A stretch of DNA of 64,000 nucleotides from contig PLDK01000044.1 in NCBI GenBank assembly GCA_003135135.1, forward strand, positions 1 to 64,000, given 5' to 3'. How positions within the stretch are numbered: the stretch's first letter is position 1; every line of letters starts with the position of its first letter. Both the position numbers and the translations under genes were made by a program. The notes under the pieces were generated by a model, which saw nothing but the letters and a program-made list of their open reading frames with translations, made no database searches and was not told where the DNA came from. Below, piece after piece: positions 1 through 64,000 of the stretch. The DNA is from Deltaproteobacteria bacterium (lineage in GTDB: Bacteria; Desulfobacterota; Binatia; Binatales; Binataceae).

Positions 1-755
1 GCTTAAAGGACAGGAAACTCAACCGCCCCAGGAGGGCGAAAAAACCGGCGGACTCTACTTATGATTGGCTGGAAATTGGGGAGCAGGCCACCTCGTATCC
101 ATCAATCGTTCGCCGGGCTGATTGGAACTCACGAAAGCTCTGCTTGGCCTTCACTCGTCGTTTGATCGCTCGATGATCCTGCTCCAGGATGTTGTTCAAG
201 TATTGGACCGGCCGATGTCGGCAGCGGCGGCGCAGGGTTCCTTCCTCTTTCACCGCGGCAATCGCCGAGCCGTAGAGGCGGGCCTGATCGGTGTTGATGA
301 CGCGGGGCTGGGGGTGCGATGGATCGCTGAGAGCCTTGCGGAACAGGCGTTTGGCCGCAGCAGCATCGCGCAACGCCGACAGCAGGAAGTCGATAGTGGC
401 ACCGGTGGAATCGACGGCCCGATAGAGGTAACACCAACGGCCCTTCACTCGAATATACGTCTCATCGACACGCCAGGATTTGTTGGTCGGCTTGAGATGA
501 CGGCGCAGCCGCTGCTCCAGTTCGGGACCGTAACGTTGAACCCAGCGCCAGATCGTCGTGTGATCCACCTCCAGACCGCGTTCGGCGAGCAACTCTTCGA
601 CATCGCGGAGCGAGAGCGAGTACCGAAGATGCCAGCGCACGGCACACAGAATCAGCTCCGGCGCCGTCTGCCGCCACTTGAAGATTGCCGGTCGGGTCAC
701 GTTCTTCTCGATCTCTTCAGACTACCAGCCACCCCCGCCAAAGTTGCAACACATC
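1..755 (-). mobile_element. IS6-like insertion sequence, one end visible
   Basis: The transposase gene at 59-700 is followed, on its upstream side, by a segment at 740-755 that on the minus strand contains TGTTGCAA. This resembles the GTTGCAA core of IS6-family terminal repeats (known for IS26 and IS257). The distance of about 45 bases from the start codon is plausible for such an end. I could not find a matching inverted copy between 1 and 58, so the other end lies outside the window or is lost. The outer limits given are approximate. Confidence 0.45.
59..700 (-). CDS. IS6-family DDE transposase
   Basis: The 213-residue product is a cut-and-copy transposase of the IS6 type. It opens with a helix-turn-helix region (residues 25-60, containing LSLRDVEELLAERG and HTTIWRWVQRYG). 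The catalytic D-D-E residues sit in WRVDETYIRVKG, VINTDQARLYG and ILEQDHRAIKRR. The start is a GTG, because an in-frame stop lies seven codons upstream. The last dozen residues after DGYE do not resemble the usual IS6 C-terminus (GYEAM-x-MIRKGQ) and the frame stops early, so the tail may be altered by an indel or recombination. The family call is firm; whether the element is active is unknown. Confidence 0.85.
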   Translation of the reverse strand: MTRPAIFKWRQTAPELILCAVRWHLRYSLSLRDVEELLAERGLEVDHTTIWRWVQRYGPELEQRLRRHLKPTNKSWRVDETYIRVKGRWCYLYRAVDSTGATIDFLLSALRDAAAAKRLFRKALSDPSHPQPRVINTDQARLYGSAIAAVKEEGTLRRRCRHRPVQYLNNILEQDHRAIKRRVKAKQSFREFQSARRTIDGYEVACSPISSQS

Positions 756-832
756 CGATCAAAGGGTTCGTTCATGGGCGCTCTTTATCCTCTCTCCGCG
801 TTTGGTCGAAAATGACAATCGCACGCAGATCG

Positions 833-2050
833 TTATAAAATTCGAACGCCACCCTTGATGATTGCGCTGAAATTTATTCGTGGATCGGCGAGCACCTTGA
901 TATCGTCAAGTGGATTAGCCTTGCTGATGACAAGGTCAGCAAACGCGCCTGACTTGATAACCCCGACCTTACCCTCGAGCCGGCAGAGTTTCGGATTAAC
1001 GACGTACATCGCATGCAAAATTTCGTGCGCGCTCTGCACCTCTGAGCGAATGGCGAATTCGCGGTTTTGCAAATTCTGCAGTTCACCGATCAAATCGGTG
1101 CCGAACCCAATGCTCACGCCGGCCGACTTGGCAATTTCCAGAGACGCGAGTCCCGCTTCGAGCACCTTCTGATTCTTTAGCGCATTCGTCGCGGGCAGCC
1201 CGAACTTGGCGCCAGCTTCGCGCATCCCGAAATATGTAACCAATGTCGGTACCAAAACAGCGCCGTGGTCCACCAAGGCTGCGGCTGCCTTGGCATCAAT
1301 CAGATTACCGTGCTCGATCGAATGCACCCCGTTTTCGACGGCCATCGCGATCGATGCCGGTGAATAGGCATGCGCGGCTACATAGGTATGTCGGTTCTGC
1401 GCCTCGCGCACGACAGTCGCAATTTCCTCCGGCGTATACTGAATCGCCTCCAGCGGATCGTTCGGTGAGGCTACCCCGCCGGAGACGTGGATCTTTATGA
1501 AGTCGGAGCCTTCTCGCAGGACATGTCGCGCCGCCTTGCGGACAGCCTCCACCCCGTCGGCGACTATCCCGAAACTGTTGTGCCGCATCGAACCGGCCCA
1601 CTGAGGTACGGGACGCCTCCCGGATTCCGCATCTCCATGTCCGCCGGTTTGGGTAAGGGAAAGACCTGCACGCACTATTCTCGGCCCCACGACAAGGCCG
1701 GTTCTGATCGCCCGCATCAGGGAATCGACTTCACCGCAAAGATCGCGCACCGTCGTAAAGCCCCGATGCACCGTCTCTGTGGCAAGCCGTGCCATCATGA
1801 TCCCGAACTCCACCTCGCTCAGCTCTGCAAGCCTGTGGAAATTCAATGTTGCGAGTCTGAAGTGGACGTGGGCGTCGATCAGGCCGGGCAAAACAAATTG
1901 ATTGGCGGCATCGATCACTGCGTCCGCTGAACCAATTGCGGTTTCGCCGACTGAGAGGATTATTTCATCTTCGATGACAATCGTGGAGTCGCCAGCGAAT
2001 GAAAGGTTCGTCGTGTCGAAATAGTTGGCGTTCTTGATGACCGTCCGCAT
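833..2050 (-). CDS. Amidohydrolase family protein (imidazolonepropionase-like)
   Basis: The 405-residue product belongs to the metal-dependent amidohydrolase superfamily, which hydrolyses C-N bonds in cyclic or peptide-like substrates; the substrate cannot be told from sequence. The first metal-binding pair is H61 and H63 in LIDAHVHF. Further conserved residues are the lysine in FIKIHVSGG, histidines in AAHAYS and SIEHGN, and the aspartate in GFGTDLIG. I chose the ATG at 2050 because a GGGGGA ribosome-binding site lies just before it and the amidohydrolase fold starts there; a longer open frame upstream is non-conserved in appearance. It stands alone on the minus strand next to the IS6-like element. 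Confidence 0.85.
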   Translation of the reverse strand: MRTVIKNANYFDTTNLSFAGDSTIVIEDEIILSVGETAIGSADAVIDAANQFVLPGLIDAHVHFRLATLNFHRLAELSEVEFGIMMARLATETVHRGFTTVRDLCGEVDSLMRAIRTGLVVGPRIVRAGLSLTQTGGHGDAESGRRPVPQWAGSMRHNSFGIVADGVEAVRKAARHVLREGSDFIKIHVSGGVASPNDPLEAIQYTPEEIATVVREAQNRHTYVAAHAYSPASIAMAVENGVHSIEHGNLIDAKAAAALVDHGAVLVPTLVTYFGMREAGAKFGLPATNALKNQKVLEAGLASLEIAKSAGVSIGFGTDLIGELQNLQNREFAIRSEVQSAHEILHAMYVVNPKLCRLEGKVGVIKSGAFADLVISKANPLDDIKVLADPRINFSAIIKGGVRIL

Positions 2051-2212
2051 GTTCCCCCGCAAAATAATTCTTATATCCGAAATTGCCTCGTCGGAGTTAC
2101 CCCGGTCGAGTGGACGGCAGGGGGCTTGGGGTGGATTGCTCTGAGGAGTGACTCCTTTCGTAGTTGATGGGCGACAAATAGTCGAGGGGGGAATGGCGGC
2201 GCAACACACCTG

Positions 2213-2377
2213 ATGCGGAGTGCAATCGTCGCAATCCTGGTGGTCATGCTGATGGCGATCGCGGTCGGGCCGCCTATCGCCGCCGCGACGGGGCAGCAGC
2301 AAAGCAACTCTGCAGCAGGTACATGCGATCGAGCGCTCGCGCGCTGGACCTCTCACACACGATTCATCATACGATGA
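2213..2377 (+). CDS. Possible small exported peptide or gene fragment
   Basis: A 54-codon frame opens with a convincing signal-peptide-like stretch (MRSAIVAILVVMLMAIAVGP, then an AAA cleavage-like site). After it come glutamine- and serine-rich residues and a short tail that runs into the end of the oppositely oriented MaoC-like gene. There is no well-placed ribosome-binding site; the purine-rich run lies about 20 bases upstream. It may be a real small secreted protein, or the 5' end of an exported-protein gene cut off by a rearrangement. The rest of the 2051-2352 spacer shows nothing recognisable. Confidence 0.25.
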   Translation: MRSAIVAILVVMLMAIAVGPPIAAATGQQQSNSAAGTCDRALARWTSHTRFIIR

Positions 2378-2796
2378 TCGACGTGCGCAACGACCTCGCC
2401 TTTCTGATTGGTAAGCGTCGAACGTACCACGACAAATATCATCGTTCCGGTACGGCCGGTCTTTTCGTAAGTCTCCTTCACCCTGGACGACACACGGATC
2501 GAATCGCCTGCGCGAATCGGGGCGTCGAGTTCGATATCGATGCCAGCCATGAGGCCGCCGTGGCTGAACGCCGGGATCTGTTCGAAGACATTGTCAGCAT
2601 ACCGAAAAGAGGCCACGAAGGCGGGCGGCGCGATGATGCCGCCGTACGGACCCGCTTTTGCGGCGGCCGCATCGAGGTACAAAGGATTGTCGTCGCCGAC
2701 CGAAGCGCAAAAGCTCGCGATCCGCTCGGCAGTTACCAAAAAAGACTCGTCAGCCTCGAAGGTGCAGCTCATGAAGTTCGATTTGTCTTCCTCCAT
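2353..2796 (-). CDS. MaoC-like / FAS1-like dehydratase domain protein
   Basis: The 147-residue product matches the single hot-dog fold of MaoC-type N-terminal (FAS1-like) dehydratases, which hydrate or dehydrate acyl-CoA or acyl-carrier substrates. The typical DDNPLYLD segment followed by GGIIAPPAF is present near residues 35-60, and a later DAPIRAGDSIRV strand fits the fold. The alternative start at ATG 2772 would remove eight non-conserved residues. It lies 34 bases downstream of the LLM oxidoreductase on the same strand, so the two may be co-transcribed in a fatty-acid or aromatic-acid breakdown role. The specific substrate is unknown. Confidence 0.75.
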   Translation of the reverse strand: MEEDKSNFMSCTFEADESFLVTAERIASFCASVGDDNPLYLDAAAAKAGPYGGIIAPPAFVASFRYADNVFEQIPAFSHGGLMAGIDIELDAPIRAGDSIRVSSRVKETYEKTGRTGTMIFVVVRSTLTNQKGEVVAHVDHRMMNRV

Positions 2797-2830
2797 TCTG
2801 ACTCCGAGACCTGGCGCGAGGGCGCGCGGC

Positions 2831-3784
2831 TCAACGCGAACGGAACTGCGGAATGATATCTTCAGCGAAAGCCTGGATATCCTCTTCGGCGGTCATCGGT
2901 GGAATGTGCATGAATATGAAGTGGGTGACGCCCGCTTTGATGAATCGTTCGATTTTATCCACGCACTCCTGCTTGCCGCCGATGATGATCCGATCACGCG
3001 CCTTGTCCGGATTGGTCTGCGCCATCATCGCGACGATCCCGGCGAGCGTCTCCTCGCGCTGCTTAGGGGCCTTGTAGCACAACGCGAGCATCAGGGTCTT
3101 TTCGATTTCATCGGTATTGCGCCCGACCGTATCCCCGTGGCGCTCGATCACTCCGATGAGCCGTTTCATCTCCTCCGCATCGGCGTTGCCCATGTTCCAC
3201 ATATCGGCATATCGCGCGACGATCTTGAGCAGCACCTTTTCACCGTGGCCCCCGATCATCAGGGGCAGATGCTTTTGCACCGGCCTTGGATTACAGACCG
3301 CGTCGACCACGTTGTAATGCTTGCCCTTAAGCGTGGTCTTTTCCTGGGTGAGCATCCCCTTGATGATCCGGCATGATTCGTCGAGCGCCTGGAGTCGGCC
3401 GCCAACTGTTTTGAAATCGATGCCGAAGCTCCGATGTTCCAGCTCGAACCATCCGGCGCCGAGCCCCAGGTTGAGCCTGCCACCGCTAACTTGATCGAGC
3501 GTCGCAGCCATCTTCGCCGTGAGGCACGGGTTGCGGTAGGTGTTGCCGTTGACCAACGCGCCGATACGCGCACGCTTGGTGTTCTGGCTGAGCGCGCTCA
3601 GAAGCGTCCAGCTTTCCATGCAAGGGCCGGCCGGGTCGGGCACGAAGATCGGATAGAAGTGATCGAACGCCCACAACGAGTCGTAGCCCCAGCCATCGGC
3701 GTTGCCCCAAAAGGTGCGCAATTGCTCCCATTCGATGTTCTGCTGTCCGGTCTGTACTCCAAAGCGAATCGGATGCTTGTCCAC
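2831..3784 (-). CDS. LLM-class (luciferase-like) F420-dependent oxidoreductase
   Basis: The 317-residue product has the TIM-barrel luciferase-like monooxygenase pattern: an early strand IRFGVQTGQQ, then GYDSLWAFDHF, the RARIGALVNGNTYRNP segment and GRLNLGLGAGWFELEH. Proteins of this type use reduced flavin or F420 to oxidise or reduce a small organic substrate. I chose the GTG at 3784 because GGAGGAAACCGC precedes it; an in-frame upstream ATG would add 22 residues that do not look conserved. It probably forms a unit with the downstream MaoC-like gene. Whether the cofactor is F420 or FMN cannot be decided here. Confidence 0.85.
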   Translation of the reverse strand: MDKHPIRFGVQTGQQNIEWEQLRTFWGNADGWGYDSLWAFDHFYPIFVPDPAGPCMESWTLLSALSQNTKRARIGALVNGNTYRNPCLTAKMAATLDQVSGGRLNLGLGAGWFELEHRSFGIDFKTVGGRLQALDESCRIIKGMLTQEKTTLKGKHYNVVDAVCNPRPVQKHLPLMIGGHGEKVLLKIVARYADMWNMGNADAEEMKRLIGVIERHGDTVGRNTDEIEKTLMLALCYKAPKQREETLAGIVAMMAQTNPDKARDRIIIGGKQECVDKIERFIKAGVTHFIFMHIPPMTAEEDIQAFAEDIIPQFRSR

Positions 3785-4041
3785 GCGGTTTCCTCCGTGA
3801 TGGCTCTCGATTTCGTCGTGGTCGTGTAACGTTGGTTGCGGCCGCCGCAAATGATTCTAGCATTTCGCGGGAGCTATGTGGCTAACTCTTCGAGCAGGGC
3901 CCTTGCGTCTTTCAGGAGCAGGGACGCACTCGGTGATCGTTTTCCATTCTCCAAACAGGAGAGTCGAGGAAAGTCTGATTCACAACTATAGTATAAACAC
4001 GGCGCAAGAGGCTGCGGATTGCGCTTCGCAGGACCAAAGCC

Positions 4042-4602
4042 ATGAATGCGGAAAGTTTCCGGCAGGACGATATCGCTGTAGTGGGCGTCGTTTACGACGG
4101 CCGCCTCGACATAGACGCGGTGCTTTCCGCTTCCGTGGATTTGTTGCGGTCCAACGGCGTCCGCGTCGCGGGACTGTTGCAGCGCTTCGGGGCGCCACTA
4201 CCCGGTGGAAAGCGCAGCATGTACGCCGAGGATCTTTCAAGCGGCGAGCGGATTAGGCTTGATTTGCCGCGCGGACCTGAAGCGAGCGGTTGCGCCCTGG
4301 ATCCCGACGGTCTGAATCGAGCTGCTTGTGCCCTCAGGGGTGCGATTGCGCAACGGCCCGACGTTTTGATGGTCAATCGCTTCGGCAAGCAGGAGGCGGA
4401 GGGACACGGGATGCGCGCTGAGCTGGCCGAGGCCGTCAGTTCGGGCCTGCCAACGGTGGTCGCAATTCACCAGTCGCTATTGGGGGAGTGGGAAAAATTT
4501 CTCGGCGAACCCGGCCATCTTCTGCAGCCCGAGCCAACCGAAATCGTGAATTGGTGCCGCCAGCGGGTCCGATCCGGGGACACTATTCACCGGACCAGAT
4601 GA
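4042..4602 (+). CDS. DUF2478 family protein
   Basis: The 186-residue product matches the DUF2478 family, whose members are often found near molybdate uptake genes and have a P-loop-like fold without a full Walker A motif. It starts with the strand IAVVGVVYDG, has a CALDPDGL segment near the middle, then DVLMVNRFGKQEAEGHG and a LPTVVAIHQ strand. No signal peptide or membrane segment is present, so it should be cytosolic. It converges with the SpoIID-type gene, with only 16 bases between the stops. No molybdate transporter is visible nearby, so the role is left open. Confidence 0.7.
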   Translation: MNAESFRQDDIAVVGVVYDGRLDIDAVLSASVDLLRSNGVRVAGLLQRFGAPLPGGKRSMYAEDLSSGERIRLDLPRGPEASGCALDPDGLNRAACALRGAIAQRPDVLMVNRFGKQEAEGHGMRAELAEAVSSGLPTVVAIHQSLLGEWEKFLGEPGHLLQPEPTEIVNWCRQRVRSGDTIHRTR

Positions 4603-4618
4603 GCACGCGGCGCGGAAG

Positions 4619-5833
4619 TCAAACGCTGACGGTAGTCCCACGATAATAGTGCTGCAAGATTTCTGTGTAAGTCTTGCCCTCATTTGCCATAACTGCCGCG
4701 CCGATCTGGCATAGGCCGACGCCATGTCCCCAGCCGGCTCCTCTCAAGACAAAGCGGCCGGACTCCTTGTCTACGACGAATGCAGAGCTATACAGATGCG
4801 TGCGCGATAAAGCGCGGCGAATTTCCAGTTCTTTACCGATAACGATGTGGTCGCGTTCCCCGGTGATCTTGAGCCGATATATTCGGCCTGAAGGTCCGCG
4901 AGCGAGCGGCTGCACGTCGTGAATCGGACCAAGATCCGCACCAAGCCTGGATCTGATCAGATCGGCGAGTTCTTCGGGCGCGTACGCGACCCGCCAGCGA
5001 TAGAAGTCCCGGGTCTCCTGATCGAATCCCGGCAGAACTCGTGAGAGAAGCGCCGAATCGTCCGTATTGCAGTAAGCAGGCGGCCTTGAGCGTATCCATG
5101 TCTCAGGACTGTCAGAGCGGGACTGCGCCGGACCGTCGTAGATAGATTCAAGATAAGGAATATCTTCATCTTCCCAAGCGGTCGCATAGCGCTCGGTCAT
5201 TCCGCCGCAGCATTTGGAAAACCGTGCGTCGCAGATGGCGCCCTTGTAACGGAGAAACTCGCCGGCCGTGGCGCGAACCGCTTCGGCTACGGCTGGAGAG
5301 AACGCCTTCGTGATGCCCTGATACCGCTGGCAGTGGTCGTCGGCACACACATCGAAATCCGGATGCGCTTCGCGGCCATACCAGCGAAGGATTTCGTGAG
5401 AATTGAGACGATCCCCGCTCCTGGAGCGAGAGGGATTTGCTTTAGGAAACCACAGCCAGCTGCGCGAAATCAGCGCGTGAGCTTTCAGCAGTTCGAGCGG
5501 GCATGACGCGCTCATCTCGGATGAAATCACGCTCGTGACGTAGTCTTCGAGCGGGACATCATTGATCACCGTCATCCCGGCTGCTCGTTTCTTCAGGCGA
5601 AAAGCCCCGCGGAATACCTGGCGCTCCATCCGTTCCCAATGAAATCCGATTCCTATCGTGACGTCGTCCAGCGCAAACGCGCACGATGCCGGGTCCGACG
5701 GAGTGAGCGTAACTTCAGAAGTAAACCTATAGCGCCCGGGGCGGTAAGGCTTGCCGGAAGTATCGGTAAACGCACCCGTCAATTCGACTTCGGCAGCGGA
5801 TTGTCCTTCGATCAGTCCTACCGATACGTTCAA
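4619..5833 (-). CDS. SpoIID/LytB domain protein
   Basis: The 404-residue product carries the SpoIID/LytB domain. In sporulating Firmicutes this domain is a lytic transglycosylase acting on peptidoglycan stripped of stem peptides. Conserved pieces are VPLEDYVTSVISSEM (with the catalytic-type glutamate), LLKAHALISRSWL, KCCGGMTE and GWGHGVGLCQIGA near the C-terminus. There is no obvious signal peptide, which is odd for a cell-wall enzyme. The start is a TTG that overlaps the stop of the DUF4922 gene as TTGA, so translation is coupled. In this organism the role is more likely glycan or envelope processing than sporulation, since no other spore gene is present. Confidence 0.85.
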   Translation of the reverse strand: MNVSVGLIEGQSAAEVELTGAFTDTSGKPYRPGRYRFTSEVTLTPSDPASCAFALDDVTIGIGFHWERMERQVFRGAFRLKKRAAGMTVINDVPLEDYVTSVISSEMSASCPLELLKAHALISRSWLWFPKANPSRSRSGDRLNSHEILRWYGREAHPDFDVCADDHCQRYQGITKAFSPAVAEAVRATAGEFLRYKGAICDARFSKCCGGMTERYATAWEDEDIPYLESIYDGPAQSRSDSPETWIRSRPPAYCNTDDSALLSRVLPGFDQETRDFYRWRVAYAPEELADLIRSRLGADLGPIHDVQPLARGPSGRIYRLKITGERDHIVIGKELEIRRALSRTHLYSSAFVVDKESGRFVLRGAGWGHGVGLCQIGAAVMANEGKTYTEILQHYYRGTTVSV

Positions 5834-6723
5834 CGCTCACTCTCCAGTTTGCCGGCGACTTCCTGAAACTGATCGTCAGGCAAAGTGACCTCTCGGAAAA
5901 TTGCGGCGATGGCGTCACCCGTGATTGCTTCGAAATGCTGTGCCAGCGGCACAACAAATATTCCGCACAAATCAATCGATGCCGGACTGACCGTCAGTTC
6001 GCCCGTGTAAAAGACCTCCGGCCGGTGTTTGCCTCGCGGGAACAGATATGCGACCCACTCGCCTCTCTCATGAAAGACCGCGATGTTGACCAGCGGTTCC
6101 GGCCGTTTGCCCGTCGTTTCCGCGAGCAGATCGATGGCACGATCCATTCGATGGATTAAAGCAGATCGATCCCGGCCACGAAGCAGGAACACCTGTCTTC
6201 CGTAATTCGGAACAGTGACGCCAGTCAGTCCAGCGGTGTCCTTCTCGATCGGAAACAATCCTCGCGAGCCTGCCTGAAAGTGCATGTGGTCCGGCGCGGA
6301 TGCTCCGCATTCCGGACCGTTATAGACGACGAAATATCCAGCGAGGGCTGCAGCCATGTCGAGCATATTTCCGAACTGGTTTGCGATGCGCTGCGAGCCG
6401 TGTTCCCGGTGAGCGATGGTCAAATGACGATCCACGATTGGAAACGGATTGCAGTAGATCGTGAAGTCCTCATCGAACTGCAGACCCTCTTCCTCCGAAG
6501 GCAGATTGCCCGCGCATAGGAAGCAGGGGCGTCTGGCAACCGACTCCCGGTCGACGGGAGCCGTGGTGCTAGCCATGCGATGGGGGATGTGACGGATGAA
6601 GATGTCGAACCAATCGATCCGTACCGGCCGAGTCATCGCCCGCGCAAGGCCTTCAACGCCTTTGGCGAGCTGCGGCCATGCCCGCACCTGGCGTGTGAAC
6701 AGTTCTTCTACTTCGTGGATCAT
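5830..6723 (-). CDS. DUF4922 protein, GalT/GDP-hexose phosphorylase-like
   Basis: The 297-residue product is a DUF4922 protein in the HIT/GalT superfamily. A zinc-type CFLC pair lies at residues 67-70, an YCNPFPIVDRH strand follows, and a complete HxHxQ motif (H146, H148, Q150 in DHMHFQAGSRG) marks the nucleotidyl-transfer site. In GalT the middle histidine carries the nucleotidyl group; GDP-glucose phosphorylases use the same fold. By analogy this enzyme should transfer or phosphorolyse a nucleotide-sugar, but the sugar is unknown. It overlaps the glycosyltransferase gene upstream (ATGA) and the SpoIID gene downstream (TTGA), so the three form one tightly coupled unit. Confidence 0.8.
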   Translation of the reverse strand: MIHEVEELFTRQVRAWPQLAKGVEGLARAMTRPVRIDWFDIFIRHIPHRMASTTAPVDRESVARRPCFLCAGNLPSEEEGLQFDEDFTIYCNPFPIVDRHLTIAHREHGSQRIANQFGNMLDMAAALAGYFVVYNGPECGASAPDHMHFQAGSRGLFPIEKDTAGLTGVTVPNYGRQVFLLRGRDRSALIHRMDRAIDLLAETTGKRPEPLVNIAVFHERGEWVAYLFPRGKHRPEVFYTGELTVSPASIDLCGIFVVPLAQHFEAITGDAIAAIFREVTLPDDQFQEVAGKLESER

Positions 6724-7994
6724 CGCCGCATTCGAGCCTGAATCTCGATAGTTCGCAGCCAGTCCTTGTAGAGATCGTACCGATTCGCAACCTCGAGCGG
6801 CAGGGCGCTGTCGCTATTGCCTTCCCAGCGGCGGCAAAGATAAACGGACTCATAGATCCGGGCGATCTCATAGTCACGGCTGATGCGCAAGGCCACGGCG
6901 TAGTCCTCGCCATAGCTGACATTGGGGAATCCTATACGGCGCAGAACCGCAGTATTGAATGCGCGAGGCGCGCCAAGACCATTGACGCGGAGTGCATTGT
7001 TTCTTCCGTTGTCGCGACTCCACTCGCGATGGTCGATTAGGCCGGGCGGAATCTCTTTCAACGAAAAGTCGACCATCGTATAGGAGCCTATGACCATCGC
7101 ATAAGGTCCAGCTTCAAGTTCCGCAACAATCCGGCGAAGGACGCCGTCATTGCTGTACAGGTCGTCAGAATCAAGCTGGATGGCGTATTGTCCGCATTCC
7201 CTTGAGTAAATCGCCTCGTTCCAGCACCCGCCGATTCCAAGGTCCCGGCGCTGGGGAACGATGTGCTTAAGGCGCGAATCGCCAATACCGTGGAGGATTT
7301 CCGTGGTCCGATCGGTCGAATGGTTATCGACGACGATTACATTGACTTCGAAATCGGCGCTCTGGACGAGGGCGCTTTGAACGGCGTCGAGAATTGTCCG
7401 CTCGCGATTGCGAACCGGTATGACAACGCTGGCCTTTAATCGAAATGTTTCCGTCGCGGCTGGAACGTTCTCGAAGTGCGGCTGCATCCAGGCGCCGATT
7501 CGTTTGAGATGCGCCGTCGCGATGCGCTCCATTTCGATTTGGTAATCGCGATTGCGCGGATCCACATAATCGAATTGCTTTTGACCCGTCGGCCGCTCAT
7601 CAAGCATCGACGCGCTGTACAAAGGTTCGGGAATCCGCACGATAGGGTGCTTTTCCGAAATCCTTAACCGTAGGTCGTATAGCCCTCCCCATTTCCAGGC
7701 GCTGTCGATTCCTGACTGACGCGCAGCCTGAACCGACACACCTACTACCGGGCCAAAGTCGAAACTGTCGCGGATGCTCCCGCTTTGATAGTCGATACGA
7801 GGGTGGCCTACTGCGTCGGCATAAACCCAGCCGCCGCCGGTTTCACGTATGACCTGCGCCATTCGATCGAACATACGCGGTCCGGGCCCGATGCTTACCC
7901 GCGGATCACCGAGAAAGAGGAGATCGGAATCGGCAGCGTCGAGAAGTCGCTGAATAGTCGCGGATGAGTAGTCCTTTGGATAGACGAGGTTCAC
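6720..7994 (-). CDS. GT2 family glycosyltransferase
   Basis: The 424-residue product has a full GT-A glycosyltransferase family 2 domain from about residue 165, with KASVVIPVRNRERTI, VNVIVVDNHSTDRT and the metal-binding DSDD in YAIQLDSDDLYSNDG. The 160 residues before it form a second unit (LLFLGDPRVSIGPG, WVYADAV) that looks like a decayed or diverged GT-A-type half, so the protein is longer than a simple GT2 enzyme. No membrane helix is seen. The start is GTG. It is the first gene of the three-gene unit with DUF4922 and SpoIID; the sugar donor and acceptor cannot be predicted. Confidence 0.85.
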   Translation of the reverse strand: MNLVYPKDYSSATIQRLLDAADSDLLFLGDPRVSIGPGPRMFDRMAQVIRETGGGWVYADAVGHPRIDYQSGSIRDSFDFGPVVGVSVQAARQSGIDSAWKWGGLYDLRLRISEKHPIVRIPEPLYSASMLDERPTGQKQFDYVDPRNRDYQIEMERIATAHLKRIGAWMQPHFENVPAATETFRLKASVVIPVRNRERTILDAVQSALVQSADFEVNVIVVDNHSTDRTTEILHGIGDSRLKHIVPQRRDLGIGGCWNEAIYSRECGQYAIQLDSDDLYSNDGVLRRIVAELEAGPYAMVIGSYTMVDFSLKEIPPGLIDHREWSRDNGRNNALRVNGLGAPRAFNTAVLRRIGFPNVSYGEDYAVALRISRDYEIARIYESVYLCRRWEGNSDSALPLEVANRYDLYKDWLRTIEIQARMRR

Positions 7995-8069
7995 GTTTCT
8001 GACTGACCGAATGAATGGGTAAAGGTAATTCTATACCATATGTTGGTAGTGGTTCAGTTTGCTCTATGG

Positions 8070-8207
8070 TTAATACGGATAGTCCATCCCGGTTTCCGTT
8101 GGCTTTGCTACGGCAGTAGAACGCTCACGAGATCCAAGCAACATAGCGACGGCGCCCACCAAGATTAGTGCGAGGGCCAAGAGTCTCAGCCACCACCTTG
8201 ATTTCAT
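8070..8207 (-). CDS. 45-residue single-pass membrane protein
   Basis: This very small gene encodes a positively charged start (MKSRWWLR), one hydrophobic helix (LLALALILVGAVAMLLG) and a short polar tail ending in DYPY. The ATG overlaps the stop of the upstream 64-codon frame as ATGA, which is typical of coupled genes and is the main support for both. It lies 76 bases upstream of the GT2 glycosyltransferase gene on the same strand. I do not recognise the family. Its size and topology fit a membrane-anchored accessory peptide. Confidence 0.5.
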   Translation of the reverse strand: MKSRWWLRLLALALILVGAVAMLLGSRERSTAVAKPTETGMDYPY

Positions 8208-8398
8208 TCGGCCACACTTTCAAACTGAAATAGCACCCACCGGTTGTGGTTGTGAGACGGTTGTACCACAAGGGCTAGCTTTGTTCCGTCAACAATAATT
8301 TCGGCGCGAACCGGAGGGCGTCCGACTGCGAGCGGGCCACGCGAGTATCGGGCATCCTTACATTTGCGCATACCGTGAGCGTAGCACGCCGAGCGCAT
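8204..8398 (-). CDS. Small hypothetical protein
   Basis: A 64-codon frame with segments that read as beta strands (VRAEIIVDGTKLALVVQP and NRWVLFQFESV). It ends in an ATGA overlap with the 45-residue membrane protein and lies downstream of the DUF1460 gene on the same strand. The frame stays open for about 20 codons before the first ATG, with protein-like residues (GYGFQVGFGDELFSLIP) but no clear start codon, so the true N-terminus may have been lost or may use an unusual start. I cannot assign a function. Confidence 0.4.
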   Translation of the reverse strand: MRSACYAHGMRKCKDARYSRGPLAVGRPPVRAEIIVDGTKLALVVQPSHNHNRWVLFQFESVAE

Positions 8399-8466
8399 CG
8401 GTATCAGGCTGAACAGTTCATCCCCAAACCCGACCTGAAATCCGTAGCCGAACGAGTGCCCTCATC

Positions 8467-9195
8467 TTAGTGACTTACTGCAACGCGGCGCGTCACCCCT
8501 TGCGGGCGCATGACAATGACGCCAGCCATCCGATTCGCCTTGAGAAACTCGCTCAATTCCTGTTCCACGACAAAGCCATTGCTGCGCGACGCGTGACGCA
8601 TGAAAACTTTCTTGCCATCGCGCACGATGATTCCAGCATGAAACACATCGAGATGCTTGCGGATGGACACAAAAAAAATCAGATCGCCGGTTTGCAAATA
8701 TGGTTCGAGCCGCGGCACGGCCGGCTTCGGTACACATTTCACGCGAGTAGGCTGCGGATCGAGCCCAGGTACAACATTCAGAACGCGTTCCATCCTGAGT
8801 ATCGGGACCGCCGGCATCGAAACCGGCCTGATTATCCCTGCGCGTACATTGTTGCGAATCCACAGCGTCATATAGTGATTGCGCCGATCCCATTGAATGC
8901 GGCCTCGTTCATACCGAATCTTTCGCAGCCAATCGGTGAAGTCATCAACGCTGGAAGCGCGGGCGAGCGCCAGAATTGTTTCGATGTACGTGACACAGTC
9001 GAATCCATCGAGGGAAGCGGTGAACACTTCGGCGGTGTCGGCCGATCCAATCAGCGGATTTGGTTGGTAGGAACGTCCAACGAAGCGGCGGGAAAGAACG
9101 TCAATTCGGCTAGCGGCGGACCGATCATGCTTCGTATCCGATAGAAGCTGTTCCACGCGCCGGCGGCTGAGACCTAGTGGTGGTGAGTGCTTCAT
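8467..9195 (-). CDS. DUF1460 / N-acetylmuramoyl-L-alanine amidase-like protein
   Basis: The 242-residue product matches the DUF1460 family, an NlpC/P60-like cysteine peptidase fold linked with cleavage of cell-wall peptides. The catalytic cysteine is C67 in GFDCVTYIETILALA. The histidine is in FHAGIIV (H186), and a second conserved histidine is at 201 in MRHAS. No export signal is obvious at the N-terminus. Together with the SpoIID-type protein downstream it points to a peptidoglycan-related function for this block. It starts with ATG at 9195 and is transcribed with the small genes below it. Confidence 0.8.
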   Translation of the reverse strand: MKHSPPLGLSRRRVEQLLSDTKHDRSAASRIDVLSRRFVGRSYQPNPLIGSADTAEVFTASLDGFDCVTYIETILALARASSVDDFTDWLRKIRYERGRIQWDRRNHYMTLWIRNNVRAGIIRPVSMPAVPILRMERVLNVVPGLDPQPTRVKCVPKPAVPRLEPYLQTGDLIFFVSIRKHLDVFHAGIIVRDGKKVFMRHASRSNGFVVEQELSEFLKANRMAGVIVMRPQGVTRRVAVSH

Positions 9196-9243
9196 CGGAA
9201 TTTCAATCTAGCACACTTTCGGCCTGGTCAGGCGCAATGTGCT

Positions 9244-10081
9244 TTACTGTTTGTTATCGCACTGGGCGGGGCCATCCGTCTGGGTGAGGATTCCAGTGCG
9301 ATAAGCTTTCAAAAGCGCCTTCTTGATCCTCTCTTGGTCAGCCGCAGGCCACATCTCATGCAGGGTCTGCCAAGCCTGCTGTTCCCGCCCGCTGTACAGA
9401 TAATTTAGTATGCGTCGCAATATGGCGATCTTGGTATTTACGTTTGCCTTCGCTGCAGGCGCATTCAGAAACCGCGTTACGTCTTGAGCTGTCAATTTTT
9501 TGCGTGTTTCCGCGATTTGCTCATCATACCTTGCTGGAAAACAGTTGCTGGCATTGAGCAACCTGTGGCCTTCGAGCCGTAAAATGACTTGAGGAAGAGC
9601 GAAATCATAGTCACGGGTGCGCAGCAACTCTTCAAAGAGAAACCGGCCAAGCGTTCCATCCCAAGTAACAAGATACATGGGGCCACCTTTATTAAGTCGC
9701 TTCACGTGCACTCCATACTGATTCACAATTTCCTTCAGAACCTCAAATTGCTCGCCAAGAGAAGCAAAAATATAGCGGAACTCATAACCTGCTACACGGT
9801 TTGATGACTGTGAAGTTAATACAAGAGTTGGCGCTTCTCCACCCCGAATCATTGTCTATGACCGCGAGCTGGCAATTGTGTGCGCTATCTGGGTACAGAC
9901 GAACGGTATACTTGCCGATTTGCCGGCTCACTGCCGGGTTGGAAGTGCCAGAAATACATAGGTCATTATCCGTTAGGTTTGCGCCAACTGGCTTCGGAGT
10001 GAGCACCACCCAAACGAGCGCGAGCAGTAGCGCGGTCTCCTTCAACAAGCGGTTGATGTAGAACTTCACGGAGGCTGACAC
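9244..10081 (-). pseudogene. Exported protein of unknown family, interrupted by a frameshift
   Basis: Two overlapping frames look like one gene. The upstream part (9782-10081) begins with a basic-hydrophobic signal segment (LLKETALLLALVWVVLTP) and runs to CQLAVIDNDSG. The downstream part (9244-9852) continues naturally from GGEAPTLVLTSQSSNRVAGYEF. Removing one base near 9841 joins them as DNDSG-GEAPT. The joined product would be about 278 residues with a helix-rich C-terminal half. Either this is a real +1 frameshift that disables the gene or an error in the assembly. I do not recognise the family. The region is visibly A+T-richer than its neighbours. The GTG start directly follows the DOMON-like gene stop. 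Confidence 0.6.
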
Positions 10082-10648
10082 CTACTCCTCGGGGCTGGGC
10101 GGCTCAAGCAGCAGGGCGAATCCATCGGGGTCATGAAAATCCGGTTTGCCGGCCGGATGGCGAAGCGCCCAGTACGAAAACCCATCGCTCACCTCGATGA
10201 CCGCCGAGAGCCCGACACGCAGCGAAGCACGCGGGTGGATGGCGGACAGGCGATCGAGCCGGACAAGGGCGTCCAGCTCAAGCCGACTGCCAGTAGAGCG
10301 CACGGCAATATCCGGGCGCATCATTTCGCCGGCAACCGGACCGCCGTTGCGATAGCCGCAGAAGGCGTAGACGGCCCACTCCCCCGACGGCGCGAAGTTG
10401 AACTCGTGGTACGCCGGTTGCCCATCCACCGCGATGAAGGCCTCGAAGCAGGTGTGGCGCCAGAGCTGTGTGGCGATGCGCGGCACGTCCGGCGCAGAGA
10501 CCAGGATGCGGGGAATATGTCCGTCGAGGCGGAAGGTCATCCGGAGTTCAGCTCCGGGCGAGCGGCGTACGAGCACCCCAATGGCGCGCACCGTCTCAGG
10601 GCGTGTCGGCGGATGACACGTGAGGTCGATCCAGTGTTCGACAGTCAT
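10082..10648 (-). CDS. DOMON-like domain protein
   Basis: The 188-residue product matches the family annotated as DOMON-like (type 9), a beta-sandwich found in single-domain bacterial proteins. Typical segments are TQLWRHTCFEAFI, AYHEFNFAPSGEWAVYAF and a final YWALRHPAGKPDFHDPDGFAL. There is no export signal. The ATG at 10648 was preferred over a TTG two codons upstream. The next minus-strand gene starts right after its stop, so they are probably co-transcribed. The molecular role of this family is not known to me. Confidence 0.75.
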   Translation of the reverse strand: MTVEHWIDLTCHPPTRPETVRAIGVLVRRSPGAELRMTFRLDGHIPRILVSAPDVPRIATQLWRHTCFEAFIAVDGQPAYHEFNFAPSGEWAVYAFCGYRNGGPVAGEMMRPDIAVRSTGSRLELDALVRLDRLSAIHPRASLRVGLSAVIEVSDGFSYWALRHPAGKPDFHDPDGFALLLEPPSPEE

Positions 10649-10714
10649 GACCAAAATCTATCTTCAAGCATTTTATAGTGCTATGCGGGTGGGGGCGACT
10701 CAAAAGGAGAAGCG

Positions 10715-11710
10715 ATGCAGGACGAAACAATATACGCGCAACTCGCGGAGAAGCTGGAGATCGCCGGGCGGAAATCGAAAATGGTTCCGCGCATCCTCGA
10801 AAAGCTGCTTGACGAGACCGAAGCCAGGCTGGTTCTCGCCGCCGCGCCGCCGGCTACGGTTGAGGAGCTATCCGCGAAAACGGGCATCGATGCGGCCAAA
10901 ATCGAAGCAATGGTCGATCCGTTGTTCCGAAAAGGCATCCTGTTCAAATCCAGGAAACCCGACGGGATCCGTTACTACCGCGTGCGCCAGGTTCTGCAGA
11001 TGCACGACTCGACCGCGGTCATGAACGATCCGCCGGCCGGCATGCTCGAGCTGTGGAAGGAATACACGCGCACCGAGTGGGCCGAGGAATCCAGGGTGTT
11101 TCAAGCGCCGGTGCTGCGGGTGGTTCCAATCAACGTGAGTATCGAACCGAATGCACAAATCCTCGTCTCTGACGATGTCCGCAATTTGATTAACCAGGCT
11201 CGGAACATCGCGGTTGCCAAATGCTCCTGCCGGGCTATCGACGGCTCCTGCGGACAGCCGGTGGAGGTGTGCCTGCAGCTCGATCGCGCAGCCGATTACT
11301 CGATCGAGCGCGGTACCGGCCGCAAGCTCGGCACCGAGGAAGCCATCCGCATGCTCGAGATGTGCGAGGAACAAGGCCTCGTGCACGTCGCCGAGAACAA
11401 GCAAGGCGTCGGCCACGTGATCTGTAACTGCTGCAGCGACTGCTGCATCAACTGGACTGCGATGAGAACCGGCGTGGGGAAATTCGCATCGCCCAGCCGC
11501 TTCCGCGCTGCGATCGATACCGAAGAGTGCAACGGATGCGAGAAGTGCATCGACCGATGCATCTTCGATGCGCTCACGATGACGGTCGATGGCAGCTTTG
11601 CCACGGTTGACGAGCAGAAGTGCATGGGCTGCGGCGTGTGCCGGCCGGCTTGCATCCTCGACGCCATCGCCATGCAGGTGGTCAGGCCCCAGGATTTCGT
11701 TCCCGCGTAA
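10715..11710 (+). CDS. 4Fe-4S protein with N-terminal winged-helix-like region
   Basis: The 331-residue product has a helical winged-helix-like start (residues 30-90, ATVEELSAKTGIDAAKIEAMVDPLF). A cysteine-rich middle follows (AKCSCRAIDGSC and NCCSDCCINW), and then two classical 4Fe-4S ferredoxin motifs, CNGCEKCIDRC and CMGCGVCRPAC. It should carry at least two 4Fe-4S clusters and act in electron transfer in the cytosol. AAAAGGAG lies before the ATG. It precedes hypA and hypB on the same strand, which suggests a link with a nickel enzyme or hydrogenase-type electron chain. The partner enzyme is not in this stretch. Confidence 0.8.
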   Translation: MQDETIYAQLAEKLEIAGRKSKMVPRILEKLLDETEARLVLAAAPPATVEELSAKTGIDAAKIEAMVDPLFRKGILFKSRKPDGIRYYRVRQVLQMHDSTAVMNDPPAGMLELWKEYTRTEWAEESRVFQAPVLRVVPINVSIEPNAQILVSDDVRNLINQARNIAVAKCSCRAIDGSCGQPVEVCLQLDRAADYSIERGTGRKLGTEEAIRMLEMCEEQGLVHVAENKQGVGHVICNCCSDCCINWTAMRTGVGKFASPSRFRAAIDTEECNGCEKCIDRCIFDALTMTVDGSFATVDEQKCMGCGVCRPACILDAIAMQVVRPQDFVPA

Positions 11711-11759
11711 CGAGCCGCGATCGGGGTTCGGCGCGGTCGTCGCGTATCCGAAAGCACCT

Positions 11760-12110
11760 ATGCACGAGTTGCAGATTACCGAGCGCATCCTGGATGTCGT
11801 TCTCAAGCACGCCAGCGGGCTGGACGTGAGCAAAGTCGTGCGCATTCACCTGAGAATCGGCGCGCTGTCCGACCTCGAGGATGAGTGGATCCAGCACTAC
11901 TTTGACTACCTGAGCCGGGGCACTGTGGCCGAGAACGCGCAGTTGGCGATCACGCGGACAGGCGCAGTCCTGTGCTGCCAGTCGTGCTCCTGCTCCTTCG
12001 AAGTCAAGCGGGAAGAGTTGGGGCACGCGCACTGTCCCGATTGCGGCGAGACGGGTCTGGAATTGGTCTCCGGCCGTGAGTACGTGATCGAGAACATGGA
12101 GGTCCTATGA
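11760..12110 (+). CDS. hypA: Hydrogenase/urease nickel incorporation protein HypA
   Basis: The 116-residue product is a HypA protein, the nickel-binding, zinc-structured chaperone that delivers nickel to [NiFe]-hydrogenase or urease. The invariant N-terminal nickel ligand is present (MHELQIT, H2), and the zinc domain has CCQSC and HCPDCG. Length is normal for the family. The ATG at 11760 is required because the nickel site needs Met-His at the N-terminus; the frame upstream is not part of the protein. It overlaps hypB as ATGA. No hypC, D, E or F is visible in the window. Confidence 0.93.
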   Translation: MHELQITERILDVVLKHASGLDVSKVVRIHLRIGALSDLEDEWIQHYFDYLSRGTVAENAQLAITRTGAVLCCQSCSCSFEVKREELGHAHCPDCGETGLELVSGREYVIENMEVL

Positions 12111-12835
12111 GCGACGCCGTCAGGCTGATCGAAATCAAGGAAGAGATTCACGCCGACAACCAACGGGTCGCGCAAGGTCTGCGACGCCAGCTCGAGGAAA
12201 AGAAAACCTTCCTGCTCAACGTGATGTCTTCGCCCGGCGCCGGCAAGACCAGCACTATTCTCAGGACGATTGACGCGTTGCGCGACCGCTTCCGATTCGG
12301 CGTGCTGGAAGCCGATATCGACTCGATGGTCGATGCGGAGCTGATCGCCGCGCAAGGCATCAGCGCTGTGCAATTGCGGACCGGGGGCTTCTGTCACCTC
12401 GACGCCGCGATGGTGGCCCAGGGCCTCGACGCGCTGGACCTCAACGCTCTCGACGTCGTTCTCATCGAGAACGTCGGGAACCTGGTTTGCCCGGCAGAGT
12501 TCGACACCGGCGCCGTCAAGAACGTGATGATCCTGAGCGTACCGGAAGGAGACGACAAGCCGCTCAAGTACCCGTTGATGTTCACCGTGAGCGATGCGCT
12601 GCTGGTCAACAAAATCGACTACCTGCCGTTTTCGGATTTCAAGCTGGAGGCGATGCGGGAACGGGTGCTGAGGCTCAACCCGCACATCGAGATCTTCGAG
12701 ATCTCGGCGAAGACCGGCCAGGGCGTCGATCAGTGGGCCGCTTGGCTGAGCCGCGAAGCGAGCAGCTTCATTGGGTCGGCATCCGGCGCTTCACAGCCGA
12801 GGATCGGAAAGTTCCTTAACGCTTCGCGCTGCTAG
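12107..12835 (+). CDS. hypB: Hydrogenase nickel incorporation GTPase HypB
   Basis: The 242-residue product is the SIMIBI-class GTPase HypB that works with HypA in nickel insertion. The P-loop is SSPGAGKT at residues 41-48. The metal-binding G-domain pair is C96-H97 in TGGFCHLDA, and the base-recognition region VNKIDYLP and IEISAKTGQG-like segment are present. There is no histidine-rich nickel-storage stretch and no N-terminal CxxCGC motif, so it is a minimal HypB. It is translationally coupled to hypA. An isolated hypAB pair could serve a hydrogenase elsewhere in the genome or another nickel enzyme such as urease. Confidence 0.93.
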   Translation: MSDAVRLIEIKEEIHADNQRVAQGLRRQLEEKKTFLLNVMSSPGAGKTSTILRTIDALRDRFRFGVLEADIDSMVDAELIAAQGISAVQLRTGGFCHLDAAMVAQGLDALDLNALDVVLIENVGNLVCPAEFDTGAVKNVMILSVPEGDDKPLKYPLMFTVSDALLVNKIDYLPFSDFKLEAMRERVLRLNPHIEIFEISAKTGQGVDQWAAWLSREASSFIGSASGASQPRIGKFLNASRC

Positions 12836-12872
12836 AGTTGAGAAGCGACAGCATCTTTTCCGGCGCGAATCG

Positions 12873-13709
12873 TTACTTCTCGAACGATGGGCCCGCGAAG
12901 TTTCCCGGGATGACCGGCGCCGGACCGGAATCCTGTCCGAACACTGCGCCGCCTGCGGTCAAGCCCCCATCGACGACCATAGCGGTGCCAGTGACCCATT
13001 CGGAATCGTCACTGGCCAGGAACAGCGCCATCGCGGCGATGTCTTGCGGATGCCCCGCGCGCGGAATCGGCTGGATCAGCGCGAGGAACTGCTCCGCCAC
13101 CGGCTCACCTCCGGGCACGTGGGTATTTATCAGCGGAGTATTGACGCCGCCCGGACAGATACAGTTGACGCGAATCCGATCTTTGCCGACTTCAAGGGCG
13201 ACCGAGCGCGTCAGATTAATGACCGCCGCCTTCGCCGCGCTGTAGGCGTGCGGCCCCGCGCCGCCGCGAAGACCCGCGACCGACGCGGTCGAGATTATCG
13301 ATCCACCGCCAAGCTTGCGCATCTCGGGAATCGCGAACTTCATTCCGAGGAAAACCGAGCGCAGCAATATCGCCAGGCTCTTGTCCCAATTCTCGACCGT
13401 GGTCTCGTCGATCGGGCCGACCGCGCCGCCAAGGCCGGCATTGTTATACATGATGTCGAGGCGGCCGAATTCCTTGACCGCGCGAGCGACGGCAGCCTTG
13501 ACGTCCGCCTCTGCTGAAACGTCGGTCTTCTGAAAGACCGCGCGGCCGCCGTTCTCCTTGCAATCACGAACCGCAGCCTCACCGCCTTCGACGTTCAAAT
13601 CGGCGATCACTACCGCGGCGCCTTCGCCCGCGAACCGAATCGCAGTGCCCCGGCCGATTCCACTCGCCGCGCCGGTGATCACTGCGACTTTGCCATCGAG
13701 TCTCCCCAT
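12873..13709 (-). CDS. SDR family oxidoreductase
   Basis: The 278-residue product is a classical short-chain dehydrogenase/reductase using NAD(P)H. It has the Rossmann motif TGAASGIGRG near the start, the NNAGLGG structural motif, and the catalytic S-Y-K set in ISTASVAGLRGGAGPHAYSAAKA. The C-terminal substrate loop is typical of alcohol dehydrogenases acting on hydroxyacids or steroids, but the substrate is unknown. The ATG at 13709 has a GAGGAG site eight bases upstream. It lies only 14 bases downstream of the enoyl-CoA hydratase gene, so both may act in one acyl-CoA pathway. Confidence 0.88.
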   Translation of the reverse strand: MGRLDGKVAVITGAASGIGRGTAIRFAGEGAAVVIADLNVEGGEAAVRDCKENGGRAVFQKTDVSAEADVKAAVARAVKEFGRLDIMYNNAGLGGAVGPIDETTVENWDKSLAILLRSVFLGMKFAIPEMRKLGGGSIISTASVAGLRGGAGPHAYSAAKAAVINLTRSVALEVGKDRIRVNCICPGGVNTPLINTHVPGGEPVAEQFLALIQPIPRAGHPQDIAAMALFLASDDSEWVTGTAMVVDGGLTAGGAVFGQDSGPAPVIPGNFAGPSFEK

Positions 13710-13723
13710 CGTGGTGTCTCCTC

Positions 13724-14518
13724 TCACTTTTGCTCTTCGAGGTTCTTGACGTACGCCTTCATCGCGTCGATCGCCCAGTCGGTCGTCATCAGATCCATGA
13801 AGAGGTTGCGTTCGAGCCTAAGGCCCTCGGCTATCGGCGTCTGCATGGCAGATCGCGCCAGGCGCTTGATGTGGGCTATCGCACGCGGAGACTGGCTCGC
13901 GAGCTGACCCGCCACTTCCATCGCCCGTTCCAGGGCCTTACCATTCGCCAGCTCATTAACGAGACCGAAGGCGGCCGCTTCGCGTGGGGTGACTCGTCGC
14001 CCAAGCAGCATGAACTCGAGCGCGCGGGCCGTACCGACTACGCGGGGCAGTCGCTGCGTGCCTCCCCCGCCCGGCAGGATACCAACGGTCACTTCCGGGA
14101 GCCCCAGCTGATATGGGCCGTCTTCGACGATGCGAATATCGCAGCAGAGCGCGAATTCGAGTCCGCCACCCATGCAGTTGCCATTGATCGCGGCAATGGC
14201 CGGCTTGGGCATCGCCTCGACACGGCCGCAAGCGCTATCGAGTGAAAAGCTCTGTGGCTCGCTGCGTTCGTCGAACCTGACTCCACTGGCTCGCAGTTGC
14301 TCGGCGATCGATACCAGTTCCTGGACCGAGTAGTGCTGGATGAAAACCCCAGGCGACCCGCCGGTGAAGACCACCGCGCGGACGCTTTGGTCAGATTCGA
14401 TCTCGCGCGTGACCGCATCGAGTTCGTCCCCGGTCTGCGCCGTGAGATAAATCATCTCAGGCGTGCCGATCGTCACCAAAGCGATCCCCTGGTTCTTTAC
14501 CATTTTTATATGCTGCAT
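13724..14518 (-). CDS. Enoyl-CoA hydratase/isomerase family protein
   Basis: The 264-residue product has the crotonase fold: the oxyanion-hole segment PKPAIAAINGNCMGGGLEFAL, the second conserved region LPEVTVGILPGGGGTQRLPRVVG, and the C-terminal AREAAAFGLVNE-type helix. Enzymes of this family hydrate, isomerise or cleave acyl-CoA. A GAGGAG site lies seven bases before the ATG. It forms a pair with the downstream SDR. The exact reaction cannot be assigned, since the acidic residues that separate hydratases from isomerases vary in this family. Confidence 0.88.
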   Translation of the reverse strand: MQHIKMVKNQGIALVTIGTPEMIYLTAQTGDELDAVTREIESDQSVRAVVFTGGSPGVFIQHYSVQELVSIAEQLRASGVRFDERSEPQSFSLDSACGRVEAMPKPAIAAINGNCMGGGLEFALCCDIRIVEDGPYQLGLPEVTVGILPGGGGTQRLPRVVGTARALEFMLLGRRVTPREAAAFGLVNELANGKALERAMEVAGQLASQSPRAIAHIKRLARSAMQTPIAEGLRLERNLFMDLMTTDWAIDAMKAYVKNLEEQK

Positions 14519-14725
14519 TGGTTACTCCTCGCGCTGGTCGCTGATGCACCTCTGCGTCATAACACGATTTGCCGGTTCGCTCGATGATCGGGAATGACAG
14601 GTTGACAGAGAGCAGTACGCATCGGACTGCATCATCCACCCAGTCCCTTATCGAGAGCTTCGCGTGGGACGGGCTATCTCATAAGATAACCGGGTGCCCT
14701 CCCGCGCGAACTCACGGTCCCCGCA

Positions 14726-16591
14726 ATGTCACTGATCGACGCGATTCTTGGACGCCGGCTTGCCTCCGACGAGGCGGGCGGCCAACGTATCGGCGCAGCT
14801 GCCGGCGTGCCGACCTTCGGACTCGATGCGCTCAGTTCCGCCGCATATGGTCCCGAGGCGGCACTGACCGTACTGCTGCCGCTCGGTGCTGCGGGACTGA
14901 CGTTCATCCTTCCGATCACCGTGGCGATCGCCATTCTGCTCGGCATCATCTACATCAGTTACCGGCAGACCATCGCGGCGTATCCCAACGGCGGCGGCTC
15001 CTATACGGTCGCGCGCGCAAACCTCGGCACGAACGCCAGTCTGCTGGCCGCGGCCGCGCTGATGACGGACTACGTGCTGAATGTCGCGGTCGGAATCTCG
15101 GCCGGCGTCGGCGCGTTGATCTCGGCCGTACCGGCCCTTCAGCCTTACACGCTGATGCTATGCCTCGTCATTCTGATTGCGCTGACCTTCGTGAATATGC
15201 GCGGCGTCGGCGAGGCGGGCACGCTGTTCATGCTGCCGACCTGCGCCTTCATACTGTGCCTCGGCGCGATTGTATTCTGGGGCGTGCTAGCGACGATTTC
15301 CTCAGGCGGCCATCCGCATCCCGTGGTTTCTCCGGCGCATCTGGCCAAGGCCACCGAAGCGGCGGGCGCGTGGGTGCTGTTACGCGCGTTCGCCAGCGGC
15401 TGCACCGCAATGACGGGCGTCGAGGCGGTCAGCAACGGCGTTCAGGCGTTTCGCGAACCGGTAGTGCCGGCCGCGCGCCGCACTCTCACGATCATCATTG
15501 TTATCCTGATGGTGCTGCTGCTCGGCATCGCCTACCTCGCGCATGCCTACCACATCGGCGCGACCGAACCGGGGACATCACAGTACCAGAGCGTTCTATC
15601 TCAATTGATCGGCGCGGTCGCCGGACGGGGAATCTTTTACTGGGTAAGCATCGTTTCGATTCTGCTGGTGTTGTGCCTGTCGGCGAATACTTCGTTCGCC
15701 GACTTTCCGAGACTTTGCCGCGCGGTGGCCGAGGACGGCTATCTGCCTCGCTCGTTCGGCAACCAGGGGCGGCGACTGGTCTACTCGGAGGGCATCTGGC
15801 TCCTGGCGATCCTATCCGGAGTCCTGCTGTTGGTGTTTGACGGCGTCACCGACCGGCTGATTCCGCTGTTCGCAGTCGGAGCCTTTCTGGCCTTCACCCT
15901 GTCGCAGAGCGGGATGGTCGCGCATTGGTGGAAGAGGCATGAGCGCGGCGCGCGCGCCAGCATGGCGGTGAACGGGCTGGGCGCAACCGCCACTGCCATA
16001 ACGGTAGTGGTCGTGGCGGTCGTCAAGTTTATGGCCGGCGCCTGGATGGTGGTGCTGCTGGTGCCGTCGCTGGTCGTCGTGATGCTCGCGATCGGCCGCC
16101 ATTATCGAAGAATCGACCGGGAAACTGCGGCGCTCGGCAATCTGAAGCTCGATAATTTGCAGGAACCCATAGTGATAGTGCCGATCATCGAGTGGAGTTC
16201 GATCGCCGAGAGCGCCTTGCGGTTCGCGATGACGCTGTCGCGCGAGGTCGAAGTGCTGCATATCGAAAGCGAAGACAGTACCAACTCGCTGAAGCGGGCT
16301 TGGCCGTCGCGCGTGGAAGAGCCGGCGCGTCAGGCGAAGCAGACCGTCCCGCGGCTGACGGTGCTCAAGTCACCGTTTCGATTCGTGGTGCAGCCAATCA
16401 TCGATCATGTCCTGGAGATCGAGCGGCAAAACCCGGATCGCACCATCGCGGTGCTGCTCCCGGAGCTGGTCGAACGGCATTGGTACCAATATTTTCTTCA
16501 CAACCAGCGCGCCCAGACTATCGCGGCTCGTCTGCTGACGCAGGGGACGCACCGAATCGTGATCATCAATATGCCCTGGTATCTGCGTTAA
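14726..16591 (+). CDS. APC-family permease, KimA (YdaO)-like
   Basis: The 621-residue product resembles KimA (YdaO), a high-affinity potassium importer of Bacillus within the amino-acid/polyamine/KUP permeases. Shared features are the N-terminal GLDALSSAAYGPEAAL and SYRQTIAAYPNGGGSYTVA, about twelve hydrophobic helices, and a soluble C-terminal domain (from about residue 455) of the USP-like kind containing VPIIEW and VVQPIIDHVLEIE. The function may be potassium or amino-acid uptake; the similarity alone does not decide. In Bacillus this gene is controlled by a c-di-AMP riboswitch, but the 200 bases upstream show no such element that I can recognise. Confidence 0.8.
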   Translation: MSLIDAILGRRLASDEAGGQRIGAAAGVPTFGLDALSSAAYGPEAALTVLLPLGAAGLTFILPITVAIAILLGIIYISYRQTIAAYPNGGGSYTVARANLGTNASLLAAAALMTDYVLNVAVGISAGVGALISAVPALQPYTLMLCLVILIALTFVNMRGVGEAGTLFMLPTCAFILCLGAIVFWGVLATISSGGHPHPVVSPAHLAKATEAAGAWVLLRAFASGCTAMTGVEAVSNGVQAFREPVVPAARRTLTIIIVILMVLLLGIAYLAHAYHIGATEPGTSQYQSVLSQLIGAVAGRGIFYWVSIVSILLVLCLSANTSFADFPRLCRAVAEDGYLPRSFGNQGRRLVYSEGIWLLAILSGVLLLVFDGVTDRLIPLFAVGAFLAFTLSQSGMVAHWWKRHERGARASMAVNGLGATATAITVVVVAVVKFMAGAWMVVLLVPSLVVVMLAIGRHYRRIDRETAALGNLKLDNLQEPIVIVPIIEWSSIAESALRFAMTLSREVEVLHIESEDSTNSLKRAWPSRVEEPARQAKQTVPRLTVLKSPFRFVVQPIIDHVLEIERQNPDRTIAVLLPELVERHWYQYFLHNQRAQTIAARLLTQGTHRIVIINMPWYLR

Positions 16592-16911
16592 CGGCGATCA
16601 AGGCGGGTTGCCGAGCCAGGGTAACGCGCAGCCTCGAGCTTACCAATTGAAGCGGGCGCACGACCCTCGAACGCAGCTTCATCTGGCTCAAGCATTCGAG
16701 GCCGCGCCTCACGCCGCGCCCGCGCCGACGCCGGCGCGCCGAAAGAGATCGAAGGCATCCCGGTGAAGCTCGTCGAAAGCGGCGAATTCTCCGCCTACTG
16801 AGCTCGAAAGGTTCTCGGTCAGCGCGCCAATCAGCAGATGCGCCAACGGATTGAGCCGGCGAGCATTACATCTTAGGTCCCCGACTGCGCGACCGCGGCC
16901 TCGCCGATGGG

Positions 16912-17097
16912 TTGAGCGAGTTTTTGCTCCTCGAGATCGAAGGCGGCGGAGAACAAATCCTACTTGTCACGAGCGGACTTGCCGCCCTTTACGCTTACGA
17001 ATCGCAAACTCCCCCCGTGGCGACCGCGAAAATCGACGGCCTCAGGCGTTTCTACGGCATCTCTGACGAGCGTCCGCCGGAGCGGAGTAACTCATTC
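16912..17097 (+). pseudogene. Remnant of a CADD-like / iron-containing redox enzyme gene
   Basis: A short frame holds a segment typical of the TenA-like CADD/iron-containing redox family: LAALYAYESQTPPVATAKIDGLRRFYGI. In intact proteins (about 230 residues) this sits near the C-terminus, and here no recognisable N-terminal part precedes it. The upstream stretch 16592-16911 is GC-rich and has stops in all forward frames; I see no gene there. The remnant ends against the stop of the convergent nucleoside phosphorylase-like gene. This looks like a decayed gene. Confidence 0.5.
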
Positions 17098-17099
17098 TA

Positions 17100-17906
17100 T
17101 TACCGCGACGAATCAAGCCGTCGAAAGGCAGTGAACGCCCGGACGCAGGCTTGGATTATCCGCAGTCCATCTTCCTGTGAACCGCTATTGAATTGCTGGC
17201 CGTCGTGATCGATTGCGTTGCTGACCATTGCAATGGAGGCGACAGCGACGCCTCGGGCAACGCCAAAAGCAAACAAAGACGCTGCCTGCATCTCCACGGC
17301 AAGAACGCCCTCAGCCGCCCAGTTTTCTAGCTGCGTTTTCGTCTCCCGGTAAGGAGCATCCGTTGTCCATACTTCACCGCACCGAATCGTCCAGCCAGTC
17401 GCGGCCAGCTCGCGCACTAGCAGCGGCACCACGGGCGCGTGGCAGGCGACATCTCGGCTGGCTGGCAGATAGTGAAAGGATGTCCCTTCATCACGAATCG
17501 CGCCGGTCGCCACTACCAGACACGGGAGCGGCAATTCGGGGGATACTCGGCCGGCGGATGTTAAGCCGACGATGAGTTCAACTCCGGCCGCTGCAAGTTG
17601 TTCGGCAATCAACACCGTGTAGGGTCCGCCGATCGTTCGCGGAATGATGCCGCAGGTTATGCCTTCAAATTCGATGGCAAACATGGTGGTGTGAAAACAG
17701 GGCCACGATGGGAACGGCTTTGCAAGGCCCTGTTGAACGAGCCAGTCCGTGAGGTCCCCATCAAATTCAAGAAGACAGAGCGGCGGGATGGCACTGTTCG
17801 GGATTTTCCGTGTCCGGCGGACACTGTCGATCAGGTGGCTGGCCGTGAACGCGGAGGGTTGTTCAAGCGGGTGATTCAAAATCGGGGCTTTAGAATTATC
17901 GGGCAT
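17100..17906 (-). CDS. Nucleoside phosphorylase-like protein
   Basis: The 268-residue product has the fold of the purine/uridine phosphorylase (PNP-UDP) family, which cleaves nucleosides with phosphate. Supporting segments are GGPYTVLIAEQLAAAG, VVATGAIRDEGTSFHYLP and the characteristic late motif WAAEGVLAVEMQAASLFAFG, where the glutamate and methionine normally contact the ribose. The ATG at 17906 was preferred for its GGAAAT upstream; an ATG at 17933 would add nine residues. Substrate specificity cannot be assigned. It lies downstream of the methyltransferase gene on the same strand. Confidence 0.8.
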   Translation of the reverse strand: MPDNSKAPILNHPLEQPSAFTASHLIDSVRRTRKIPNSAIPPLCLLEFDGDLTDWLVQQGLAKPFPSWPCFHTTMFAIEFEGITCGIIPRTIGGPYTVLIAEQLAAAGVELIVGLTSAGRVSPELPLPCLVVATGAIRDEGTSFHYLPASRDVACHAPVVPLLVRELAATGWTIRCGEVWTTDAPYRETKTQLENWAAEGVLAVEMQAASLFAFGVARGVAVASIAMVSNAIDHDGQQFNSGSQEDGLRIIQACVRAFTAFRRLDSSR

Positions 17907-17948
17907 GGATTTCCAGCTATCCACGGTACGCATCGGCGCGAATGGCGG

Positions 17949-18566
17949 TTATTGCGCCAACGTGCAGTGGCAGTAAATAAACTGCTGCGTGGTTCCGAAC
18001 GGCGTATGGTGCAATTCCCTTGAGCTTTCAACCAGGCGGAAGCGCGACCCAAATTCTTGGTGAAGCGATTTGGCGTCGTATCGCATGACATCAAGCCCGC
18101 TGCATTTCTCGGGACCCTCGGGGCCAAAAGTGCTGACAATCACGTGACCGCCCGGCTTAACCGCCCATGCGACGTTCCGAACATAAGCGAGCCGCTCTTC
18201 TGGCTTCGTCAGGAAGTGAAAAACGGCTCGATCATGCCACACATCGTAGGAATGCGCCGGAAAGTTCTCTCCCGTCACATCCGCACGCAGCCATTGGATC
18301 GATTTCGAAGCTTCGCCCAGTCGGCTCTTCGCCACCTCGATAGCCACCTGAGAGATGTCGAGGACTGTGAGGTTGCAGTATCCTGCCTCAATCAGGTCAT
18401 CAACCAAAGTGGATGCCCCGGCGCCTACATCAATTATCGAAGCCGACTGGTCACTAGCCGCGCGTTCAATCAGGGCAAGCGACGTCTGCAGATGAGGACG
18501 GAACCAACTCACCTGATCTGGTGCTTTGGCGCCATAGACCTTTTCCCAATGCGCCCGAGTGTCCAT
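17949..18566 (-). CDS. Class I SAM-dependent methyltransferase
   Basis: The 205-residue product is a small soluble Rossmann-fold methyltransferase. Motif I is ASIIDVGAGASTLVDDLI, followed by the acidic strand NLTVLDIS, WLRADVTG and the SYDVWHDRAVFHFLT segment common in thiopurine- and tellurite-type methyltransferases. A WEKVYGAKAPDQVSWF opening is also typical of that subfamily, whose substrates are varied small molecules. The start ATG at 18566 gives MDTRAHWEKVY and trims five non-conserved residues. The substrate is unknown. Confidence 0.88.
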   Translation of the reverse strand: MDTRAHWEKVYGAKAPDQVSWFRPHLQTSLALIERAASDQSASIIDVGAGASTLVDDLIEAGYCNLTVLDISQVAIEVAKSRLGEASKSIQWLRADVTGENFPAHSYDVWHDRAVFHFLTKPEERLAYVRNVAWAVKPGGHVIVSTFGPEGPEKCSGLDVMRYDAKSLHQEFGSRFRLVESSRELHHTPFGTTQQFIYCHCTLAQ

Positions 18567-18671
18567 ACCGCTCTGTACCACGCCCCCGCGACAGATTTCA
18601 ATTTAGGACGCCACCCGCACTTTCAGAGTCATTTCGCGTCATTGCCTCTTCTGTGCAGCCGGGTTAGGGTA

Positions 18672-19007
18672 GTGGGCGTGCGCTTTCTCGCTGTAATCCT
18701 CATTGCCCTGCTGCTTCCGCTCAGCACGAGTGTGCCGCCTGCGATGGCGTGTTCCGCGAGCGCGTGCTGTGCGAATTGCCCGAAGACCGCTCCGATGAAT
18801 CAGTTGAACTGCTGCAAAGCGCCGACGGCGCCGTATAGAGCGACTAATCAAGTGCGCGGCGCGGATCATTTCGACTCGATCGGGAGTCTGCCTGCCACTG
18901 CGGTGATAACCGCGATTTCATACGTTCGAAGTACCGTCATCACTCGTGGGTACTCGCCGCCCGACCGTCTCCTTTCGTTAGCACTTCTCTGTTCCCGTCA
19001 AATCTGA
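18672..19007 (+). CDS. Small cysteine-rich exported protein, metal-cluster associated
   Basis: The 111-residue product starts with a clear signal peptide (RFLAVILIALLLPLSTSVPPAMA). A cysteine-dense mature N-terminus follows (CSASACCANCPKTAPMNQLNCC), and the protein ends in SPPDRLLSLALLCSRQI. Short proteins with this layout are common next to copper/silver efflux operons, and the position upstream of cusCBA on the same strand supports a role in periplasmic metal binding. The start is GTG at 18672 or 18678; neither has a strong ribosome-binding site. There are about 190 bases between it and cusC with no recognised element. Confidence 0.6.
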   Translation: MGVRFLAVILIALLLPLSTSVPPAMACSASACCANCPKTAPMNQLNCCKAPTAPYRATNQVRGADHFDSIGSLPATAVITAISYVRSTVITRGYSPPDRLLSLALLCSRQI

Positions 19008-19199
19008 TCCTTCCTTAAGCGCGTGAGTTGAAGCGCGGATGCTTCGCATCCGTCGCCGACGCTTGCTTGGCGCGCTCGCTCGCGACAATTGGGAAATATA
19101 TTTGCCGATGCGATCGGCAGATAAAGACGCGGGTTTTCGACCTGTGCAGACGCAGCAGCGCCGCGATCGATCGCGGCTGGAAGGTTGGATTTTTGTGAA

Positions 19200-20552
19200 A
19201 TGCTATACGCAAGCATTCGCCGCATAGCGGCGCGAAATTTAGTGGCCATCCTGATTGCCATCGTAATTCTGATCGGCATTGGGTCGTCAGGACACGCCCA
19301 GGACAGTGCCGCGATGGCGGCTCATCAGGACGTCGCTCGGCCTGGCCGTGGCACTGAGACACCCGCCAGTTCAGATCGACTGCGAGCGCTGGTCGACGAG
19401 GCCCTTTCGCGTAGCCCGATCGTGCTCGCGGCGCGGAGCCACTGGCAGGCTCAAATGAAGGTGCCGATCCAGGCGGCGACGATCCCCGATCCACAGGTGT
19501 CACTCCAGCATTTCACCGTCGGCAGTCCGCAGCCCTTCTCCGGCTACGAGAGCAGCGACTTTTATTACACCGGCTTCGGTGTCTCGCAGGACATCCCGGG
19601 TCCGGGCAAGCTTCGCTTGCAAAAATCCGAGGCCGAAAAAGACGCCGACTACGCCAAGCGCCGCTATGAAGCTGCGGAGCGTGGAGTCGAGGAAAAGGTC
19701 AAGGAGATTTACTTCGAGCTTTTCTATCACGCGAAGACGCTCGAGATTCTCGGTCGCAATCAGGAGGATCTGAGACAGATCCAGCAGATCATAGAAACCA
19801 GGTATCGACTGGGACAGGGGCTGCAGCAGGACCTGATCAAGGCGCAACTCCAAACCACCGAGATTTTGACCGAGCACGCGATGCACCATCAGGAGGAGGA
19901 CCAGGCACAGCTCGAGCTCAAGCAGATACTCGGACGCGATCCCGACTCGCCGAATATCGGCATCGGCGGGGTCGAAGCGACGCATCTGGATCTCGATTCG
20001 GCCGAGCTGGCACGGCTCAGCGACGCGGGCTCCCCGGAACTCGCGGCGGATCGTGCGATGGAAACGCGCAGCGCGGAAGCATTGAAGCTTGCGCATCAGG
20101 GGTACTGGCCGGACTTCACCGTCGGCTACTCGTACCAAAAGACCGGCCCCGGATTTCGCGACTACTACATGCTGAATCTGGGCGCGAAGGTTCCGCTCTA
20201 TTTCTGGCGCAAGCAAACGCCCGCGATCGAGCAGGCCGCGCTTGAAGCCGAGTCGGCGCGCGAGCAGACCCGTGCAACTCAGCTGCAAGTTTCCTCCGAA
20301 GCGGAAAGCAGCCTGGTCGCGATGCGCACCGCGGAGCGAACGATGTCGATCTATCGCGACGGCCTGTTGCCGCAGGCCGAAACGTCGGAGGCCTCGGCAA
20401 TGTCCGCGTATCGGGTCGGCAAAGTCGATTTCCAGACGCTGCTCTCGTCGGTTCTCGATTTACGCAACCTCCGCCAGGAGTACTACCGCAGCCTGGCCGA
20501 CCACGAAATCGCGATCGCCAAAATCCAGCAGGTTATCGGTGCCCAAAGATGA
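19200..20552 (+). CDS. cusC: TolC-family outer membrane efflux protein (CusC-type)
   Basis: The 450-residue product is the outer-membrane channel of an RND efflux system. It has an N-terminal signal/membrane segment (NLVAILIAIVILIGIG), then two repeats of long coiled-coil helices typical of TolC (ERGVEEKVKEIYFELFYHAK and VDFQTLLSSVLDLRNLRQEYY). The ATG at 19200 (MLYASIRR) fits better than an upstream in-frame TTG. It overlaps the next gene by four bases (ATGA), making one operon with cusB and cusA. With them it should form a channel across both membranes for Cu(I) or Ag(I). Confidence 0.88.
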   Translation: MLYASIRRIAARNLVAILIAIVILIGIGSSGHAQDSAAMAAHQDVARPGRGTETPASSDRLRALVDEALSRSPIVLAARSHWQAQMKVPIQAATIPDPQVSLQHFTVGSPQPFSGYESSDFYYTGFGVSQDIPGPGKLRLQKSEAEKDADYAKRRYEAAERGVEEKVKEIYFELFYHAKTLEILGRNQEDLRQIQQIIETRYRLGQGLQQDLIKAQLQTTEILTEHAMHHQEEDQAQLELKQILGRDPDSPNIGIGGVEATHLDLDSAELARLSDAGSPELAADRAMETRSAEALKLAHQGYWPDFTVGYSYQKTGPGFRDYYMLNLGAKVPLYFWRKQTPAIEQAALEAESAREQTRATQLQVSSEAESSLVAMRTAERTMSIYRDGLLPQAETSEASAMSAYRVGKVDFQTLLSSVLDLRNLRQEYYRSLADHEIAIAKIQQVIGAQR

Positions 20553-22036
20553 GTTACAACACATTACAATTGCGACTCAGCACAGCCCTTTTGATCCTGG
20601 GATCCCTTCTCATCCTCACGGCGCCAATCGCATACGCAGCCGATTCCTCGCTGGCGCCAATCCGGATCGCGCCGGAGCGCCGGCAATTGATCGGACTCAA
20701 GTTCGCGACCGTGGTGCGAAAGGACGTGAGCGATCGTCTGGAGACCACCGGGAACATCGAAGCTGACGAACGGCTGCAAGGCTATGTGCAGACGCGTTTC
20801 GCCGGATGGATCGAACAGGTGTTCGCGAATTCGACTTATCAGTACGTCCGCCGAGGCCAGCCGTTGTTCACGATCTACAGCCCCGACCTCGTCAGTACCG
20901 AGAACGAATATCTGCTCGCCGTCGATGCCCGTAAGCGCGTCAAGGACAGCTCGGTCGCCGATGTGACCACCGACGCGTCATCGCTGGTCGATTCCGCCGC
21001 GCAGCGCCTGAGCCTGTGGGGAGTGTCGCCGCGCGAGATCTCGCGCTTGGAACGCGAGCGCACCGTCCGCCACGCCGTCGAGATCGACTCACCCATGAGC
21101 GGGTACATCGTCGAGCGCAACGCGCTGCCCAACATGTACGTGCAACCGGGCACGCGCCTGTTCACGATCACCGATCTGTCGAAAGTGTGGATCTATGCGG
21201 CGGTGTTTCAGGACGAGATCGGCAAGGTCCATCCCGGCGATCCTGCAACCGTTACGGTGGACGCCTATCCGGGTACGAACTTCGAGGGGCGCGTCGATTT
21301 CATCTGGCCGCAGATCGATCCGACGACTCGCACCGCCAAAGTGCGATGCGAGTTCAACAACCCCAAAGGCCTGTTGCTTCCGGGGATGTTCGCGCAGGTT
21401 GCGCTGGAGCTGCCGATGGGCGACCAAACTGTCATTCCGGACACTGCGGTGCTACGCACGGGCGCGCACAATGTCGCGTTTATCGATCGCGGTGACGGTT
21501 ATCTCACTCCCGCCGAGATCGAACTGGGACCGCACGCCGGCGATGAGTTCATCGTGCTCAAGGGGCTCGCGCCCGGTCAGCGGATCGTCAGTTCCGCCAA
21601 TTTCCTGATCGACTCGGAAAGCCAACTCCAGGCCGCCGCGGGCGCGTTCGTGCCGCCTCCGCCGGCCGCAACCGCGAATGCGGCCGGACCGGCGGCGCAG
21701 CCTGTCCCCCAGGCAAGCATTGCGTTCACCAGCGACCCCAATCCTCTCGTGCGCGGCCACAACAAGGTGATCGTGACGCTGCGCGATTCCAAGGGCGCCC
21801 CGATCTCGGGCGCGAAAGTGACGGTCACCTTCTACATGGCTGCAATGCCGGCGATGGGAATGGCCGCGATGCGCGCGCAAGCCATCGCAGATGACCGGGG
21901 CAACGGCGCCTACGCCGCAAATATCGAACTGCTTAGCGGTGGCACCTGGAGCCTGACGATCGTCGCGTCGAAGGGCGGCCATACGATCGCGACCAGGCAG
22001 ATGGACGTATCAGCGAGCGGCTCCATGGCGATGTGA
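20549..22036 (+). CDS. cusB: RND efflux periplasmic adaptor (CusB-type) with C-terminal FixH-like domain
   Basis: The 495-residue product is the periplasmic membrane-fusion adaptor of the efflux system. After a signal segment come the barrel-sandwich and hairpin parts (IEADERLQGYVQTRFAGWIEQV, SPMSGYIVERNALPNMYVQPG), then WIYAAVFQDEIGKVHPG and the barrel with IWPQIDPTTRTAKVRCEF. From about residue 385 a separate domain resembles FixH/YtkA (VRGHNKVIVTLRDSKGAPISG, FYMAAMPAMGM), joined by an alanine-proline linker. Many CusB proteins lack this extension; its methionine-rich piece could bind copper. The gene overlaps cusC and ends eight bases before cusA. Confidence 0.9.
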   Translation: MSYNTLQLRLSTALLILGSLLILTAPIAYAADSSLAPIRIAPERRQLIGLKFATVVRKDVSDRLETTGNIEADERLQGYVQTRFAGWIEQVFANSTYQYVRRGQPLFTIYSPDLVSTENEYLLAVDARKRVKDSSVADVTTDASSLVDSAAQRLSLWGVSPREISRLERERTVRHAVEIDSPMSGYIVERNALPNMYVQPGTRLFTITDLSKVWIYAAVFQDEIGKVHPGDPATVTVDAYPGTNFEGRVDFIWPQIDPTTRTAKVRCEFNNPKGLLLPGMFAQVALELPMGDQTVIPDTAVLRTGAHNVAFIDRGDGYLTPAEIELGPHAGDEFIVLKGLAPGQRIVSSANFLIDSESQLQAAAGAFVPPPPAATANAAGPAAQPVPQASIAFTSDPNPLVRGHNKVIVTLRDSKGAPISGAKVTVTFYMAAMPAMGMAAMRAQAIADDRGNGAYAANIELLSGGTWSLTIVASKGGHTIATRQMDVSASGSMAM

Positions 22037-22043
22037 GGAAAGA

Positions 22044-25000
22044 ATGATGATCGAGAGAACTATCGAATGGTGTAATGCGAACCGCTTCATGCTGTTCGCC
22101 GGTGTGATTGCGCTGGTACTGGCGGGCGTTTGGTCGCTCGATCGGATCCCGCTCGACGCGCTGCCGGACATCTCCGACGTCCAGGTGATCATCCACACGC
22201 AATGGATGGGGCAGCCGCCCAGTCTCATCGAGGATCAGGTGACCTATCCGATCGTCACCGCGATGCTTGCTGCGCCGCATGTGAAGGCAGTCCGAGCGCA
22301 GACGATGCCCAGCGATTCATATGTGTTCGTCGTGTTCGAAGACGGCACCGACATCTATTGGGCGCGCAGCCGCGTGCTGGAATACCTACAACAGATCGCC
22401 GGCACGTTGCCGGCTGGCGTCAATCCCGTGATCGGCCCCGACGCAACCGGCGCGGGCTGGGTGTACGAATACGCGCTGGTCGATAAGAGCCATCTTCACA
22501 GTCTCGCCGACCTTCGCAGCTTGCAGGATTGGAACGTGCGCTATGCGCTCGAAACCGTGCCGGGGGTTTCGGAAGTCGCCACTATCGGCGGCTTCGTTAA
22601 GCAGTACCAGGTCAAGCTCGATCCCAATCGGTTGCTAGCGCTCAAGGTCCCGCTGGAGACGGTGATCGACAAAATCCGCGACAGCAACGGCGAAGTCGGC
22701 GGCCGCGTGCTCGAGATGTCGGGAGCGGACTACATGATCCGCGGCCTCGGCTACGTCCATTCGGTGGCAGACCTCGAAGATGTTTCCGTTGCGACCAACA
22801 ACGGCACGCCGGTGCTGATAAGAGACCTGGGCGTGGTCAGTCTGGGACCCGATCTTCGCGAAGGCGCCGCTGAGTGGAACGGCGACGGAGAGACGGTCGG
22901 CGGCATCGTCGTGATGCGCTACGGGCAGAATGCCCTCACCGTCATCGACGGGGTCAAGCAGAAGCTTGCCCAGATTCGAAAGACTCTGCCGGCGGGAGTC
23001 GAAATCGTCGCCGGCTACGACCGGTCGGGACTCATTCAGGCATCCATCAACACCCTGAAACGCGACCTGCTCGAAGAGGCCGTCATCGTCAGCCTGGTGA
23101 TTATCGTCTTCCTCTTTCATCTGCGTTCGGCGCTGATCCCGATTCTTGCGCTGCCGATCGCGGTCATCGCGACGTTTATCCCGATGTACTATCTGCAGAT
23201 CAGCTCCAACATCATGTCCTTGGGCGGGTTGGCGCTGGCGATAGGCGTGCTGGTCGACGCTTCGATCGTAATGGTCGAAAACGGGTACCGGCACCTGTCG
23301 GAGGCACAGCAGGAGGCGTCGCGCAAGGGCGAGTCATTATCCGAACCCGAACGGCAGCGGATTCTGCTATCGGCCGCGAAACAAGTAGGCCGCCCGATTT
23401 TCTTCTCGCTGATCATCATCGTTGTCTCATTCCTGCCGGTTTTCCTGCTCGAATCGCAGGAGGGGCGGATGTTCCGACCGCTGGCCTACACCAAGTCTTT
23501 CGCGATTTCGTTCTCCTCAGTTCTCGCGATCACGGTGGTTCCGGTGCTGATGGTCCTCTTCATACGCGGCAAACGGCTGCGCCCCGAGGAGAACAACCCC
23601 ATCTCGCGCTTCTTCCAGGCCATTTATCTGCCGGTGATCCGATGGTGCCTGCGTCATCGCGCGCTGACGATTGCCGTCAACGTGATTTTTCTGCTGCTCA
23701 CGATTCCGCTGCTGTTCAAGATCGGAAGTCAGTTCATGCCGCCGTTGTATGAGGGGTCGAGTCTCTACATGCCTACCGCCCTGCCCGGGATTTCGATCAC
23801 GTCGGCGGTAAATCTGATGCAGAAGCAGGATCAGATCATCCGCGCGTTTCCCGAGGTCGAGAGTGTATTCGGCACCGTGGGACGGTCAGATAGCGCGACC
23901 GACAACGCACCGCTGGACATGTACGACACGACGATCATGCTCAAGGCGCGCGACCAATGGCGAAAGGGCATGACCTACGACCAGCTCATCGCCGAGATGG
24001 ACGACAGGCTGCATTTCCCTGGTCTGTCCAACTCGTGGACGATGCCGGTCCAGAACCGGCTCGACATGGAACTGACCGGGATCAAAACTCCGGTCGGACT
24101 CAAAATTCAGGGTCCCGACCTCGACCGGATTCAGCAGATAGGTTCTCAGATCGAAGAAATACTCGGACCGGTTGCGGGCACGCGGGGAATTTTCGCCGAG
24201 CGGGTTTCTCAAGGATTCTACATTAACGTTGATGTGGACCGCGCCGTCGCCGCGAGGTATGGCCTGACGGTCGGAGAAGTTCAGCGGGCGGTCAGCTCCG
24301 GGATGGGCGGCGAGAATATCGCGACCACCGTCGAAGGGCGAGAACGCTACTCGATAAACGTTCGCTATCTCGCGGATTATCGCAGCGACCTGAACGCGCT
24401 TCGTCGAATACTGATCATGACGCCGACGGGAGCGCAGATCCCGCTCGGCGAAGTCGCGCGTATCAGCTTGGGCCCGGGGCCATCGATGATACGGGATGAA
24501 GACGGGCTGCTGACCGGCTACGTCTATGTTGACCTCGCGACCTCGGACTACGGCAGCTACGTTGACAGCGCGCAGCGCGTGCTCGATCGGCAACTGCACC
24601 TGCCCGCCGGATACACTCTGAAATGGTCGGGAGAGTATGAGTTCCAGCTGCGCGCGCGAAAGCGCCTGATAGTTATCCTGCCGATCGTCTTGTGTCTGAT
24701 CTTTGTCCTGCTTTACATGCTCTTCCAGTCGGCGACCGAAGCGATCGTGCTGATCCTTCCGACCGTGTACGCGATGACAGGCGGGCTGCTGCTCCAGTAC
24801 ATGATGGGCTTCAACTTCAGCGTTGCCGTATGGGTCGGGTACATCGCGTTGTTCGGCATCGCTGTCGAGACCGGCGTCGTCATGGTGATTTATCTTCACG
24901 AAGCCCTCAATCGTCACATCGCCGCCGGCGCGCTCACTCACGAGGAGATCGAGTTGGCGGTAATCGAGGGTGCCGTCCAGCGGCTTCGACCCAAGCTGAT

Positions 25001-25193
25001 GACCGTTGCAGTCGTGATGCTCAGTCTCGCGCCGATTCTATGGGAGAGCGGGATCGGCTCCGACCTGATGAAGCCCATCGCCGCGCCAATCGTCGGCGGC
25101 ATGATCACCTCGACGATGCACGTCCTCATACTTGTGCCGGTGTTCTTCGCGATCATGAAGGAGCGGGAATTCAAGAAAAATGGCCTGCACTGA
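22044..25193 (+). CDS. cusA: HME-RND heavy-metal efflux pump, Cu(I)/Ag(I) type (CusA)
   Basis: The 1049-residue product is the inner-membrane proton antiporter of the tripartite pump. It has twelve predicted helices, two large periplasmic loops, and the HME signature AIGVLVDASIVMVEN of the CusA type. The three methionines that bind copper in E. coli CusA (573, 623, 672) have exact counterparts here at 576 (LYMPTALPGIS), 626 (APLDMYDTTIM) and 675 (NRLDMELTGIK), with the same spacing. This supports Cu(I)/Ag(I) export rather than zinc or cobalt. No copper-responsive regulator is visible in the window. Confidence 0.94.
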   Translation: MMIERTIEWCNANRFMLFAGVIALVLAGVWSLDRIPLDALPDISDVQVIIHTQWMGQPPSLIEDQVTYPIVTAMLAAPHVKAVRAQTMPSDSYVFVVFEDGTDIYWARSRVLEYLQQIAGTLPAGVNPVIGPDATGAGWVYEYALVDKSHLHSLADLRSLQDWNVRYALETVPGVSEVATIGGFVKQYQVKLDPNRLLALKVPLETVIDKIRDSNGEVGGRVLEMSGADYMIRGLGYVHSVADLEDVSVATNNGTPVLIRDLGVVSLGPDLREGAAEWNGDGETVGGIVVMRYGQNALTVIDGVKQKLAQIRKTLPAGVEIVAGYDRSGLIQASINTLKRDLLEEAVIVSLVIIVFLFHLRSALIPILALPIAVIATFIPMYYLQISSNIMSLGGLALAIGVLVDASIVMVENGYRHLSEAQQEASRKGESLSEPERQRILLSAAKQVGRPIFFSLIIIVVSFLPVFLLESQEGRMFRPLAYTKSFAISFSSVLAITVVPVLMVLFIRGKRLRPEENNPISRFFQAIYLPVIRWCLRHRALTIAVNVIFLLLTIPLLFKIGSQFMPPLYEGSSLYMPTALPGISITSAVNLMQKQDQIIRAFPEVESVFGTVGRSDSATDNAPLDMYDTTIMLKARDQWRKGMTYDQLIAEMDDRLHFPGLSNSWTMPVQNRLDMELTGIKTPVGLKIQGPDLDRIQQIGSQIEEILGPVAGTRGIFAERVSQGFYINVDVDRAVAARYGLTVGEVQRAVSSGMGGENIATTVEGRERYSINVRYLADYRSDLNALRRILIMTPTGAQIPLGEVARISLGPGPSMIRDEDGLLTGYVYVDLATSDYGSYVDSAQRVLDRQLHLPAGYTLKWSGEYEFQLRARKRLIVILPIVLCLIFVLLYMLFQSATEAIVLILPTVYAMTGGLLLQYMMGFNFSVAVWVGYIALFGIAVETGVVMVIYLHEALNRHIAAGALTHEEIELAVIEGAVQRLRPKLMTVAVVMLSLAPILWESGIGSDLMKPIAAPIVGGMITSTMHVLILVPVFFAIMKEREFKKNGLH

Positions 25194-25496
25194 GGAGCAG
25201 CTGGCTACTGACGAATGGCCGCCACGGCGCAAACCAGGTTTTGAGAAGCGGCAGGTCGGCTCGATTCGCCAAAGATCCGGTCTTGTCTGGCTCCCTGGCA
25301 GATCCTGTGGAACTAGCCATGCCGGCGACATCACGGCGGTGAACTCCAAAACTATGGACTTTTCGCCGCTTTCGGAGCTTTTAGTAGCCACAGCCAATCT
25401 CGACCTGTGACGGCGGCGTTTCATGAGAGCGATCCGACCATCAAAAGTGAGTGTGAATAGCTGGCCCGAGAGGCCCAATCAACTCAGGAGGGTACT
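25194..25496 (+). other. Spacer with no recognised gene
   Basis: About 300 bases between cusA and the acyl-CoA dehydrogenase gene. Open frames here are short, lack family-like residues and overlap the end of cusA. The last part (GGAGGG at 25488-25494) is the ribosome-binding site of the next gene. I saw no clear terminator hairpin after cusA. Confidence 0.5.
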
Positions 25497-26699
25497 ATGG
25501 CCAGCATCGACTACGAAGTGGAGCTGACTGAGGGAGAGCGAGCCGTTCGGGAGACGGTTCACAGATTTGCCGAGGAGGTCATGCGGCCCGCGGGCGCGGA
25601 GCTCGACGCGATGGCGGACCCCCGAGACGTAATCGCCAAGGACTCCATCCTCTGGGAGGTGTTCAAGAAACACCGCGCGCTGGGCCTCGACGATCTCACG
25701 GCTCCCAACGCCGACCTGACGCCGGCACAGCAGGCGAGACTGCGCTGCATCATCAGCGAAGAGCTGGGCTGGGGCGATGCGGGGCTGGCAATCAGCTTCG
25801 GCGTCGCCGGCTTCCCGCGGATGATGGCCCAGATGTCCGGGAAGCCCGAGCTGATCGAGCGCTTCAGCGCCGACGACTGCATTGGCTGCTGGGCGGGCAC
25901 CGAGCCGGACCACGGCAGCGACCTGATCTATTACATGAACAGGCAGGGCGTCGAGCAGCCGGGCCGGCCCAACTGTATCGCGCGCAAGGACGGCGACTCC
26001 TTCGTGCTCAGCGGACAGAAGGCGGCCTGGGTCTCCAACGGTACCATAGCCAAGGCGGCCGCGATGTTCTGCGCCGTCGACATGGGTGACGGGAAACGGG
26101 CAGACGCCGGGTTCCTGGTGCCGCTCGATGTCCCCGGCGTGTCGAAGGGCAAGCCGCTGAACAAGATCGGACAGCGCGCGCTGAATCAGGGAGAGATCTT
26201 CTTCGACCACGTGCGCATCCCTGCCGACTACATGGTGATCCCGCCCGATGCGTACGGGTTCGCGACCGAGATCATCCTGACCACCGCGAACGGGGGGATG
26301 GGCTCGATCTTCGTCGGCGTGGCGCAGGCCGCGCTCGATCTGGCCGTCGGCTACGCGAAGCAGCGCGTGCAAGGGGGAGTGCCGATCTTCCAGCACCAGA
26401 GCGTGAAGATGCGCCTGTTCAAGATGTTCCGGAAGGTCCAGGCAGCCAGGGCACTGAGCCGGCAGGTGACGCTCTACAACTCGATTAACGTACCCTCGCA
26501 ACTGCACCTGGCAGTCGCTTCGAAGGTCACGTCGACGAACACGGCCTTCGAGGTGGCGAGCAGCGCCCTGCAAATCTTCGGGGGCAACGGGCTGAGCCGC
26601 GAGTACCCGATCGAGAAGCTGCTGCGCGACGCCCGCGCTTCGATGATCGAGGACGGCTGCAACGATCTCCTGAGCCTGGTAGCTGCTGAGAGCCTGTGA
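25497..26699 (+). CDS. Acyl-CoA dehydrogenase family protein
   Basis: The 400-residue product is a flavin-dependent acyl-CoA dehydrogenase. The order of segments fits the family: an N-terminal helical domain, ACG-type WAGTEPDHGSDLIYYMNRQG, KAAWVSNGTIAKAA, then the C-terminal helices with IFGGNGLSREYPIEKLLRDA. It oxidises acyl-CoA thioesters to enoyl-CoA and passes electrons to ETF. A strong GGAGGG precedes the ATG. The usual catalytic glutamate region (YPIEKLLRDARA) is kept. Chain-length specificity is unknown. It stands alone on this strand. Confidence 0.9.
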   Translation: MASIDYEVELTEGERAVRETVHRFAEEVMRPAGAELDAMADPRDVIAKDSILWEVFKKHRALGLDDLTAPNADLTPAQQARLRCIISEELGWGDAGLAISFGVAGFPRMMAQMSGKPELIERFSADDCIGCWAGTEPDHGSDLIYYMNRQGVEQPGRPNCIARKDGDSFVLSGQKAAWVSNGTIAKAAAMFCAVDMGDGKRADAGFLVPLDVPGVSKGKPLNKIGQRALNQGEIFFDHVRIPADYMVIPPDAYGFATEIILTTANGGMGSIFVGVAQAALDLAVGYAKQRVQGGVPIFQHQSVKMRLFKMFRKVQAARALSRQVTLYNSINVPSQLHLAVASKVTSTNTAFEVASSALQIFGGNGLSREYPIEKLLRDARASMIEDGCNDLLSLVAAESL

Positions 26700-26999
26700 G
26701 TGGGCGAGTCAACTACCTGGAAGCCGTAAGCGCGCAGCGCGCATGAATCCCAAAACGTCTTCTTCGGCGCGTAAACGAGGTCGCATAGAAGAAAAAGTAG
26801 GTTCGAAGGAGCAAGCATGAGATCAGTTCTGCTGCCGGGGCAGCGATGACAGGCGAGAATTACTGGCAGTGGGATTCGTGCAGGTGGGGCACGCACCATC
26901 ACGCCGATCGTGCCCGGCGGCGAAGTGGCGCGCAATCGCCCGCGCACCAACGCGCATACATTCGTGAGTCCGCCGTTCGAAATGCTATGATGGCGGTAC
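26700..26999. other. Spacer with no recognised gene
   Basis: These 300 bases separate the acyl-CoA dehydrogenase from the AbiTii-like gene. All frames are short and none shows family-like residues. There is no clear hairpin. The final bases carry no strong ribosome-binding site for the ATG at 27000. Confidence 0.45.
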
Positions 27000-27908
27000 A
27001 TGGCCTCGCTCATCGAAGAACTCCAACGCCATGCACTCGACCGATCAGTTCCCGTCGAGGACCTGCTTCGGAAGGCGTGGGTCGCCGCGCAAAAGCTTGG
27101 GCTGACCGAGTTTTCAGCGTGGGCTAAGAAGGAACTCGATGGCTACGACCCATCCGACGCGATTCCTGCATACCGGCGTGTTCAAAGCGAGTTTCAGGCA
27201 TATAATCCATACCACGGGTGGCAGTCGATCATCTGGTCGGACGTCAAGAAAGTCCAACGGCTGTTCGAGCCAAGGGAGATAATTACACCGGCAGGACCTC
27301 TTGAGCAGATTGCGGATGAAGATCAAGCGCTCTTTATTTTGACCCCCGAACTCAAAGCGCGTCTCGTTGCCTCCCTAGAGGTTCCGACCGACGTCAGGTG
27401 CTTGCTCAATAAGAGTGAGTTGCTGGAGATAATCAGCCACGTCCGAAACGAGGTTTTGAGGTGGAGCGTGGAACTTGAGCAGGCGGGCATCGTCGGCGAG
27501 GGCCTCAGCTTTTCCTCGCAGGAGAGCGAGAAGGCACAGAGGGTCGAATTCCATTTTCACGGCGTCCAGAACGTCTCGAACATGCTCGGCGATGTCGCCG
27601 AGGGCGGGCGCATCACGATCAATCAGCAAGCCTCACAAGGCGCTGATCCGCAGGCACTTGCAGATCTTGCCGAACAGCTCCGCCAAAACCTCGATTATCT
27701 GGTCCCGGCGGCTGAGCAGCAGCGATTCGCGCACGAGATCGAGGTGATCGGGGCCGAAGCAGAGGCTGCGACACCCGATGTCGGTAAGCTGAAGCGGGCG
27801 TTGAATGCGGCGAAATCAATGATTCAGGAGGGCGCGAAAGGCGCGGTAACCTCGCTCGTTACGCAGGGAGCCCTCGCGCTCATCGAAGGCGCGCTTAAGC
27901 ATCTATGA
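27000..27908 (+). CDS. AbiTii domain protein (abortive-infection type)
   Basis: The 302-residue product opens with the AbiTii domain (residues about 2-190): SLIEELQRHALDRSVPVEDLLRKA, LTEFSAWAKKELDGY, IPAYRRV and NPYHGWQSI. Proteins with this domain are classed with abortive infection (phage defence), but the mechanism of the family is not known to me. The C-terminal third has a glycine-rich strand region (HFHGVQNVSNMLGDVAEGG) and two helices, QALADLAEQLRQNLDYL and LKRALNAAKSMIQEGAKGA, which look amphipathic and could insert into membranes. The gene is single, with no antitoxin-like partner next to it, and is somewhat A+T-richer than the chromosome around it. Confidence 0.8.
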   Translation: MASLIEELQRHALDRSVPVEDLLRKAWVAAQKLGLTEFSAWAKKELDGYDPSDAIPAYRRVQSEFQAYNPYHGWQSIIWSDVKKVQRLFEPREIITPAGPLEQIADEDQALFILTPELKARLVASLEVPTDVRCLLNKSELLEIISHVRNEVLRWSVELEQAGIVGEGLSFSSQESEKAQRVEFHFHGVQNVSNMLGDVAEGGRITINQQASQGADPQALADLAEQLRQNLDYLVPAAEQQRFAHEIEVIGAEAEAATPDVGKLKRALNAAKSMIQEGAKGAVTSLVTQGALALIEGALKHL

Positions 27909-27982
27909 AAATGGAGCTCGAGACAGGGTCGCGCGCCGTCCTACTAGCTACACCGATATGATCCCCCGTCACAGCGAGCTAG

Positions 27983-28060
27983 GGCTGGGTCGTGACTAAC
28001 GAGTCCAAATTACTGGCGACCAACGACGGCGGCGCAAGCTGGACCGACATCATGCCATAG
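27983..28060 (+). pseudogene. Fragment of a BNR/Asp-box repeat protein
   Basis: A 25-codon stretch ending in a stop reads GWVVTNESKLLATNDGGASW and then TDIMP. This is the pattern of one blade of a BNR/Asp-box beta-propeller (sortilin or photosystem II stability-factor type). No start codon or further blades lie upstream, so it is at best the tail of a deleted gene. Confidence 0.35.
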
Positions 28061-28155
28061 CGGGACTGGCCACAGGCGGCAACCCCTTAGCCCGCAGTCC
28101 GGGGTGGGCGAGCATCGGGAGAGCGCGAAGCTTCAAAGAGAGGAAGGATAAAGGC

Positions 28156-28818
28156 GTGACCATCGAGGCGGTGATTTGGGATTTAGGCGGCGTTTTCACG
28201 AGCTCTCCCTTCGAGGCCTTCAACCGCTTTGAGGCCCAACGCGGCCTGCCGAGGGACCTCATCCGGACTGTCAACACCACTAATCCCGACTCCAACGCCT
28301 GGGCGCTGTTCGAGCGTGGCGAAATCGATGGCGCCGGCTTTGACCGGAAATTCCTGGAGGAAACGACCACGCTCGGTCACCCGGTGCGCGGAGCCGAAGT
28401 TTTGCCCCTGCTTTCCGGCGAGGTGCGGCCGCGGATGGTCGAGGCGCTGACCATCTGCAAGCAGCGTTTCAAGGTCGGTTGCATCACCAACAACATGGTC
28501 CATGGTCACGGACCAGCCATGGCGACAAACCCCGAGAGCGCCTCGCGCGGCGGCGGTATCATGCAGCACTTCGACGCAATCATCGAAAGCTCGAAGGTCG
28601 GCGTGCGAAAACCCGATCCCAGGATCTACCTGATGATGTGCGAGCGACTTCAAGTAGAGGCCAAGACTTGCGTCTACCTGGACGACCTGGGCATCAACTG
28701 CAAGGCAGCGGCGCAGCTTGGGATGGTGGCGATCAAGGTGGTAAGCGAGCCCCAGGCTTTGGCCGACCTCGAAGGCGCGACCGGACTGACCTTCCCAAAA
28801 AGTCAGAATCGCTCATGA
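28156..28818 (+). CDS. HAD family hydrolase (HAD-IA)
   Basis: The 220-residue product is a haloacid-dehalogenase-type hydrolase, close to the N-terminal phosphatase of soluble epoxide hydrolases. The nucleophile is D9 in VIWDLGGVFTS. The lysine is in SSKVGVRKPDPRIY and the acidic metal pair in CVYLDDLGINCKAA. The cap domain lies at residues 20-95. The start is GTG at 28156. Such enzymes remove phosphate from small molecules; the substrate here is not predictable. It is a single gene between two gaps. Confidence 0.85.
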   Translation: MTIEAVIWDLGGVFTSSPFEAFNRFEAQRGLPRDLIRTVNTTNPDSNAWALFERGEIDGAGFDRKFLEETTTLGHPVRGAEVLPLLSGEVRPRMVEALTICKQRFKVGCITNNMVHGHGPAMATNPESASRGGGIMQHFDAIIESSKVGVRKPDPRIYLMMCERLQVEAKTCVYLDDLGINCKAAAQLGMVAIKVVSEPQALADLEGATGLTFPKSQNRS

Positions 28819-28884
28819 TCACTCCCGGTCGCTGATGATTGTCCTAAGCCGCAGGTCCCCGTCGTGGTTGCGGCGCGCGGTGCA

Positions 28885-29691
28885 TCATCGGCTGAGCAAC
28901 CCCGCGTCGATTACGAACTGGGAGCCCGTGATGAATCGCGCCTGCTGCGAGGAGAGAAAGACCACCGCCGCAGCCACGTCTTCGGGCTCGATCCACGGCA
29001 CCGGGAGGAGATTGCCGGCGGAGCGCTCGGCGATTTCCAGCGGCGTACTCCCCTCGAGCGACGCCAAGCCGTCATTCATTGGCGTGTTCACGCCGGTGGG
29101 ATGAATCGAAACCACGCGAATTTTGTGCGGCGCCAGTTCGATCGCCCACGACTTCGTCAATCCGACCAGTCCCCACTTGGAGGCGGCATAGTGACTTAAC
29201 CGCGCCATGCCGCGCAGCCCGGCAACCGAGGAGTTATTGATGATCACGCCCGACTGGCGGGAAATCATCTGCGGAATCACGTTCTTCGCCACCAGCCACG
29301 CGCCCTTCAGATTGATGTCCAGCATCGCGTCCCACGCTTCCTCACTGAGCTCTTGAGCGAGACCATAGGCGCAGATGCCCGCGTTGTTGAACAGGATGTC
29401 GATTCGTCCGAAAGTCTCGATCGCCTCCCCGACGGCGGCAGCCACGGCGCGACCGTCGCGCACGTCGGCGACGAGCGCGAGCGCGCGCACGCCGAGGCTC
29501 TGAATCTCGGCCGCAACGGAGTCGAGCTCGTGCGCGGTTCCAAGCGCGTAACCGGGGTAAGCCAGTTGCCTCGCCACGTCCAGCGCGGCGATGTGAACAC
29601 CCTCGCGGGCGAGCGCGATGGCGCAGGCCCGACCCTGACCGTGAGCGGCCCCGGTAATCAGCGCCACTTTGTCTCGAAGGTCGTCGTACAT
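28885..29691 (-). CDS. SDR family oxidoreductase, mycofactocin-coupled-like
   Basis: The 268-residue product is a short-chain dehydrogenase with TGAAHGQGRACAIALAREG, where GQGR is the glycine motif variant seen in the mycofactocin-coupled subfamily. An insert (residues 40-60) precedes the usual VADVRD strand. NNAGICAYG and the catalytic SSVAGLRGMARLSHYAASK follow. Members often depend on a tightly bound nicotinamide cofactor and mycofactocin, but no mycofactocin synthesis gene is in this window, so that link is inference. GGAG precedes the ATG. The substrate is likely an alcohol. Confidence 0.83.
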   Translation of the reverse strand: MYDDLRDKVALITGAAHGQGRACAIALAREGVHIAALDVARQLAYPGYALGTAHELDSVAAEIQSLGVRALALVADVRDGRAVAAAVGEAIETFGRIDILFNNAGICAYGLAQELSEEAWDAMLDINLKGAWLVAKNVIPQMISRQSGVIINNSSVAGLRGMARLSHYAASKWGLVGLTKSWAIELAPHKIRVVSIHPTGVNTPMNDGLASLEGSTPLEIAERSAGNLLPVPWIEPEDVAAAVVFLSSQQARFITGSQFVIDAGLLSR

Positions 29692-29740
29692 GATGCGCTC
29701 CCGAAGGATTTCCGCCGAATGATGCGCCGGCTGGAGGCAT

Positions 29741-30283
29741 TCAGCCGTCGGCGGGGGTACCCTTGCGCCGAAACGGCTGGAGATATCCGTCCAGATCGAC
29801 GTGCAGTGCGTTGTTGAAGACGTTGGTCGCGATCATGATTGCGCCGAACGCCGTAAGCTCGACGATCTGCGCGGGCTTAAGAAAACTCTCAAGCCGTGCG
29901 TAGAGCTCATCGCTCACGCGATTGGCGTCGACGACAAGCTGGCGGCCGTAGTCGACCACCGCGCGCTCGGTCTCGTTGAGCTGCAGCGAATCGGGGTCTT
30001 CGCCGGCTTCGATGAGCAGGCGGCGGAAGAACGTGGAACAGATGAGGCAATCGGTCTGGGCGGAGATCGCGTGGACGAAAAGCGTTGTGGCGCGTTCGCC
30101 GAGGAAGCGCGCGACCGCGTCATGCAGCGGATACCACTGCATCAGCGCCTCCAGCGCGATCGGCGAGTGCGCCAGCGTGAGCTTCATGTTGGTCACGCGC
30201 CCGTGCGCGAGGCGCTGGCGTTGCAACTCCTCGCGCGCGGCCGGTTGGGCCTGGGCTTGTGAAATCGGCGGTACGCGGCTCAT
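29741..30283 (-). CDS. Carboxymuconolactone decarboxylase (AhpD-like) family protein
   Basis: The 180-residue product has the all-helical CMD/AhpD fold. The redox-type cysteine pair is in AQTDCLICSTFFRRLL, followed by the helix ETERAVVDYGRQLV. Proteins like this act as alkylhydroperoxidases or as decarboxylases; the CxxC favours a peroxidase-type role. It ends 49 bases upstream of the SDR start on the same strand, so both may be in one transcript. The residues ADG at the end are not conserved. Confidence 0.8.
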   Translation of the reverse strand: MSRVPPISQAQAQPAAREELQRQRLAHGRVTNMKLTLAHSPIALEALMQWYPLHDAVARFLGERATTLFVHAISAQTDCLICSTFFRRLLIEAGEDPDSLQLNETERAVVDYGRQLVVDANRVSDELYARLESFLKPAQIVELTAFGAIMIATNVFNNALHVDLDGYLQPFRRKGTPADG

Positions 30284-30393
30284 TTCGTCCTGTGCAATGA
30301 CACGGCGTTCTTCACGGAGTCACAATCCTCAATCTCGCATCAGCATCATCGTGTCTCGATCGCCGGTCAACCGATTGGCTCAGGCGCGACTGC

Positions 30394-30996
30394 TCAGTCA
30401 CATACGCACGTCGAACACAGCCGTTGCTGCTGTGCGCTGGAAAAACTCAGGCCTGCCGAGGGCGCGCCGAACGAATTGCCCGCGCCTATACCTTGCGCCG
30501 CCCCGGCGAATGAGCCGAGCGAGGAGGACGACCCCGAACTCGCCGCCACTCCGGGAAAGCCGAAGGATTTGGCGGCACCCGCGTTCTGCTGCGCCCCAGG
30601 CATCGGCCCGAAAGAATTACCGGCACCAACGCCGCCCGCCGCTCCGTAGGAAGGAGGCCTTCCCTTGTTGTAGGAGACGCAGGCACCGCTCGCGCTCTGG
30701 CTGGCGCTAAGGTACCCAGCGGCGGTCACTTGGCCCATCCAGTGAGTAGGCTGACCAGGACCAGAACAGGAGCAGTTGAACATTCGCGCTCCGGGGGTCG
30801 AATAGGCGGCGGGCAGCGACGGTACCGGAATTGGGATTGGCGCAATCGCCGTGCTAACAGGGGCCGGCAGTTGGGCTGGAGGGCCGGGCGGCAGGGGAGG
30901 CACCACAAGCGGATTGGTAGCAGGTAGCTGAGCCCATGCGACGGAGGTCAGCATCAGCGCCAGTGCAAGCACCGTTATGGACTTAAGTACAGTCAT
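30394..30996 (-). CDS. Secreted glycine/serine-rich repeat protein
   Basis: The 200-residue product begins with a signal peptide (MTVLKSITVLALALMLTSVAWA), followed by a proline-rich stretch (PLVVPPLPPGPPAQLPAPV). A NCSCSGPG segment and a low-complexity C-terminal half come next, with repeats of the type GAGNSFG (VGAGNSFGPMPG, GAAKSFGFPG, IGAGNSFGAP). The tail ends in the cysteine pair CSTCVCD. Starts at 31014 or 31020 would lengthen the N-terminus without changing the signal. It lies 34 bases after the TolC-like gene, so it may be a substrate or partner of that channel. I do not recognise a family. Confidence 0.55.
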   Translation of the reverse strand: MTVLKSITVLALALMLTSVAWAQLPATNPLVVPPLPPGPPAQLPAPVSTAIAPIPIPVPSLPAAYSTPGARMFNCSCSGPGQPTHWMGQVTAAGYLSASQSASGACVSYNKGRPPSYGAAGGVGAGNSFGPMPGAQQNAGAAKSFGFPGVAASSGSSSSLGSFAGAAQGIGAGNSFGAPSAGLSFSSAQQQRLCSTCVCD

Positions 30997-31030
30997 AGCC
31001 CTGTTTGCCGGCATGGTCATCGGCACGGGT

Positions 31031-33181
31031 TCAAAAGCGCGAGTACCATGGCGACTGACGCGGGTTCTGCACCTGGAAGTCGATGTTGAACTGCCCGAAC
31101 AGCGTGCCTTCAGCATGCCACAAGGCCAGGCGCGCGTTCTCCAAGCCGACATCGGCCTGAACCTCGTTGCCTTGCGCGGTTACCAGATTGCTTTGGTACT
31201 GTAGAAGCGTGTTGGTGGTTGCCATGCCGACGCGGAATTGCGCCTGAGTATCGTGCAGACTCTGTGCCGCGTAAACGGTAGCCTCCCGGGTGGCCTCGAC
31301 CTGCTCCTCGTAGGCGCGCAAATTGGCAAGCGCACTTTTAACCAGCAAAACCGCCTGGTAGAGCGCCTGGCGATACTGCATCCGGGCCTGGTCATACGAG
31401 ACATGAGCCTGCGCCAGAGCGGCTTTCGCGGCGGCGTTGTCCAGCGGCATCGAAAAGCCCAGGACCGCGGCATAGTCATAAAATTTGAAATCGAACAGGC
31501 TGTTCAACGACGAGCCGTAGTCGCCGCCAAAGGGAAGCTCGGCCGCATTGTCAGTTCCGGGTTTTGCACTGGGTCCGTTCGGGTCATAGCAGTTGGCATA
31601 GGCGGGTATCGTGCCGGAGGCGGTACATTTGGAGTTGCCGGCCTCTGATGTTATGCCGATCTGCACGCCCAGATTGAGCGATGGCAAGGTCTGATTTTCC
31701 GCGTATTTGACCTGGATCAACGCGCTGCGAATCGCTTCGCGCAGGCCGGCCAGTGCGGGGCTGTCTTCGAGCATCTTCTTGAACGCGACATCGTCGGTCT
31801 CGAGTGGTCCAAACTTCGTGTCGGGTTGCTGCAGAGGCTCGATTTCGGCGGCAAGCATCGCACCGGCATGGTTAAGCGCCACGTCCTGGCGAAGCGTAGT
31901 GCGGGCGATCTCGAGGCCGGCCCGGGCTGCGGATAGGTTTGCCCGCGCGGTGGCGGCTGCCGACATAGCCTCGGACAGGTTTACCGCAGCCATCATACCG
32001 AGCCGGACGTTGTTGCCGTTAACCCGAACCAGGTCTGCGTTGAACTTCAAGGCTGAATCAGCGACCTGCAAGCTCTGCTCGGCCCCCACCACACCCCAAT
32101 AGTCGTTACCGATGCGCTGAACGAAGTCGTTAATCGATGAAGCATAGTTCCATTGTGAAGACCGTTGCGCCGACTCGGCCAGACGGACATTAATCGTGGC
32201 AAACTGCCAGCCGAAATTCTGCAATAGCGGCTGCGACAGCGACATTACCATGGTGGGCGTATATACGGGATTGACCGGGCTGAATGAGCTGTTGGTCAGC
32301 TCGCGGTCGTTGTTGAAGGTAATGCCCAAAGTGCCGTTGCTCCCGGAAAGCACTTTGCTCATCCCAAAGTTCCAATCGTAGAACTTCCCCACGTTGGCAA
32401 TGGAGCCGGGGTTCTGAAACGGCGAAGAGACTGGCGTGACTTCCTTCTCCGTGTCTATTTGCGAGCTTAGCTGGGGGTCGAACACGGCGTTCGCCGCCTT
32501 GACGCTCTCGGTCGCCGCAACCGGGTCCAACGACACCGACTGCAGGCCAGGATTATTCTCCAGCGCCAGGTAGATGGTTTCTTTGAGACTGAGCTTATGC
32601 TCCTGGTTGTCCTCGATCCGGGGGAAGTAGTCGCGTGCTAAATCCTCACGGCCGGGAATCCATTGGCGAGCTAGCATATCAGGCAGCGACAGGATGGGAT
32701 TAGTTTCGAACTTGTGCGCCGCCTGGGAAGAAACGCTGACATCGACGGGCGGCGTCGAGTTTTGCGCTCCGACCGAGCTGGTTTGATTTCCCGAGCTGAC
32801 TGGATTCCCGGTACTCCCGTTTGCACTCTCCGGCTGCGCCTGGGCATACACCAGTGGGATCGTCGTCGCCATCAGGCCGGCGGCTACGAGGGCAAATGAC
32901 CCGGCGATGCCTGCCTGCAAGCGCCAAAAGCTGCGTGAAGCTTTGGCGACGACCGCAGCATCGTGTCGCTGTATTTCCCCCGCACGAAAGCGCGCCAGGA
33001 GGATCGTCGCCCGCGCTCGCGCGCTCAAGTTGCCGATAACGATGGCCAAGCGTGAAATGGCGGGAACATACAGGAGCATCGCCAACGGCCACAGCAGCGG
33101 CGAGGCCGAAGCGATTCGCCGGATTGCACAGATTGCATTAAGTAGCGCCGCACCTATGGAAGCAGAATGCAATTTCTTCAT
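31031..33181 (-). CDS. TolC family outer membrane protein with long N-terminal extension
   Basis: The last 500 residues are a TolC-family channel protein (LSLKETIYLALENNPGLQ, LSQPLLQNFGWQFATINVRLAE, and the final NTLLQYQSNLVTAQGN). The full frame from the ATG at 33181 is 716 residues, much longer than the usual 420-500. The extra first 110 residues include a hydrophobic segment (SPLLWPLAMLLYVPAISRLAIV) and end in a second hydrophobic stretch (GIAGSFALVAAGLMATTIPL) that looks like the true signal peptide. Either the start lies further in, where no good codon is visible, or the protein has an unusual membrane-bound leader. It is followed by a secreted repeat protein. Confidence 0.78.
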   Translation of the reverse strand: MKKLHSASIGAALLNAICAIRRIASASPLLWPLAMLLYVPAISRLAIVIGNLSARARATILLARFRAGEIQRHDAAVVAKASRSFWRLQAGIAGSFALVAAGLMATTIPLVYAQAQPESANGSTGNPVSSGNQTSSVGAQNSTPPVDVSVSSQAAHKFETNPILSLPDMLARQWIPGREDLARDYFPRIEDNQEHKLSLKETIYLALENNPGLQSVSLDPVAATESVKAANAVFDPQLSSQIDTEKEVTPVSSPFQNPGSIANVGKFYDWNFGMSKVLSGSNGTLGITFNNDRELTNSSFSPVNPVYTPTMVMSLSQPLLQNFGWQFATINVRLAESAQRSSQWNYASSINDFVQRIGNDYWGVVGAEQSLQVADSALKFNADLVRVNGNNVRLGMMAAVNLSEAMSAAATARANLSAARAGLEIARTTLRQDVALNHAGAMLAAEIEPLQQPDTKFGPLETDDVAFKKMLEDSPALAGLREAIRSALIQVKYAENQTLPSLNLGVQIGITSEAGNSKCTASGTIPAYANCYDPNGPSAKPGTDNAAELPFGGDYGSSLNSLFDFKFYDYAAVLGFSMPLDNAAAKAALAQAHVSYDQARMQYRQALYQAVLLVKSALANLRAYEEQVEATREATVYAAQSLHDTQAQFRVGMATTNTLLQYQSNLVTAQGNEVQADVGLENARLALWHAEGTLFGQFNIDFQVQNPRQSPWYSRF

Positions 33182-33689
33182 TTGGTTAGGCTCGCGAGAA
33201 CTTGTCGACCTCATCGAAGGGACCGCGCAAGGCAACAGCGACGCGGAATTCTAGCAGGGTTGATGCATTTGACGAGCGCCACGATGCCGGATCGCAGCAC
33301 TTGCGGCCCATTTCGCCCCCGTACCTCAACATACAGCCTCATGAATCCGGATAAATTAGAGACGTGGCGCCTCGGCAAAGGTTACACCGGTTTTCCATGC
33401 GCACTTCAGCGCGAGAACGCGGCTGGCGTCAAGTAGAAGCGGGATTCGCCGGGCGTTGCGTGCCCGCCAGACGCGAAACCGTCCGCTTTTTTCCGGCTGT
33501 CGCTTCTCAAAACCTAATCCGCGCGCACGGCGACCGCAAAGGGCGTCTATGGCGGATCGCATGAGAACCGGGCTCGAAATTTGCGTTTGCAGACGGCCCG
33601 GTGTTGGTGCGAGTCTGAATCAGGATCCAGAATGGAAATCCTCGCTTACTATGGCCGCCGATTCGTTTCGCCATTGGGGGAGGGAACAA
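33182..33689. other. Divergent spacer with no recognised gene
   Basis: About 500 bases lie between the TolC-like gene on the minus strand and the pilus-type protein on the plus strand. It must hold both promoters. Open frames here are arginine-rich and non-conserved in appearance, typical of GC-rich non-coding DNA. GGGGGAGGGA at 33676-33685 is the ribosome-binding site of the downstream gene. Confidence 0.45.
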
Positions 33690-34094
33690 ATGATAATCGA
33701 AGAGGCTGATACAAAGGCGAGTACTCGCCCCATACTGGCGAGCGCCCTGGTGTTGCTGGCACTAATCGCCTTGAACGGATCGTCCGCGCTTGCCGAATCG
33801 CCCAAGGCCAAACGGCGCATCATTCCAGTAGAGATCAGTAAGGGCCAGAACTACACCATAACTGACGTAAAGGAAGGTACGGCCCCCGGCCAGAAGGTGG
33901 TCAACAACCCCAATGCGCTCGTGGTGCAAAATGCTCCGGGCAGGATCGAAGTGGTGGGTGCCGATGCCGGCAGTTCCAAAATCGACGTGACGCTCGCTAC
34001 GGGAGAAGAAGTTACCTATGTGGTGACCGTGAAGGCCGCAGCGCCACCTCAAGGTTCTCTCAATCCAGGCATTGCGCCGACCGTCATTCCATAA
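33690..34094 (+). CDS. Exported protein with pilus-assembly (CpaC N-terminal)-like domain
   Basis: The 134-residue product has a signal peptide-like segment (PILASALVLLALIALNGSSALA) and then a single beta-rich domain: PVEISKGQNYTITDV, ALVVQNAPGRIEVVGADAGS, KIDVTLATGEEVTYVVTV. This pattern resembles the N-terminal domain of CpaC/RhcC secretins of the Tad pilus and type III systems, but the secretin body is absent. A good purine-rich site precedes the ATG. It is divergent from the TolC-like gene and could be a periplasmic partner in secretion. The match is moderate. Confidence 0.6.
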   Translation: MIIEEADTKASTRPILASALVLLALIALNGSSALAESPKAKRRIIPVEISKGQNYTITDVKEGTAPGQKVVNNPNALVVQNAPGRIEVVGADAGSSKIDVTLATGEEVTYVVTVKAAAPPQGSLNPGIAPTVIP

Positions 34095-34192
34095 TCTTAG
34101 GAACCGGCAAACCCCATATCAGTGATGGCCTGCGCATCAGGATCGGTGCATACCTTGACCAGTGCGGGCTGACCGCGTTTGATCGCTCGCGG

Positions 34193-35431
34193 TCAGTTTC
34201 CGAAGTCCCAGCCTTCCCCAGAGTGATACCGTCCCAGCACGTTCTTCGCGATCAGGATCCGGTGGACCTCGTCCGGGCCGTCCGCGAGCCGCAGCGTCCG
34301 GGCCCCCAGGTACATGGCGGCAAGCGGCAGGTCGCCCGAGACGCCCGCCGCGCCCCACACCTGGATCGCGCGGTCGACCACCCGCTCGTAGGCCGCCGGG
34401 ACGAAGATCTTGATCGCCGAGATGTCCGTGCGCGGGTCGGTGCCGCTGTCCATGCGCTCGGCGCAGTGGATGGTCATCAAGCGCGCCGCCTGGATATCGA
34501 TGTAGGAGTCGGCGATGAAGCCCTGAATGAACTGCTTGGTCTCGAGCTTGCCGCCGTGCACCTCGCGCATCGTGGCGCGCTCGACCATCAAGTCGAAGGC
34601 CCGCCACATCTGCCCGATCGAGTTCATGCAGTGATAGACGCGCCCCGCGCCGAGGCGATCCTGTGCGGCCTGATGGCCCGAGCCCGCCTGGCCGAGTTGG
34701 TTAGCGAGCGGCACCCGCACGTCGTCGTAGGTGATCTCGCAGTGGTCGCTCGGCCTGCCCCAGATCTCGATGCCGCGCACGATGCGAACGCCCGGCGTGT
34801 CCTTGGGCACGATGATCTGCGTCATGCGGCCGTTGTCGTCGCCTTTCCCGCCGGTGCGGCACATGACGATCAGGAAGTCGGCGCGAAACCCGTTTGAGGT
34901 GAACCATTTGTGCCCGTCGATCACCCACTGGTCGCCCTCGCGGCGTGCCGTGGTCTTGATCGACCGCGGATCCGAGCCTGCAGAGTCGGGCTCGGTCATG
35001 GAGAAGCCGGACTCCATCTTGCCCTCGGTGAGCGGCACCAGCCACTTGCGCTTCTGCTCCTCCGTGCCGTACTTGAGCAGGATCTGCTGGTTTCCCGAGT
35101 TGGGCGCGACCACGCCGAAGAGCGCCGCCGCTCCCATACTGTAGGCCAACACCTCGTTCATGTACGCATGCTCGAGGAAGCCCAGCCCGGCGCCACCATA
35201 CTCCGGCGGAAGATGCGGCGCCCAGAGGCCCGCCTGCTTCACCTTCTCCTTGATCGAGTCGCGTAGCTCCCGAGCGCTGCGCCGCTCCTCCTCCGTCGCG
35301 CCGTCGCGCCAGCCCGCCCAGAGCTTGTGCTCGTTGGGCATGATTTCGCGGTTGACGATCTGCGCGGTGAGCGCGCGGATCTCGTTAATCCGGGCGTCGA
35401 GCGTCGGGATGGGTTTCACGTTCATTTGCAT
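34193..35431 (-). CDS. Acyl-CoA dehydrogenase family protein
   Basis: The 412-residue product is an acyl-CoA dehydrogenase with the segments PPEYGGAGLGFLEHAYMNEVL, SGFSMTEPDSAGSDPRSIKTT, VIDGHKWFTSNGFRADFLIVM and IQVWGAAGVSGDLPLAAMY. Homologous proteins include the ACAD10/11 group, acting on 4-hydroxy- or long-chain acyl-CoA. Arginine in place of the usual small residue at QDRLGAGRVYHCMN is typical of that group. GAGGAA lies before the ATG at 35431. It is alone on this strand; its electron acceptor should be ETF. The exact substrate is unknown. Confidence 0.9.
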   Translation of the reverse strand: MQMNVKPIPTLDARINEIRALTAQIVNREIMPNEHKLWAGWRDGATEEERRSARELRDSIKEKVKQAGLWAPHLPPEYGGAGLGFLEHAYMNEVLAYSMGAAALFGVVAPNSGNQQILLKYGTEEQKRKWLVPLTEGKMESGFSMTEPDSAGSDPRSIKTTARREGDQWVIDGHKWFTSNGFRADFLIVMCRTGGKGDDNGRMTQIIVPKDTPGVRIVRGIEIWGRPSDHCEITYDDVRVPLANQLGQAGSGHQAAQDRLGAGRVYHCMNSIGQMWRAFDLMVERATMREVHGGKLETKQFIQGFIADSYIDIQAARLMTIHCAERMDSGTDPRTDISAIKIFVPAAYERVVDRAIQVWGAAGVSGDLPLAAMYLGARTLRLADGPDEVHRILIAKNVLGRYHSGEGWDFGN

Positions 35432-35716
35432 GTTGTCTTCCTCTGCGGGCTCAAGCGTTGCACCGCGCCACCGCGGTCAAAACTTCTCCCGCTCGCCTTG
35501 GGATCAAAGGCCACACTCCACAAGCCTTGTTAAGGTTTTCATCGCTGAAGCACATCCGGCGTTGCCAAACGATTGCACTGGAAAAAATAATTGCGCGTGT
35601 CGGGTCATAGAAGAGCGGCACTCGTTGGGCATCACCGGTGGCGATGCCCATGAGTACACAAGCCTTCCACTACTGAACGAATCAGAAAAATACAAGAACT
35701 CACATACGACTGGCAG

Positions 35717-36622
35717 CTAGGCTCCAATGCGCTGTGGCATGAACTCGCCCGCGAAAGATGACACGCACGCCATGACATGCGTGATCGCATCGGTATCGTA
35801 TTCGTCGCCCGATCGGTACGTTTCGAAACAGGAGTTCAATCGCGCGACGCGCTCCGGCCACGCCTCAGCGGCCTGCAGGCCGACCGAGACGCCGAAGTTA
35901 GTGAAGGCAAATTTCACCGAATGCGCCCCCGGCTCGCGGCAGAAGTAGCCGGGCGGATCGATCCACATTCGGTCAAGTATCGCGAGACTTCGCTCGCGCT
36001 GAACGCGCGCCCATTCTTCCTCAGGGAAGAAGCACGTCATCCACAGCATCATTCCAAGACCGAGGTCTTGAGTGATCACCAGGGTTTCGTAGCTTCGTTC
36101 GACGATGGTTTTCATCTGCCGGATCTCGTCCGCAAGCGCATCTTCATCAAGTAGCCGGTAAACAATGTATCCATGGAACGGATCGAGCGAGCCTGGTCCG
36201 AAGCCTGGATATGGTCCGCTCAAGTCTTCGAGCATTTTCCAGCGCACGCCTCGGCCCGGAATCAGAAAAGCGGGATGGATGTCCTTCACCAGTTGAATCG
36301 CTTTCGCGCGATATTCGGGAACTATCCTGCCCAATCGTGACAGCGCGAAAATCCACATCGCCAGATAGTGAAAGTACTGGCCGTCACGATCCGCGGCTTC
36401 GCCGATTCGCAAGCCGCGCCGGCGTCCCAGCACGCGCTCGACCTCTGCGACGACCCGCTGAGCTTCGTCGAGGAACTTGCTCTGTCCCAGTTTGTGGTAG
36501 AGCGAAACCAACAGAACGACGCCGAAAGCGTCGGTCCATAGGTATCGCATTCCATTGGGCCAGATGCGTTGTTCGCGCATCCAGTCGAGCCTGCTCAATA
36601 CTTTTCTGACATTCGCGGTCAT
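35717..36622 (-). CDS. Uncharacterised protein with alpha/alpha-barrel-like character
   Basis: The 301-residue product is mostly helical, with evenly spaced aromatic-rich segments (WTDAFGVVLLVSLYHKLG, GQYFHYLAMWIFALSRLG, DLGLGMMLWMTCFF, FAFTNFGVSVGLQAAEAWP). This pattern suits an alpha/alpha toroid such as six-hairpin glycosidase-like proteins, but catalytic residues cannot be named and I do not recognise the family. There is no signal peptide. The ATG at 36622 lies 15 bases from the stop of ftsH on the same strand, so the two are probably co-transcribed. Confidence 0.65.
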   Translation of the reverse strand: MTANVRKVLSRLDWMREQRIWPNGMRYLWTDAFGVVLLVSLYHKLGQSKFLDEAQRVVAEVERVLGRRRGLRIGEAADRDGQYFHYLAMWIFALSRLGRIVPEYRAKAIQLVKDIHPAFLIPGRGVRWKMLEDLSGPYPGFGPGSLDPFHGYIVYRLLDEDALADEIRQMKTIVERSYETLVITQDLGLGMMLWMTCFFPEEEWARVQRERSLAILDRMWIDPPGYFCREPGAHSVKFAFTNFGVSVGLQAAEAWPERVARLNSCFETYRSGDEYDTDAITHVMACVSSFAGEFMPQRIGA

Positions 36623-36637
36623 GTCGTATGCCCGGAA

Positions 36638-38644
36638 TTATTTTCGTGAATCTGCGACAATCCTGCCTGTCTGCTCCGATCCTGAATCAACACGCGGACC
36701 AAGGATACGATTCAACTCGTCGGAACCGACGGTCTCCTCGCGCAGCAGCGCTTCTACCAGCCGATCCAGCCGCTCTCTCGAGTCCGTGAGGCAACGGCGG
36801 ACGCCGTCGTGGGTCTCCTGGAGCAGACGCGAGACCTCCTGATCAATTCGGGCCGCGGTCGCTTCGCTGTAATCACGCCCCTGCGAAATCTCGTAACCCA
36901 GGAAAGGTTGCTGCTCGTCAGTCTTGAAAGCCACGAGTCCGAGCTTGCTCATCCCCCATCGGGTCACCATCCGGCGAGCCAGACGGGTTGCTTCCACCAG
37001 GTCGTTCTCCGCGCCGGTGGTCACCTCGTCGAAGACGATCTCCTCCGCAGTGCGCCCGCCCAGCATCACTGCCAGCCGCGCCATCAGATAGGACAGGCTC
37101 AGGTTATGGCGCTCTTCGCCCGGGATCTGCTCCGTCATCCCGAGAGCCTGTCCGTGCGGCACAATCGTCACCTTGTGCACCGGATCCGCCGCCGGCGTCA
37201 TCCACGCGACCACTGCGTGTCCGCACTCGTGATAGGCGACGACGCGCCGCTCGCCTGGATTCACCAGGTGTTTTTGCGCCGCACCCATCCGAACCTTGTC
37301 TTCACTCTCTTCGAAATCGGCCATGGTAACCGCCGGACGATTATTTCTCGCCGCGGTAAGCGCGGCCTCATTGCAAAGGTTCGCCAGGTCCGCCCCGCTC
37401 ATCCCTATGGTGCTGCGCGCGAGAGTAGCCAAATCGACGTCGGTGGAAAGTCGCAGCTTGCGCGTGTGGATGCGCAAGATGCCTTCGCGCCCTGTTTTGT
37501 CCGGAAGACCAATCACTACCTGACGATCGAAACGCCCCGGCCGCAGCAGTGCCGGATCGAGAACGTCCGGCCGATTGGTCGCCGCGAGAATGATAACCTC
37601 GAAGCGCTCGTCAAAACCGTCGAGTTCGCCCAATAGCTGGTTGAGCGTCTGTTCGCGCTCGTCGTTCACGGTGCCCAGGCCGGCGCCGCGTCGGCGTCCA
37701 ACCGCGTCGAGCTCATCGATAAACACGATCGACGGCGCCGCCGCTTTGGCTTGCTGGAAGAGATCTCGTACGCGGCTCGCTCCTACGCCGACGAACATCT
37801 CGATGAACTCGGCGGCATTGAGGCTGAAGAACGGTACCTCCGCTTCGCCGGCTACTGCGCGTGCCATAAGAGTTTTGCCGGTTCCCGGCGCTCCGACCAG
37901 CAGCACGCCTTTGGGAATTCGTGCCCCCAAGTCGTGGTACTTTTGAGGGTGCTTCAGGAAATCAACCTCCTCCTGAAGCTCGGCCTTGGCCTCGTCCGCT
38001 CCTGCCACGTCATTGAAAGTGACCTTTGGCTGCTCGCTGCTGTAGCGCTTTGCCCTGGTCCGTCCAAAACCGAACATCCCTGATTGACTACGCACGGCCC
38101 GGTTGCTCAGCCACCAGAAGAATCCGAACAGAAGTATCAGCGGCCCCCATGTGAACAGCAGCTCGATGAACCAAGGAGTTGAAGACGACGACACGTCTAC
38201 GACGACATGGTGTTCTATGAGCAGAGGCATCATGCCGGGGTCGCCGACGGTCGCGGGAAAAGTCGTGCTGAATTCGCTGTATGCTGCGGTGGCTTGTGCC
38301 GCAGCGCCCGGGCGCATGGCGGTTGGAGATGCCGAAGGCGGCTGCGTGGGTTTCGACGATGGCGCGGTGGGAGATTCGGGCTGCGGCCAAATAAGCTGTT
38401 TTACAAATTTCCCTTCGATCACGTCGCCGGCGATGTGAACCGACCGGACATTGTCCTGGCGTATTTGGGCGAGAAAAACGGAATAGGGAATGTGTGCCTT
38501 GGATTGCGACGGCGGCCACAATCCGGTCACGTACCAGATCAGCACCGCCAGAGATATCAGCCACCAGAACAGGACGCCGCGCGGGAGCGGCGGTTGCCCC
38601 GTCCCCGTCGTTCTCTTTTCTGGTTTCCCTTCCTGCTGCGCCAT
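36638..38644 (-). CDS. ftsH: ATP-dependent zinc metalloprotease FtsH, variant
   Basis: The 668-residue product is a membrane-anchored AAA+ protease. Helices lie at about 24-42 and 160-178 around a periplasmic loop. The AAA module has Walker A GAPGTGKT (251-258), Walker [12 protein letters not shown] and the second region of homology with [18 protein letters not shown]. The zinc site reads HECGH rather than the usual HEAGH, and the later aspartate is in [12 protein letters not shown] proline/serine/alanine-rich stretch at about 87-121 enlarges the periplasmic loop. The ATG at 38644 with GAAGGA upstream was chosen over one three codons before it. This may be a second, specialised FtsH copy rather than the housekeeping one. 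Confidence 0.9.
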
Positions 38645-38742
38645 TTGCCGCATCCTTCGCCCATTGCAACGTTCACAAGATGGCACATCTGAAGTCAATC
38701 TATCCTACGCCAAATCGCACGTGGACAAATCCGAAAATGTAA

Positions 38743-39336
38743 TTAATCGGCTTTGAGGAGCGCGCCGACGAGGCGTTCAAGCACGTGGCGCGCGCGGGGC
38801 AAGGAAAGCTTCTGATTCTTGCGCAATCGCCGCCAGGTCTCAAAACTCAAGACGAGATCAAGGCTCTCGAAGAACAAGGCATCGTCGCGCTTGTCCTTTG
38901 GGACCAGGCGGCTAAGCGCGGCACGTTGCTCGCGTGTCATCTCGGCCACTTGACCGGCGAGAAACGGAGAATGATGGCGGTGAACGTCCGCCGCGATCTT
39001 GAACGGCATGATGCGCTCGAAGATGCCGATGCGACGGTCGATCAATTCACCGAGCTGCGCCTTCCATTCGCCGGCGGAGAAGGGACGATCGACCATTGGA
39101 CGAATTTCGGCGGTCATCACCGCATCGATCTGCTGGTACAGGCTTTCCATATTGTCAAAGTGGCGAAACACCGTACGCAACCCCACGCCGGCGCGTGCGG
39201 CGACGGCTTCCGCACTGGGCGTAACCTGGCCAGCCCCGACGAGTTCCAGCATCGCGCGTACGATACGCTCGCGGCTTGCTTCGCTGCGCTGGCGCCGGCC
39301 ATCGGTCTGTTCGCGTGTGGGTGTGTCTATATTCAT
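38743..39336 (-). CDS. TetR/AcrR family transcriptional regulator
   Basis: The 197-residue product has an N-terminal helix-turn-helix (ASRERIVRAMLELVGAGQVTPS, VAARAGVGLRTVFRHFDNMESLYQQI) and a helical ligand-binding C-terminal domain. It should repress nearby genes and be released by a small hydrophobic ligand. It is the last gene of a minus-strand run with two glutathione transferase-like genes, separated from the nearer by nine bases. The palindrome at 41554-41580 between this operon and the thiolase gene is the likely target site; that link is inference. Confidence 0.85.
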   Translation of the reverse strand: MNIDTPTREQTDGRRQRSEASRERIVRAMLELVGAGQVTPSAEAVAARAGVGLRTVFRHFDNMESLYQQIDAVMTAEIRPMVDRPFSAGEWKAQLGELIDRRIGIFERIMPFKIAADVHRHHSPFLAGQVAEMTREQRAALSRLVPKDKRDDALFFESLDLVLSFETWRRLRKNQKLSLPRARHVLERLVGALLKAD

Positions 39337-39345
39337 CGTCCCGCT

Positions 39346-40500
39346 TCAGTCAGTAGCCGAGCCTGGGTTGCGGACTTTGCCAGCGTCGGCCGGCCACGGC
39401 TCCCGTTCCCACGGCGGTCCAAAAGGGCGGTTGAGAGCGGGACGCGGCGGTGCGCTGTAGTTCGGCAGCGTGCCGGCATGATCGGCGTAGTCCGCGAAGA
39501 AGGAAAGAATTCCCGCGCGCGCCAGAACCGCGTCGAGCGCATCGCTGCGATACTTTACATAACGGGCGAGCAGAGTTGCGCGGGCTTCGGCGAGAAACGG
39601 CGTGATCGCGATTTCGATCCGCTGCCCGCCTGCGAATGCGAGCTGCGCTTTGCCGTCCGCCGCCGCACGGCTGACCCACGGCAGGTAGAAGCGGGCTAGT
39701 TCGGCGAGAATTGCGATCAGCGTCTCCGGCACCTCTCCGGGCGCCATCCAATCGCCGAACTGTGCATCCTCAGGCTCCATGAGGCGATGAGTGAGCGTGA
39801 CGATCGCCGGCGCGTCCGCATCGACCCATCGCCGGCACAACGGATCGTTGATGAAATGCGCCGCGTTGCCGCCGAAGAACGCGAAATCCGCCCGCGACGG
39901 ACGCCCGCCCAGAAGAGACGGATACGCTGCGAGATGAGCACCCGTCACCCGAAACCACGGCCGCAGAATTTCCCCGATCCACGAATCGATATTCGCGGCC
40001 GTCACGCCAAAGGGCTCGCAGGTCGCGGTGACGTGCGCCTTCACGACAGCGTATGCCTGGTCGCACGGAAGGTGCAACTCATGGGTCGCGTCGCGCGCAA
40101 GCTCCCATCCGCCAACCCGATGGTTCTCCTCATAAAACCATCGCGATCCGACCGCAGGGCGATAGAACCATTCGTCGAGCGCATCTTCGAGGACGTAGCC
40201 GATAAAGCCCAGCACCGGATCGTTGGGAAACACGGGTGGCTGGGGAAAGCGCGACTCCAGATGATGGATCATCGCGGTCGTGTCCCACATGAAGTTACCG
40301 TCGGGGGTCGTCACGACGGGCATCGCGCCCGGCCATCGGGCCTCGCGCGCTGCGCGGTTTGCGCCTGCGAATCGCCGCAGCAGGTATGGGATACCCTTGT
40401 AGTCGAGGTAACCGGTGAGCTTGCGCGTGAAGTAGGACTGCCTCATCCCATACACGCGATAGCTCGCGGCGCGAGGCTTGCGGTCAGACGCCGTCGCCAA
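39346..40500 (-). CDS. Glutathione S-transferase family protein
   Basis: The 384-residue product has a thioredoxin-like GST N-terminal domain (YRVYGMRQSYFTRKLTGYLDYKGIPYLL, MPVVTTPDG, DTTAMIHHLESRFPQPPVFP) and a long helical C-terminal part containing GGRPSRADFAFFGGNAAHF. The start is TTG at 40500, two bases after the stop of the upstream GST-like gene. A later ATG would delete the first beta strand of the fold, so the TTG is preferred. Such enlarged proteins with metaxin-like C-terminal parts may not use glutathione. It is about 50 residues longer than its neighbour, which is a likely paralogue. Confidence 0.8.
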   Translation of the reverse strand: MATASDRKPRAASYRVYGMRQSYFTRKLTGYLDYKGIPYLLRRFAGANRAAREARWPGAMPVVTTPDGNFMWDTTAMIHHLESRFPQPPVFPNDPVLGFIGYVLEDALDEWFYRPAVGSRWFYEENHRVGGWELARDATHELHLPCDQAYAVVKAHVTATCEPFGVTAANIDSWIGEILRPWFRVTGAHLAAYPSLLGGRPSRADFAFFGGNAAHFINDPLCRRWVDADAPAIVTLTHRLMEPEDAQFGDWMAPGEVPETLIAILAELARFYLPWVSRAAADGKAQLAFAGGQRIEIAITPFLAEARATLLARYVKYRSDALDAVLARAGILSFFADYADHAGTLPNYSAPPRPALNRPFGPPWEREPWPADAGKVRNPGSATD

Positions 40501-40502
40501 GG

Positions 40503-41501
40503 TCAGCCACGCAGCCCGGCAAGACAGCCCGCACGATCGAGGACTGCGTCAATAGCTCGCTTGTCGGGCAGCGCGGCGTATTTTCCGCGCAGCGCACCGA
40601 GAGATTTGGCGTGATATTTCTGCGGCTTCTGAGTCCACGTGCGGCCGGCCAGCTCGACGCTGAATTCCTCGCGCCCGTCGACAATAGCGCTCGCGTTGGC
40701 TGTCGTCCACGGCATGAACAACCGGCCGACCTGCCGCTCCAGCAGCGGCATCAGCGTTGGCTCGAGACTCGTCCAATCCTCGAAATCACCTTCCGCTCGC
40801 GGCCACAGCATTCGATGGATCCACGCCAGGACATTCGTGGCGCGCGCTTCGATGATCGCGCCGGGCGTAGGATCGGTCCATAGGTTGTAGATCTGACCCC
40901 ACATTGCGAAGTCGCCGAAGGCGGGCCGCGCGCCGAAGAGATAGGCCCGGTTCGTCAGATGCGTCTCAAGCATCGCAAGCGTCTCGCAGAAGGAGTCTTC
41001 GATCTGGGGCGCGGTCTGTGCGCTCGAGCCAACAAACCAGACTCGCCCGACCATTCGCTCACGCACCTGCGCGATCATGGTGGAGAGCTGTTCGTCGTCG
41101 GCCGCCGGCATCAACATACGTGCGATTCGTCCTGCGCAGCTGAGCTGATCGACATCGCGCGCCCACCGATAATGGAACATCCACTTGTTGCCCCATTCGT
41201 CGCCGAACTCCTCTAACAAGACCGAGACGAAGGCGGCAACCGGATCCGACGGATGAATCGACGGTTGAGGATGCACAGATTCCATGCGCTCGATTATCGG
41301 CGTCGAGTCCTGAAGGGCTTCGTTCTGAGGCGTAACGACCAGCGGCACGATCGGGAGCCGGGCGTATTTCTGGTATTCGGCGTGGCTATCGGCGTTGCGA
41401 ATGATCCACTGGTGCGGAATTCCTTTGTAGCGGAAATAGGAACGAACCTTCACCGAGTAAGGAGACAGCTCGGCGCCGAAGATACGATATCTGTCCGCCA
41501 T
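40503..41501 (-). CDS. Glutathione S-transferase family protein
   Basis: The 332-residue product begins with the GST thioredoxin-like fold: YRIFGAELSPYSVKVRSYFRYKGIPHQW, then LPIVPLVVTPQNEALQDSTPIIERM. A helical domain with GARPAFGDFAMWGQIYNLWTDP follows. GAGGAA lies before the ATG. It heads a three-gene minus-strand operon with another GST-like protein and a TetR regulator. The arrangement suggests an inducible response to or breakdown of an electrophilic or hydrophobic compound. Whether glutathione is the thiol is unknown, because many bacteria of this metabolic type use other thiols. Confidence 0.8.
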   Translation of the reverse strand: MADRYRIFGAELSPYSVKVRSYFRYKGIPHQWIIRNADSHAEYQKYARLPIVPLVVTPQNEALQDSTPIIERMESVHPQPSIHPSDPVAAFVSVLLEEFGDEWGNKWMFHYRWARDVDQLSCAGRIARMLMPAADDEQLSTMIAQVRERMVGRVWFVGSSAQTAPQIEDSFCETLAMLETHLTNRAYLFGARPAFGDFAMWGQIYNLWTDPTPGAIIEARATNVLAWIHRMLWPRAEGDFEDWTSLEPTLMPLLERQVGRLFMPWTTANASAIVDGREEFSVELAGRTWTQKPQKYHAKSLGALRGKYAALPDKRAIDAVLDRAGCLAGLRG

Positions 41502-41553
41502 TTGGCTTATTCCTCTGCTGGACTGCCTGTGACAACAGGCTCGCGCAGGCTAA

Positions 41554-41580
41554 TATATTGGCATATCAAATGTCAATATA
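41554..41580. promoter_or_regulatory. 27-base inverted repeat, candidate TetR operator
   Basis: The arms TATATTGGCAT and ATGTCAATATA pair at 10 of 11 positions around the five-base centre ATCAA. The stretch is A+T-rich within a GC-rich spacer and lies between the GST operon (start 41501) and the thiolase gene (start 41692), which face away from each other. Its size and symmetry fit a TetR-dimer operator, and the TetR gene is the third gene of the GST operon. It may overlap both promoters. Confidence 0.6.
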
Positions 41581-41691
41581 TGAAGACCCTTTGGAAGAGT
41601 TGCGAATATCGGCGAGGGGCGACATTATGCAGGTCAACAACCGCATCCGACGCGATCACGGTGAGTGCGCGCGGAAAGCAAGGAGTTCCTT

Positions 41692-42876
41692 ATGAGAGAA
41701 GCCGTTATCGTAGCCACCGCCCGCACGCCGATCGGCAAAGCGTATCGCGGCGCGTTCAATGATATCGAGTCGCCGTCGATGGCGGCGCCGATTATTCTTG
41801 AGGCAATCAAGCGCGCCCGCGTCGAACCGGGCGAGATCGACGACCTGATCATGGGCGCCGCGATCCAGCAGGGAAGCCAGGGATTCAACGTCGCGCGCCA
41901 ATGCGCAATGGCCGCGGGGCTGCCGAAAAGCGTCGCAGGCCAGAGCGTGGACCGGCAGTGCTCATCGGGCCTGATGAGCATCTCGATGGCGGCGAAGCAG
42001 ATCATGGTCGATGGCATGCAGACGGTGGTCGCGGGCGGAGTCGAGTCGATCAGCCTGGTGCAAAATTCGCACATGAACGCATACCGCCAGGGCGATCCAC
42101 TGGTCCTCAAGAACGCGCCGGCGGTGTACATGGCGATGATCGATACCGCGGAGATCGTCTCGAAGCGCTACAAGATCTCCCGCGAAGCTCAGGACCAGTA
42201 TTCTTTCCAGAGTCAGCAGCGAACCTTCGCCGCGCAGGAGGCCGGACGTTTCAATAACGAGATCGTCAGCACCACTGCTACCAAGCGCTTCGATGATAAG
42301 AAGACCGGCGAGACCACGCACCAGCAGGTCACGCTCGAGCGCGACGAATGCAACCGCCCCGGCACCACTCTGGACGGCTTGCTCTCGCTGCCGCCGGTAA
42401 GGGGTCCGGGAAATTTCATCACCGCGGGCAACGCAAGCCAGCTCTCCGACGGCGCCTCAGTCTGCGTGTTGATGGAACGCGCGCAGGCCGAGAAGCGCGG
42501 GCTGCATCCGCTCGGCATCTATCGCGGGATGGCGGTGGCGGGATGCGAACCCGACGAGATGGGTATCGGGCCGGTGTTCGCGGTGCCCAAGCTGCTGGAG
42601 CGTAACCACCTCAAGATGGACGACATCGGGCTGTGGGAACTCAACGAAGCGTTTGCGTGCCAGGTCATATATTGCCGCGACCGGCTGGGCATCCCGGACG
42701 AGCGGCTGAACGTCGACGGTGGCGCGGTCTCGATCGGTCATCCGTACGGGATGAGCGGCTCGCGGATGACTGGACATGCGCTCATCGAGGGCAAGCGGCG
42801 CGGAGTGAAATACGTTGTGATCACGATGTGCGTCGGCGGCGGAATGGGCGCGGCCGGCCTGTTCGAAGTGGCATAA
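41692..42876 (+). CDS. Acetyl-CoA C-acyltransferase (thiolase)
   Basis: The 394-residue product is a thiolase that cleaves 3-ketoacyl-CoA or condenses acyl-CoA. It has [20 protein letters not shown] at the start, the acyl-forming cysteine in [20 protein letters not shown], the NEAFACQ segment with its conserved asparagine, [17 protein letters not shown] with its histidine, and a final [17 protein letters not shown] with the second catalytic cysteine. AAGGAG precedes the ATG at 41692. It is divergent from the GST/TetR operon across the palindrome at 41554-41580, and may be under the same regulator. A hairpin terminator follows. Confidence 0.93.
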
Positions 42877-42883
42877 GGATCCA

Positions 42884-42902
42884 GGGGGGGAATCGCCCCC
42901 CC
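42884..42902 (+). terminator. Rho-independent-type terminator after thiolase
   Basis: Seven G bases, a five-base loop (AATCG) and seven C bases form a perfect strong stem eight bases after the thiolase stop. A moderately T-rich stretch (ATTTCCGATTTCTTATTT) follows. It fits an intrinsic terminator for the thiolase transcript. Confidence 0.65.
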
Positions 42903-42929
42903 GATTTCCGATTTCTTATTTGTCGCGCC

Positions 42930-43088
42930 ATTGCGACCTGGTGCCGCGAGCGCTAGCGCATCATTGGGGCCGTCACCGATCATCGCGACGAGCTTGCCGT
43001 CGGCCTGCTGCTTAGTGACATCTGCCGTGTGATCGAGCCTCAGGATGGCGGTGCTTTCCGGCCGAACGCTTTCGATCAATTCGTGCAC
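42930..43088 (-). pseudogene. Fragment of a P-type ATPase gene
   Basis: A minus-strand frame contains QADGKLVAMIGDGPNDALAL, which matches the hinge motif of P-type cation pumps (usual form VAMxGDGxNDAPAL). The residues before it (ESTAILRLDHTADVT) do not belong next to this motif in an intact pump, and the rest of the roughly 700-residue protein is missing. It appears to be a rearranged remnant. The neighbouring 43089-43387 shows no gene. Confidence 0.45.
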
Positions 43089-43387
43089 AATTCGCGTAGC
43101 GGCACCGTCGGCCTCGGTATGACTTCCTTATGCCGGCGGCGCACATAACAGTTCCTTTTGAATTGAGGCGAGTTTGCATTTTGAAACGTCCCAACACTGC
43201 CCAATCCGAATGCAACGCGATCTGACGCGCAAGCGGGAGAATCCTGAAGAGTTGCGCGCCTTTCGATCGGCCAATCCGGCGCCCCCGTTGCAACCGCAGC
43301 ACCGGAGGCCGTACCACTGGTGGCGTGGAATTTGCTGTGTATATCGTCGAGCAAGCGAAGCGTCGTCATGCTTGACGAAGCCTATCG

Positions 43388-43945
43388 ATGAAATCGAATC
43401 GAGAAATTCAACCACGTCCTTCGACTGCCTTCTTTGGCGCAAAGGTCGACGAGATCTCATTTATGCGACTGCATCAAAGGGACCTGTTTGCTGCGCTGGG
43501 CAACCCCGTGCATGGAGGCGCCCTATTTTCGGCGACGCAGGAAGGCGCAGCCCGCACCAGGCGGAAGATGGCCTTCGCGGCGGAGGAAATGCGCCACCAG
43601 TTCGCGATTGAGAGCCTGGAAAAACCTGGGGCCTTGCGCCCACAGCCCTATCTATATACTTGCGTTCGCTGCAAATGGATTTTCAGGCTCAATGATTCGC
43701 GTGGCTCGATCATAGCCCTGGACGGGTTGGGCAGGCACTTACCCGAACCCGAAAACGCCAAACGCATAGTGACCTTCCACCGAGGACCATGTCCCGCCTT
43801 TCGGGTGTTCGAGGATTTCGCGCCTGAGATTCAGCGCGAAAGGCGACCTCATAGCTATCTTCCGAGACTTATGGATGCTTTACGCAGTCTCACTAAAGGT
43901 AGCCGTCGAGGCCATCGTCGCGCGGAACAAACGGCGGCTTCCTAG
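43388..43945 (+). CDS. Hypothetical protein with CxxC motif
   Basis: A 185-codon frame. The central part looks conserved: PYLYTCVRCKWIFRLND, then RGSIIALDGLGRHLPEPE and VTFHRGPCPAFRVFED. The TCVRC pair and the later GPCPAF cysteine could form a zinc site. The first 60 codons are less convincing, and an internal ATG at 43463 is an alternative start; neither has a good ribosome-binding site. No signal or membrane segment is present. I do not know the family. It lies alone in a gene-poor stretch between the thiolase and the Ehr-type operon. Confidence 0.5.
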   Translation: MKSNREIQPRPSTAFFGAKVDEISFMRLHQRDLFAALGNPVHGGALFSATQEGAARTRRKMAFAAEEMRHQFAIESLEKPGALRPQPYLYTCVRCKWIFRLNDSRGSIIALDGLGRHLPEPENAKRIVTFHRGPCPAFRVFEDFAPEIQRERRPHSYLPRLMDALRSLTKGSRRGHRRAEQTAAS

Positions 43946-44498
43946 CACCTGGTAAGTCCAAGGGGCCGCGCGTTTAGCCTCGAGCGGCTCGCTGCTTTTT
44001 CTCTGTCGTGATCGGCTGCATTTTCCTTGCGCAGTCGGCTCACCAATTCGAGCGCGATTCCTCTCCACTGGCGAAGAAACCCGTCGGCGAGCGCCGATAA
44101 GTCAGGTTCCGTTCAAAATTAGGAAACGATTAGTGTCGGACGCATTCTGCTTGATGAGATCCGTCGCTGCGGGTGTCTCTTTCAACAACCTGTGGTTGGC
44201 CCGGAAGAAGGCTCCGTTGTTTTACGGATTGTGTTTGACAAGGTCGCTGAATTACGTCAAACTTCCTGAAAATACCGTGAATTACCTTGTTGTGTAAGCT
44301 ACCGACCGGAGCGAACTGCTGATAGAAACAGCTTAATGCTCGGTCTGGCACGTATAACCGCCTCGTTTCCGTAACGCGGCACGATGGCTAAGCCGCGCCC
44401 GAGTGCCGAATCCAAGCAAGAGCAGAATTTTCTTTGAAACCTGCGGCGCTGAAAGAACTACCGGCTATTAACCTGCCGCACGGCGGAGAACTGTCGTT
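43946..44498. other. Gene-poor stretch upstream of the Ehr-type operon
   Basis: About 550 bases without a convincing gene, A+T-richer than the surroundings in its second half (44220-44300). It probably holds the promoter of the operon starting at 44499. A TGGCACG sequence at 44345-44351 resembles the -24 half of a sigma-54 promoter, but the GC of the -12 half is one base too far away, so I do not call it. Confidence 0.4.
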
Positions 44499-45203
44499 AT
44501 GCACTTGAACGTCAGGGAAGTGTCGAAACTGCTGCAGGTCTCAGAGAAGAAAGTTTACGACTGGATCAAGCGCGGAATCCTAAGAGCCGATCGCGTCAAT
44601 GACCAGTACCGGTTGCATCGTAGCGATCTGCTGGAACGGACGTCGTCGCGCGAAATAGACATCCCGGCGCAGATTTTCGAAGTTCCCTCTTCTGCCGGAG
44701 TTTTTATGCCTCGACTGGCCGCGGCGCTGAACGCGGGTGGCATTTTCTATGGACTGCAGGGCGACGATAAGGCGGCAGTTCTAGGCGCCATCGTGAACAG
44801 TCTGGCGCTGCCGTCGAACATCGATCGAGAATCGCTCACGCAACTCCTACTGGCGCGCGAGGCGCTTGGTTCAACCGCGATCGGCGAGGGCATCGCCATC
44901 CCTCACGTCCGCAGACCAATCCTGTTGAACATCTCCAGTCCGGCGATCTCGTTGTGCTTTCTCGAGAAGCCCGTTGATTTCGGCGCTTTCGACGGCCAGC
45001 CGGTCTTCGCTATTTTCCTGCTAATCAGCCCAACCGCCCGCATGCATCTTCATCTGCTGTCGCGTCTTTCATTCGCATTGCACGACTCGCAGTTGAAGGC
45101 GGCTCTGGTGCACCGGGCGGCGCGCGACGAAATCCTTGCCGAGTTTGAGCGCGTGGAGCGCGCGATGAAGGAACCGCACGTCGAAGCGGAGGATCACGCC
45201 TGA
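44499..45203 (+). CDS. Excisionase-type HTH / PTS EIIA-Ntr fusion regulator
   Basis: The 234-residue product joins two parts. Residues 1-48 are an excisionase/MerR-type helix-turn-helix (LNVREVSKLLQVSEKKVYDWIKRG, QYRLHRSDLLE). Residues 75-225 are an EIIA-Ntr/fructose-type PTS domain, with the phosphorylatable histidine at 136 in STAIGEGIAIPHVRRP. It could pass phosphorylation state to DNA binding or sense metabolic state. It is the first gene of the run leading into the hydrogenase-4-like complex, with the next ATG three bases after its stop, so it probably controls or tunes that operon. No other PTS protein is in the window. Confidence 0.85.
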   Translation: MHLNVREVSKLLQVSEKKVYDWIKRGILRADRVNDQYRLHRSDLLERTSSREIDIPAQIFEVPSSAGVFMPRLAAALNAGGIFYGLQGDDKAAVLGAIVNSLALPSNIDRESLTQLLLAREALGSTAIGEGIAIPHVRRPILLNISSPAISLCFLEKPVDFGAFDGQPVFAIFLLISPTARMHLHLLSRLSFALHDSQLKAALVHRAARDEILAEFERVERAMKEPHVEAEDHA

Positions 45204-45206
45204 ATC

Positions 45207-47180
45207 ATGTCAGCGCTGCTGATAGCGCTACTGTCCTTTGGCGCCGGCGCGATGGGGGCACTGGTCTTCGCAAATCGTGGACGAGGGGCGACGATCTGCG
45301 GTGCAGGAGGAGTCCTGATCGGCTGCGTATGCGGAATCATTCCCGTTTTACGCGTAGCGCTTGGCGAACCGTCACAGTCAATCCGGATGGCGTGGGATGT
45401 GCCCTATGGCAGCCTTTTCCTAGAACTTGATCCGCTGTCGGGTTTCTTTCTGATTCCTGTTTTTGTGCTGTGCGCACTAGCTGCGATTTATGGGGCTGAC
45501 TATCTGGAAGCGTACCGCGGCAGGAAGACGCTCGCCGCGCCGTGGTTCTTTTTCAATCTGCTCGTCGCCAGCATGGTCGTCGTTATTCTCGCTCGCAACG
45601 GCGTCCTTTTCCTGATGGCGTGGGAAGTGATGGCGCTGTCCTCGTTCTTCCTGGTGACCTTCGAAGACGAAAAGGAAAGCACGCGCCAGGCCGGATGGGT
45701 ATACCTCGTCGCCAGTCATATCGGGACTGCCTTTCTGCTAGTGCTATTCATACTGCTCGGCAGAGCAAGCGGGTCTTTGGATTTTGATCGGTTCTCGGCA
45801 TCTTCGGGCGCCGGACTTCTGTTCGTGCTGGCGCTGGTCGGATTTGGAACCAAGGCGGCCTTTATCCCGCTCCACGTATGGCTTCCCGAAGCGCATCCAG
45901 CCGCGCCGAGTCACGTGTCGGCTGTGATGTCGGCCGTCATGATCAAGACCGGCATCTATGGCCTGATTCGCGTCATGATGCTTCTGGGCGCGCCTCAGGC
46001 GTGGTGGGGATGGGTACTGTGCGTGATCGGCCTATCTTCCGGGGTCATTGGCGTCCTGCTCGCGCTGGCGCAACATGACCTTAAGCGCCTGCTTGCCTAC
46101 CACAGTGTCGAGAACATAGGCATCATCGCTCTAGGACTGGGTGTGGGAACACTGGGACTCTACGCGGGACTCCCAGCCGTGGCGGCCATGGGTTTCGCCG
46201 GCGCCTTGCTGCATGTCCTGAACCATGCGCTTTTCAAGGGACTGCTCTTTCTGGCCGCTGGTAACGTTGTGCACAGCGCTCATACCCGCGAGATCGACCA
46301 CCTAGGAGGTCTGCTGCGGCGAATGCCGCGTACCGGTGCGATCTTCCTGATTGGCGCCGCGGCGATTTCAGGTCTCCCGCCGCTAAACGGCTTCATTAGC
46401 GAGTTTCTAATCTATCTCGCGAGCTTCAAGGGAGCGGTGACGCTCGAGGGGGCCAACAGCGTGCCGATGCTAGCCACGATCGCGGGACTCGCGTTGATTG
46501 GAGGCTTGGCGGCGGCCTGCTTCACGAAGGCTTTCGGCATAGTTTTCCTCGGTGAACCGCGAACCGAGCACGCCGAGCAAGCACACGAGGTCGGGCTAGC
46601 CATGGTGCTGCCCGGGGCCGTACTGGCGGGCGCGTGCATATTGATCGGACTGCTCGGCGCAAGCGTAGTGTCCTCGATGCCTCCGCTGATTTCGGAAGTG
46701 ACAGGACTGTCGGCGACGATCGTCCGTGCAAGCCTCTCGACCGCCGCGCACTCCATCGCATTGGTGAGCATTATCGGCGGGGCCTTGGCCGGCATAGTAA
46801 CGCTGCTCGCGATAGGCCGCGCGATCGCACTTTCTAACCGATCAGTCTCCACAAATGTGACCTGGGACTGTGGCTACGCCAAACCGTCGCGGCGAATGCA
46901 ATATACCGCATCGTCGTTCGCTCAACCTTTAACCGACACCTTCGATTTGCTGCTGCAAACACGCCGCCATGTAATCGCGCCGCAAGGCTTTTTTCCGAAG
47001 GAGGCCAGTCTTGCTACCGAAACTCCCGATCCATGCCAGGAATACATTTATCGCCCGCTCTTTGGCGCTATCGGCCGCGACCTCTTGCTGCTGCGGCCGC
47101 TGCAGCAAGGGCAGGTTCAGCTTTACATATTGTATATCGCCGTCACTCTCCTCCTGCTTCTGCTCTGGCAGCTCGCATAA
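45207..47180 (+). CDS. hyfB: Proton-conducting membrane subunit, HyfB-like
   Basis: The 657-residue product is an antiporter-like membrane subunit of the NuoL/M/N and HyfB/HycC type, with about fifteen hydrophobic helices. Conserved segments are WEVMALSSFFLVTFE (with the key glutamate), GTKAAFIPLHVWLPEAHPAAPSHVSAVMSAVMIKTGIYG, and LLAYHSVENIGIIALGLG. Such subunits move protons or sodium ions across the membrane. The first gene of the membrane complex, it follows the EIIA-type regulator directly and precedes the HyfC-like gene with a three-base gap. Length matches HyfB (about 670). Confidence 0.9.
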   Translation: MSALLIALLSFGAGAMGALVFANRGRGATICGAGGVLIGCVCGIIPVLRVALGEPSQSIRMAWDVPYGSLFLELDPLSGFFLIPVFVLCALAAIYGADYLEAYRGRKTLAAPWFFFNLLVASMVVVILARNGVLFLMAWEVMALSSFFLVTFEDEKESTRQAGWVYLVASHIGTAFLLVLFILLGRASGSLDFDRFSASSGAGLLFVLALVGFGTKAAFIPLHVWLPEAHPAAPSHVSAVMSAVMIKTGIYGLIRVMMLLGAPQAWWGWVLCVIGLSSGVIGVLLALAQHDLKRLLAYHSVENIGIIALGLGVGTLGLYAGLPAVAAMGFAGALLHVLNHALFKGLLFLAAGNVVHSAHTREIDHLGGLLRRMPRTGAIFLIGAAAISGLPPLNGFISEFLIYLASFKGAVTLEGANSVPMLATIAGLALIGGLAAACFTKAFGIVFLGEPRTEHAEQAHEVGLAMVLPGAVLAGACILIGLLGASVVSSMPPLISEVTGLSATIVRASLSTAAHSIALVSIIGGALAGIVTLLAIGRAIALSNRSVSTNVTWDCGYAKPSRRMQYTASSFAQPLTDTFDLLLQTRRHVIAPQGFFPKEASLATETPDPCQEYIYRPLFGAIGRDLLLLRPLQQGQVQLYILYIAVTLLLLLLWQLA

Positions 47181-47183
47181 CTC

Positions 47184-48095
47184 ATGAGTCTGCGATCAAC
47201 ATTACCATTGCTGCTTGCGATGGTGCTCGCTCCCCTCATTCAGGGAGTTGTCAATCGCACCAAGGCCGTCGCCGCTGGCCGCGTTGGTCAGCCACTCTTG
47301 CAGCCATATCGCGACCTGATAAAGCTGGTCCAAAAGGGCGCGGTATACAGCCGAACGACTACGTGGGTCTTCCGGATGGGACCAGTAGTTGGTCTTGCGG
47401 CCATGATCTGCGCCATGGCGCTACTTCCTTTCGGAGCTTTTCCGGCGCTTGCGCCATTCGCGGGCGACCTCGTGATGGTCGCATATCTTTTGGCGCTGGC
47501 CCGGTTCTTCACGGTGCTAGCCGCGCTCGATACCGGTTCTAGCTTTGAAGCAATGGGCGCCAGCCGCGAGGTCACATTCTCAGCACTGGCAGAACCCGCC
47601 CTTTTTCTGGGATTGGCCGCGCTGGCCCGGCAGACTGGAACTCTTTCGCTTACTTCCATGCTCGGATCGGTTTCTACCGCCATGTGGATGCGAGCCGCAC
47701 CGGCGCTCGGTCTAACTATTGCGGCTCTGGGTGTGGTTTTTCTTGCGGAGAATGCACGTATCCCTGTGGACGATCCTACAACGCATCTCGAGTTGACCAT
47801 GATTCATGAAGTTATGGTCCTCGACCACAGCGGTCCTGATTTCGCGATGATCCAGTACGCAGCGGCGCTCAAAATGTGGCTGCTTGGCGCAGTCATAATC
47901 GCGATAGCCGTCCCCTGGCATTCAGGCAATCCTTTGCTCGATGGCGGCTCCGCCATTGCCGGGATGTTCGGTCTGGCAGTGGTAATCGGGATCATCGAAT
48001 CTTCGATGGCGCGTTTGCGACTGCTTCGCGTAACGCAACTGCTGATCGCCGCTGTGGTGCTGTCCGGTCTGGCTCTGGCGCTGGTCCAAAGATGA
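47184..48095 (+). CDS. hyfC: NuoH-like membrane subunit, HyfC-like
   Basis: The 303-residue product is the membrane subunit that links the ion-pumping arm to the redox arm in complex I and group 4 hydrogenases. It has about eight helices and the conserved features NRTKAVAAGRVGQPLLQPYRD, AMGASREVTFSALAEPAL and ENARIPVDDPTTHLELTMIHE with its acidic residues facing the quinone-site equivalent. Start ATG at 47184 lies three bases after the HyfB-like stop. It ends four bases before the HyfE-like gene. Confidence 0.9.
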   Translation: MSLRSTLPLLLAMVLAPLIQGVVNRTKAVAAGRVGQPLLQPYRDLIKLVQKGAVYSRTTTWVFRMGPVVGLAAMICAMALLPFGAFPALAPFAGDLVMVAYLLALARFFTVLAALDTGSSFEAMGASREVTFSALAEPALFLGLAALARQTGTLSLTSMLGSVSTAMWMRAAPALGLTIAALGVVFLAENARIPVDDPTTHLELTMIHEVMVLDHSGPDFAMIQYAAALKMWLLGAVIIAIAVPWHSGNPLLDGGSAIAGMFGLAVVIGIIESSMARLRLLRVTQLLIAAVVLSGLALALVQR

Positions 48096-48099
48096 AGAG

Positions 48100-48753
48100 A
48101 TGAGCCAGTTGGTAAACGCGATTCTGGTCTTCCTGCTGCTAACCGGCTTTCTGCTTCTGGCATCGAGCCGGCTCATCGCCTGTATCCGCGCCGTTGCAAT
48201 GCAGGGAATATTGCTAGGTCTTTTGGCCATCGCCGCGCAGGATGGAAACCCATCTGTTTTTGGCGTGCTGCTTCCGCTTGTCAGTGCCGCGGTCAAAGGC
48301 TTCATCCTGCCGTGGCTACTCATTCGAGCCATGCGCGACGCTGACACTGCCCGTGAGATCGAGCCGTTCATCGGCTACAACCTATCGGTGATTATCGGAG
48401 CGGTAGCACTTGGGGGTTCGATTTGGCTGGGGCAGCGCCTGCCCCTTCCCAACCAGCCTACTTCGTTCTTGTTGGTGCCCGCGGCGTTTTTCACGTGCCT
48501 GGTGGGCTTTGTACTGCTAACCACCCGCCGCAAGGCAATTACCCAGGTCCTGGGCTACCTGACTCTGGAGAATGGCGTGTATGCATTCGGGGCCGCAGTT
48601 GCGCTGGAAATGCCCATCCTCGTCGAACTGGGCATCTTACTTGATGTGTTTGTAGGAGTGTTCGTGATGGGCATCGCGATATTCCATATCAATCGCCAGT
48701 TTGATCATATCGACACGGGCCAGCTTGTAACTCTGTCCGATCGGGTCCGATGA
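48100..48753 (+). CDS. hyfE: Membrane subunit, HyfE-like
   Basis: The 217-residue product has about seven hydrophobic helices and matches HyfE, which includes a NuoK-like part. Typical pieces are LVSAAVKGFILPWLL, a glutamate-bearing helix ITQVLGYLTLENGVYAFG and LGILLDVFVGVFVMGIAIFHI. It overlaps the HyfF-like gene by four bases (ATGA). In the complex it lies between the antiporter-like subunits. There is no second, HyfD-like, antiporter gene between HyfC and HyfE, so the layout is B-C-E-F. Confidence 0.88.
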   Translation: MSQLVNAILVFLLLTGFLLLASSRLIACIRAVAMQGILLGLLAIAAQDGNPSVFGVLLPLVSAAVKGFILPWLLIRAMRDADTAREIEPFIGYNLSVIIGAVALGGSIWLGQRLPLPNQPTSFLLVPAAFFTCLVGFVLLTTRRKAITQVLGYLTLENGVYAFGAAVALEMPILVELGILLDVFVGVFVMGIAIFHINRQFDHIDTGQLVTLSDRVR

Positions 48754-50222
48754 TCCTGCTAGTGATATTGATTCCGGCGCTGGCGGGTACGGCGGCATTC
48801 TTTATCGGGTCAGATCCGCTCCGCCGCGGGCTCCTTGTGTCCACTGCGATTGTGCAATTCGCATTGAGCGTCGGAACATGGCTGGAGCCGCCGACGCCCG
48901 CGCTTAACGGTTGGCTTGCTGAAGATGCGCTCGGCCGGTTGTTCATGACCCTCACCAGTGCACTCTTCCTGGCATCGAGCTTTTACGCAGTTGCGTACCT
49001 GCGCGAAGAACGCAGTCAGTCGCACTCGGATTTCGAGGAGGGATTTCTTTTTTCCAATGCACGTGAAGCAAGCTTCACGGGTTGCCTCCTTTTCTTTCTT
49101 GCTGCGATGACGCTGGTCACACTTAGCCAGCACCTGGGACTTCTTTGGGTGACTGTAGAGGCGACAACCCTGGCCAGTGCTCCGCTGATTTACTTCCATA
49201 GGCATCATCGCTCGCTTGAGGCGACGTGGAAATATCTGCTGATTTGCTCGGTTGGGATCGCGTTGGCGCTGCTGGGGATTTTCTTCCTTGCGGTAGCTGC
49301 TACCAGTCCCGGGACCGGCACCGTCTCCCTGGTTCTGAAAGATCTGCTTTCTGACGCGCCGCACTTGAACCGTCTGTGGCTAAAGGCGGCGTTTGTGCTG
49401 ATGCTCGTCGGCTACGGCACCAAGATGGGGCTTGCCCCGTTTCACACCTGGCTGCCCGACGCCCACAGTGAAGCGCCTTCAGTGGCGTCGGCGCTGCTTT
49501 CCGGCGCTCTGCTCAATTGTGCGTTTCTCGGGATTCTAAGAATCCACCAAATCTGTGTCGCGAGTGGCTTGGTTGATTTCAGCGAACGGTTGCTGCTCGT
49601 TCTAGGACTGCTCTCGATGGCGGTAGCGGCGATATTCATCACGGGTCAGGTTGACTACAAACGCATGCTTGCATACTCGAGCATCGAGCATATGGGCATC
49701 CTGGCGGTGGGCGTAGGATTGGGCGGCGCAGGGCTGTTCGGAGCGATGCTCCATGTGATCAATCATTCGCTGACCAAGGTGATGTTGTTCATGGTCGCAG
49801 GAAACCTCCTGGCTGTTTACCATACCAAGATTGCGAAAAACGTCTCGGGAGCTTTGCAGGTCTTGCCAGTATCCGGTTTGCTATGGGTGTTGGGCTTTCT
49901 TGCGATAACGGGCTCGCCGCCATTCGGCCCGTTCCTGAGTGAATTCACCATCCTGAAAGCCGCGCTGGATCAGGGCCGGTCTTTCGTTGCGATTGCCTAT
50001 CTGATTTTTCTGGCGATCATTGTGGCGGGAATGGCCACGCCCGTGCTTGCAATGGCACAAGGCACTCCAGACAGCAACGTCGTCGTCCCGGCGGGCCGAG
50101 GTGTTGCGTTGAGCGCGGTTCCGGCGGTACTAGGCGCTGCAATTCTGCTGATGGGTATTTACGTTCCGCCGGTCCTGAGTCGGACGCTTCACGAAGCCGC
50201 GCGCCTGCTAGGTCAGCATTGA
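48750..50222 (+). CDS. hyfF: Antiporter-like membrane subunit, HyfF-like
   Basis: The 490-residue product is a second proton-translocating subunit of the NuoN/HyfF type, with about fourteen helices. Conserved pieces are GLLWVTVEATTLASAPLIYFH (glutamate in TM5), GYGTKMGLAPFHTWLPDAHSEAPSVASALLSG and KRMLAYSSIEHMGILAVGVG, followed by HVINHSLTKVMLFM. Start and end overlap or abut the neighbouring genes, so it is coupled to HyfE and to the large subunit. With two antiporter-like subunits the complex could move at least two ions per turnover, by analogy. Confidence 0.9.
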   Translation: MILLVILIPALAGTAAFFIGSDPLRRGLLVSTAIVQFALSVGTWLEPPTPALNGWLAEDALGRLFMTLTSALFLASSFYAVAYLREERSQSHSDFEEGFLFSNAREASFTGCLLFFLAAMTLVTLSQHLGLLWVTVEATTLASAPLIYFHRHHRSLEATWKYLLICSVGIALALLGIFFLAVAATSPGTGTVSLVLKDLLSDAPHLNRLWLKAAFVLMLVGYGTKMGLAPFHTWLPDAHSEAPSVASALLSGALLNCAFLGILRIHQICVASGLVDFSERLLLVLGLLSMAVAAIFITGQVDYKRMLAYSSIEHMGILAVGVGLGGAGLFGAMLHVINHSLTKVMLFMVAGNLLAVYHTKIAKNVSGALQVLPVSGLLWVLGFLAITGSPPFGPFLSEFTILKAALDQGRSFVAIAYLIFLAIIVAGMATPVLAMAQGTPDSNVVVPAGRGVALSAVPAVLGAAILLMGIYVPPVLSRTLHEAARLLGQH

Positions 50223-50224
50223 CT

Positions 50225-51730
50225 ATGGCGATAGGTCTTTCACCATTCCACAGTGGCGAACCGGTTCCGCTTCGCAGCGTTCCCGACCTGTCGATTGCCG
50301 AGTTCAGAACCGCGATTCTCTCCGCGGTGAGCAGCACCTGCAGCCTGGCAGCGCTGTTTGGGATGCCCGCCGGCGATCGCCTCGTTCGGCTGATCGCCGT
50401 CGTGGCCGACTCGGTGACGAATAGCCTCTCGATTCTCAGCACCAAGGTCGGCGAGTCATACCCGTGCCTGACGCTCGAATGTCCGCAAGCTCATTGGTTC
50501 GAGCGTGAAATCGCCGAGCAGTGGCAGGTTCATCCGGATGGGCATCCCTGGCTGAAGCCGATTCGATTCCACGCGCCCTACCGGACGAGCAACAGCTTAT
50601 CGCCAGCACCAGTTGCGGGGGTGACCGATTTTTTCGCGATGGCCGGTGAAGAGGTTCACGAAGTCGCGGTAGGCCCTGTGCATGCGGGAATCATCGAGCC
50701 TGGCCATTTCCGTTTCCAATGTCACGGTGAGGATGTCTTTCATCTGGAGATATCGCTTGGCTACCAGCATCGGGGGGTTGAACGGGCGCTCGTGGGAGGA
50801 CCCGGCAAGCGAACGATCCATCTGATGGAAACGCTATGCGGTGATACCTCGATAGGACACGCGACCGCGTATTGTGAAGCAATCGAAGCCTTAGGCAGTA
50901 CGGCGGTTTCAGCGCGGGCCCAAGTGCTGCGTGGAGTAGCGCTGGAGCTCGAGCGTCTTGCAAACCATACCGGCGACTTGGGCGCTCTCGCGGGAGATGT
51001 CGGGTATCTGCCGACCGCGGCGTATTGCGGCCGCATTCGCGGAGACTTCCTCAACCTAACGGCAGCACTGTGCGGAAGCCGCTTCGGCCGGGGATTGATA
51101 AGACCCGGCGGGGTCGGATTCGATGTGGGTAAGCCGCTCGTCGCCAAGCTACAGGAGCGGTTAGAAGCGGCCTTGAAGGATGTCGAGGACGCGCTAGCCC
51201 TGCTATGGGACGCACCATCCGTGCAAGCGCGCTTCGAGCACACCGGGACGATAACGCGAGAAACCTGCGAGGCGCTTGGGATGGTTGGTCCCGCGGCGCG
51301 CGCCTGCGGGGTTGAGCGAGACATCAGACAGGATTTTCCCAGCGGCATCTTCAGATTCGCGCAGATACCTATATCCAAATGGCATAGCGGGGACGTCTTT
51401 GCGCGAGCCTGGTTGCGATGGCTTGAAATTCAGCGTTCGGGTGCATTCGTGAGAGAGCAGTTCGCCTCGATGCCCGACGGACCCATACTGTCGCCGGCCG
51501 GGCCGCTACCAGCCGATCATCTGGTGGTGTCTTTGGTCGAGGGATGGCGCGGAGAGATTTGCCACGTCGCGATCACCGACGCAGATGGGCACTTTGCACA
51601 TTATAAGATAGTCGATCCGTCGTTCCACAATTGGATGGGATTGGCGATGGCGATGCGCAATCAGCAAGTCTCCGATTTTCCTCTGTGCAACAAGAGCTTC
51701 AACCTCTCATATTGCGGTCACGATCTCTGA
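50225..51730 (+). CDS. hyfG: Large subunit, NuoCD/HyfG-like, lacking full NiFe ligands (Ehr-type)
   Basis: The 501-residue product joins a NuoC-like N-terminal part (CPQAHWFEREIAEQW) to a NuoD/hydrogenase-large-subunit part (HLEISLGYQHRGVERAL, RGVALELERLANHTGDLGALAGDVG). In true group 4 hydrogenases the metal is held by CxxC pairs in RxCGxC and DPCxxC. Here the first motif is TLCGDTS, with only C205 kept, and the C-terminus is DFPLCNKSFNLSYCGHDL, with no CxxC. A nickel-iron centre therefore looks impossible, which fits energy-converting hydrogenase-related (Ehr) complexes. The true electron donor is unknown. The ATG at 50225 was preferred over a TTG two codons upstream. Confidence 0.85.
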   Translation: MAIGLSPFHSGEPVPLRSVPDLSIAEFRTAILSAVSSTCSLAALFGMPAGDRLVRLIAVVADSVTNSLSILSTKVGESYPCLTLECPQAHWFEREIAEQWQVHPDGHPWLKPIRFHAPYRTSNSLSPAPVAGVTDFFAMAGEEVHEVAVGPVHAGIIEPGHFRFQCHGEDVFHLEISLGYQHRGVERALVGGPGKRTIHLMETLCGDTSIGHATAYCEAIEALGSTAVSARAQVLRGVALELERLANHTGDLGALAGDVGYLPTAAYCGRIRGDFLNLTAALCGSRFGRGLIRPGGVGFDVGKPLVAKLQERLEAALKDVEDALALLWDAPSVQARFEHTGTITRETCEALGMVGPAARACGVERDIRQDFPSGIFRFAQIPISKWHSGDVFARAWLRWLEIQRSGAFVREQFASMPDGPILSPAGPLPADHLVVSLVEGWRGEICHVAITDADGHFAHYKIVDPSFHNWMGLAMAMRNQQVSDFPLCNKSFNLSYCGHDL

Positions 51731-51739
51731 GGATAGCCA

Positions 51740-52522
51740 GTGCCTAGCTTGATACTCACTCGACTGCGTCAGGGCAAACGCACGTTGCCATTTCCCGAGA
51801 CCGAGCCGGTTCTACCCGAGCGAATCCGCGGCCTACCCGTTATGGATCACGCACGATGCCCGTCGGGCTGTACGAGTTGCGCGGATGCCTGCCCGACGGA
51901 TGCGATTACCAGTGGCGGAAATTTGCAAATCGATCTCGGCCGCTGCCTGTTCTGCCCCGAGTGCGCCAACGCATGCCCCGAAGGAGCGATTCGTTTCACC
52001 TCGCAATATCAACTCGCGACCAGCAGTCGGAATGATTTGGTCTTGACCGAAGGAGAAGCGCTGCGGCTGGCGGGCCGTCTGGCTGAACAGACCTATCGGG
52101 TCCTCGGCCGCTCTCTCAAACTCCGACAGGTCAGCGCCGGTGGATGCAACGGATGTGAGTCGGACGTTAATGTTCTCAATACCGTGGTGTTCGACCTGGG
52201 CAGATTCGGCATTCAGTTTGTGGCGTCGCCACGCCACGCGGATGGACTTCTGATTACGGGCGCCGTCACTCAGAACATGCGACTGGCCCTGGAGAAGACC
52301 TACCAAGCCGTGCCCTATCCTAAGATTGTGATAGCAGTGGGCGCCTGTGCAATTTCAGGCGGCCCATTTCGCGATCATCCCGAGGTACTTAACGGCGCGG
52401 ATAGCATCGTTCCGGTAGACCTTTACGTCCCGGGCTGTCCGCCACACCCTGTGACAATCCTTGACGGCCTCTTGCGCCTCATCGGGAAAATTAAAGAATC
52501 GCGAGCTACACCTTCCAGCTGA
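51740..52522 (+). CDS. Fused ferredoxin and small subunit (HyfH/HyfI-like)
   Basis: The 260-residue product fuses two parts that are usually separate. Residues 40-85 hold two 4Fe-4S ferredoxin motifs (CPSGCTSCADACP and CLFCPECANACP). Residues 125-255 are the NuoB-like small subunit, with the N2-type cluster cysteines in SAGGCNGCESDVN, VGACAISGG and PGCPPHP. It carries electrons between the outside donor and the large subunit. The start is GTG at 51740, nine bases after the large-subunit stop. The next gene is on the opposite strand, so this is the end of the operon. Confidence 0.9.
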   Translation: MPSLILTRLRQGKRTLPFPETEPVLPERIRGLPVMDHARCPSGCTSCADACPTDAITSGGNLQIDLGRCLFCPECANACPEGAIRFTSQYQLATSSRNDLVLTEGEALRLAGRLAEQTYRVLGRSLKLRQVSAGGCNGCESDVNVLNTVVFDLGRFGIQFVASPRHADGLLITGAVTQNMRLALEKTYQAVPYPKIVIAVGACAISGGPFRDHPEVLNGADSIVPVDLYVPGCPPHPVTILDGLLRLIGKIKESRATPSS

Positions 52523-52570
52523 CATAAGCGTGACACCCCGCCAGCGCGGCAACGGGCCGGGGCGTAGCAC

Positions 52571-52957
52571 TCACGCTCGCGGCCACGGGACGGGATGGCC
52601 GGCGAAGGTCAGGACGCGGGCGAGATGCTCGGGGTTGAGGCCGTCGCAGATCCCGGCAACCCACAGGCAGAAATCGATCAGGTCACGGTCGATCTGATCT
52701 TCGGGCGGACGCGGCTCGTAGCGGCTCCAGAAGCCATAGACCATCGCCATCGACGGGCGGCCGCGCCCCAGGTCCGCGAGTTCGAGCGCGTACAGATGTC
52801 CGCTCTTCGATCGCCAGTAAACCATCCCCGCGCGCTTGCCCGCCGCACGCTCGAACGACTCGGCCACTTCAGGCCGCGTGTCAAGTTCCTGCTCCCAGAG
52901 CAACGGGTCGGCGCGCAAGCCGGCCAGTTCGTCGGCGCTCGGAGTCACGAAGTTCAT
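52571..52957 (-). CDS. Small uncharacterised protein
   Basis: The 128-residue product has segments AGMVYWRSKSGHLYALELADLGRGR and MAMVYGFWSRYEPRPPEDQIDRDLIDFCLW, but I do not recognise a family. There is no signal or membrane helix. The ATG overlaps the stop of the dehalogenase-like gene as ATGA, which fixes the start; longer open frames upstream run through that gene and are not real. It is translationally coupled to the hydrolase and probably serves the same pathway. Confidence 0.65.
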   Translation of the reverse strand: MNFVTPSADELAGLRADPLLWEQELDTRPEVAESFERAAGKRAGMVYWRSKSGHLYALELADLGRGRPSMAMVYGFWSRYEPRPPEDQIDRDLIDFCLWVAGICDGLNPEHLARVLTFAGHPVPWPRA

Positions 52958-53871
52958 AGGCGACTGCCCACTGCGGAATCGAGAAACGGGATGATTGCGG
53001 CGACCAGGTCGGGTCCGCGGTCGTCCTGGAGAAAATGCGCGGCTCGCTCGAACAGGATCGGGCCCTGGGCGTGCGGCATCAGCTCCTTCAACCGATTCGC
53101 GTACTCGATCGGGAAGACGGCGTCCTCCGGCGCCCACAGCAGGATGGTCGGCGTCCGGGCCAGCTCGGGCAGCCGGCGCTGGATCATCGTCATGTCGGCC
53201 CATCCGCGGTCGCCCTCGCGAAGCGGGATCGTCCGCGGCCAGGTAAGCACGACGTGATCGGAATCGGGCTCGTCGAAGACGTGGTGATAGCCCCGCTTCT
53301 GCGCGTCCGTCATCCCGCGCACGGTTATCGCCGACGGTCCCGCATGGGAGAGCACCTTGAAGCGCTTCATCAGGAGCTGGCCGATTAGCGGCGCATGCCA
53401 GGTCGTCCATGGGAGCGGCGACTGATGGAATTTGCCGACGTAATCGGTGAAAAGCCAGGTGTTCATCAGAACCAGCGCGGCGAGTCGATCGAGTCTTTGC
53501 AGAGCCGCTCCCACGCCCTGCGGGCCGCCCCAGTCCTGGCCGACGATCACGAAACCGCGCAGATCAAGCTGGTCGATTAGCGAGACCAGGTCGGCGATAT
53601 GATGCGCCAGGGTAAGCGCGGCGTCGACGCGCGGATGGTCGGAGTAGCCCGACCCGATCCAATCGGGAACAACAACGCGGTAGTCCGCTTTAACCAGCGG
53701 GTCGAGGAAGTCGCGGTAGAGAAATCCCCACGTGGGATTTCCGTGCAGGAGCAGGACGGGCCGTGCGCCACGGCTCCCCTCGTCGACGTAGGCCATGTTG
53801 CGGCCGTTGACGCGCAGCGTTTTCTGCTCCCATGGGAACAGCTCTCGAAGCCATGCGGGCTTTTGGTTCAT
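52954..53871 (-). CDS. Alpha/beta hydrolase, haloalkane dehalogenase-like
   Basis: The 305-residue product is an alpha/beta hydrolase near the haloalkane dehalogenases. The oxyanion segment is LLLHGNPTWGFLYRDF, the nucleophile elbow is VIVGQDWGGPQG (aspartate nucleophile rather than serine, as in dehalogenases and epoxide hydrolases), and the catalytic histidine is in FERAAHFLQDD. The halide-binding tryptophan next to the nucleophile (DWGG) is present, but epoxide hydrolases share it, so the exact activity is open. The cap region lies between. It is coupled with the small downstream gene. Confidence 0.85.
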   Translation of the reverse strand: MNQKPAWLRELFPWEQKTLRVNGRNMAYVDEGSRGARPVLLLHGNPTWGFLYRDFLDPLVKADYRVVVPDWIGSGYSDHPRVDAALTLAHHIADLVSLIDQLDLRGFVIVGQDWGGPQGVGAALQRLDRLAALVLMNTWLFTDYVGKFHQSPLPWTTWHAPLIGQLLMKRFKVLSHAGPSAITVRGMTDAQKRGYHHVFDEPDSDHVVLTWPRTIPLREGDRGWADMTMIQRRLPELARTPTILLWAPEDAVFPIEYANRLKELMPHAQGPILFERAAHFLQDDRGPDLVAAIIPFLDSAVGSRL

Positions 53872-53914
53872 GGCGGATGAAACCGGAATTTCCGTTTTGA
53901 GTCTCAGATTTCAA

Positions 53915-56152
53915 TCAACCCACAGCGTTCGGTTCCTTTGCCAAGGCGCCCGCGCGCTCGAAATACTCAGCCGCGGCGCGAAACGCACCCGCCGCGCGCT
54001 CGAACGTGTCGAAGGTCGCCAGTCCCCGTTCGCGCGCAAGCGCGCCTGCGCTGGCCGCGATCGTGGCCCGCACGTCGGGCGACACATGTTGCGACTCGAC
54101 CGCGACCGCGAACGGTTTGTGCGCGCGCTGTGCGAAGCGTGCGAGCTGATCCAGCAGGGGGATGTTGTCCTTGACGTCGATCGGGCGTCTTGGGCCGCCA
54201 AATGCCAGTCCCGGCCTGAACTCCATCACGATTGCGTCGACCGCCGGATCGCGCTCGAGAATGTCGAGTACGCGATCAAGTTTATCCTGGCCGCTGTCCG
54301 CGCGGGGTCCGATCGTCCACGCGGCGTCAAGCGGATTGCGGTAGCTGCCGCCGATCACCTGGAAGAAGCTCTTGAACTCGGCATACGAAGCTTCCGACAA
54401 AGCCGGAACTTCGAGTCCATGACTCGCAAACGTGTCGCTGATCACCACCGACTGTCCGCCGGTCATCGCGACCAGCGCCATCCCGCGGCCCCTCACGGGC
54501 CGGGCGCGGGTCAACAGCTCCATCGCGTCCAGCATCGGCTCGAGCCCCGTCACTTCGACCGCGCCGCTCTGACGCATTGCCGCACGCCATCCGGCCGCCG
54601 GGGTCGCGAGCGATCCGGTGTGCGAGAATGTCGCGCGGGCGCCCGAGTCCGTCACGCCGCCCTTCCAGACCAGCACCGGGACGCGCGCGGTAGCGCGCTT
54701 CAGGCTCTCGAAAAAGCGCCGTCCGTCGCGTACTCCCTCCAGATAGATGCCGACCGCGCGCGTCGCGGCGTCGGAGGCCATCACATCGAGGTAGTCCGCG
54801 GCCTCCAGCACCAGCGCATTGCCGATCGACGCCGACATGGCGACCTTGATTGCGCGTCCTGGAGCCTGCATGCAGAAACTGATTGCGTGCGTACCGCTCT
54901 GCGAGATGAAGCACACGTCGCCCGGTTCGCCCGCGCGCAGGTTCGCGGAATTGAGCAGCCCCAGTCCCGGGTTGCACAGGCCCATGCAGTTGGGGCCGAC
55001 CAGCGCGATGTCCGACTGCGAAGCGATCTTTTTCATTTCCGCTTCGAGTTCAATTCCGATGGGATCGCCGGTTTCGGAAAAACCGGCGGTGAAGAATCCG
55101 ACGCCTGCGACCGCGGCCGCGGCGCATTGCGCAAGCGTCTGCGGCGCGACCTTTCGCGGAACGGACGCGATCGCGTAGTCGATCGGTTCCCCGATCTCGG
55201 ACACGGAGCGGAAGTTCCTGATGCCGAGCGCCTCGATCGCGGCGCCTTCCTTTTCGTCGGGCTGCACCGAAAAGCGCTTGCCTTTGAAACCATCGAGCGC
55301 ACGCAGCCACATGAAATCGCGCGAGCCGCGATCGCCGATCACAATCGCAGTGCGCGGCTTGAGGGCGCGCCGGAGGTTCTCCTGGCGGCGAGCTTGAAGC
55401 GGCGCCGCTTCTGCGGCCGGCAATTGCGCGCGCGCGGCGTCTTTGACCTCGTGCTCGAGCAGAATGCGGGCGTCGAGCACGCTCAGCCCCGACGCATAGG
55501 CGGCGATCGGGTTGAGGTCCATTTCCCTGATTTCCGTGCGGCGCGCGGCCAACTCGGATATCCGGACCAGCAATTCCACGATCGCCTCGCGGTCAATCGC
55601 GGCTGTGCCGCGCACGCCGTCAAGCAGCGCAGCGCCGCGCAGCTCCGCGAGCATCGCGCGCGCCTCGCGCTTATCGACCGGCGCGATCCGGACCGCGGTG
55701 TCCTTGAGCACTTCAACGAACACTCCGCCCAGACCAACCATCACCATCGGACCGAACTGGGGATCGCGCGCGATGCCCGCGAGCAGTTCCAGTCCCGCCG
55801 CCGCCATGGCCTGCACCGCGACGCCTTCGAATCGCGCGTCGGGAGCCTTTTGCGAAAGATTTGCGCGAATGCGCGCGAAGGCCTCGCGCACTTCGAGCTT
55901 CGAAGCGAGCCCCAGCGCGACGCCGCCGATGTCGCTCTTGTGCGTGACATCGGGCGAAAGCACCTTGAGCACGACCGGGAAGCCGCGCCGCTCGGCGGCG
56001 GCCGCGGCTTCGTCGGCGTTGCGGGCCGGCTCGGGCATCTGGGTTGCGATGCCGATCGCTTCGAGGATCCGCTTGGATTCGATTTCCGAAAGCGCACTGC
56101 GGCGTTCGGCCGCGGCGCGCGCGATAGTTTCATCGACAGTCTTTGCGTTCAC
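53915..56152 (-). CDS. Acetate--CoA ligase (NDP-forming) family protein
   Basis: The 745-residue product is an acyl-CoA synthetase of the NDP-forming type with swapped order. An ATP-grasp part (residues 20-240, VVLKVLSPDVTHKSDIGGVALGL) comes first, then a CoA-binding Rossmann domain (about 275-400, TAIVIGDRGS and VGPNCMGLCNPG). A succinyl-CoA-ligase-like part follows, with the phosphohistidine in ARATFSHTGSLATPA. It makes or breaks acyl-CoA with ADP/ATP or GDP. A 240-residue antisense frame is open over the whole length, which is only a GC effect. Substrate specificity is unknown; fatty or branched acids are likely given its neighbours. Confidence 0.9.
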   Translation of the reverse strand: MNAKTVDETIARAAAERRSALSEIESKRILEAIGIATQMPEPARNADEAAAAAERRGFPVVLKVLSPDVTHKSDIGGVALGLASKLEVREAFARIRANLSQKAPDARFEGVAVQAMAAAGLELLAGIARDPQFGPMVMVGLGGVFVEVLKDTAVRIAPVDKREARAMLAELRGAALLDGVRGTAAIDREAIVELLVRISELAARRTEIREMDLNPIAAYASGLSVLDARILLEHEVKDAARAQLPAAEAAPLQARRQENLRRALKPRTAIVIGDRGSRDFMWLRALDGFKGKRFSVQPDEKEGAAIEALGIRNFRSVSEIGEPIDYAIASVPRKVAPQTLAQCAAAAVAGVGFFTAGFSETGDPIGIELEAEMKKIASQSDIALVGPNCMGLCNPGLGLLNSANLRAGEPGDVCFISQSGTHAISFCMQAPGRAIKVAMSASIGNALVLEAADYLDVMASDAATRAVGIYLEGVRDGRRFFESLKRATARVPVLVWKGGVTDSGARATFSHTGSLATPAAGWRAAMRQSGAVEVTGLEPMLDAMELLTRARPVRGRGMALVAMTGGQSVVISDTFASHGLEVPALSEASYAEFKSFFQVIGGSYRNPLDAAWTIGPRADSGQDKLDRVLDILERDPAVDAIVMEFRPGLAFGGPRRPIDVKDNIPLLDQLARFAQRAHKPFAVAVESQHVSPDVRATIAASAGALARERGLATFDTFERAAGAFRAAAEYFERAGALAKEPNAVG

Positions 56153-56408
56153 AACTTCCGACTTTTAAGCGAGATTTTGGGTTGATAAGAATCCGTGTAG
56201 CCTACCGATCTTTTGTATTAGTTGATTAGGTTAGTTCAGGTCGCATTTGCAAGCGCGATCGCGTCGAACTGGACGACGAGGTTTGCGCGGTGGCCGGTGC
56301 GGCGAAGATTGTGTGGCAGAGCGTAGAAGGGGCGCCCCCCGTCACCTATGCAGCGTGAATGACGGAACACACTCCTCTGTCAGCAGTGATTGAAGGCCGA
56401 GCGCCAAC
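56153..56408. other. Spacer with no recognised gene
   Basis: About 250 bases upstream of the acyl-CoA synthetase and downstream of the esterase gene. An A+T-rich piece at 56200-56235 may contain the promoter of the synthetase. No hairpin or small gene stands out. Confidence 0.4.
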
Positions 56409-57701
56409 TCACTCAGCTTGGCCGAGCGTCGTCAGTACGGCGGCCGCCGGCTCGAGCCAGAATCGGATCTGATCGTAGACCGCAGGATGGTTGAGAAGCC
56501 GCAGGTGGGTCGTCATCCCCAAGTGGCTCTTGTTCACGGCTCGAAACGAGACGCGCCTGGCCGGCTGCACGCCCCGACCCACGGCGCTCGGAAATCTCAC
56601 CAGCATGTCTCCGAGAATGAAGCCGAGCGGATCGCTCGGGCTTTGCGTCACGGTTGCGGCAACGAAGTAGTGCGCCGCGGAGTCGAGAAACGGGATGTCA
56701 TGGCGATTGTCCTCGAGCAGAGCGTCGGCATCTCGTCCCCGCCAATCCTCCTCGACCAGATAGCCGAAGCGCAGGTCTTTGATCCCGTCGCTGCGGCCGT
56801 TGACGATATTCGCGATCGGCCGCGTCAGGTCGGACACGTTCAAGGCCCATCCCATCACGTTCCCGAGCTTCTCCAGCGGGGCTCCAAGATGCGGGGTGCC
56901 GAGGCAGAAGATATGCCGAACGGAACCGATCCAGCCGTTTCGACGTTGCTTGCCCTGATGGCACGCGCTTCTGGCGACCAGCCCACCCATACTGTGGCCG
57001 ACGAGAACGATCTCATCCACAGCGACGGGCCACGCGTTGACCAGCTCTTGCATTGTCTCGGCCAGCAGCGCGCCGTTTTCCGAAACGTGGAGACCGGAAT
57101 TGTAGCGGAGATAGAGCGGCGTGTAGCCGAGGTCTTGTTCCAGAAGCGATCCGTATGTCGTCTCGCGGTCGCCGTATGTTTCTTCCGCGTAAAACCGCCA
57201 CGACTGTTCGTTGCACGAGAGACCATGGACGAACACGGCGAGCTTTCGGCCCGCGCCCGGGTATGTACGGCGGAGAGTCTCGGCGTCCAGGGCGACAGTT
57301 CGACCCTCATGGCGAAATTCCATGCGGGTCCGCAAAGCGTTTCCACTGCGTTCCAGATGGTCGCCCATGAACCCGTTCAGCGCGCTGATGGCGAGATCCA
57401 AAGCGGCGGGCAGCGGCTCCTCTTCGGCCGGCTGTGTCTGTTCGAGCGGGATTAGCCCCCAGTCGGCCGCATCCCCGGCCAACTCCATCAGGCTGCGAAG
57501 ACCCCAGTAGACGCCACCCGCGATTGCGTCGTGAAACATCCGAACCACAGCCGCCGGAGTATGGGTCACCGGGTCGAGTTCGAGCGCCTCGAAAGGACGG
57601 CGGGCGATCGCGGCATGAAACTCCTCAACGGTGGTTGTGCCGCTGTTGAGCGCGCTTACGAAGAGGTCCTTGAGCCCGCGGACTGCGTCGATATTTCGCA
57701 T
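56409..57701 (-). CDS. Alpha/beta hydrolase (esterase/lipase-like)
   Basis: The 430-residue product has an alpha/beta hydrolase core from residue 150: KLAVFVHGLSCNEQSWRF, the nucleophile serine in IVLVGHSMGGLVARSA, and PHLGAPLEKLG, which is typical of lipase/acyltransferase-like esterases. The catalytic histidine is likely in NKSHLGMTTHLRLL. The first 140 residues are helical and not recognisable. GGAGGA stands three bases before the ATG at 57701, so this start is firm. Next to the wax ester synthase and facing away from it, it could take part in turnover of wax esters or triacylglycerol. Confidence 0.83.
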   Translation of the reverse strand: MRNIDAVRGLKDLFVSALNSGTTTVEEFHAAIARRPFEALELDPVTHTPAAVVRMFHDAIAGGVYWGLRSLMELAGDAADWGLIPLEQTQPAEEEPLPAALDLAISALNGFMGDHLERSGNALRTRMEFRHEGRTVALDAETLRRTYPGAGRKLAVFVHGLSCNEQSWRFYAEETYGDRETTYGSLLEQDLGYTPLYLRYNSGLHVSENGALLAETMQELVNAWPVAVDEIVLVGHSMGGLVARSACHQGKQRRNGWIGSVRHIFCLGTPHLGAPLEKLGNVMGWALNVSDLTRPIANIVNGRSDGIKDLRFGYLVEEDWRGRDADALLEDNRHDIPFLDSAAHYFVAATVTQSPSDPLGFILGDMLVRFPSAVGRGVQPARRVSFRAVNKSHLGMTTHLRLLNHPAVYDQIRFWLEPAAAVLTTLGQAE

Positions 57702-57833
57702 ACGTCCTCCGGGCAACCATAGAGCCGGCGGCATCTCGCACGCAAGGCGCGGAACGGCCCGCGACGATGGTCATACGAGTTGGCTTCCTGCTAAAACCGC
57801 ATCATCACGAGCCCGACGCGAGGAGGCGACGCG

Positions 57834-59315
57834 ATGGCCACGCACGAACGGCTGAGCACCCTGGACCGGACATTCCTCGACCTCGAATATCCTGAAACGC
57901 CCATGCACGTTGCAGGCGTGATGCTTTTCGACGCCGCCCCGCTGCGGACCCCCGGCGGCGGAATCGATGTCGAAAAGATCCGGAAACACGTCGCGTCGCG
58001 ATTGCATCTCATGCCCCGTTATCGACAGCGGATCGCGCGGATACCGCTTGAGAATCATCCGGTGTGGGTGGACGACGATCGCTTCAACCTTGAATATCAC
58101 GTGCGGCACACCGCGCTGCCGCGGCCCGGCGGCGACGAGCAGCTCAAGCGATTGACGGGAAGAATCATCTCGCAGCAACTCGATCGCGGCAAACCGCTGT
58201 GGGAATTGTGGATAGTCGAGGGACTCGAGGGCGATCGCTTCGCGATGATCACCAAGACCCATCACTGCATGATCGACGGAGTAGCCGCCGTCGATCTCGC
58301 AACCGTGCTGCTGAGTCCGTCGCCGGACGCGACGATTGCCGACGCGCAGCCGTGGAAGCCGCAGTCCGCGCCGTCGCGCGGCGAGCTGGTGATGGAGGAA
58401 GCCCGGCGGCGACTGGCGACCCTGCTGGAATTCCGCAAAGCGGTCCTCGGCGCGATGCAAAATCCGGCCGAGACGGCGGAGAGCATCGGCGAGCAGATTG
58501 TCGCGGTAACCGAAACGATCGGCGCGGGAATGTCTTCAGCTTCGGAGTCGCCGTTCAATCAGCCAATCGGGCCGCATCGGCGATTCGAATGGACCGCGAT
58601 CGAGCTGGCGGACGTCAAGCGCGTGAAGAACGCTCTGGGCGGGACGGTAAACGATGTCGTGCTCGCCACGGTGGCGGGTGCGGTTGGATTGTTTCTGAGC
58701 GGCCGAGGACTTTCTCGCAAAGAAATTGCGGAACTCGATTTCCGCGCGATGGTTCCGGTGAGCGTGCGCGCGTCGTCGGAACGAGGCACGCTGGGAAATC
58801 GAATCGCGTCATGGGCGGCACGCCTTCCGATCGCTCAAACCGATCCGCGCCGGCGCCTGCAGGCGGTCCGCGCGGTCACGGCCGATCTCAAAGGGTCGCG
58901 GCAGGCGATGGGAGCAGAGGTGCTCGCGCGGGTCAGCGAGTGGACGGCGGCCACACTGTTGTCGCTCGCGATGCGTCTGGCGGCGCGGGCGCGCCCGTTC
59001 AATCTGATCGTCACCAACGTTCCCGGACCGCAGATCCCGCTTTACATGATCGACTCGCGGCTGTTGGCCGGATATCCAATCGGGCCGCTGTTTTTGGATC
59101 AATCGCTCAACATCGCGCTGCTCAGCTACGACGGCCGGTTGTATTGGGGATTCAATGGGGACTGGGATGTGCTGCCCGATCTTGGCGATCTCGTTGCGGC
59201 AACTCGCGCATCGTTCGACCAGTTGCTCCAGGCAACTGAGACGGCGCAGGTTCGAACGCGCGCGCGCAGCCGCCGACCGCCGGCGAAGCATTTCTCAGGC
59301 GAGCGGAAACGCTAA
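57834..59315 (+). CDS. Wax ester synthase/diacylglycerol acyltransferase (WS/DGAT)
   Basis: The 493-residue product is a bifunctional WS/DGAT, which makes wax esters or triacylglycerol from acyl-CoA. The signature HHCMIDGVAAVDLA carries the catalytic HHxxxDG motif. Further conserved segments are LSTLDRTFLDLEYPETPMHV at the start, NDVVLATVAGAVGLFL, RAMVPVSVRASSERGTLGN, NVPGPQIPLYM and YPIGPLFLDQSLNIALLSY. Length is normal for the family. Its ATG follows GAGGAGGCG. Storage-lipid synthesis fits the acyl-CoA-rich setting. The main acyl acceptor (alcohol or diacylglycerol) is unknown. Confidence 0.93.
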   Translation: MATHERLSTLDRTFLDLEYPETPMHVAGVMLFDAAPLRTPGGGIDVEKIRKHVASRLHLMPRYRQRIARIPLENHPVWVDDDRFNLEYHVRHTALPRPGGDEQLKRLTGRIISQQLDRGKPLWELWIVEGLEGDRFAMITKTHHCMIDGVAAVDLATVLLSPSPDATIADAQPWKPQSAPSRGELVMEEARRRLATLLEFRKAVLGAMQNPAETAESIGEQIVAVTETIGAGMSSASESPFNQPIGPHRRFEWTAIELADVKRVKNALGGTVNDVVLATVAGAVGLFLSGRGLSRKEIAELDFRAMVPVSVRASSERGTLGNRIASWAARLPIAQTDPRRRLQAVRAVTADLKGSRQAMGAEVLARVSEWTAATLLSLAMRLAARARPFNLIVTNVPGPQIPLYMIDSRLLAGYPIGPLFLDQSLNIALLSYDGRLYWGFNGDWDVLPDLGDLVAATRASFDQLLQATETAQVRTRARSRRPPAKHFSGERKR

Positions 59316-59358
59316 TCGATGCTGAACGAAGGGCGGCCTTTTTCGCCAGCGTTCCTGA

Positions 59359-59595
59359 TTAATCCTGGGGCCCTTGGGCGGTCTTCGGACCGTGGCATGC
59401 TGCGACCTCAGCGACTGTGGAGCCAAGATCCGAGGCGATCTTCGCGTCAGTGAAACCCGCCTGCTCCTGATTCTTCACGGCGTTGCAGTCTACGGGAGCG
59501 TTCGACGGGGAAAACATGCTGCATCCTGAAATTCCGCCGGCCAGGATCAGCATTCCGAAAGTGGCCGTAAGTATTAGCTTGCCGGGTACCCGCAT
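59359..59595 (-). CDS. Small lipoprotein
   Basis: The 78-residue product has a short lipoprotein signal (LILTATFGMLILAGGISGCSMF) with the lipobox cysteine after ISG. The mature part is short and polar, with two more cysteines (PVDCNAVKN and VAACHGP) that could form a disulfide. GGGGAGGAA lies nine bases before the ATG at 59595, making this start strong; longer frames upstream are not needed. It is probably anchored to a membrane in the periplasm. The function is unknown. Confidence 0.7.
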   Translation of the reverse strand: MRVPGKLILTATFGMLILAGGISGCSMFSPSNAPVDCNAVKNQEQAGFTDAKIASDLGSTVAEVAACHGPKTAQGPQD

Positions 59596-59657
59596 GCGAC
59601 GATTCCTCCCCATCGATTTTTCCGACACCTCAATTTATGCCCTAGATGCAGATGCAA

Positions 59658-59777
59658 CTAATGGTCTAGTTTCTTGAGTAGCGCCTTGGTGACCGCATCC
59701 TTCCAGTTGCCTTCGATTTTCAGAACGTCCGGCGCGGGGCCGGGTGGCTTTCGCGGCTCCTTGGGTTTCTTATTCAT
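59658..59777 (-). CDS. 39-residue basic protein downstream of R-M-like genes
   Basis: A very short gene encodes a lysine/proline-rich start (MNKKPKEPRKPPGPAPD) and a helix (LKIEGNWKDAVTKALLKKL). Its ATG lies inside the end of the candidate nuclease gene (eight-base overlap in another frame), which suggests coupling. The helix-forming composition and charge pattern look like those of a real small protein rather than of random sequence. I cannot name a family. It could be a regulator or accessory of the neighbouring methyltransferase/nuclease pair. Confidence 0.5.
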   Translation of the reverse strand: MNKKPKEPRKPPGPAPDVLKIEGNWKDAVTKALLKKLDH

Positions 59778-60504
59778 CGTGTGAGACCTTTCCGTTGGCG
59801 AAGCGTCGGCTATATTCGCGACTGATTCGGGTGAGAATGGCTCCGTAGTCTAGTTCGGTCGCCTTAAGATCGCCCCACTCAAAGGGATACGGTTCCACGT
59901 TCGTCGCTCGATACCGAAGCACCAGAAACTCATCGAATTTGGGCGCGACTTCTTCAGCGAGCCGCGCTTCTGCCTCGGAAGCTTCCTGATACGGATGGTG
60001 ATTCTTCTTGCCATCGGTCGGCGTAGTCTTGGTGCCGTCGTATGCGGTACAGGAAAGGGCATGGTTGATGCCAACGATGCCAACGCAGATCGGGTCTCCA
60101 GCACCTTTCTTGAACTGCCTGATCTGATCTGTAAGGTCTCGCTTAACACGATCGATCTGCTTGATCATCGCCTTTGCGAGAATCTTTACTTCCACGCCGA
60201 TTTCCACGGTTGCAACCTGACCACGCGCTACTGTGAACCGAGGGTCTTGGACAGCCTCGGCTCTTGGAACGATCTCGCCGAAGGTTCCATCGCCGCGTCT
60301 CGCGCGTATGCCCCGGCGCGTATTGCGCGTGTTCACAACGCGCTCTCGGTTGCCAATTCGAGCAACCAATCGCGCCGACTTCCCTAAAATGTATAAGTCC
60401 TCATAGAGATGTATCGCGATGAAGTCGCCGAGGCTGGGATTGCGATGCAAATAGCGCGTACCCTCGAAGGTCTGCCTGAATGCATCTAAGAGCCGATAGG
60501 ACAC
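59770..60504 (-). CDS. Candidate restriction endonuclease, PD-(D/E)xK-like
   Basis: The 244-residue product sits directly downstream of a DNA methyltransferase gene (four bases apart), which suggests it is the restriction partner. It has EIGVEVKILAKAM, where the E-x-K pair after a hydrophobic strand resembles the PD-(D/E)xK nuclease core, with DPRFTV as a possible upstream acidic residue. The C-terminal pattern PFEWGDLKATELDYG and YSRRF is typical of proteins in this genetic setting. The start is GTG. I recognise no named family and the nuclease reading is inference. The gene is A+T-richer than the chromosome around it. Confidence 0.5.
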   Translation of the reverse strand: MSYRLLDAFRQTFEGTRYLHRNPSLGDFIAIHLYEDLYILGKSARLVARIGNRERVVNTRNTRRGIRARRGDGTFGEIVPRAEAVQDPRFTVARGQVATVEIGVEVKILAKAMIKQIDRVKRDLTDQIRQFKKGAGDPICVGIVGINHALSCTAYDGTKTTPTDGKKNHHPYQEASEAEARLAEEVAPKFDEFLVLRYRATNVEPYPFEWGDLKATELDYGAILTRISREYSRRFANGKVSHDE

Positions 60505-60508
60505 GAGG

Positions 60509-61471
60509 TTAATCGAGGAGTTCCGCTTCTACTGCGCCGACCATCCGGCGCAACGCTATTGCTCGCCCTATCCTCGTCCGCGCCAACATCGCATATGTCG
60601 GGTCAATCTCGCTACTCACTGAATTTCGTCCCGTCTGGATAGCGGCAACCGCCGTTGAACCCGTACCAGCAAAGGGATCAGCCACGGTATCGCCTGCAAA
60701 TGAAAACATGCGGATCAACCGCTCCGCCAAATCAACGGGGTACGGCGCTGGATGGCCTTCGCGGGTAGATGCACCTTTGATGTCTACCCAGAAGGAACGA
60801 AACCAGCTTTGCATCTCGTTCTTGGTGAGCATCGAAAGAGCCTTTTGTGTTGGCGTCACAGACCGATATTGACCGCCCTTGCGAAAGAACAGAATGTGCT
60901 CAATATCGTTTTTGATAACTTGCCCCGGTTGGTACGGTTTCCCGTAAAATCCCGTGCCGTTGCCTTCCGCTTCGGTCGCGCCGTTAGCGATCTTGTACCA
61001 GAGGATCGGCGTCAGACAATCAAGACCGATGCGGCGCATCCGCACTTGAATATCAGCGTGCAACGGCACTACGTAGTGGCGACCACCCTTTTTTCGTGAA
61101 ACGCACACATCGCCGACAACGCAACAAATTCGCCCACCTGGAACGAGTATTCGGACGCACTGCTGCCATGCCTTGTCGAGTTCGTCAAGAAACTGCTCAT
61201 AGTCCTCGATGAATCCCATTTGCGCGGCTGACCGCCGGTATTCCTTTAGAGTCCAGTATGGTGGCGACGTAACTATCAGGTGGACCGAAGCGTCCTCGAT
61301 CCATGATAAATCGCGGGCATCACTTACCCTGATTCGGTGCAGGGTCCGGTTGAAAGGGCGGGGCCAAGGCTTGGTGCGGTAACGCTCGTTGGCGCGCAAC
61401 AGAGAGCGCAAGCCTTCCGGCGTATTGTCAGCAGCATCGCTCTCATAACTTACCGCCACCTCTTGCATCAT
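60509..61471 (-). CDS. Site-specific DNA methyltransferase (N4-cytosine or N6-adenine, beta class)
   Basis: The 320-residue product is a DNA methyltransferase with the catalytic motif IV TSPPYWTLKEY early (about residue 70) and the SAM-binding motif I ADPFAGTGSTAVAAIQTGR near the C-terminus. This order defines the beta class, and the specificity region lies between them. SPPY motifs occur in N4-cytosine and N6-adenine enzymes, so the modified base is not decided. The frame has several close starts (GTG GTG ATG ATG); I chose the first ATG at 61471. It is the first gene of a three-gene unit with a candidate nuclease and a 39-residue protein. Confidence 0.9.
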   Translation of the reverse strand: MMQEVAVSYESDAADNTPEGLRSLLRANERYRTKPWPRPFNRTLHRIRVSDARDLSWIEDASVHLIVTSPPYWTLKEYRRSAAQMGFIEDYEQFLDELDKAWQQCVRILVPGGRICCVVGDVCVSRKKGGRHYVVPLHADIQVRMRRIGLDCLTPILWYKIANGATEAEGNGTGFYGKPYQPGQVIKNDIEHILFFRKGGQYRSVTPTQKALSMLTKNEMQSWFRSFWVDIKGASTREGHPAPYPVDLAERLIRMFSFAGDTVADPFAGTGSTAVAAIQTGRNSVSSEIDPTYAMLARTRIGRAIALRRMVGAVEAELLD

Positions 61472-61558
61472 CACCACCCCAACGTCCTTTTGCCTCGAAT
61501 GCTTCTTAGCGTCAACGCCAATGCCGCCTGTTTGTTCACACTCTTATTCACAACCCCG

Positions 61559-61969
61559 TCAAAATGGCGTCCCTTGTATCGGAGCCGGCGGAAGTGTCGC
61601 CACTGGCTCGCGATAGCGCAACCTCTTGCCTTCCGCACTCCGAATCGCACGCGCAAGCCGTTCGCCGTCATCTACTTTGCGCGCATTCCAGCGGAAGTCA
61701 AATTCTGCAACGTACCGATGCAAGTGCTTGCGGCTGACGTTGTGGAAAGTCCCGTAGATGCCGCGCTTGAGCAGGGAGAACGAAGATTCAACGGTGTTGC
61801 TGTGCGTGCCGTCCGGCTTCAATCGAGGCTTTCCCGAAATTGCGTCAAGTAAATACTCCCCGCGGATTCCTGGGCGTGCAACGCGGATGCGTCGCGGGTC
61901 AGCGCGACCGTCGAGGCATGGCGAGCCAGCTCGGCACGACGCGGGGCGGTCTTGACGCACGTCTATCAC
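61559..61969 (-). pseudogene. Truncated IS1595-family transposase
   Basis: The frame contains the C-terminal part of an IS1595/ISXO2-type transposase: THSNTVESSFSLLKRGIYGTFHNVSRKHLHRYVAEFDFRWNAR, of which NTVE holds the catalytic acidic residue. The N-terminal zinc-ribbon and the first two catalytic residues are missing, so it is inactive. The first 40 codons do not resemble the family. It lies between the restriction-modification-like genes and metY, marking an insertion hotspot or one edge of an acquired island. Confidence 0.75.
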
Positions 61970-62029
61970 AAAACCTCGTTTATCTTATAAAATCGGCCAA
62001 ATGATCGAATCCATGTATTGGGGAAGCTA

Positions 62030-63337
62030 ATGGCAGACAGTAATTCCAAATATCGGCTGGGGACGCTCGGGCTTCACGCCGGACAGGAGAAGGATCCCAC
62101 CACCAACGCACGGGCCGTGCCGATTTACGCGACCTCGTCGTATTTGTTCAACGACACGGAACACGCATCGAACCTGTTCGCGCTCAAAGAGTTCGGGAAC
62201 ATCTACTCGCGGTTGATGAACCCGACCAACGACGTGTTGGAGAAGCGACTGGCGGCCCTGGAGGGCGGGGCGGCAGGACTCGCTTTTGCGTCGGGCCAGG
62301 CTGCAATCAACGCCGCCATCCTGACCATCGCCCACAGCGGCCAAAACATCATCTCGGCCACCAGCCTGTATGGCGGTACGTGGACGCTGTTCACGCAGAC
62401 CTTCAGGCAGCTCGGCGTCGAGGTGCGTTTCTTCGATTCCGCCAAGCCCGAGGAAATCAGCAAGCTGGTGGACGACAAGACGCGGCTGGTTTACCTCGAG
62501 ACGCTGGGAAATCCAAAGAATGACGTCCCGGACTTCCGCAAGATCTCGGACCTGGCCCACAGTCACGGCCTGCCGGTGGTCATAGACAACACGGTGATGA
62601 CGCCGTGGCTGTACCGGCCGATCGAAGACGGCGCCGACATCATTGTTCACTCGACCACCAAGTTCATCGGCGGGCACGGGACGCACATCGGCGGGGCGAT
62701 CGTCGATAGTGCGAAGTTCAAGTGGGGTGACAACCCGAAGAAATGGCCCGAATTCTGCGCGCCCAGTCCGTCGTACCACGGGATGGTGTTCGAGGAGGCG
62801 CTGCGGCCCATCGGCAATATCGCCTACATCCTGCACATCCGCACGCATTGGCTGCGCGATACCGGCGCGTGCATGAGCCCGTTTGCGGCGTTCCTCTTCA
62901 TCCAAGGGCTGGAGACGCTGCACCTGCGGATGCCCCGGCACTGCGAAAACGCATTGAAGGTCGCCAAGCACCTCGAGCAGCATCGATCCGTGGATTGGGT
63001 GAACTATCCCGGTCTGCCAAGCCACAAGGACTACGAGAACGCGCGCAAGTACCTGCCCAAGGGCCAGGGCGCCATCATTGGGTTCGGCATCAAGGGCGGG
63101 CGTGATGCCGGCGTGAAGTTTATCAATAACGTCAAGCTGATGAGCCATCTGGCCAATATCGGCGACGCCAAGACGCTGGTTATTCATCCCGCCTCGACGA
63201 CGCATTCGCAGCTCACGCGCGAGGAGCAGTTGAGCACCGGGGTGACGCCCGAGTACGTTCGCCTGTCAGTGGGGATCGAGGACATCGAGGACATCATCGA
63301 GGATCTCGATCAGGCGCTGGCGGCTTCGCAAGGGTAA
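62030..63337 (+). CDS. metY: O-acetylhomoserine aminocarboxypropyltransferase (MetY-type)
   Basis: The 435-residue product is a PLP-dependent Cys/Met metabolism enzyme that makes homocysteine from O-acetylhomoserine and sulfide. The PLP lysine is in IVHSTTKFIGGHGTHIGG, with GLAFASGQAAINAAIL, YLETLGNPKNDVPDF and VIDNTVMTPWLYRP before it and TLVIHPASTTHSQLT near the end. The long length is typical of MetY rather than MetB/MetC. The ATG at 62030 was preferred over an upstream TTG. It is followed nine bases later by metX, which makes the substrate. No S-adenosylmethionine riboswitch is visible in the short upstream gap. Confidence 0.92.
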   Translation: MADSNSKYRLGTLGLHAGQEKDPTTNARAVPIYATSSYLFNDTEHASNLFALKEFGNIYSRLMNPTNDVLEKRLAALEGGAAGLAFASGQAAINAAILTIAHSGQNIISATSLYGGTWTLFTQTFRQLGVEVRFFDSAKPEEISKLVDDKTRLVYLETLGNPKNDVPDFRKISDLAHSHGLPVVIDNTVMTPWLYRPIEDGADIIVHSTTKFIGGHGTHIGGAIVDSAKFKWGDNPKKWPEFCAPSPSYHGMVFEEALRPIGNIAYILHIRTHWLRDTGACMSPFAAFLFIQGLETLHLRMPRHCENALKVAKHLEQHRSVDWVNYPGLPSHKDYENARKYLPKGQGAIIGFGIKGGRDAGVKFINNVKLMSHLANIGDAKTLVIHPASTTHSQLTREEQLSTGVTPEYVRLSVGIEDIEDIIEDLDQALAASQG

Positions 63338-63345
63338 ACGAGCCA

Positions 63346-64000
63346 GTGGATAGACGTGGCACGCAGCCGCTGGCTCATCAGGCGAAGGTGGGGCAGGGCG
63401 ATTTCGACAGCAGCGACGCGGTCCGTACCGCAGCGCCGCTGCTGCATGCCAAGCAGGTTACCTTCGACACTGCGCTCAAACTGGAACTCGGCGGCGAACT
63501 GCCGTCGGTCACCGTTACTTACGAGACTTACGGGAATCTGAACGAGGCGGGCGACAACGCCGTCCTGATCTGCCACGCCATCAGCGGCGACTCGCACGTG
63601 GCCCGGCACGACGACGCGGATTCTCCCGGATGGTGGGATATCGTCGTGGGCCCGGGCCGGTTCATCGATACCGACCGCTATTTCGTCATCTGCGCCAACA
63701 TCCTGGGCGGATGCCGCGGCACTACCGGCCCCAACAGCATCGACCCGCTCACCGGCCATCCGTATGCGGCGGACTTTCCCACCGTAACCATTGCCGACTC
63801 TGTCGAAGTGCAGCGACGGCTGATAGACCACCTCGGCGTGGGCAGGCTGCTGGCGGTGATCGGCGGCTCGATGGGCGGTCATCAGGCGATCACCTGGGCA
63901 ACCCACTATCCGCAGCGGGTGCGTGGATGCGTGGCGCTGGCGACCGCGCCCCGGCTAACCAGCCAGGCGCTGGCGTTCGACGTAGTTGCACGCAATGCGA
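63346..64000 (+). CDS. metX: Homoserine O-acetyltransferase MetX, partial
   Basis: The first 218 codons of a gene running off the window. The product is an alpha/beta-hydrolase-fold acetyltransferase that makes O-acetylhomoserine from homoserine and acetyl-CoA. It reads VLICHAISGDSHVARHDD, GWWDIVVGPGRFIDTDRYFVI, ANILGGCRGTTGP and the nucleophile elbow VIGGSMGGHQAI. The start is a GTG eight bases after the metY stop, with no strong ribosome-binding site, so translation may be coupled. The catalytic aspartate and histidine lie beyond 64000. Confidence 0.92.
   Translation, partial: MDRRGTQPLAHQAKVGQGDFDSSDAVRTAAPLLHAKQVTFDTALKLELGGELPSVTVTYETYGNLNEAGDNAVLICHAISGDSHVARHDDADSPGWWDIVVGPGRFIDTDRYFVICANILGGCRGTTGPNSIDPLTGHPYAADFPTVTIADSVEVQRRLIDHLGVGRLLAVIGGSMGGHQAITWATHYPQRVRGCVALATAPRLTSQALAFDVVARNA

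Follow-up and report, generated by a model that had tools for sequence, protein, structure and literature searches.

Organization of the operon

The region of interest, positions 44499–52522 of the window (the whole 64,000-nucleotide stretch of DNA analysed here), contains seven open reading frames, all on the + strand, which are separated by at most 9 bases or overlap by 4 bases. A previous reading, made from the sequence only, had described six of these genes; all six are intact and match the families that it assigned, but the operon comprises seven. The additional gene (44499–45203), which the sequence-only reading did not mention and which explains why the stretch starts at 44499, encodes a 234-residue protein, hereafter HTH-IIA, in which an excisionase/MerR-like HTH_17 domain (Pfam, 2e-10) is fused to a PtsN-like PTS_EIIA_2 domain (Pfam, 6e-25). 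The other genes encode (i) a membrane arm made of a HyfB-like antiporter-like subunit of the EhrA type (45207–47180, 657 residues; NCBIfam hydrogenase 4 subunit B, 3e-183), a HyfC/HycD/NuoH-like subunit of the EhrB type (47184–48095, 303 residues; Pfam NADHdh, 1.5e-31), a HyfE-like subunit of the EhrC type (48100–48753, 217 residues; NCBIfam hydrogenase 4 membrane subunit, 1.9e-20) and a HyfF-like antiporter-like subunit (48750–50222, 490 residues; NCBIfam hydrogenase 4 subunit F, 8e-109); (ii) the large subunit EhrL (50219–51730, 503 residues), which combines a 30-kDa/NuoC-like and a 49-kDa/NuoD-like part; and (iii) EhrS (51740–52522, 260 residues; Pfam Oxidored_q6, 2e-30, and Fer4), which fuses two [4Fe-4S] ferredoxin motifs to a small subunit of the NuoB/HycG type that has a single [4Fe-4S] site. 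With E-values down to 3e-183 and a synteny kept in dozens of genomes, the operon lies far beyond what chance would produce.

Neither the genes of an NADH module (NuoEFG) nor a HycB/HyfA-like linker gene are present in the operon. The flanks carry thiolase, GST-like, hydrolase and acyl-CoA ligase-like genes but no hydrogenase gene; as initially reported, no HyfD-like gene and no maturation gene lies next to the operon.

The residues expected of an electron wire and of an ion pump are well conserved. In EhrS, the cluster cysteines, both those of the two ferredoxin-type motifs and those of the NuoB-type site, are found in 65–73 of 73 homologues. In the membrane arm, E140, K216 and K344 of the HyfB-like subunit (47 homologues), E137, K225 and K343 of the HyfF-like subunit (42 homologues) and E203, E209 and E272 of the HyfC/NuoH-like subunit (60 homologues) are all invariant. 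From the retention of these pump residues we can reasonably infer that Ehr is a redox-driven ion pump; together with the EhrS clusters, they suggest that ion pumping would be fed by a low-potential donor, and the ferredoxin-type domain of EhrS argues for ferredoxin in this role.

EhrL lacks the nickel–iron ligands and displays a conserved pocket of its own

The two motifs on which the initial assignment relied, TLCGDTS and DFPLCNKSFNLSYCG, are both present in the translated large subunit. Alignment with HycE and HyfG, a check that the sequence-only reading had called for, places the NiFe ligand positions at residues 207, 210, 497 and 500 of EhrL. Among 96 homologues, position 207 is occupied by Ala (77), Ser (15) or Cys (4) and position 210 mostly by Thr (85) or Ser (9), while positions 497 and 500 are Ser and Gly, respectively, in all 96. 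The loss of all four NiFe-ligating cysteines is therefore a family trait, and the two CxxC motifs of group 4 [NiFe] hydrogenases are not found in EhrL. The single ligand cysteine that had been described as retained, C207, does exist here; however, being shared by only 4 of the 96 homologues, it is a quirk of a few sequences and not a feature of the family. Note that EhrL ends with GHDL, three residues past G500, whereas HycE continues for about 32 residues; the cleavable C-terminal extension, which is the substrate of the maturation protease in HycE, is thus absent.

The best match of EhrL among solved structures is HycE from Escherichia coli formate hydrogenlyase (profile, 2.8e-87). The AlphaFold model of EhrL has a pLDDT of 90.7, with pocket loops 153–161 and 499–503 poorly predicted, and superimposes on HycE (7z0s_E) with a Z score of 45.9 over 483 residues. 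The alignment of homologues contains 60 invariant columns, which include H155, E160, G208, D209, H214, H250, D260, E441, R444 and H449 as well as N491, K492, S493, S497, Y498, G500 and D502. An invariant signature, GDT ... NKSxNxSYxGxD, is found at the location of the former metal site. E160, R444 and H214 are common to the hydrogenases HycE, HyfG and Ech; D209, N491, K492 and D466 do not occur at the corresponding positions of HycE, HyfG, NuoCD, the NuoD of the host or an Ech-type enzyme. Alignment with Thermus Nqo4 indicates that the quinone ligands of complex I are replaced, Tyr87 by G208 and His38 by I159, both being invariant in EhrL, and that the invariant D260 is the counterpart of Asp139 in the quinone site of complex I. 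Judged from these conservation patterns, the EhrL pocket is a different, maintained site and not a decayed one.

The sequence-only reading had named four conserved metal-ligating cysteines at other positions as a finding that would contradict it. Near-invariant cysteines do exist in the main clade, where C168, C270, C285, C490 and C499 are kept in 89–92 of 92 rows, but a metal-ligating role is hypothetical for them. In the divergent clade, these five positions are mostly occupied by Val, Ser, Thr or Ala, C490 and C270 being Cys in some rows; moreover, the AlphaFold model places C270 and C285 on one helix, 15 residues from each other. It is thus unlikely that the five cysteines build a single metal site, and a new metal site made of relocated cysteines is unlikely in EhrL.

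Could EhrL still be a [NiFe] hydrogenase with an unusual set of ligands? C499 is one residue off a ligand position, C490 is nearby and HypD is encoded in the host genome. We nonetheless hold this extremely improbable: no ligand cysteine is conserved throughout the family, neither C499 nor C490 is invariant, EhrL has no extension of the type removed by the protease and, as described below, 11 Ehr genomes that are at least 90% complete have no HypD.

The operon belongs to the Ehr family

The operon is a complete member of the known Ehr family, as proposed initially. It has the layout of a group 4 hydrogenase-like operon, with antiporter-like, large and small subunits, its large subunit is devoid of Ni- and Fe-binding cysteines, and EhrL groups with the Geobacteraceae Ehr proteins rather than with HycE and HyfG. 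The Geobacteraceae homologues (loci L093, L096 and L100) are about 57% identical to EhrL and have the AGDTT ... NKSFNLSYCG signature in common with it. In a tree of 52 sequences, whose root is unsettled and which contains several long branches, EhrL and its divergent paralogues form one clade that excludes HycE, HyfG, the Ech-type enzyme and NuoD; the placement sought by the sequence-only reading is therefore outside the HycE/HyfG pair (support 100/98).

A scan of named genomes retrieved more than 570 relatives. The phyla represented among the best 80 include Planctomycetota, Verrucomicrobiota, Zixibacteria, Omnitrophota, Spirochaetota, Elusimicrobia, Acidobacteriota, Thermodesulfobacteriota, Myxococcota, Fibrobacterota and Nitrospinota; relatives are spread over more than 10 phyla. 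Ehr is also reported in the literature from comammox Nitrospira and ammonia-oxidising archaea. Published accounts describe the family as ligand-less and functionally unsolved (PMC6349859, PMC10284858, PMC10432482, PMC7304191).

HTH-IIA is a conserved partner of Ehr operons

HTH-IIA displays the two hallmarks of PtsN-type proteins, a IIA fold (AlphaFold pLDDT 89.2; best PDB match PtsN, 3urr) and a putative phospho-acceptor histidine, His136 in the motif GIAIPH, which is kept in 44 of 46 sequences. Its N-terminal HTH is conserved too. The gene is present in 48 of the 61 Ehr loci with enough upstream sequence, across phyla, usually immediately 5' of the B gene. Geomonas likewise has it as the gene immediately upstream; there, as well as in L185–L187, the loci from three further Geobacter or Geobacteraceae genomes, it adjoins a B gene, either on another contig or just past the end of the first flank. 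In Verrucomicrobia (L095, L097, L099 and L115), it is located inside the operon, between the B and C genes.

The association is even sharper within the class of the host, for which we surveyed 148 genomes: HTH-IIA is found in 22 of the 27 genomes with Ehr vs none of the 121 others (Fisher p 8e-22). It is undetectable in five Ehr genomes; for three of them (G052, G046 and G085), a contig end or a partial gene may be the reason. Ehr without HTH-IIA is also seen in three Geothrix genomes and in several others, and no full-length HTH-IIA was found in the genomes with divergent Ehr (L039–L042 type); HTH-IIA is thus a common partner and not a universal one. In a comparison of all proteins encoded around 80 Ehr loci, no gene besides HTH-IIA kept a constant position on the strand of the operon. 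The largest cluster of flanking proteins consists of response regulators, whose position and strand are scattered; two other, small clusters have a constant offset but correspond to opposite-strand sequences overlapping genes of the operon. These candidates were discarded as partners.

The host genome encodes EI, HPr and three IIA domains, and lacks the PTS permease EIIC, which indicates a regulatory, transport-free PTS. HTH-IIA would then bind DNA under the control of phosphorylation. When eight close upstream regions were aligned in search of an operator, no block 5' of the start codon proved to be conserved, and shuffled sequence contained promoter-like sites at least as often. No published link between HTH-IIA and Ehr was found in the open-access literature, where absence cannot be proven.

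Co-occurrence of Ehr with redox and maturation genes

The sequence-only reading had suggested a survey of the redox genes that accompany the operon, which we performed on the same 148 genomes. The formate dehydrogenase alpha subunit FdhA, above the family cut-off, occurs in 13 of 27 Ehr genomes vs 60 of 121 others, hence there is no association between Ehr and formate dehydrogenase in the class; no FdhA above this cut-off is found in the host genome, and no formate dehydrogenase gene figures among the conserved neighbours of the 80 Ehr loci. Domains of POR, the ferredoxin-reducing 2-oxoacid oxidoreductase, are present in the host and in 145 of the 148 genomes; being nearly universal, they say little about a link with ferredoxin. 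HypD is missing from 12 of the 27 Ehr genomes, 11 of which are at least 90% complete, and NiFe maturation is therefore not needed by Ehr. HypD is commoner in genomes with Ehr than in those without (15/27 vs 25/121, p 0.0005), an enrichment that a strictly NiFe-free reading has to account for and that probably stems from shared lineage (families f1 and f11).

A model for the function of Ehr

We think it probable that Ehr is an ion-translocating, ferredoxin-fed oxidoreductase that does not handle H2, with a rebuilt pocket and with HTH-IIA as a regulator under PTS-Ntr control. According to this model, the donor would be a low-potential carrier, reduced ferredoxin being the most likely one; its electrons would enter the ferredoxin-type clusters of EhrS and pass via the NuoB-type cluster of EhrS to EhrL. 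There, the former NiFe pocket, rebuilt from the polar residues E160, D209, T/S210, N491, K492, S497, Y498 and R444, would react with an acceptor other than protons. The energy released would power, via the NuoH-like subunit, the movement of ions through the two antiporter-like subunits, HyfB- and HyfF-like. HTH-IIA would be the operon's own regulator, relaying the phosphorylation state of the regulatory PTS to DNA.

The identity of the electron donor and acceptor lends itself to other readings. If Ehr were a formate hydrogenlyase minus its hydrogenase, electrons would come from formate dehydrogenase; HycE is indeed the nearest solved fold to EhrL, the Ehr subunits of Geobacter sulfurreducens are more abundant on formate (PMC7894505) and a complex of formate dehydrogenase and Ehr has been proposed in lineages sibling to Cyanobacteria (PMC6349859). 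The co-occurrence data presented above and the lack of a HycB/HyfA-like linker in the operon make formate coupling improbable in our opinion. A doubtful yet more serious candidate is a ferredoxin:quinone oxidoreductase, i.e. a complex I minus the NADH module with a quinone acceptor in EhrL. The complex I-like fold, the favourable energetics and the counterpart of Asp139 speak for it, and the conserved Tyr498 and Asp209 could replace the lost ligands; on the other hand, the substitutions of Tyr87 and His38 are invariant and EhrL retains the hydrogenase-type residues E160, R444 and H214 instead.

The role of HTH-IIA can likewise be questioned. PtsN gates potassium transporters, and HTH-IIA might chiefly be a regulatory partner that binds and gates Ehr rather than a transcription factor; its gene is the sole conserved neighbour and is found inside the operon in Verrucomicrobia. 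The HTH is kept even in Verrucomicrobia, which would fit DNA binding, and we consider a mainly gating role unlikely. Lastly, a bolder and rather unlikely reading can be put forward: EhrL would harbour a metal-free site of a kind undescribed in the complex I/hydrogenase superfamily, reactive with neither H2 nor quinone and based on the invariant GDT and NKSxNxSYxGxD signatures, in a pump switched by PTS phosphorylation through its dedicated HTH-IIA. If true, a complex I-type pump would be wired to the regulatory PTS.

As far as literature searches reach, four findings appear to be new: HTH-IIA as a partner, a pocket signature shared by the whole family, the absence of any link with formate dehydrogenase in the class, and the fact that Ehr does not depend on NiFe maturation. 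They narrow down the role of Ehr: in this class, neither formate dehydrogenase nor NiFe maturation is required beside the operon, the quinone ligands of complex I are gone and a conserved signature stands in place of the metal site. The HTH-IIA partner points to a control by the PEP/nitrogen state of the cell. Together with the pocket residues, it provides specific targets for mutation; its company with Ehr in many phyla gives a new handle on the purpose of the complex.

Comparison with known systems

The closest known systems are the Ehr of Geobacter sulfurreducens (GSU0739-0745) and its Geomonas and Geobacter homologues, which have the same subunits in the order B-C-E-F-L-S, the same ligand loss and HTH-IIA upstream. 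Unlike the present operon, which has a single HyfB-like gene, they contain a second one; in Geomonas, an NrfD/ferredoxin pair lies on the opposite strand between the two. A possible further lead is the known hyc-like locus Rv0082-Rv0087 of Mycobacterium tuberculosis, which has a similar layout. PtsN (EIIA-Ntr) has the IIA fold and the phospho-acceptor histidine motif in common with HTH-IIA, which differs by its N-terminal HTH fusion and its linkage to Ehr operons. Formate hydrogenlyase and Hyf (HycE and HyfG, group 4a) resemble Ehr in fold, subunit set and electron wire, but the operon described here is devoid of the Ni-Fe ligands, the C-terminal extension, HyfD, HycB/HyfA and the maturation protease. 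Complex I (NuoB-D, H and L-N) exhibits the same fold of the large and small subunits and a membrane arm with antiporter-like and NuoH-like subunits, whereas Ehr has no NADH module and has its His38 and Tyr87 quinone ligands replaced. Finally, the membrane-bound oxidoreductases Mbh and Mbx/Mbs of archaea are related to Ehr in their large and small subunits and also have a subunit of the ferredoxin type, although their sequence similarity to Ehr is low.

A third non-hydrogenase, group 4-like large subunit is found in other genera of the host's family, the Binataceae (loci L013–L018). This protein (530 aa; ERISGTSAFAHS ... TFALSVHENDR), whose gene is adjoined by HyfB/F-like genes, forms a branch adjacent to the Ehr large subunit EhrL in the tree of 52 large-subunit sequences, the root of which is not resolved.

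Other relatives' loci display further arrangements. At L047, the contig that carries an Ehr operon also encodes an Ech-type hydrogenase (17700–21494) whose CGIC and PCFSC motifs are both intact. A Verrucomicrobia MAG carries a tandem pair of Ehr operons that differ from each other (L095:12200–20000), the second being of the divergent (L039–L042) type and devoid of HTH-IIA. In Geomonas edaphica (L184:7927–11119), two HyfB-like genes flank a ferredoxin-like and an NrfD-like gene, both located on the opposite strand.

Elsewhere in the window, a CusCBA-like RND efflux operon (19185–25193) encodes a membrane fusion protein with a C-terminal YtkA-like domain, and a wax ester synthase/diacylglycerol acyltransferase gene (57834–59315) suggests storage lipid formation.
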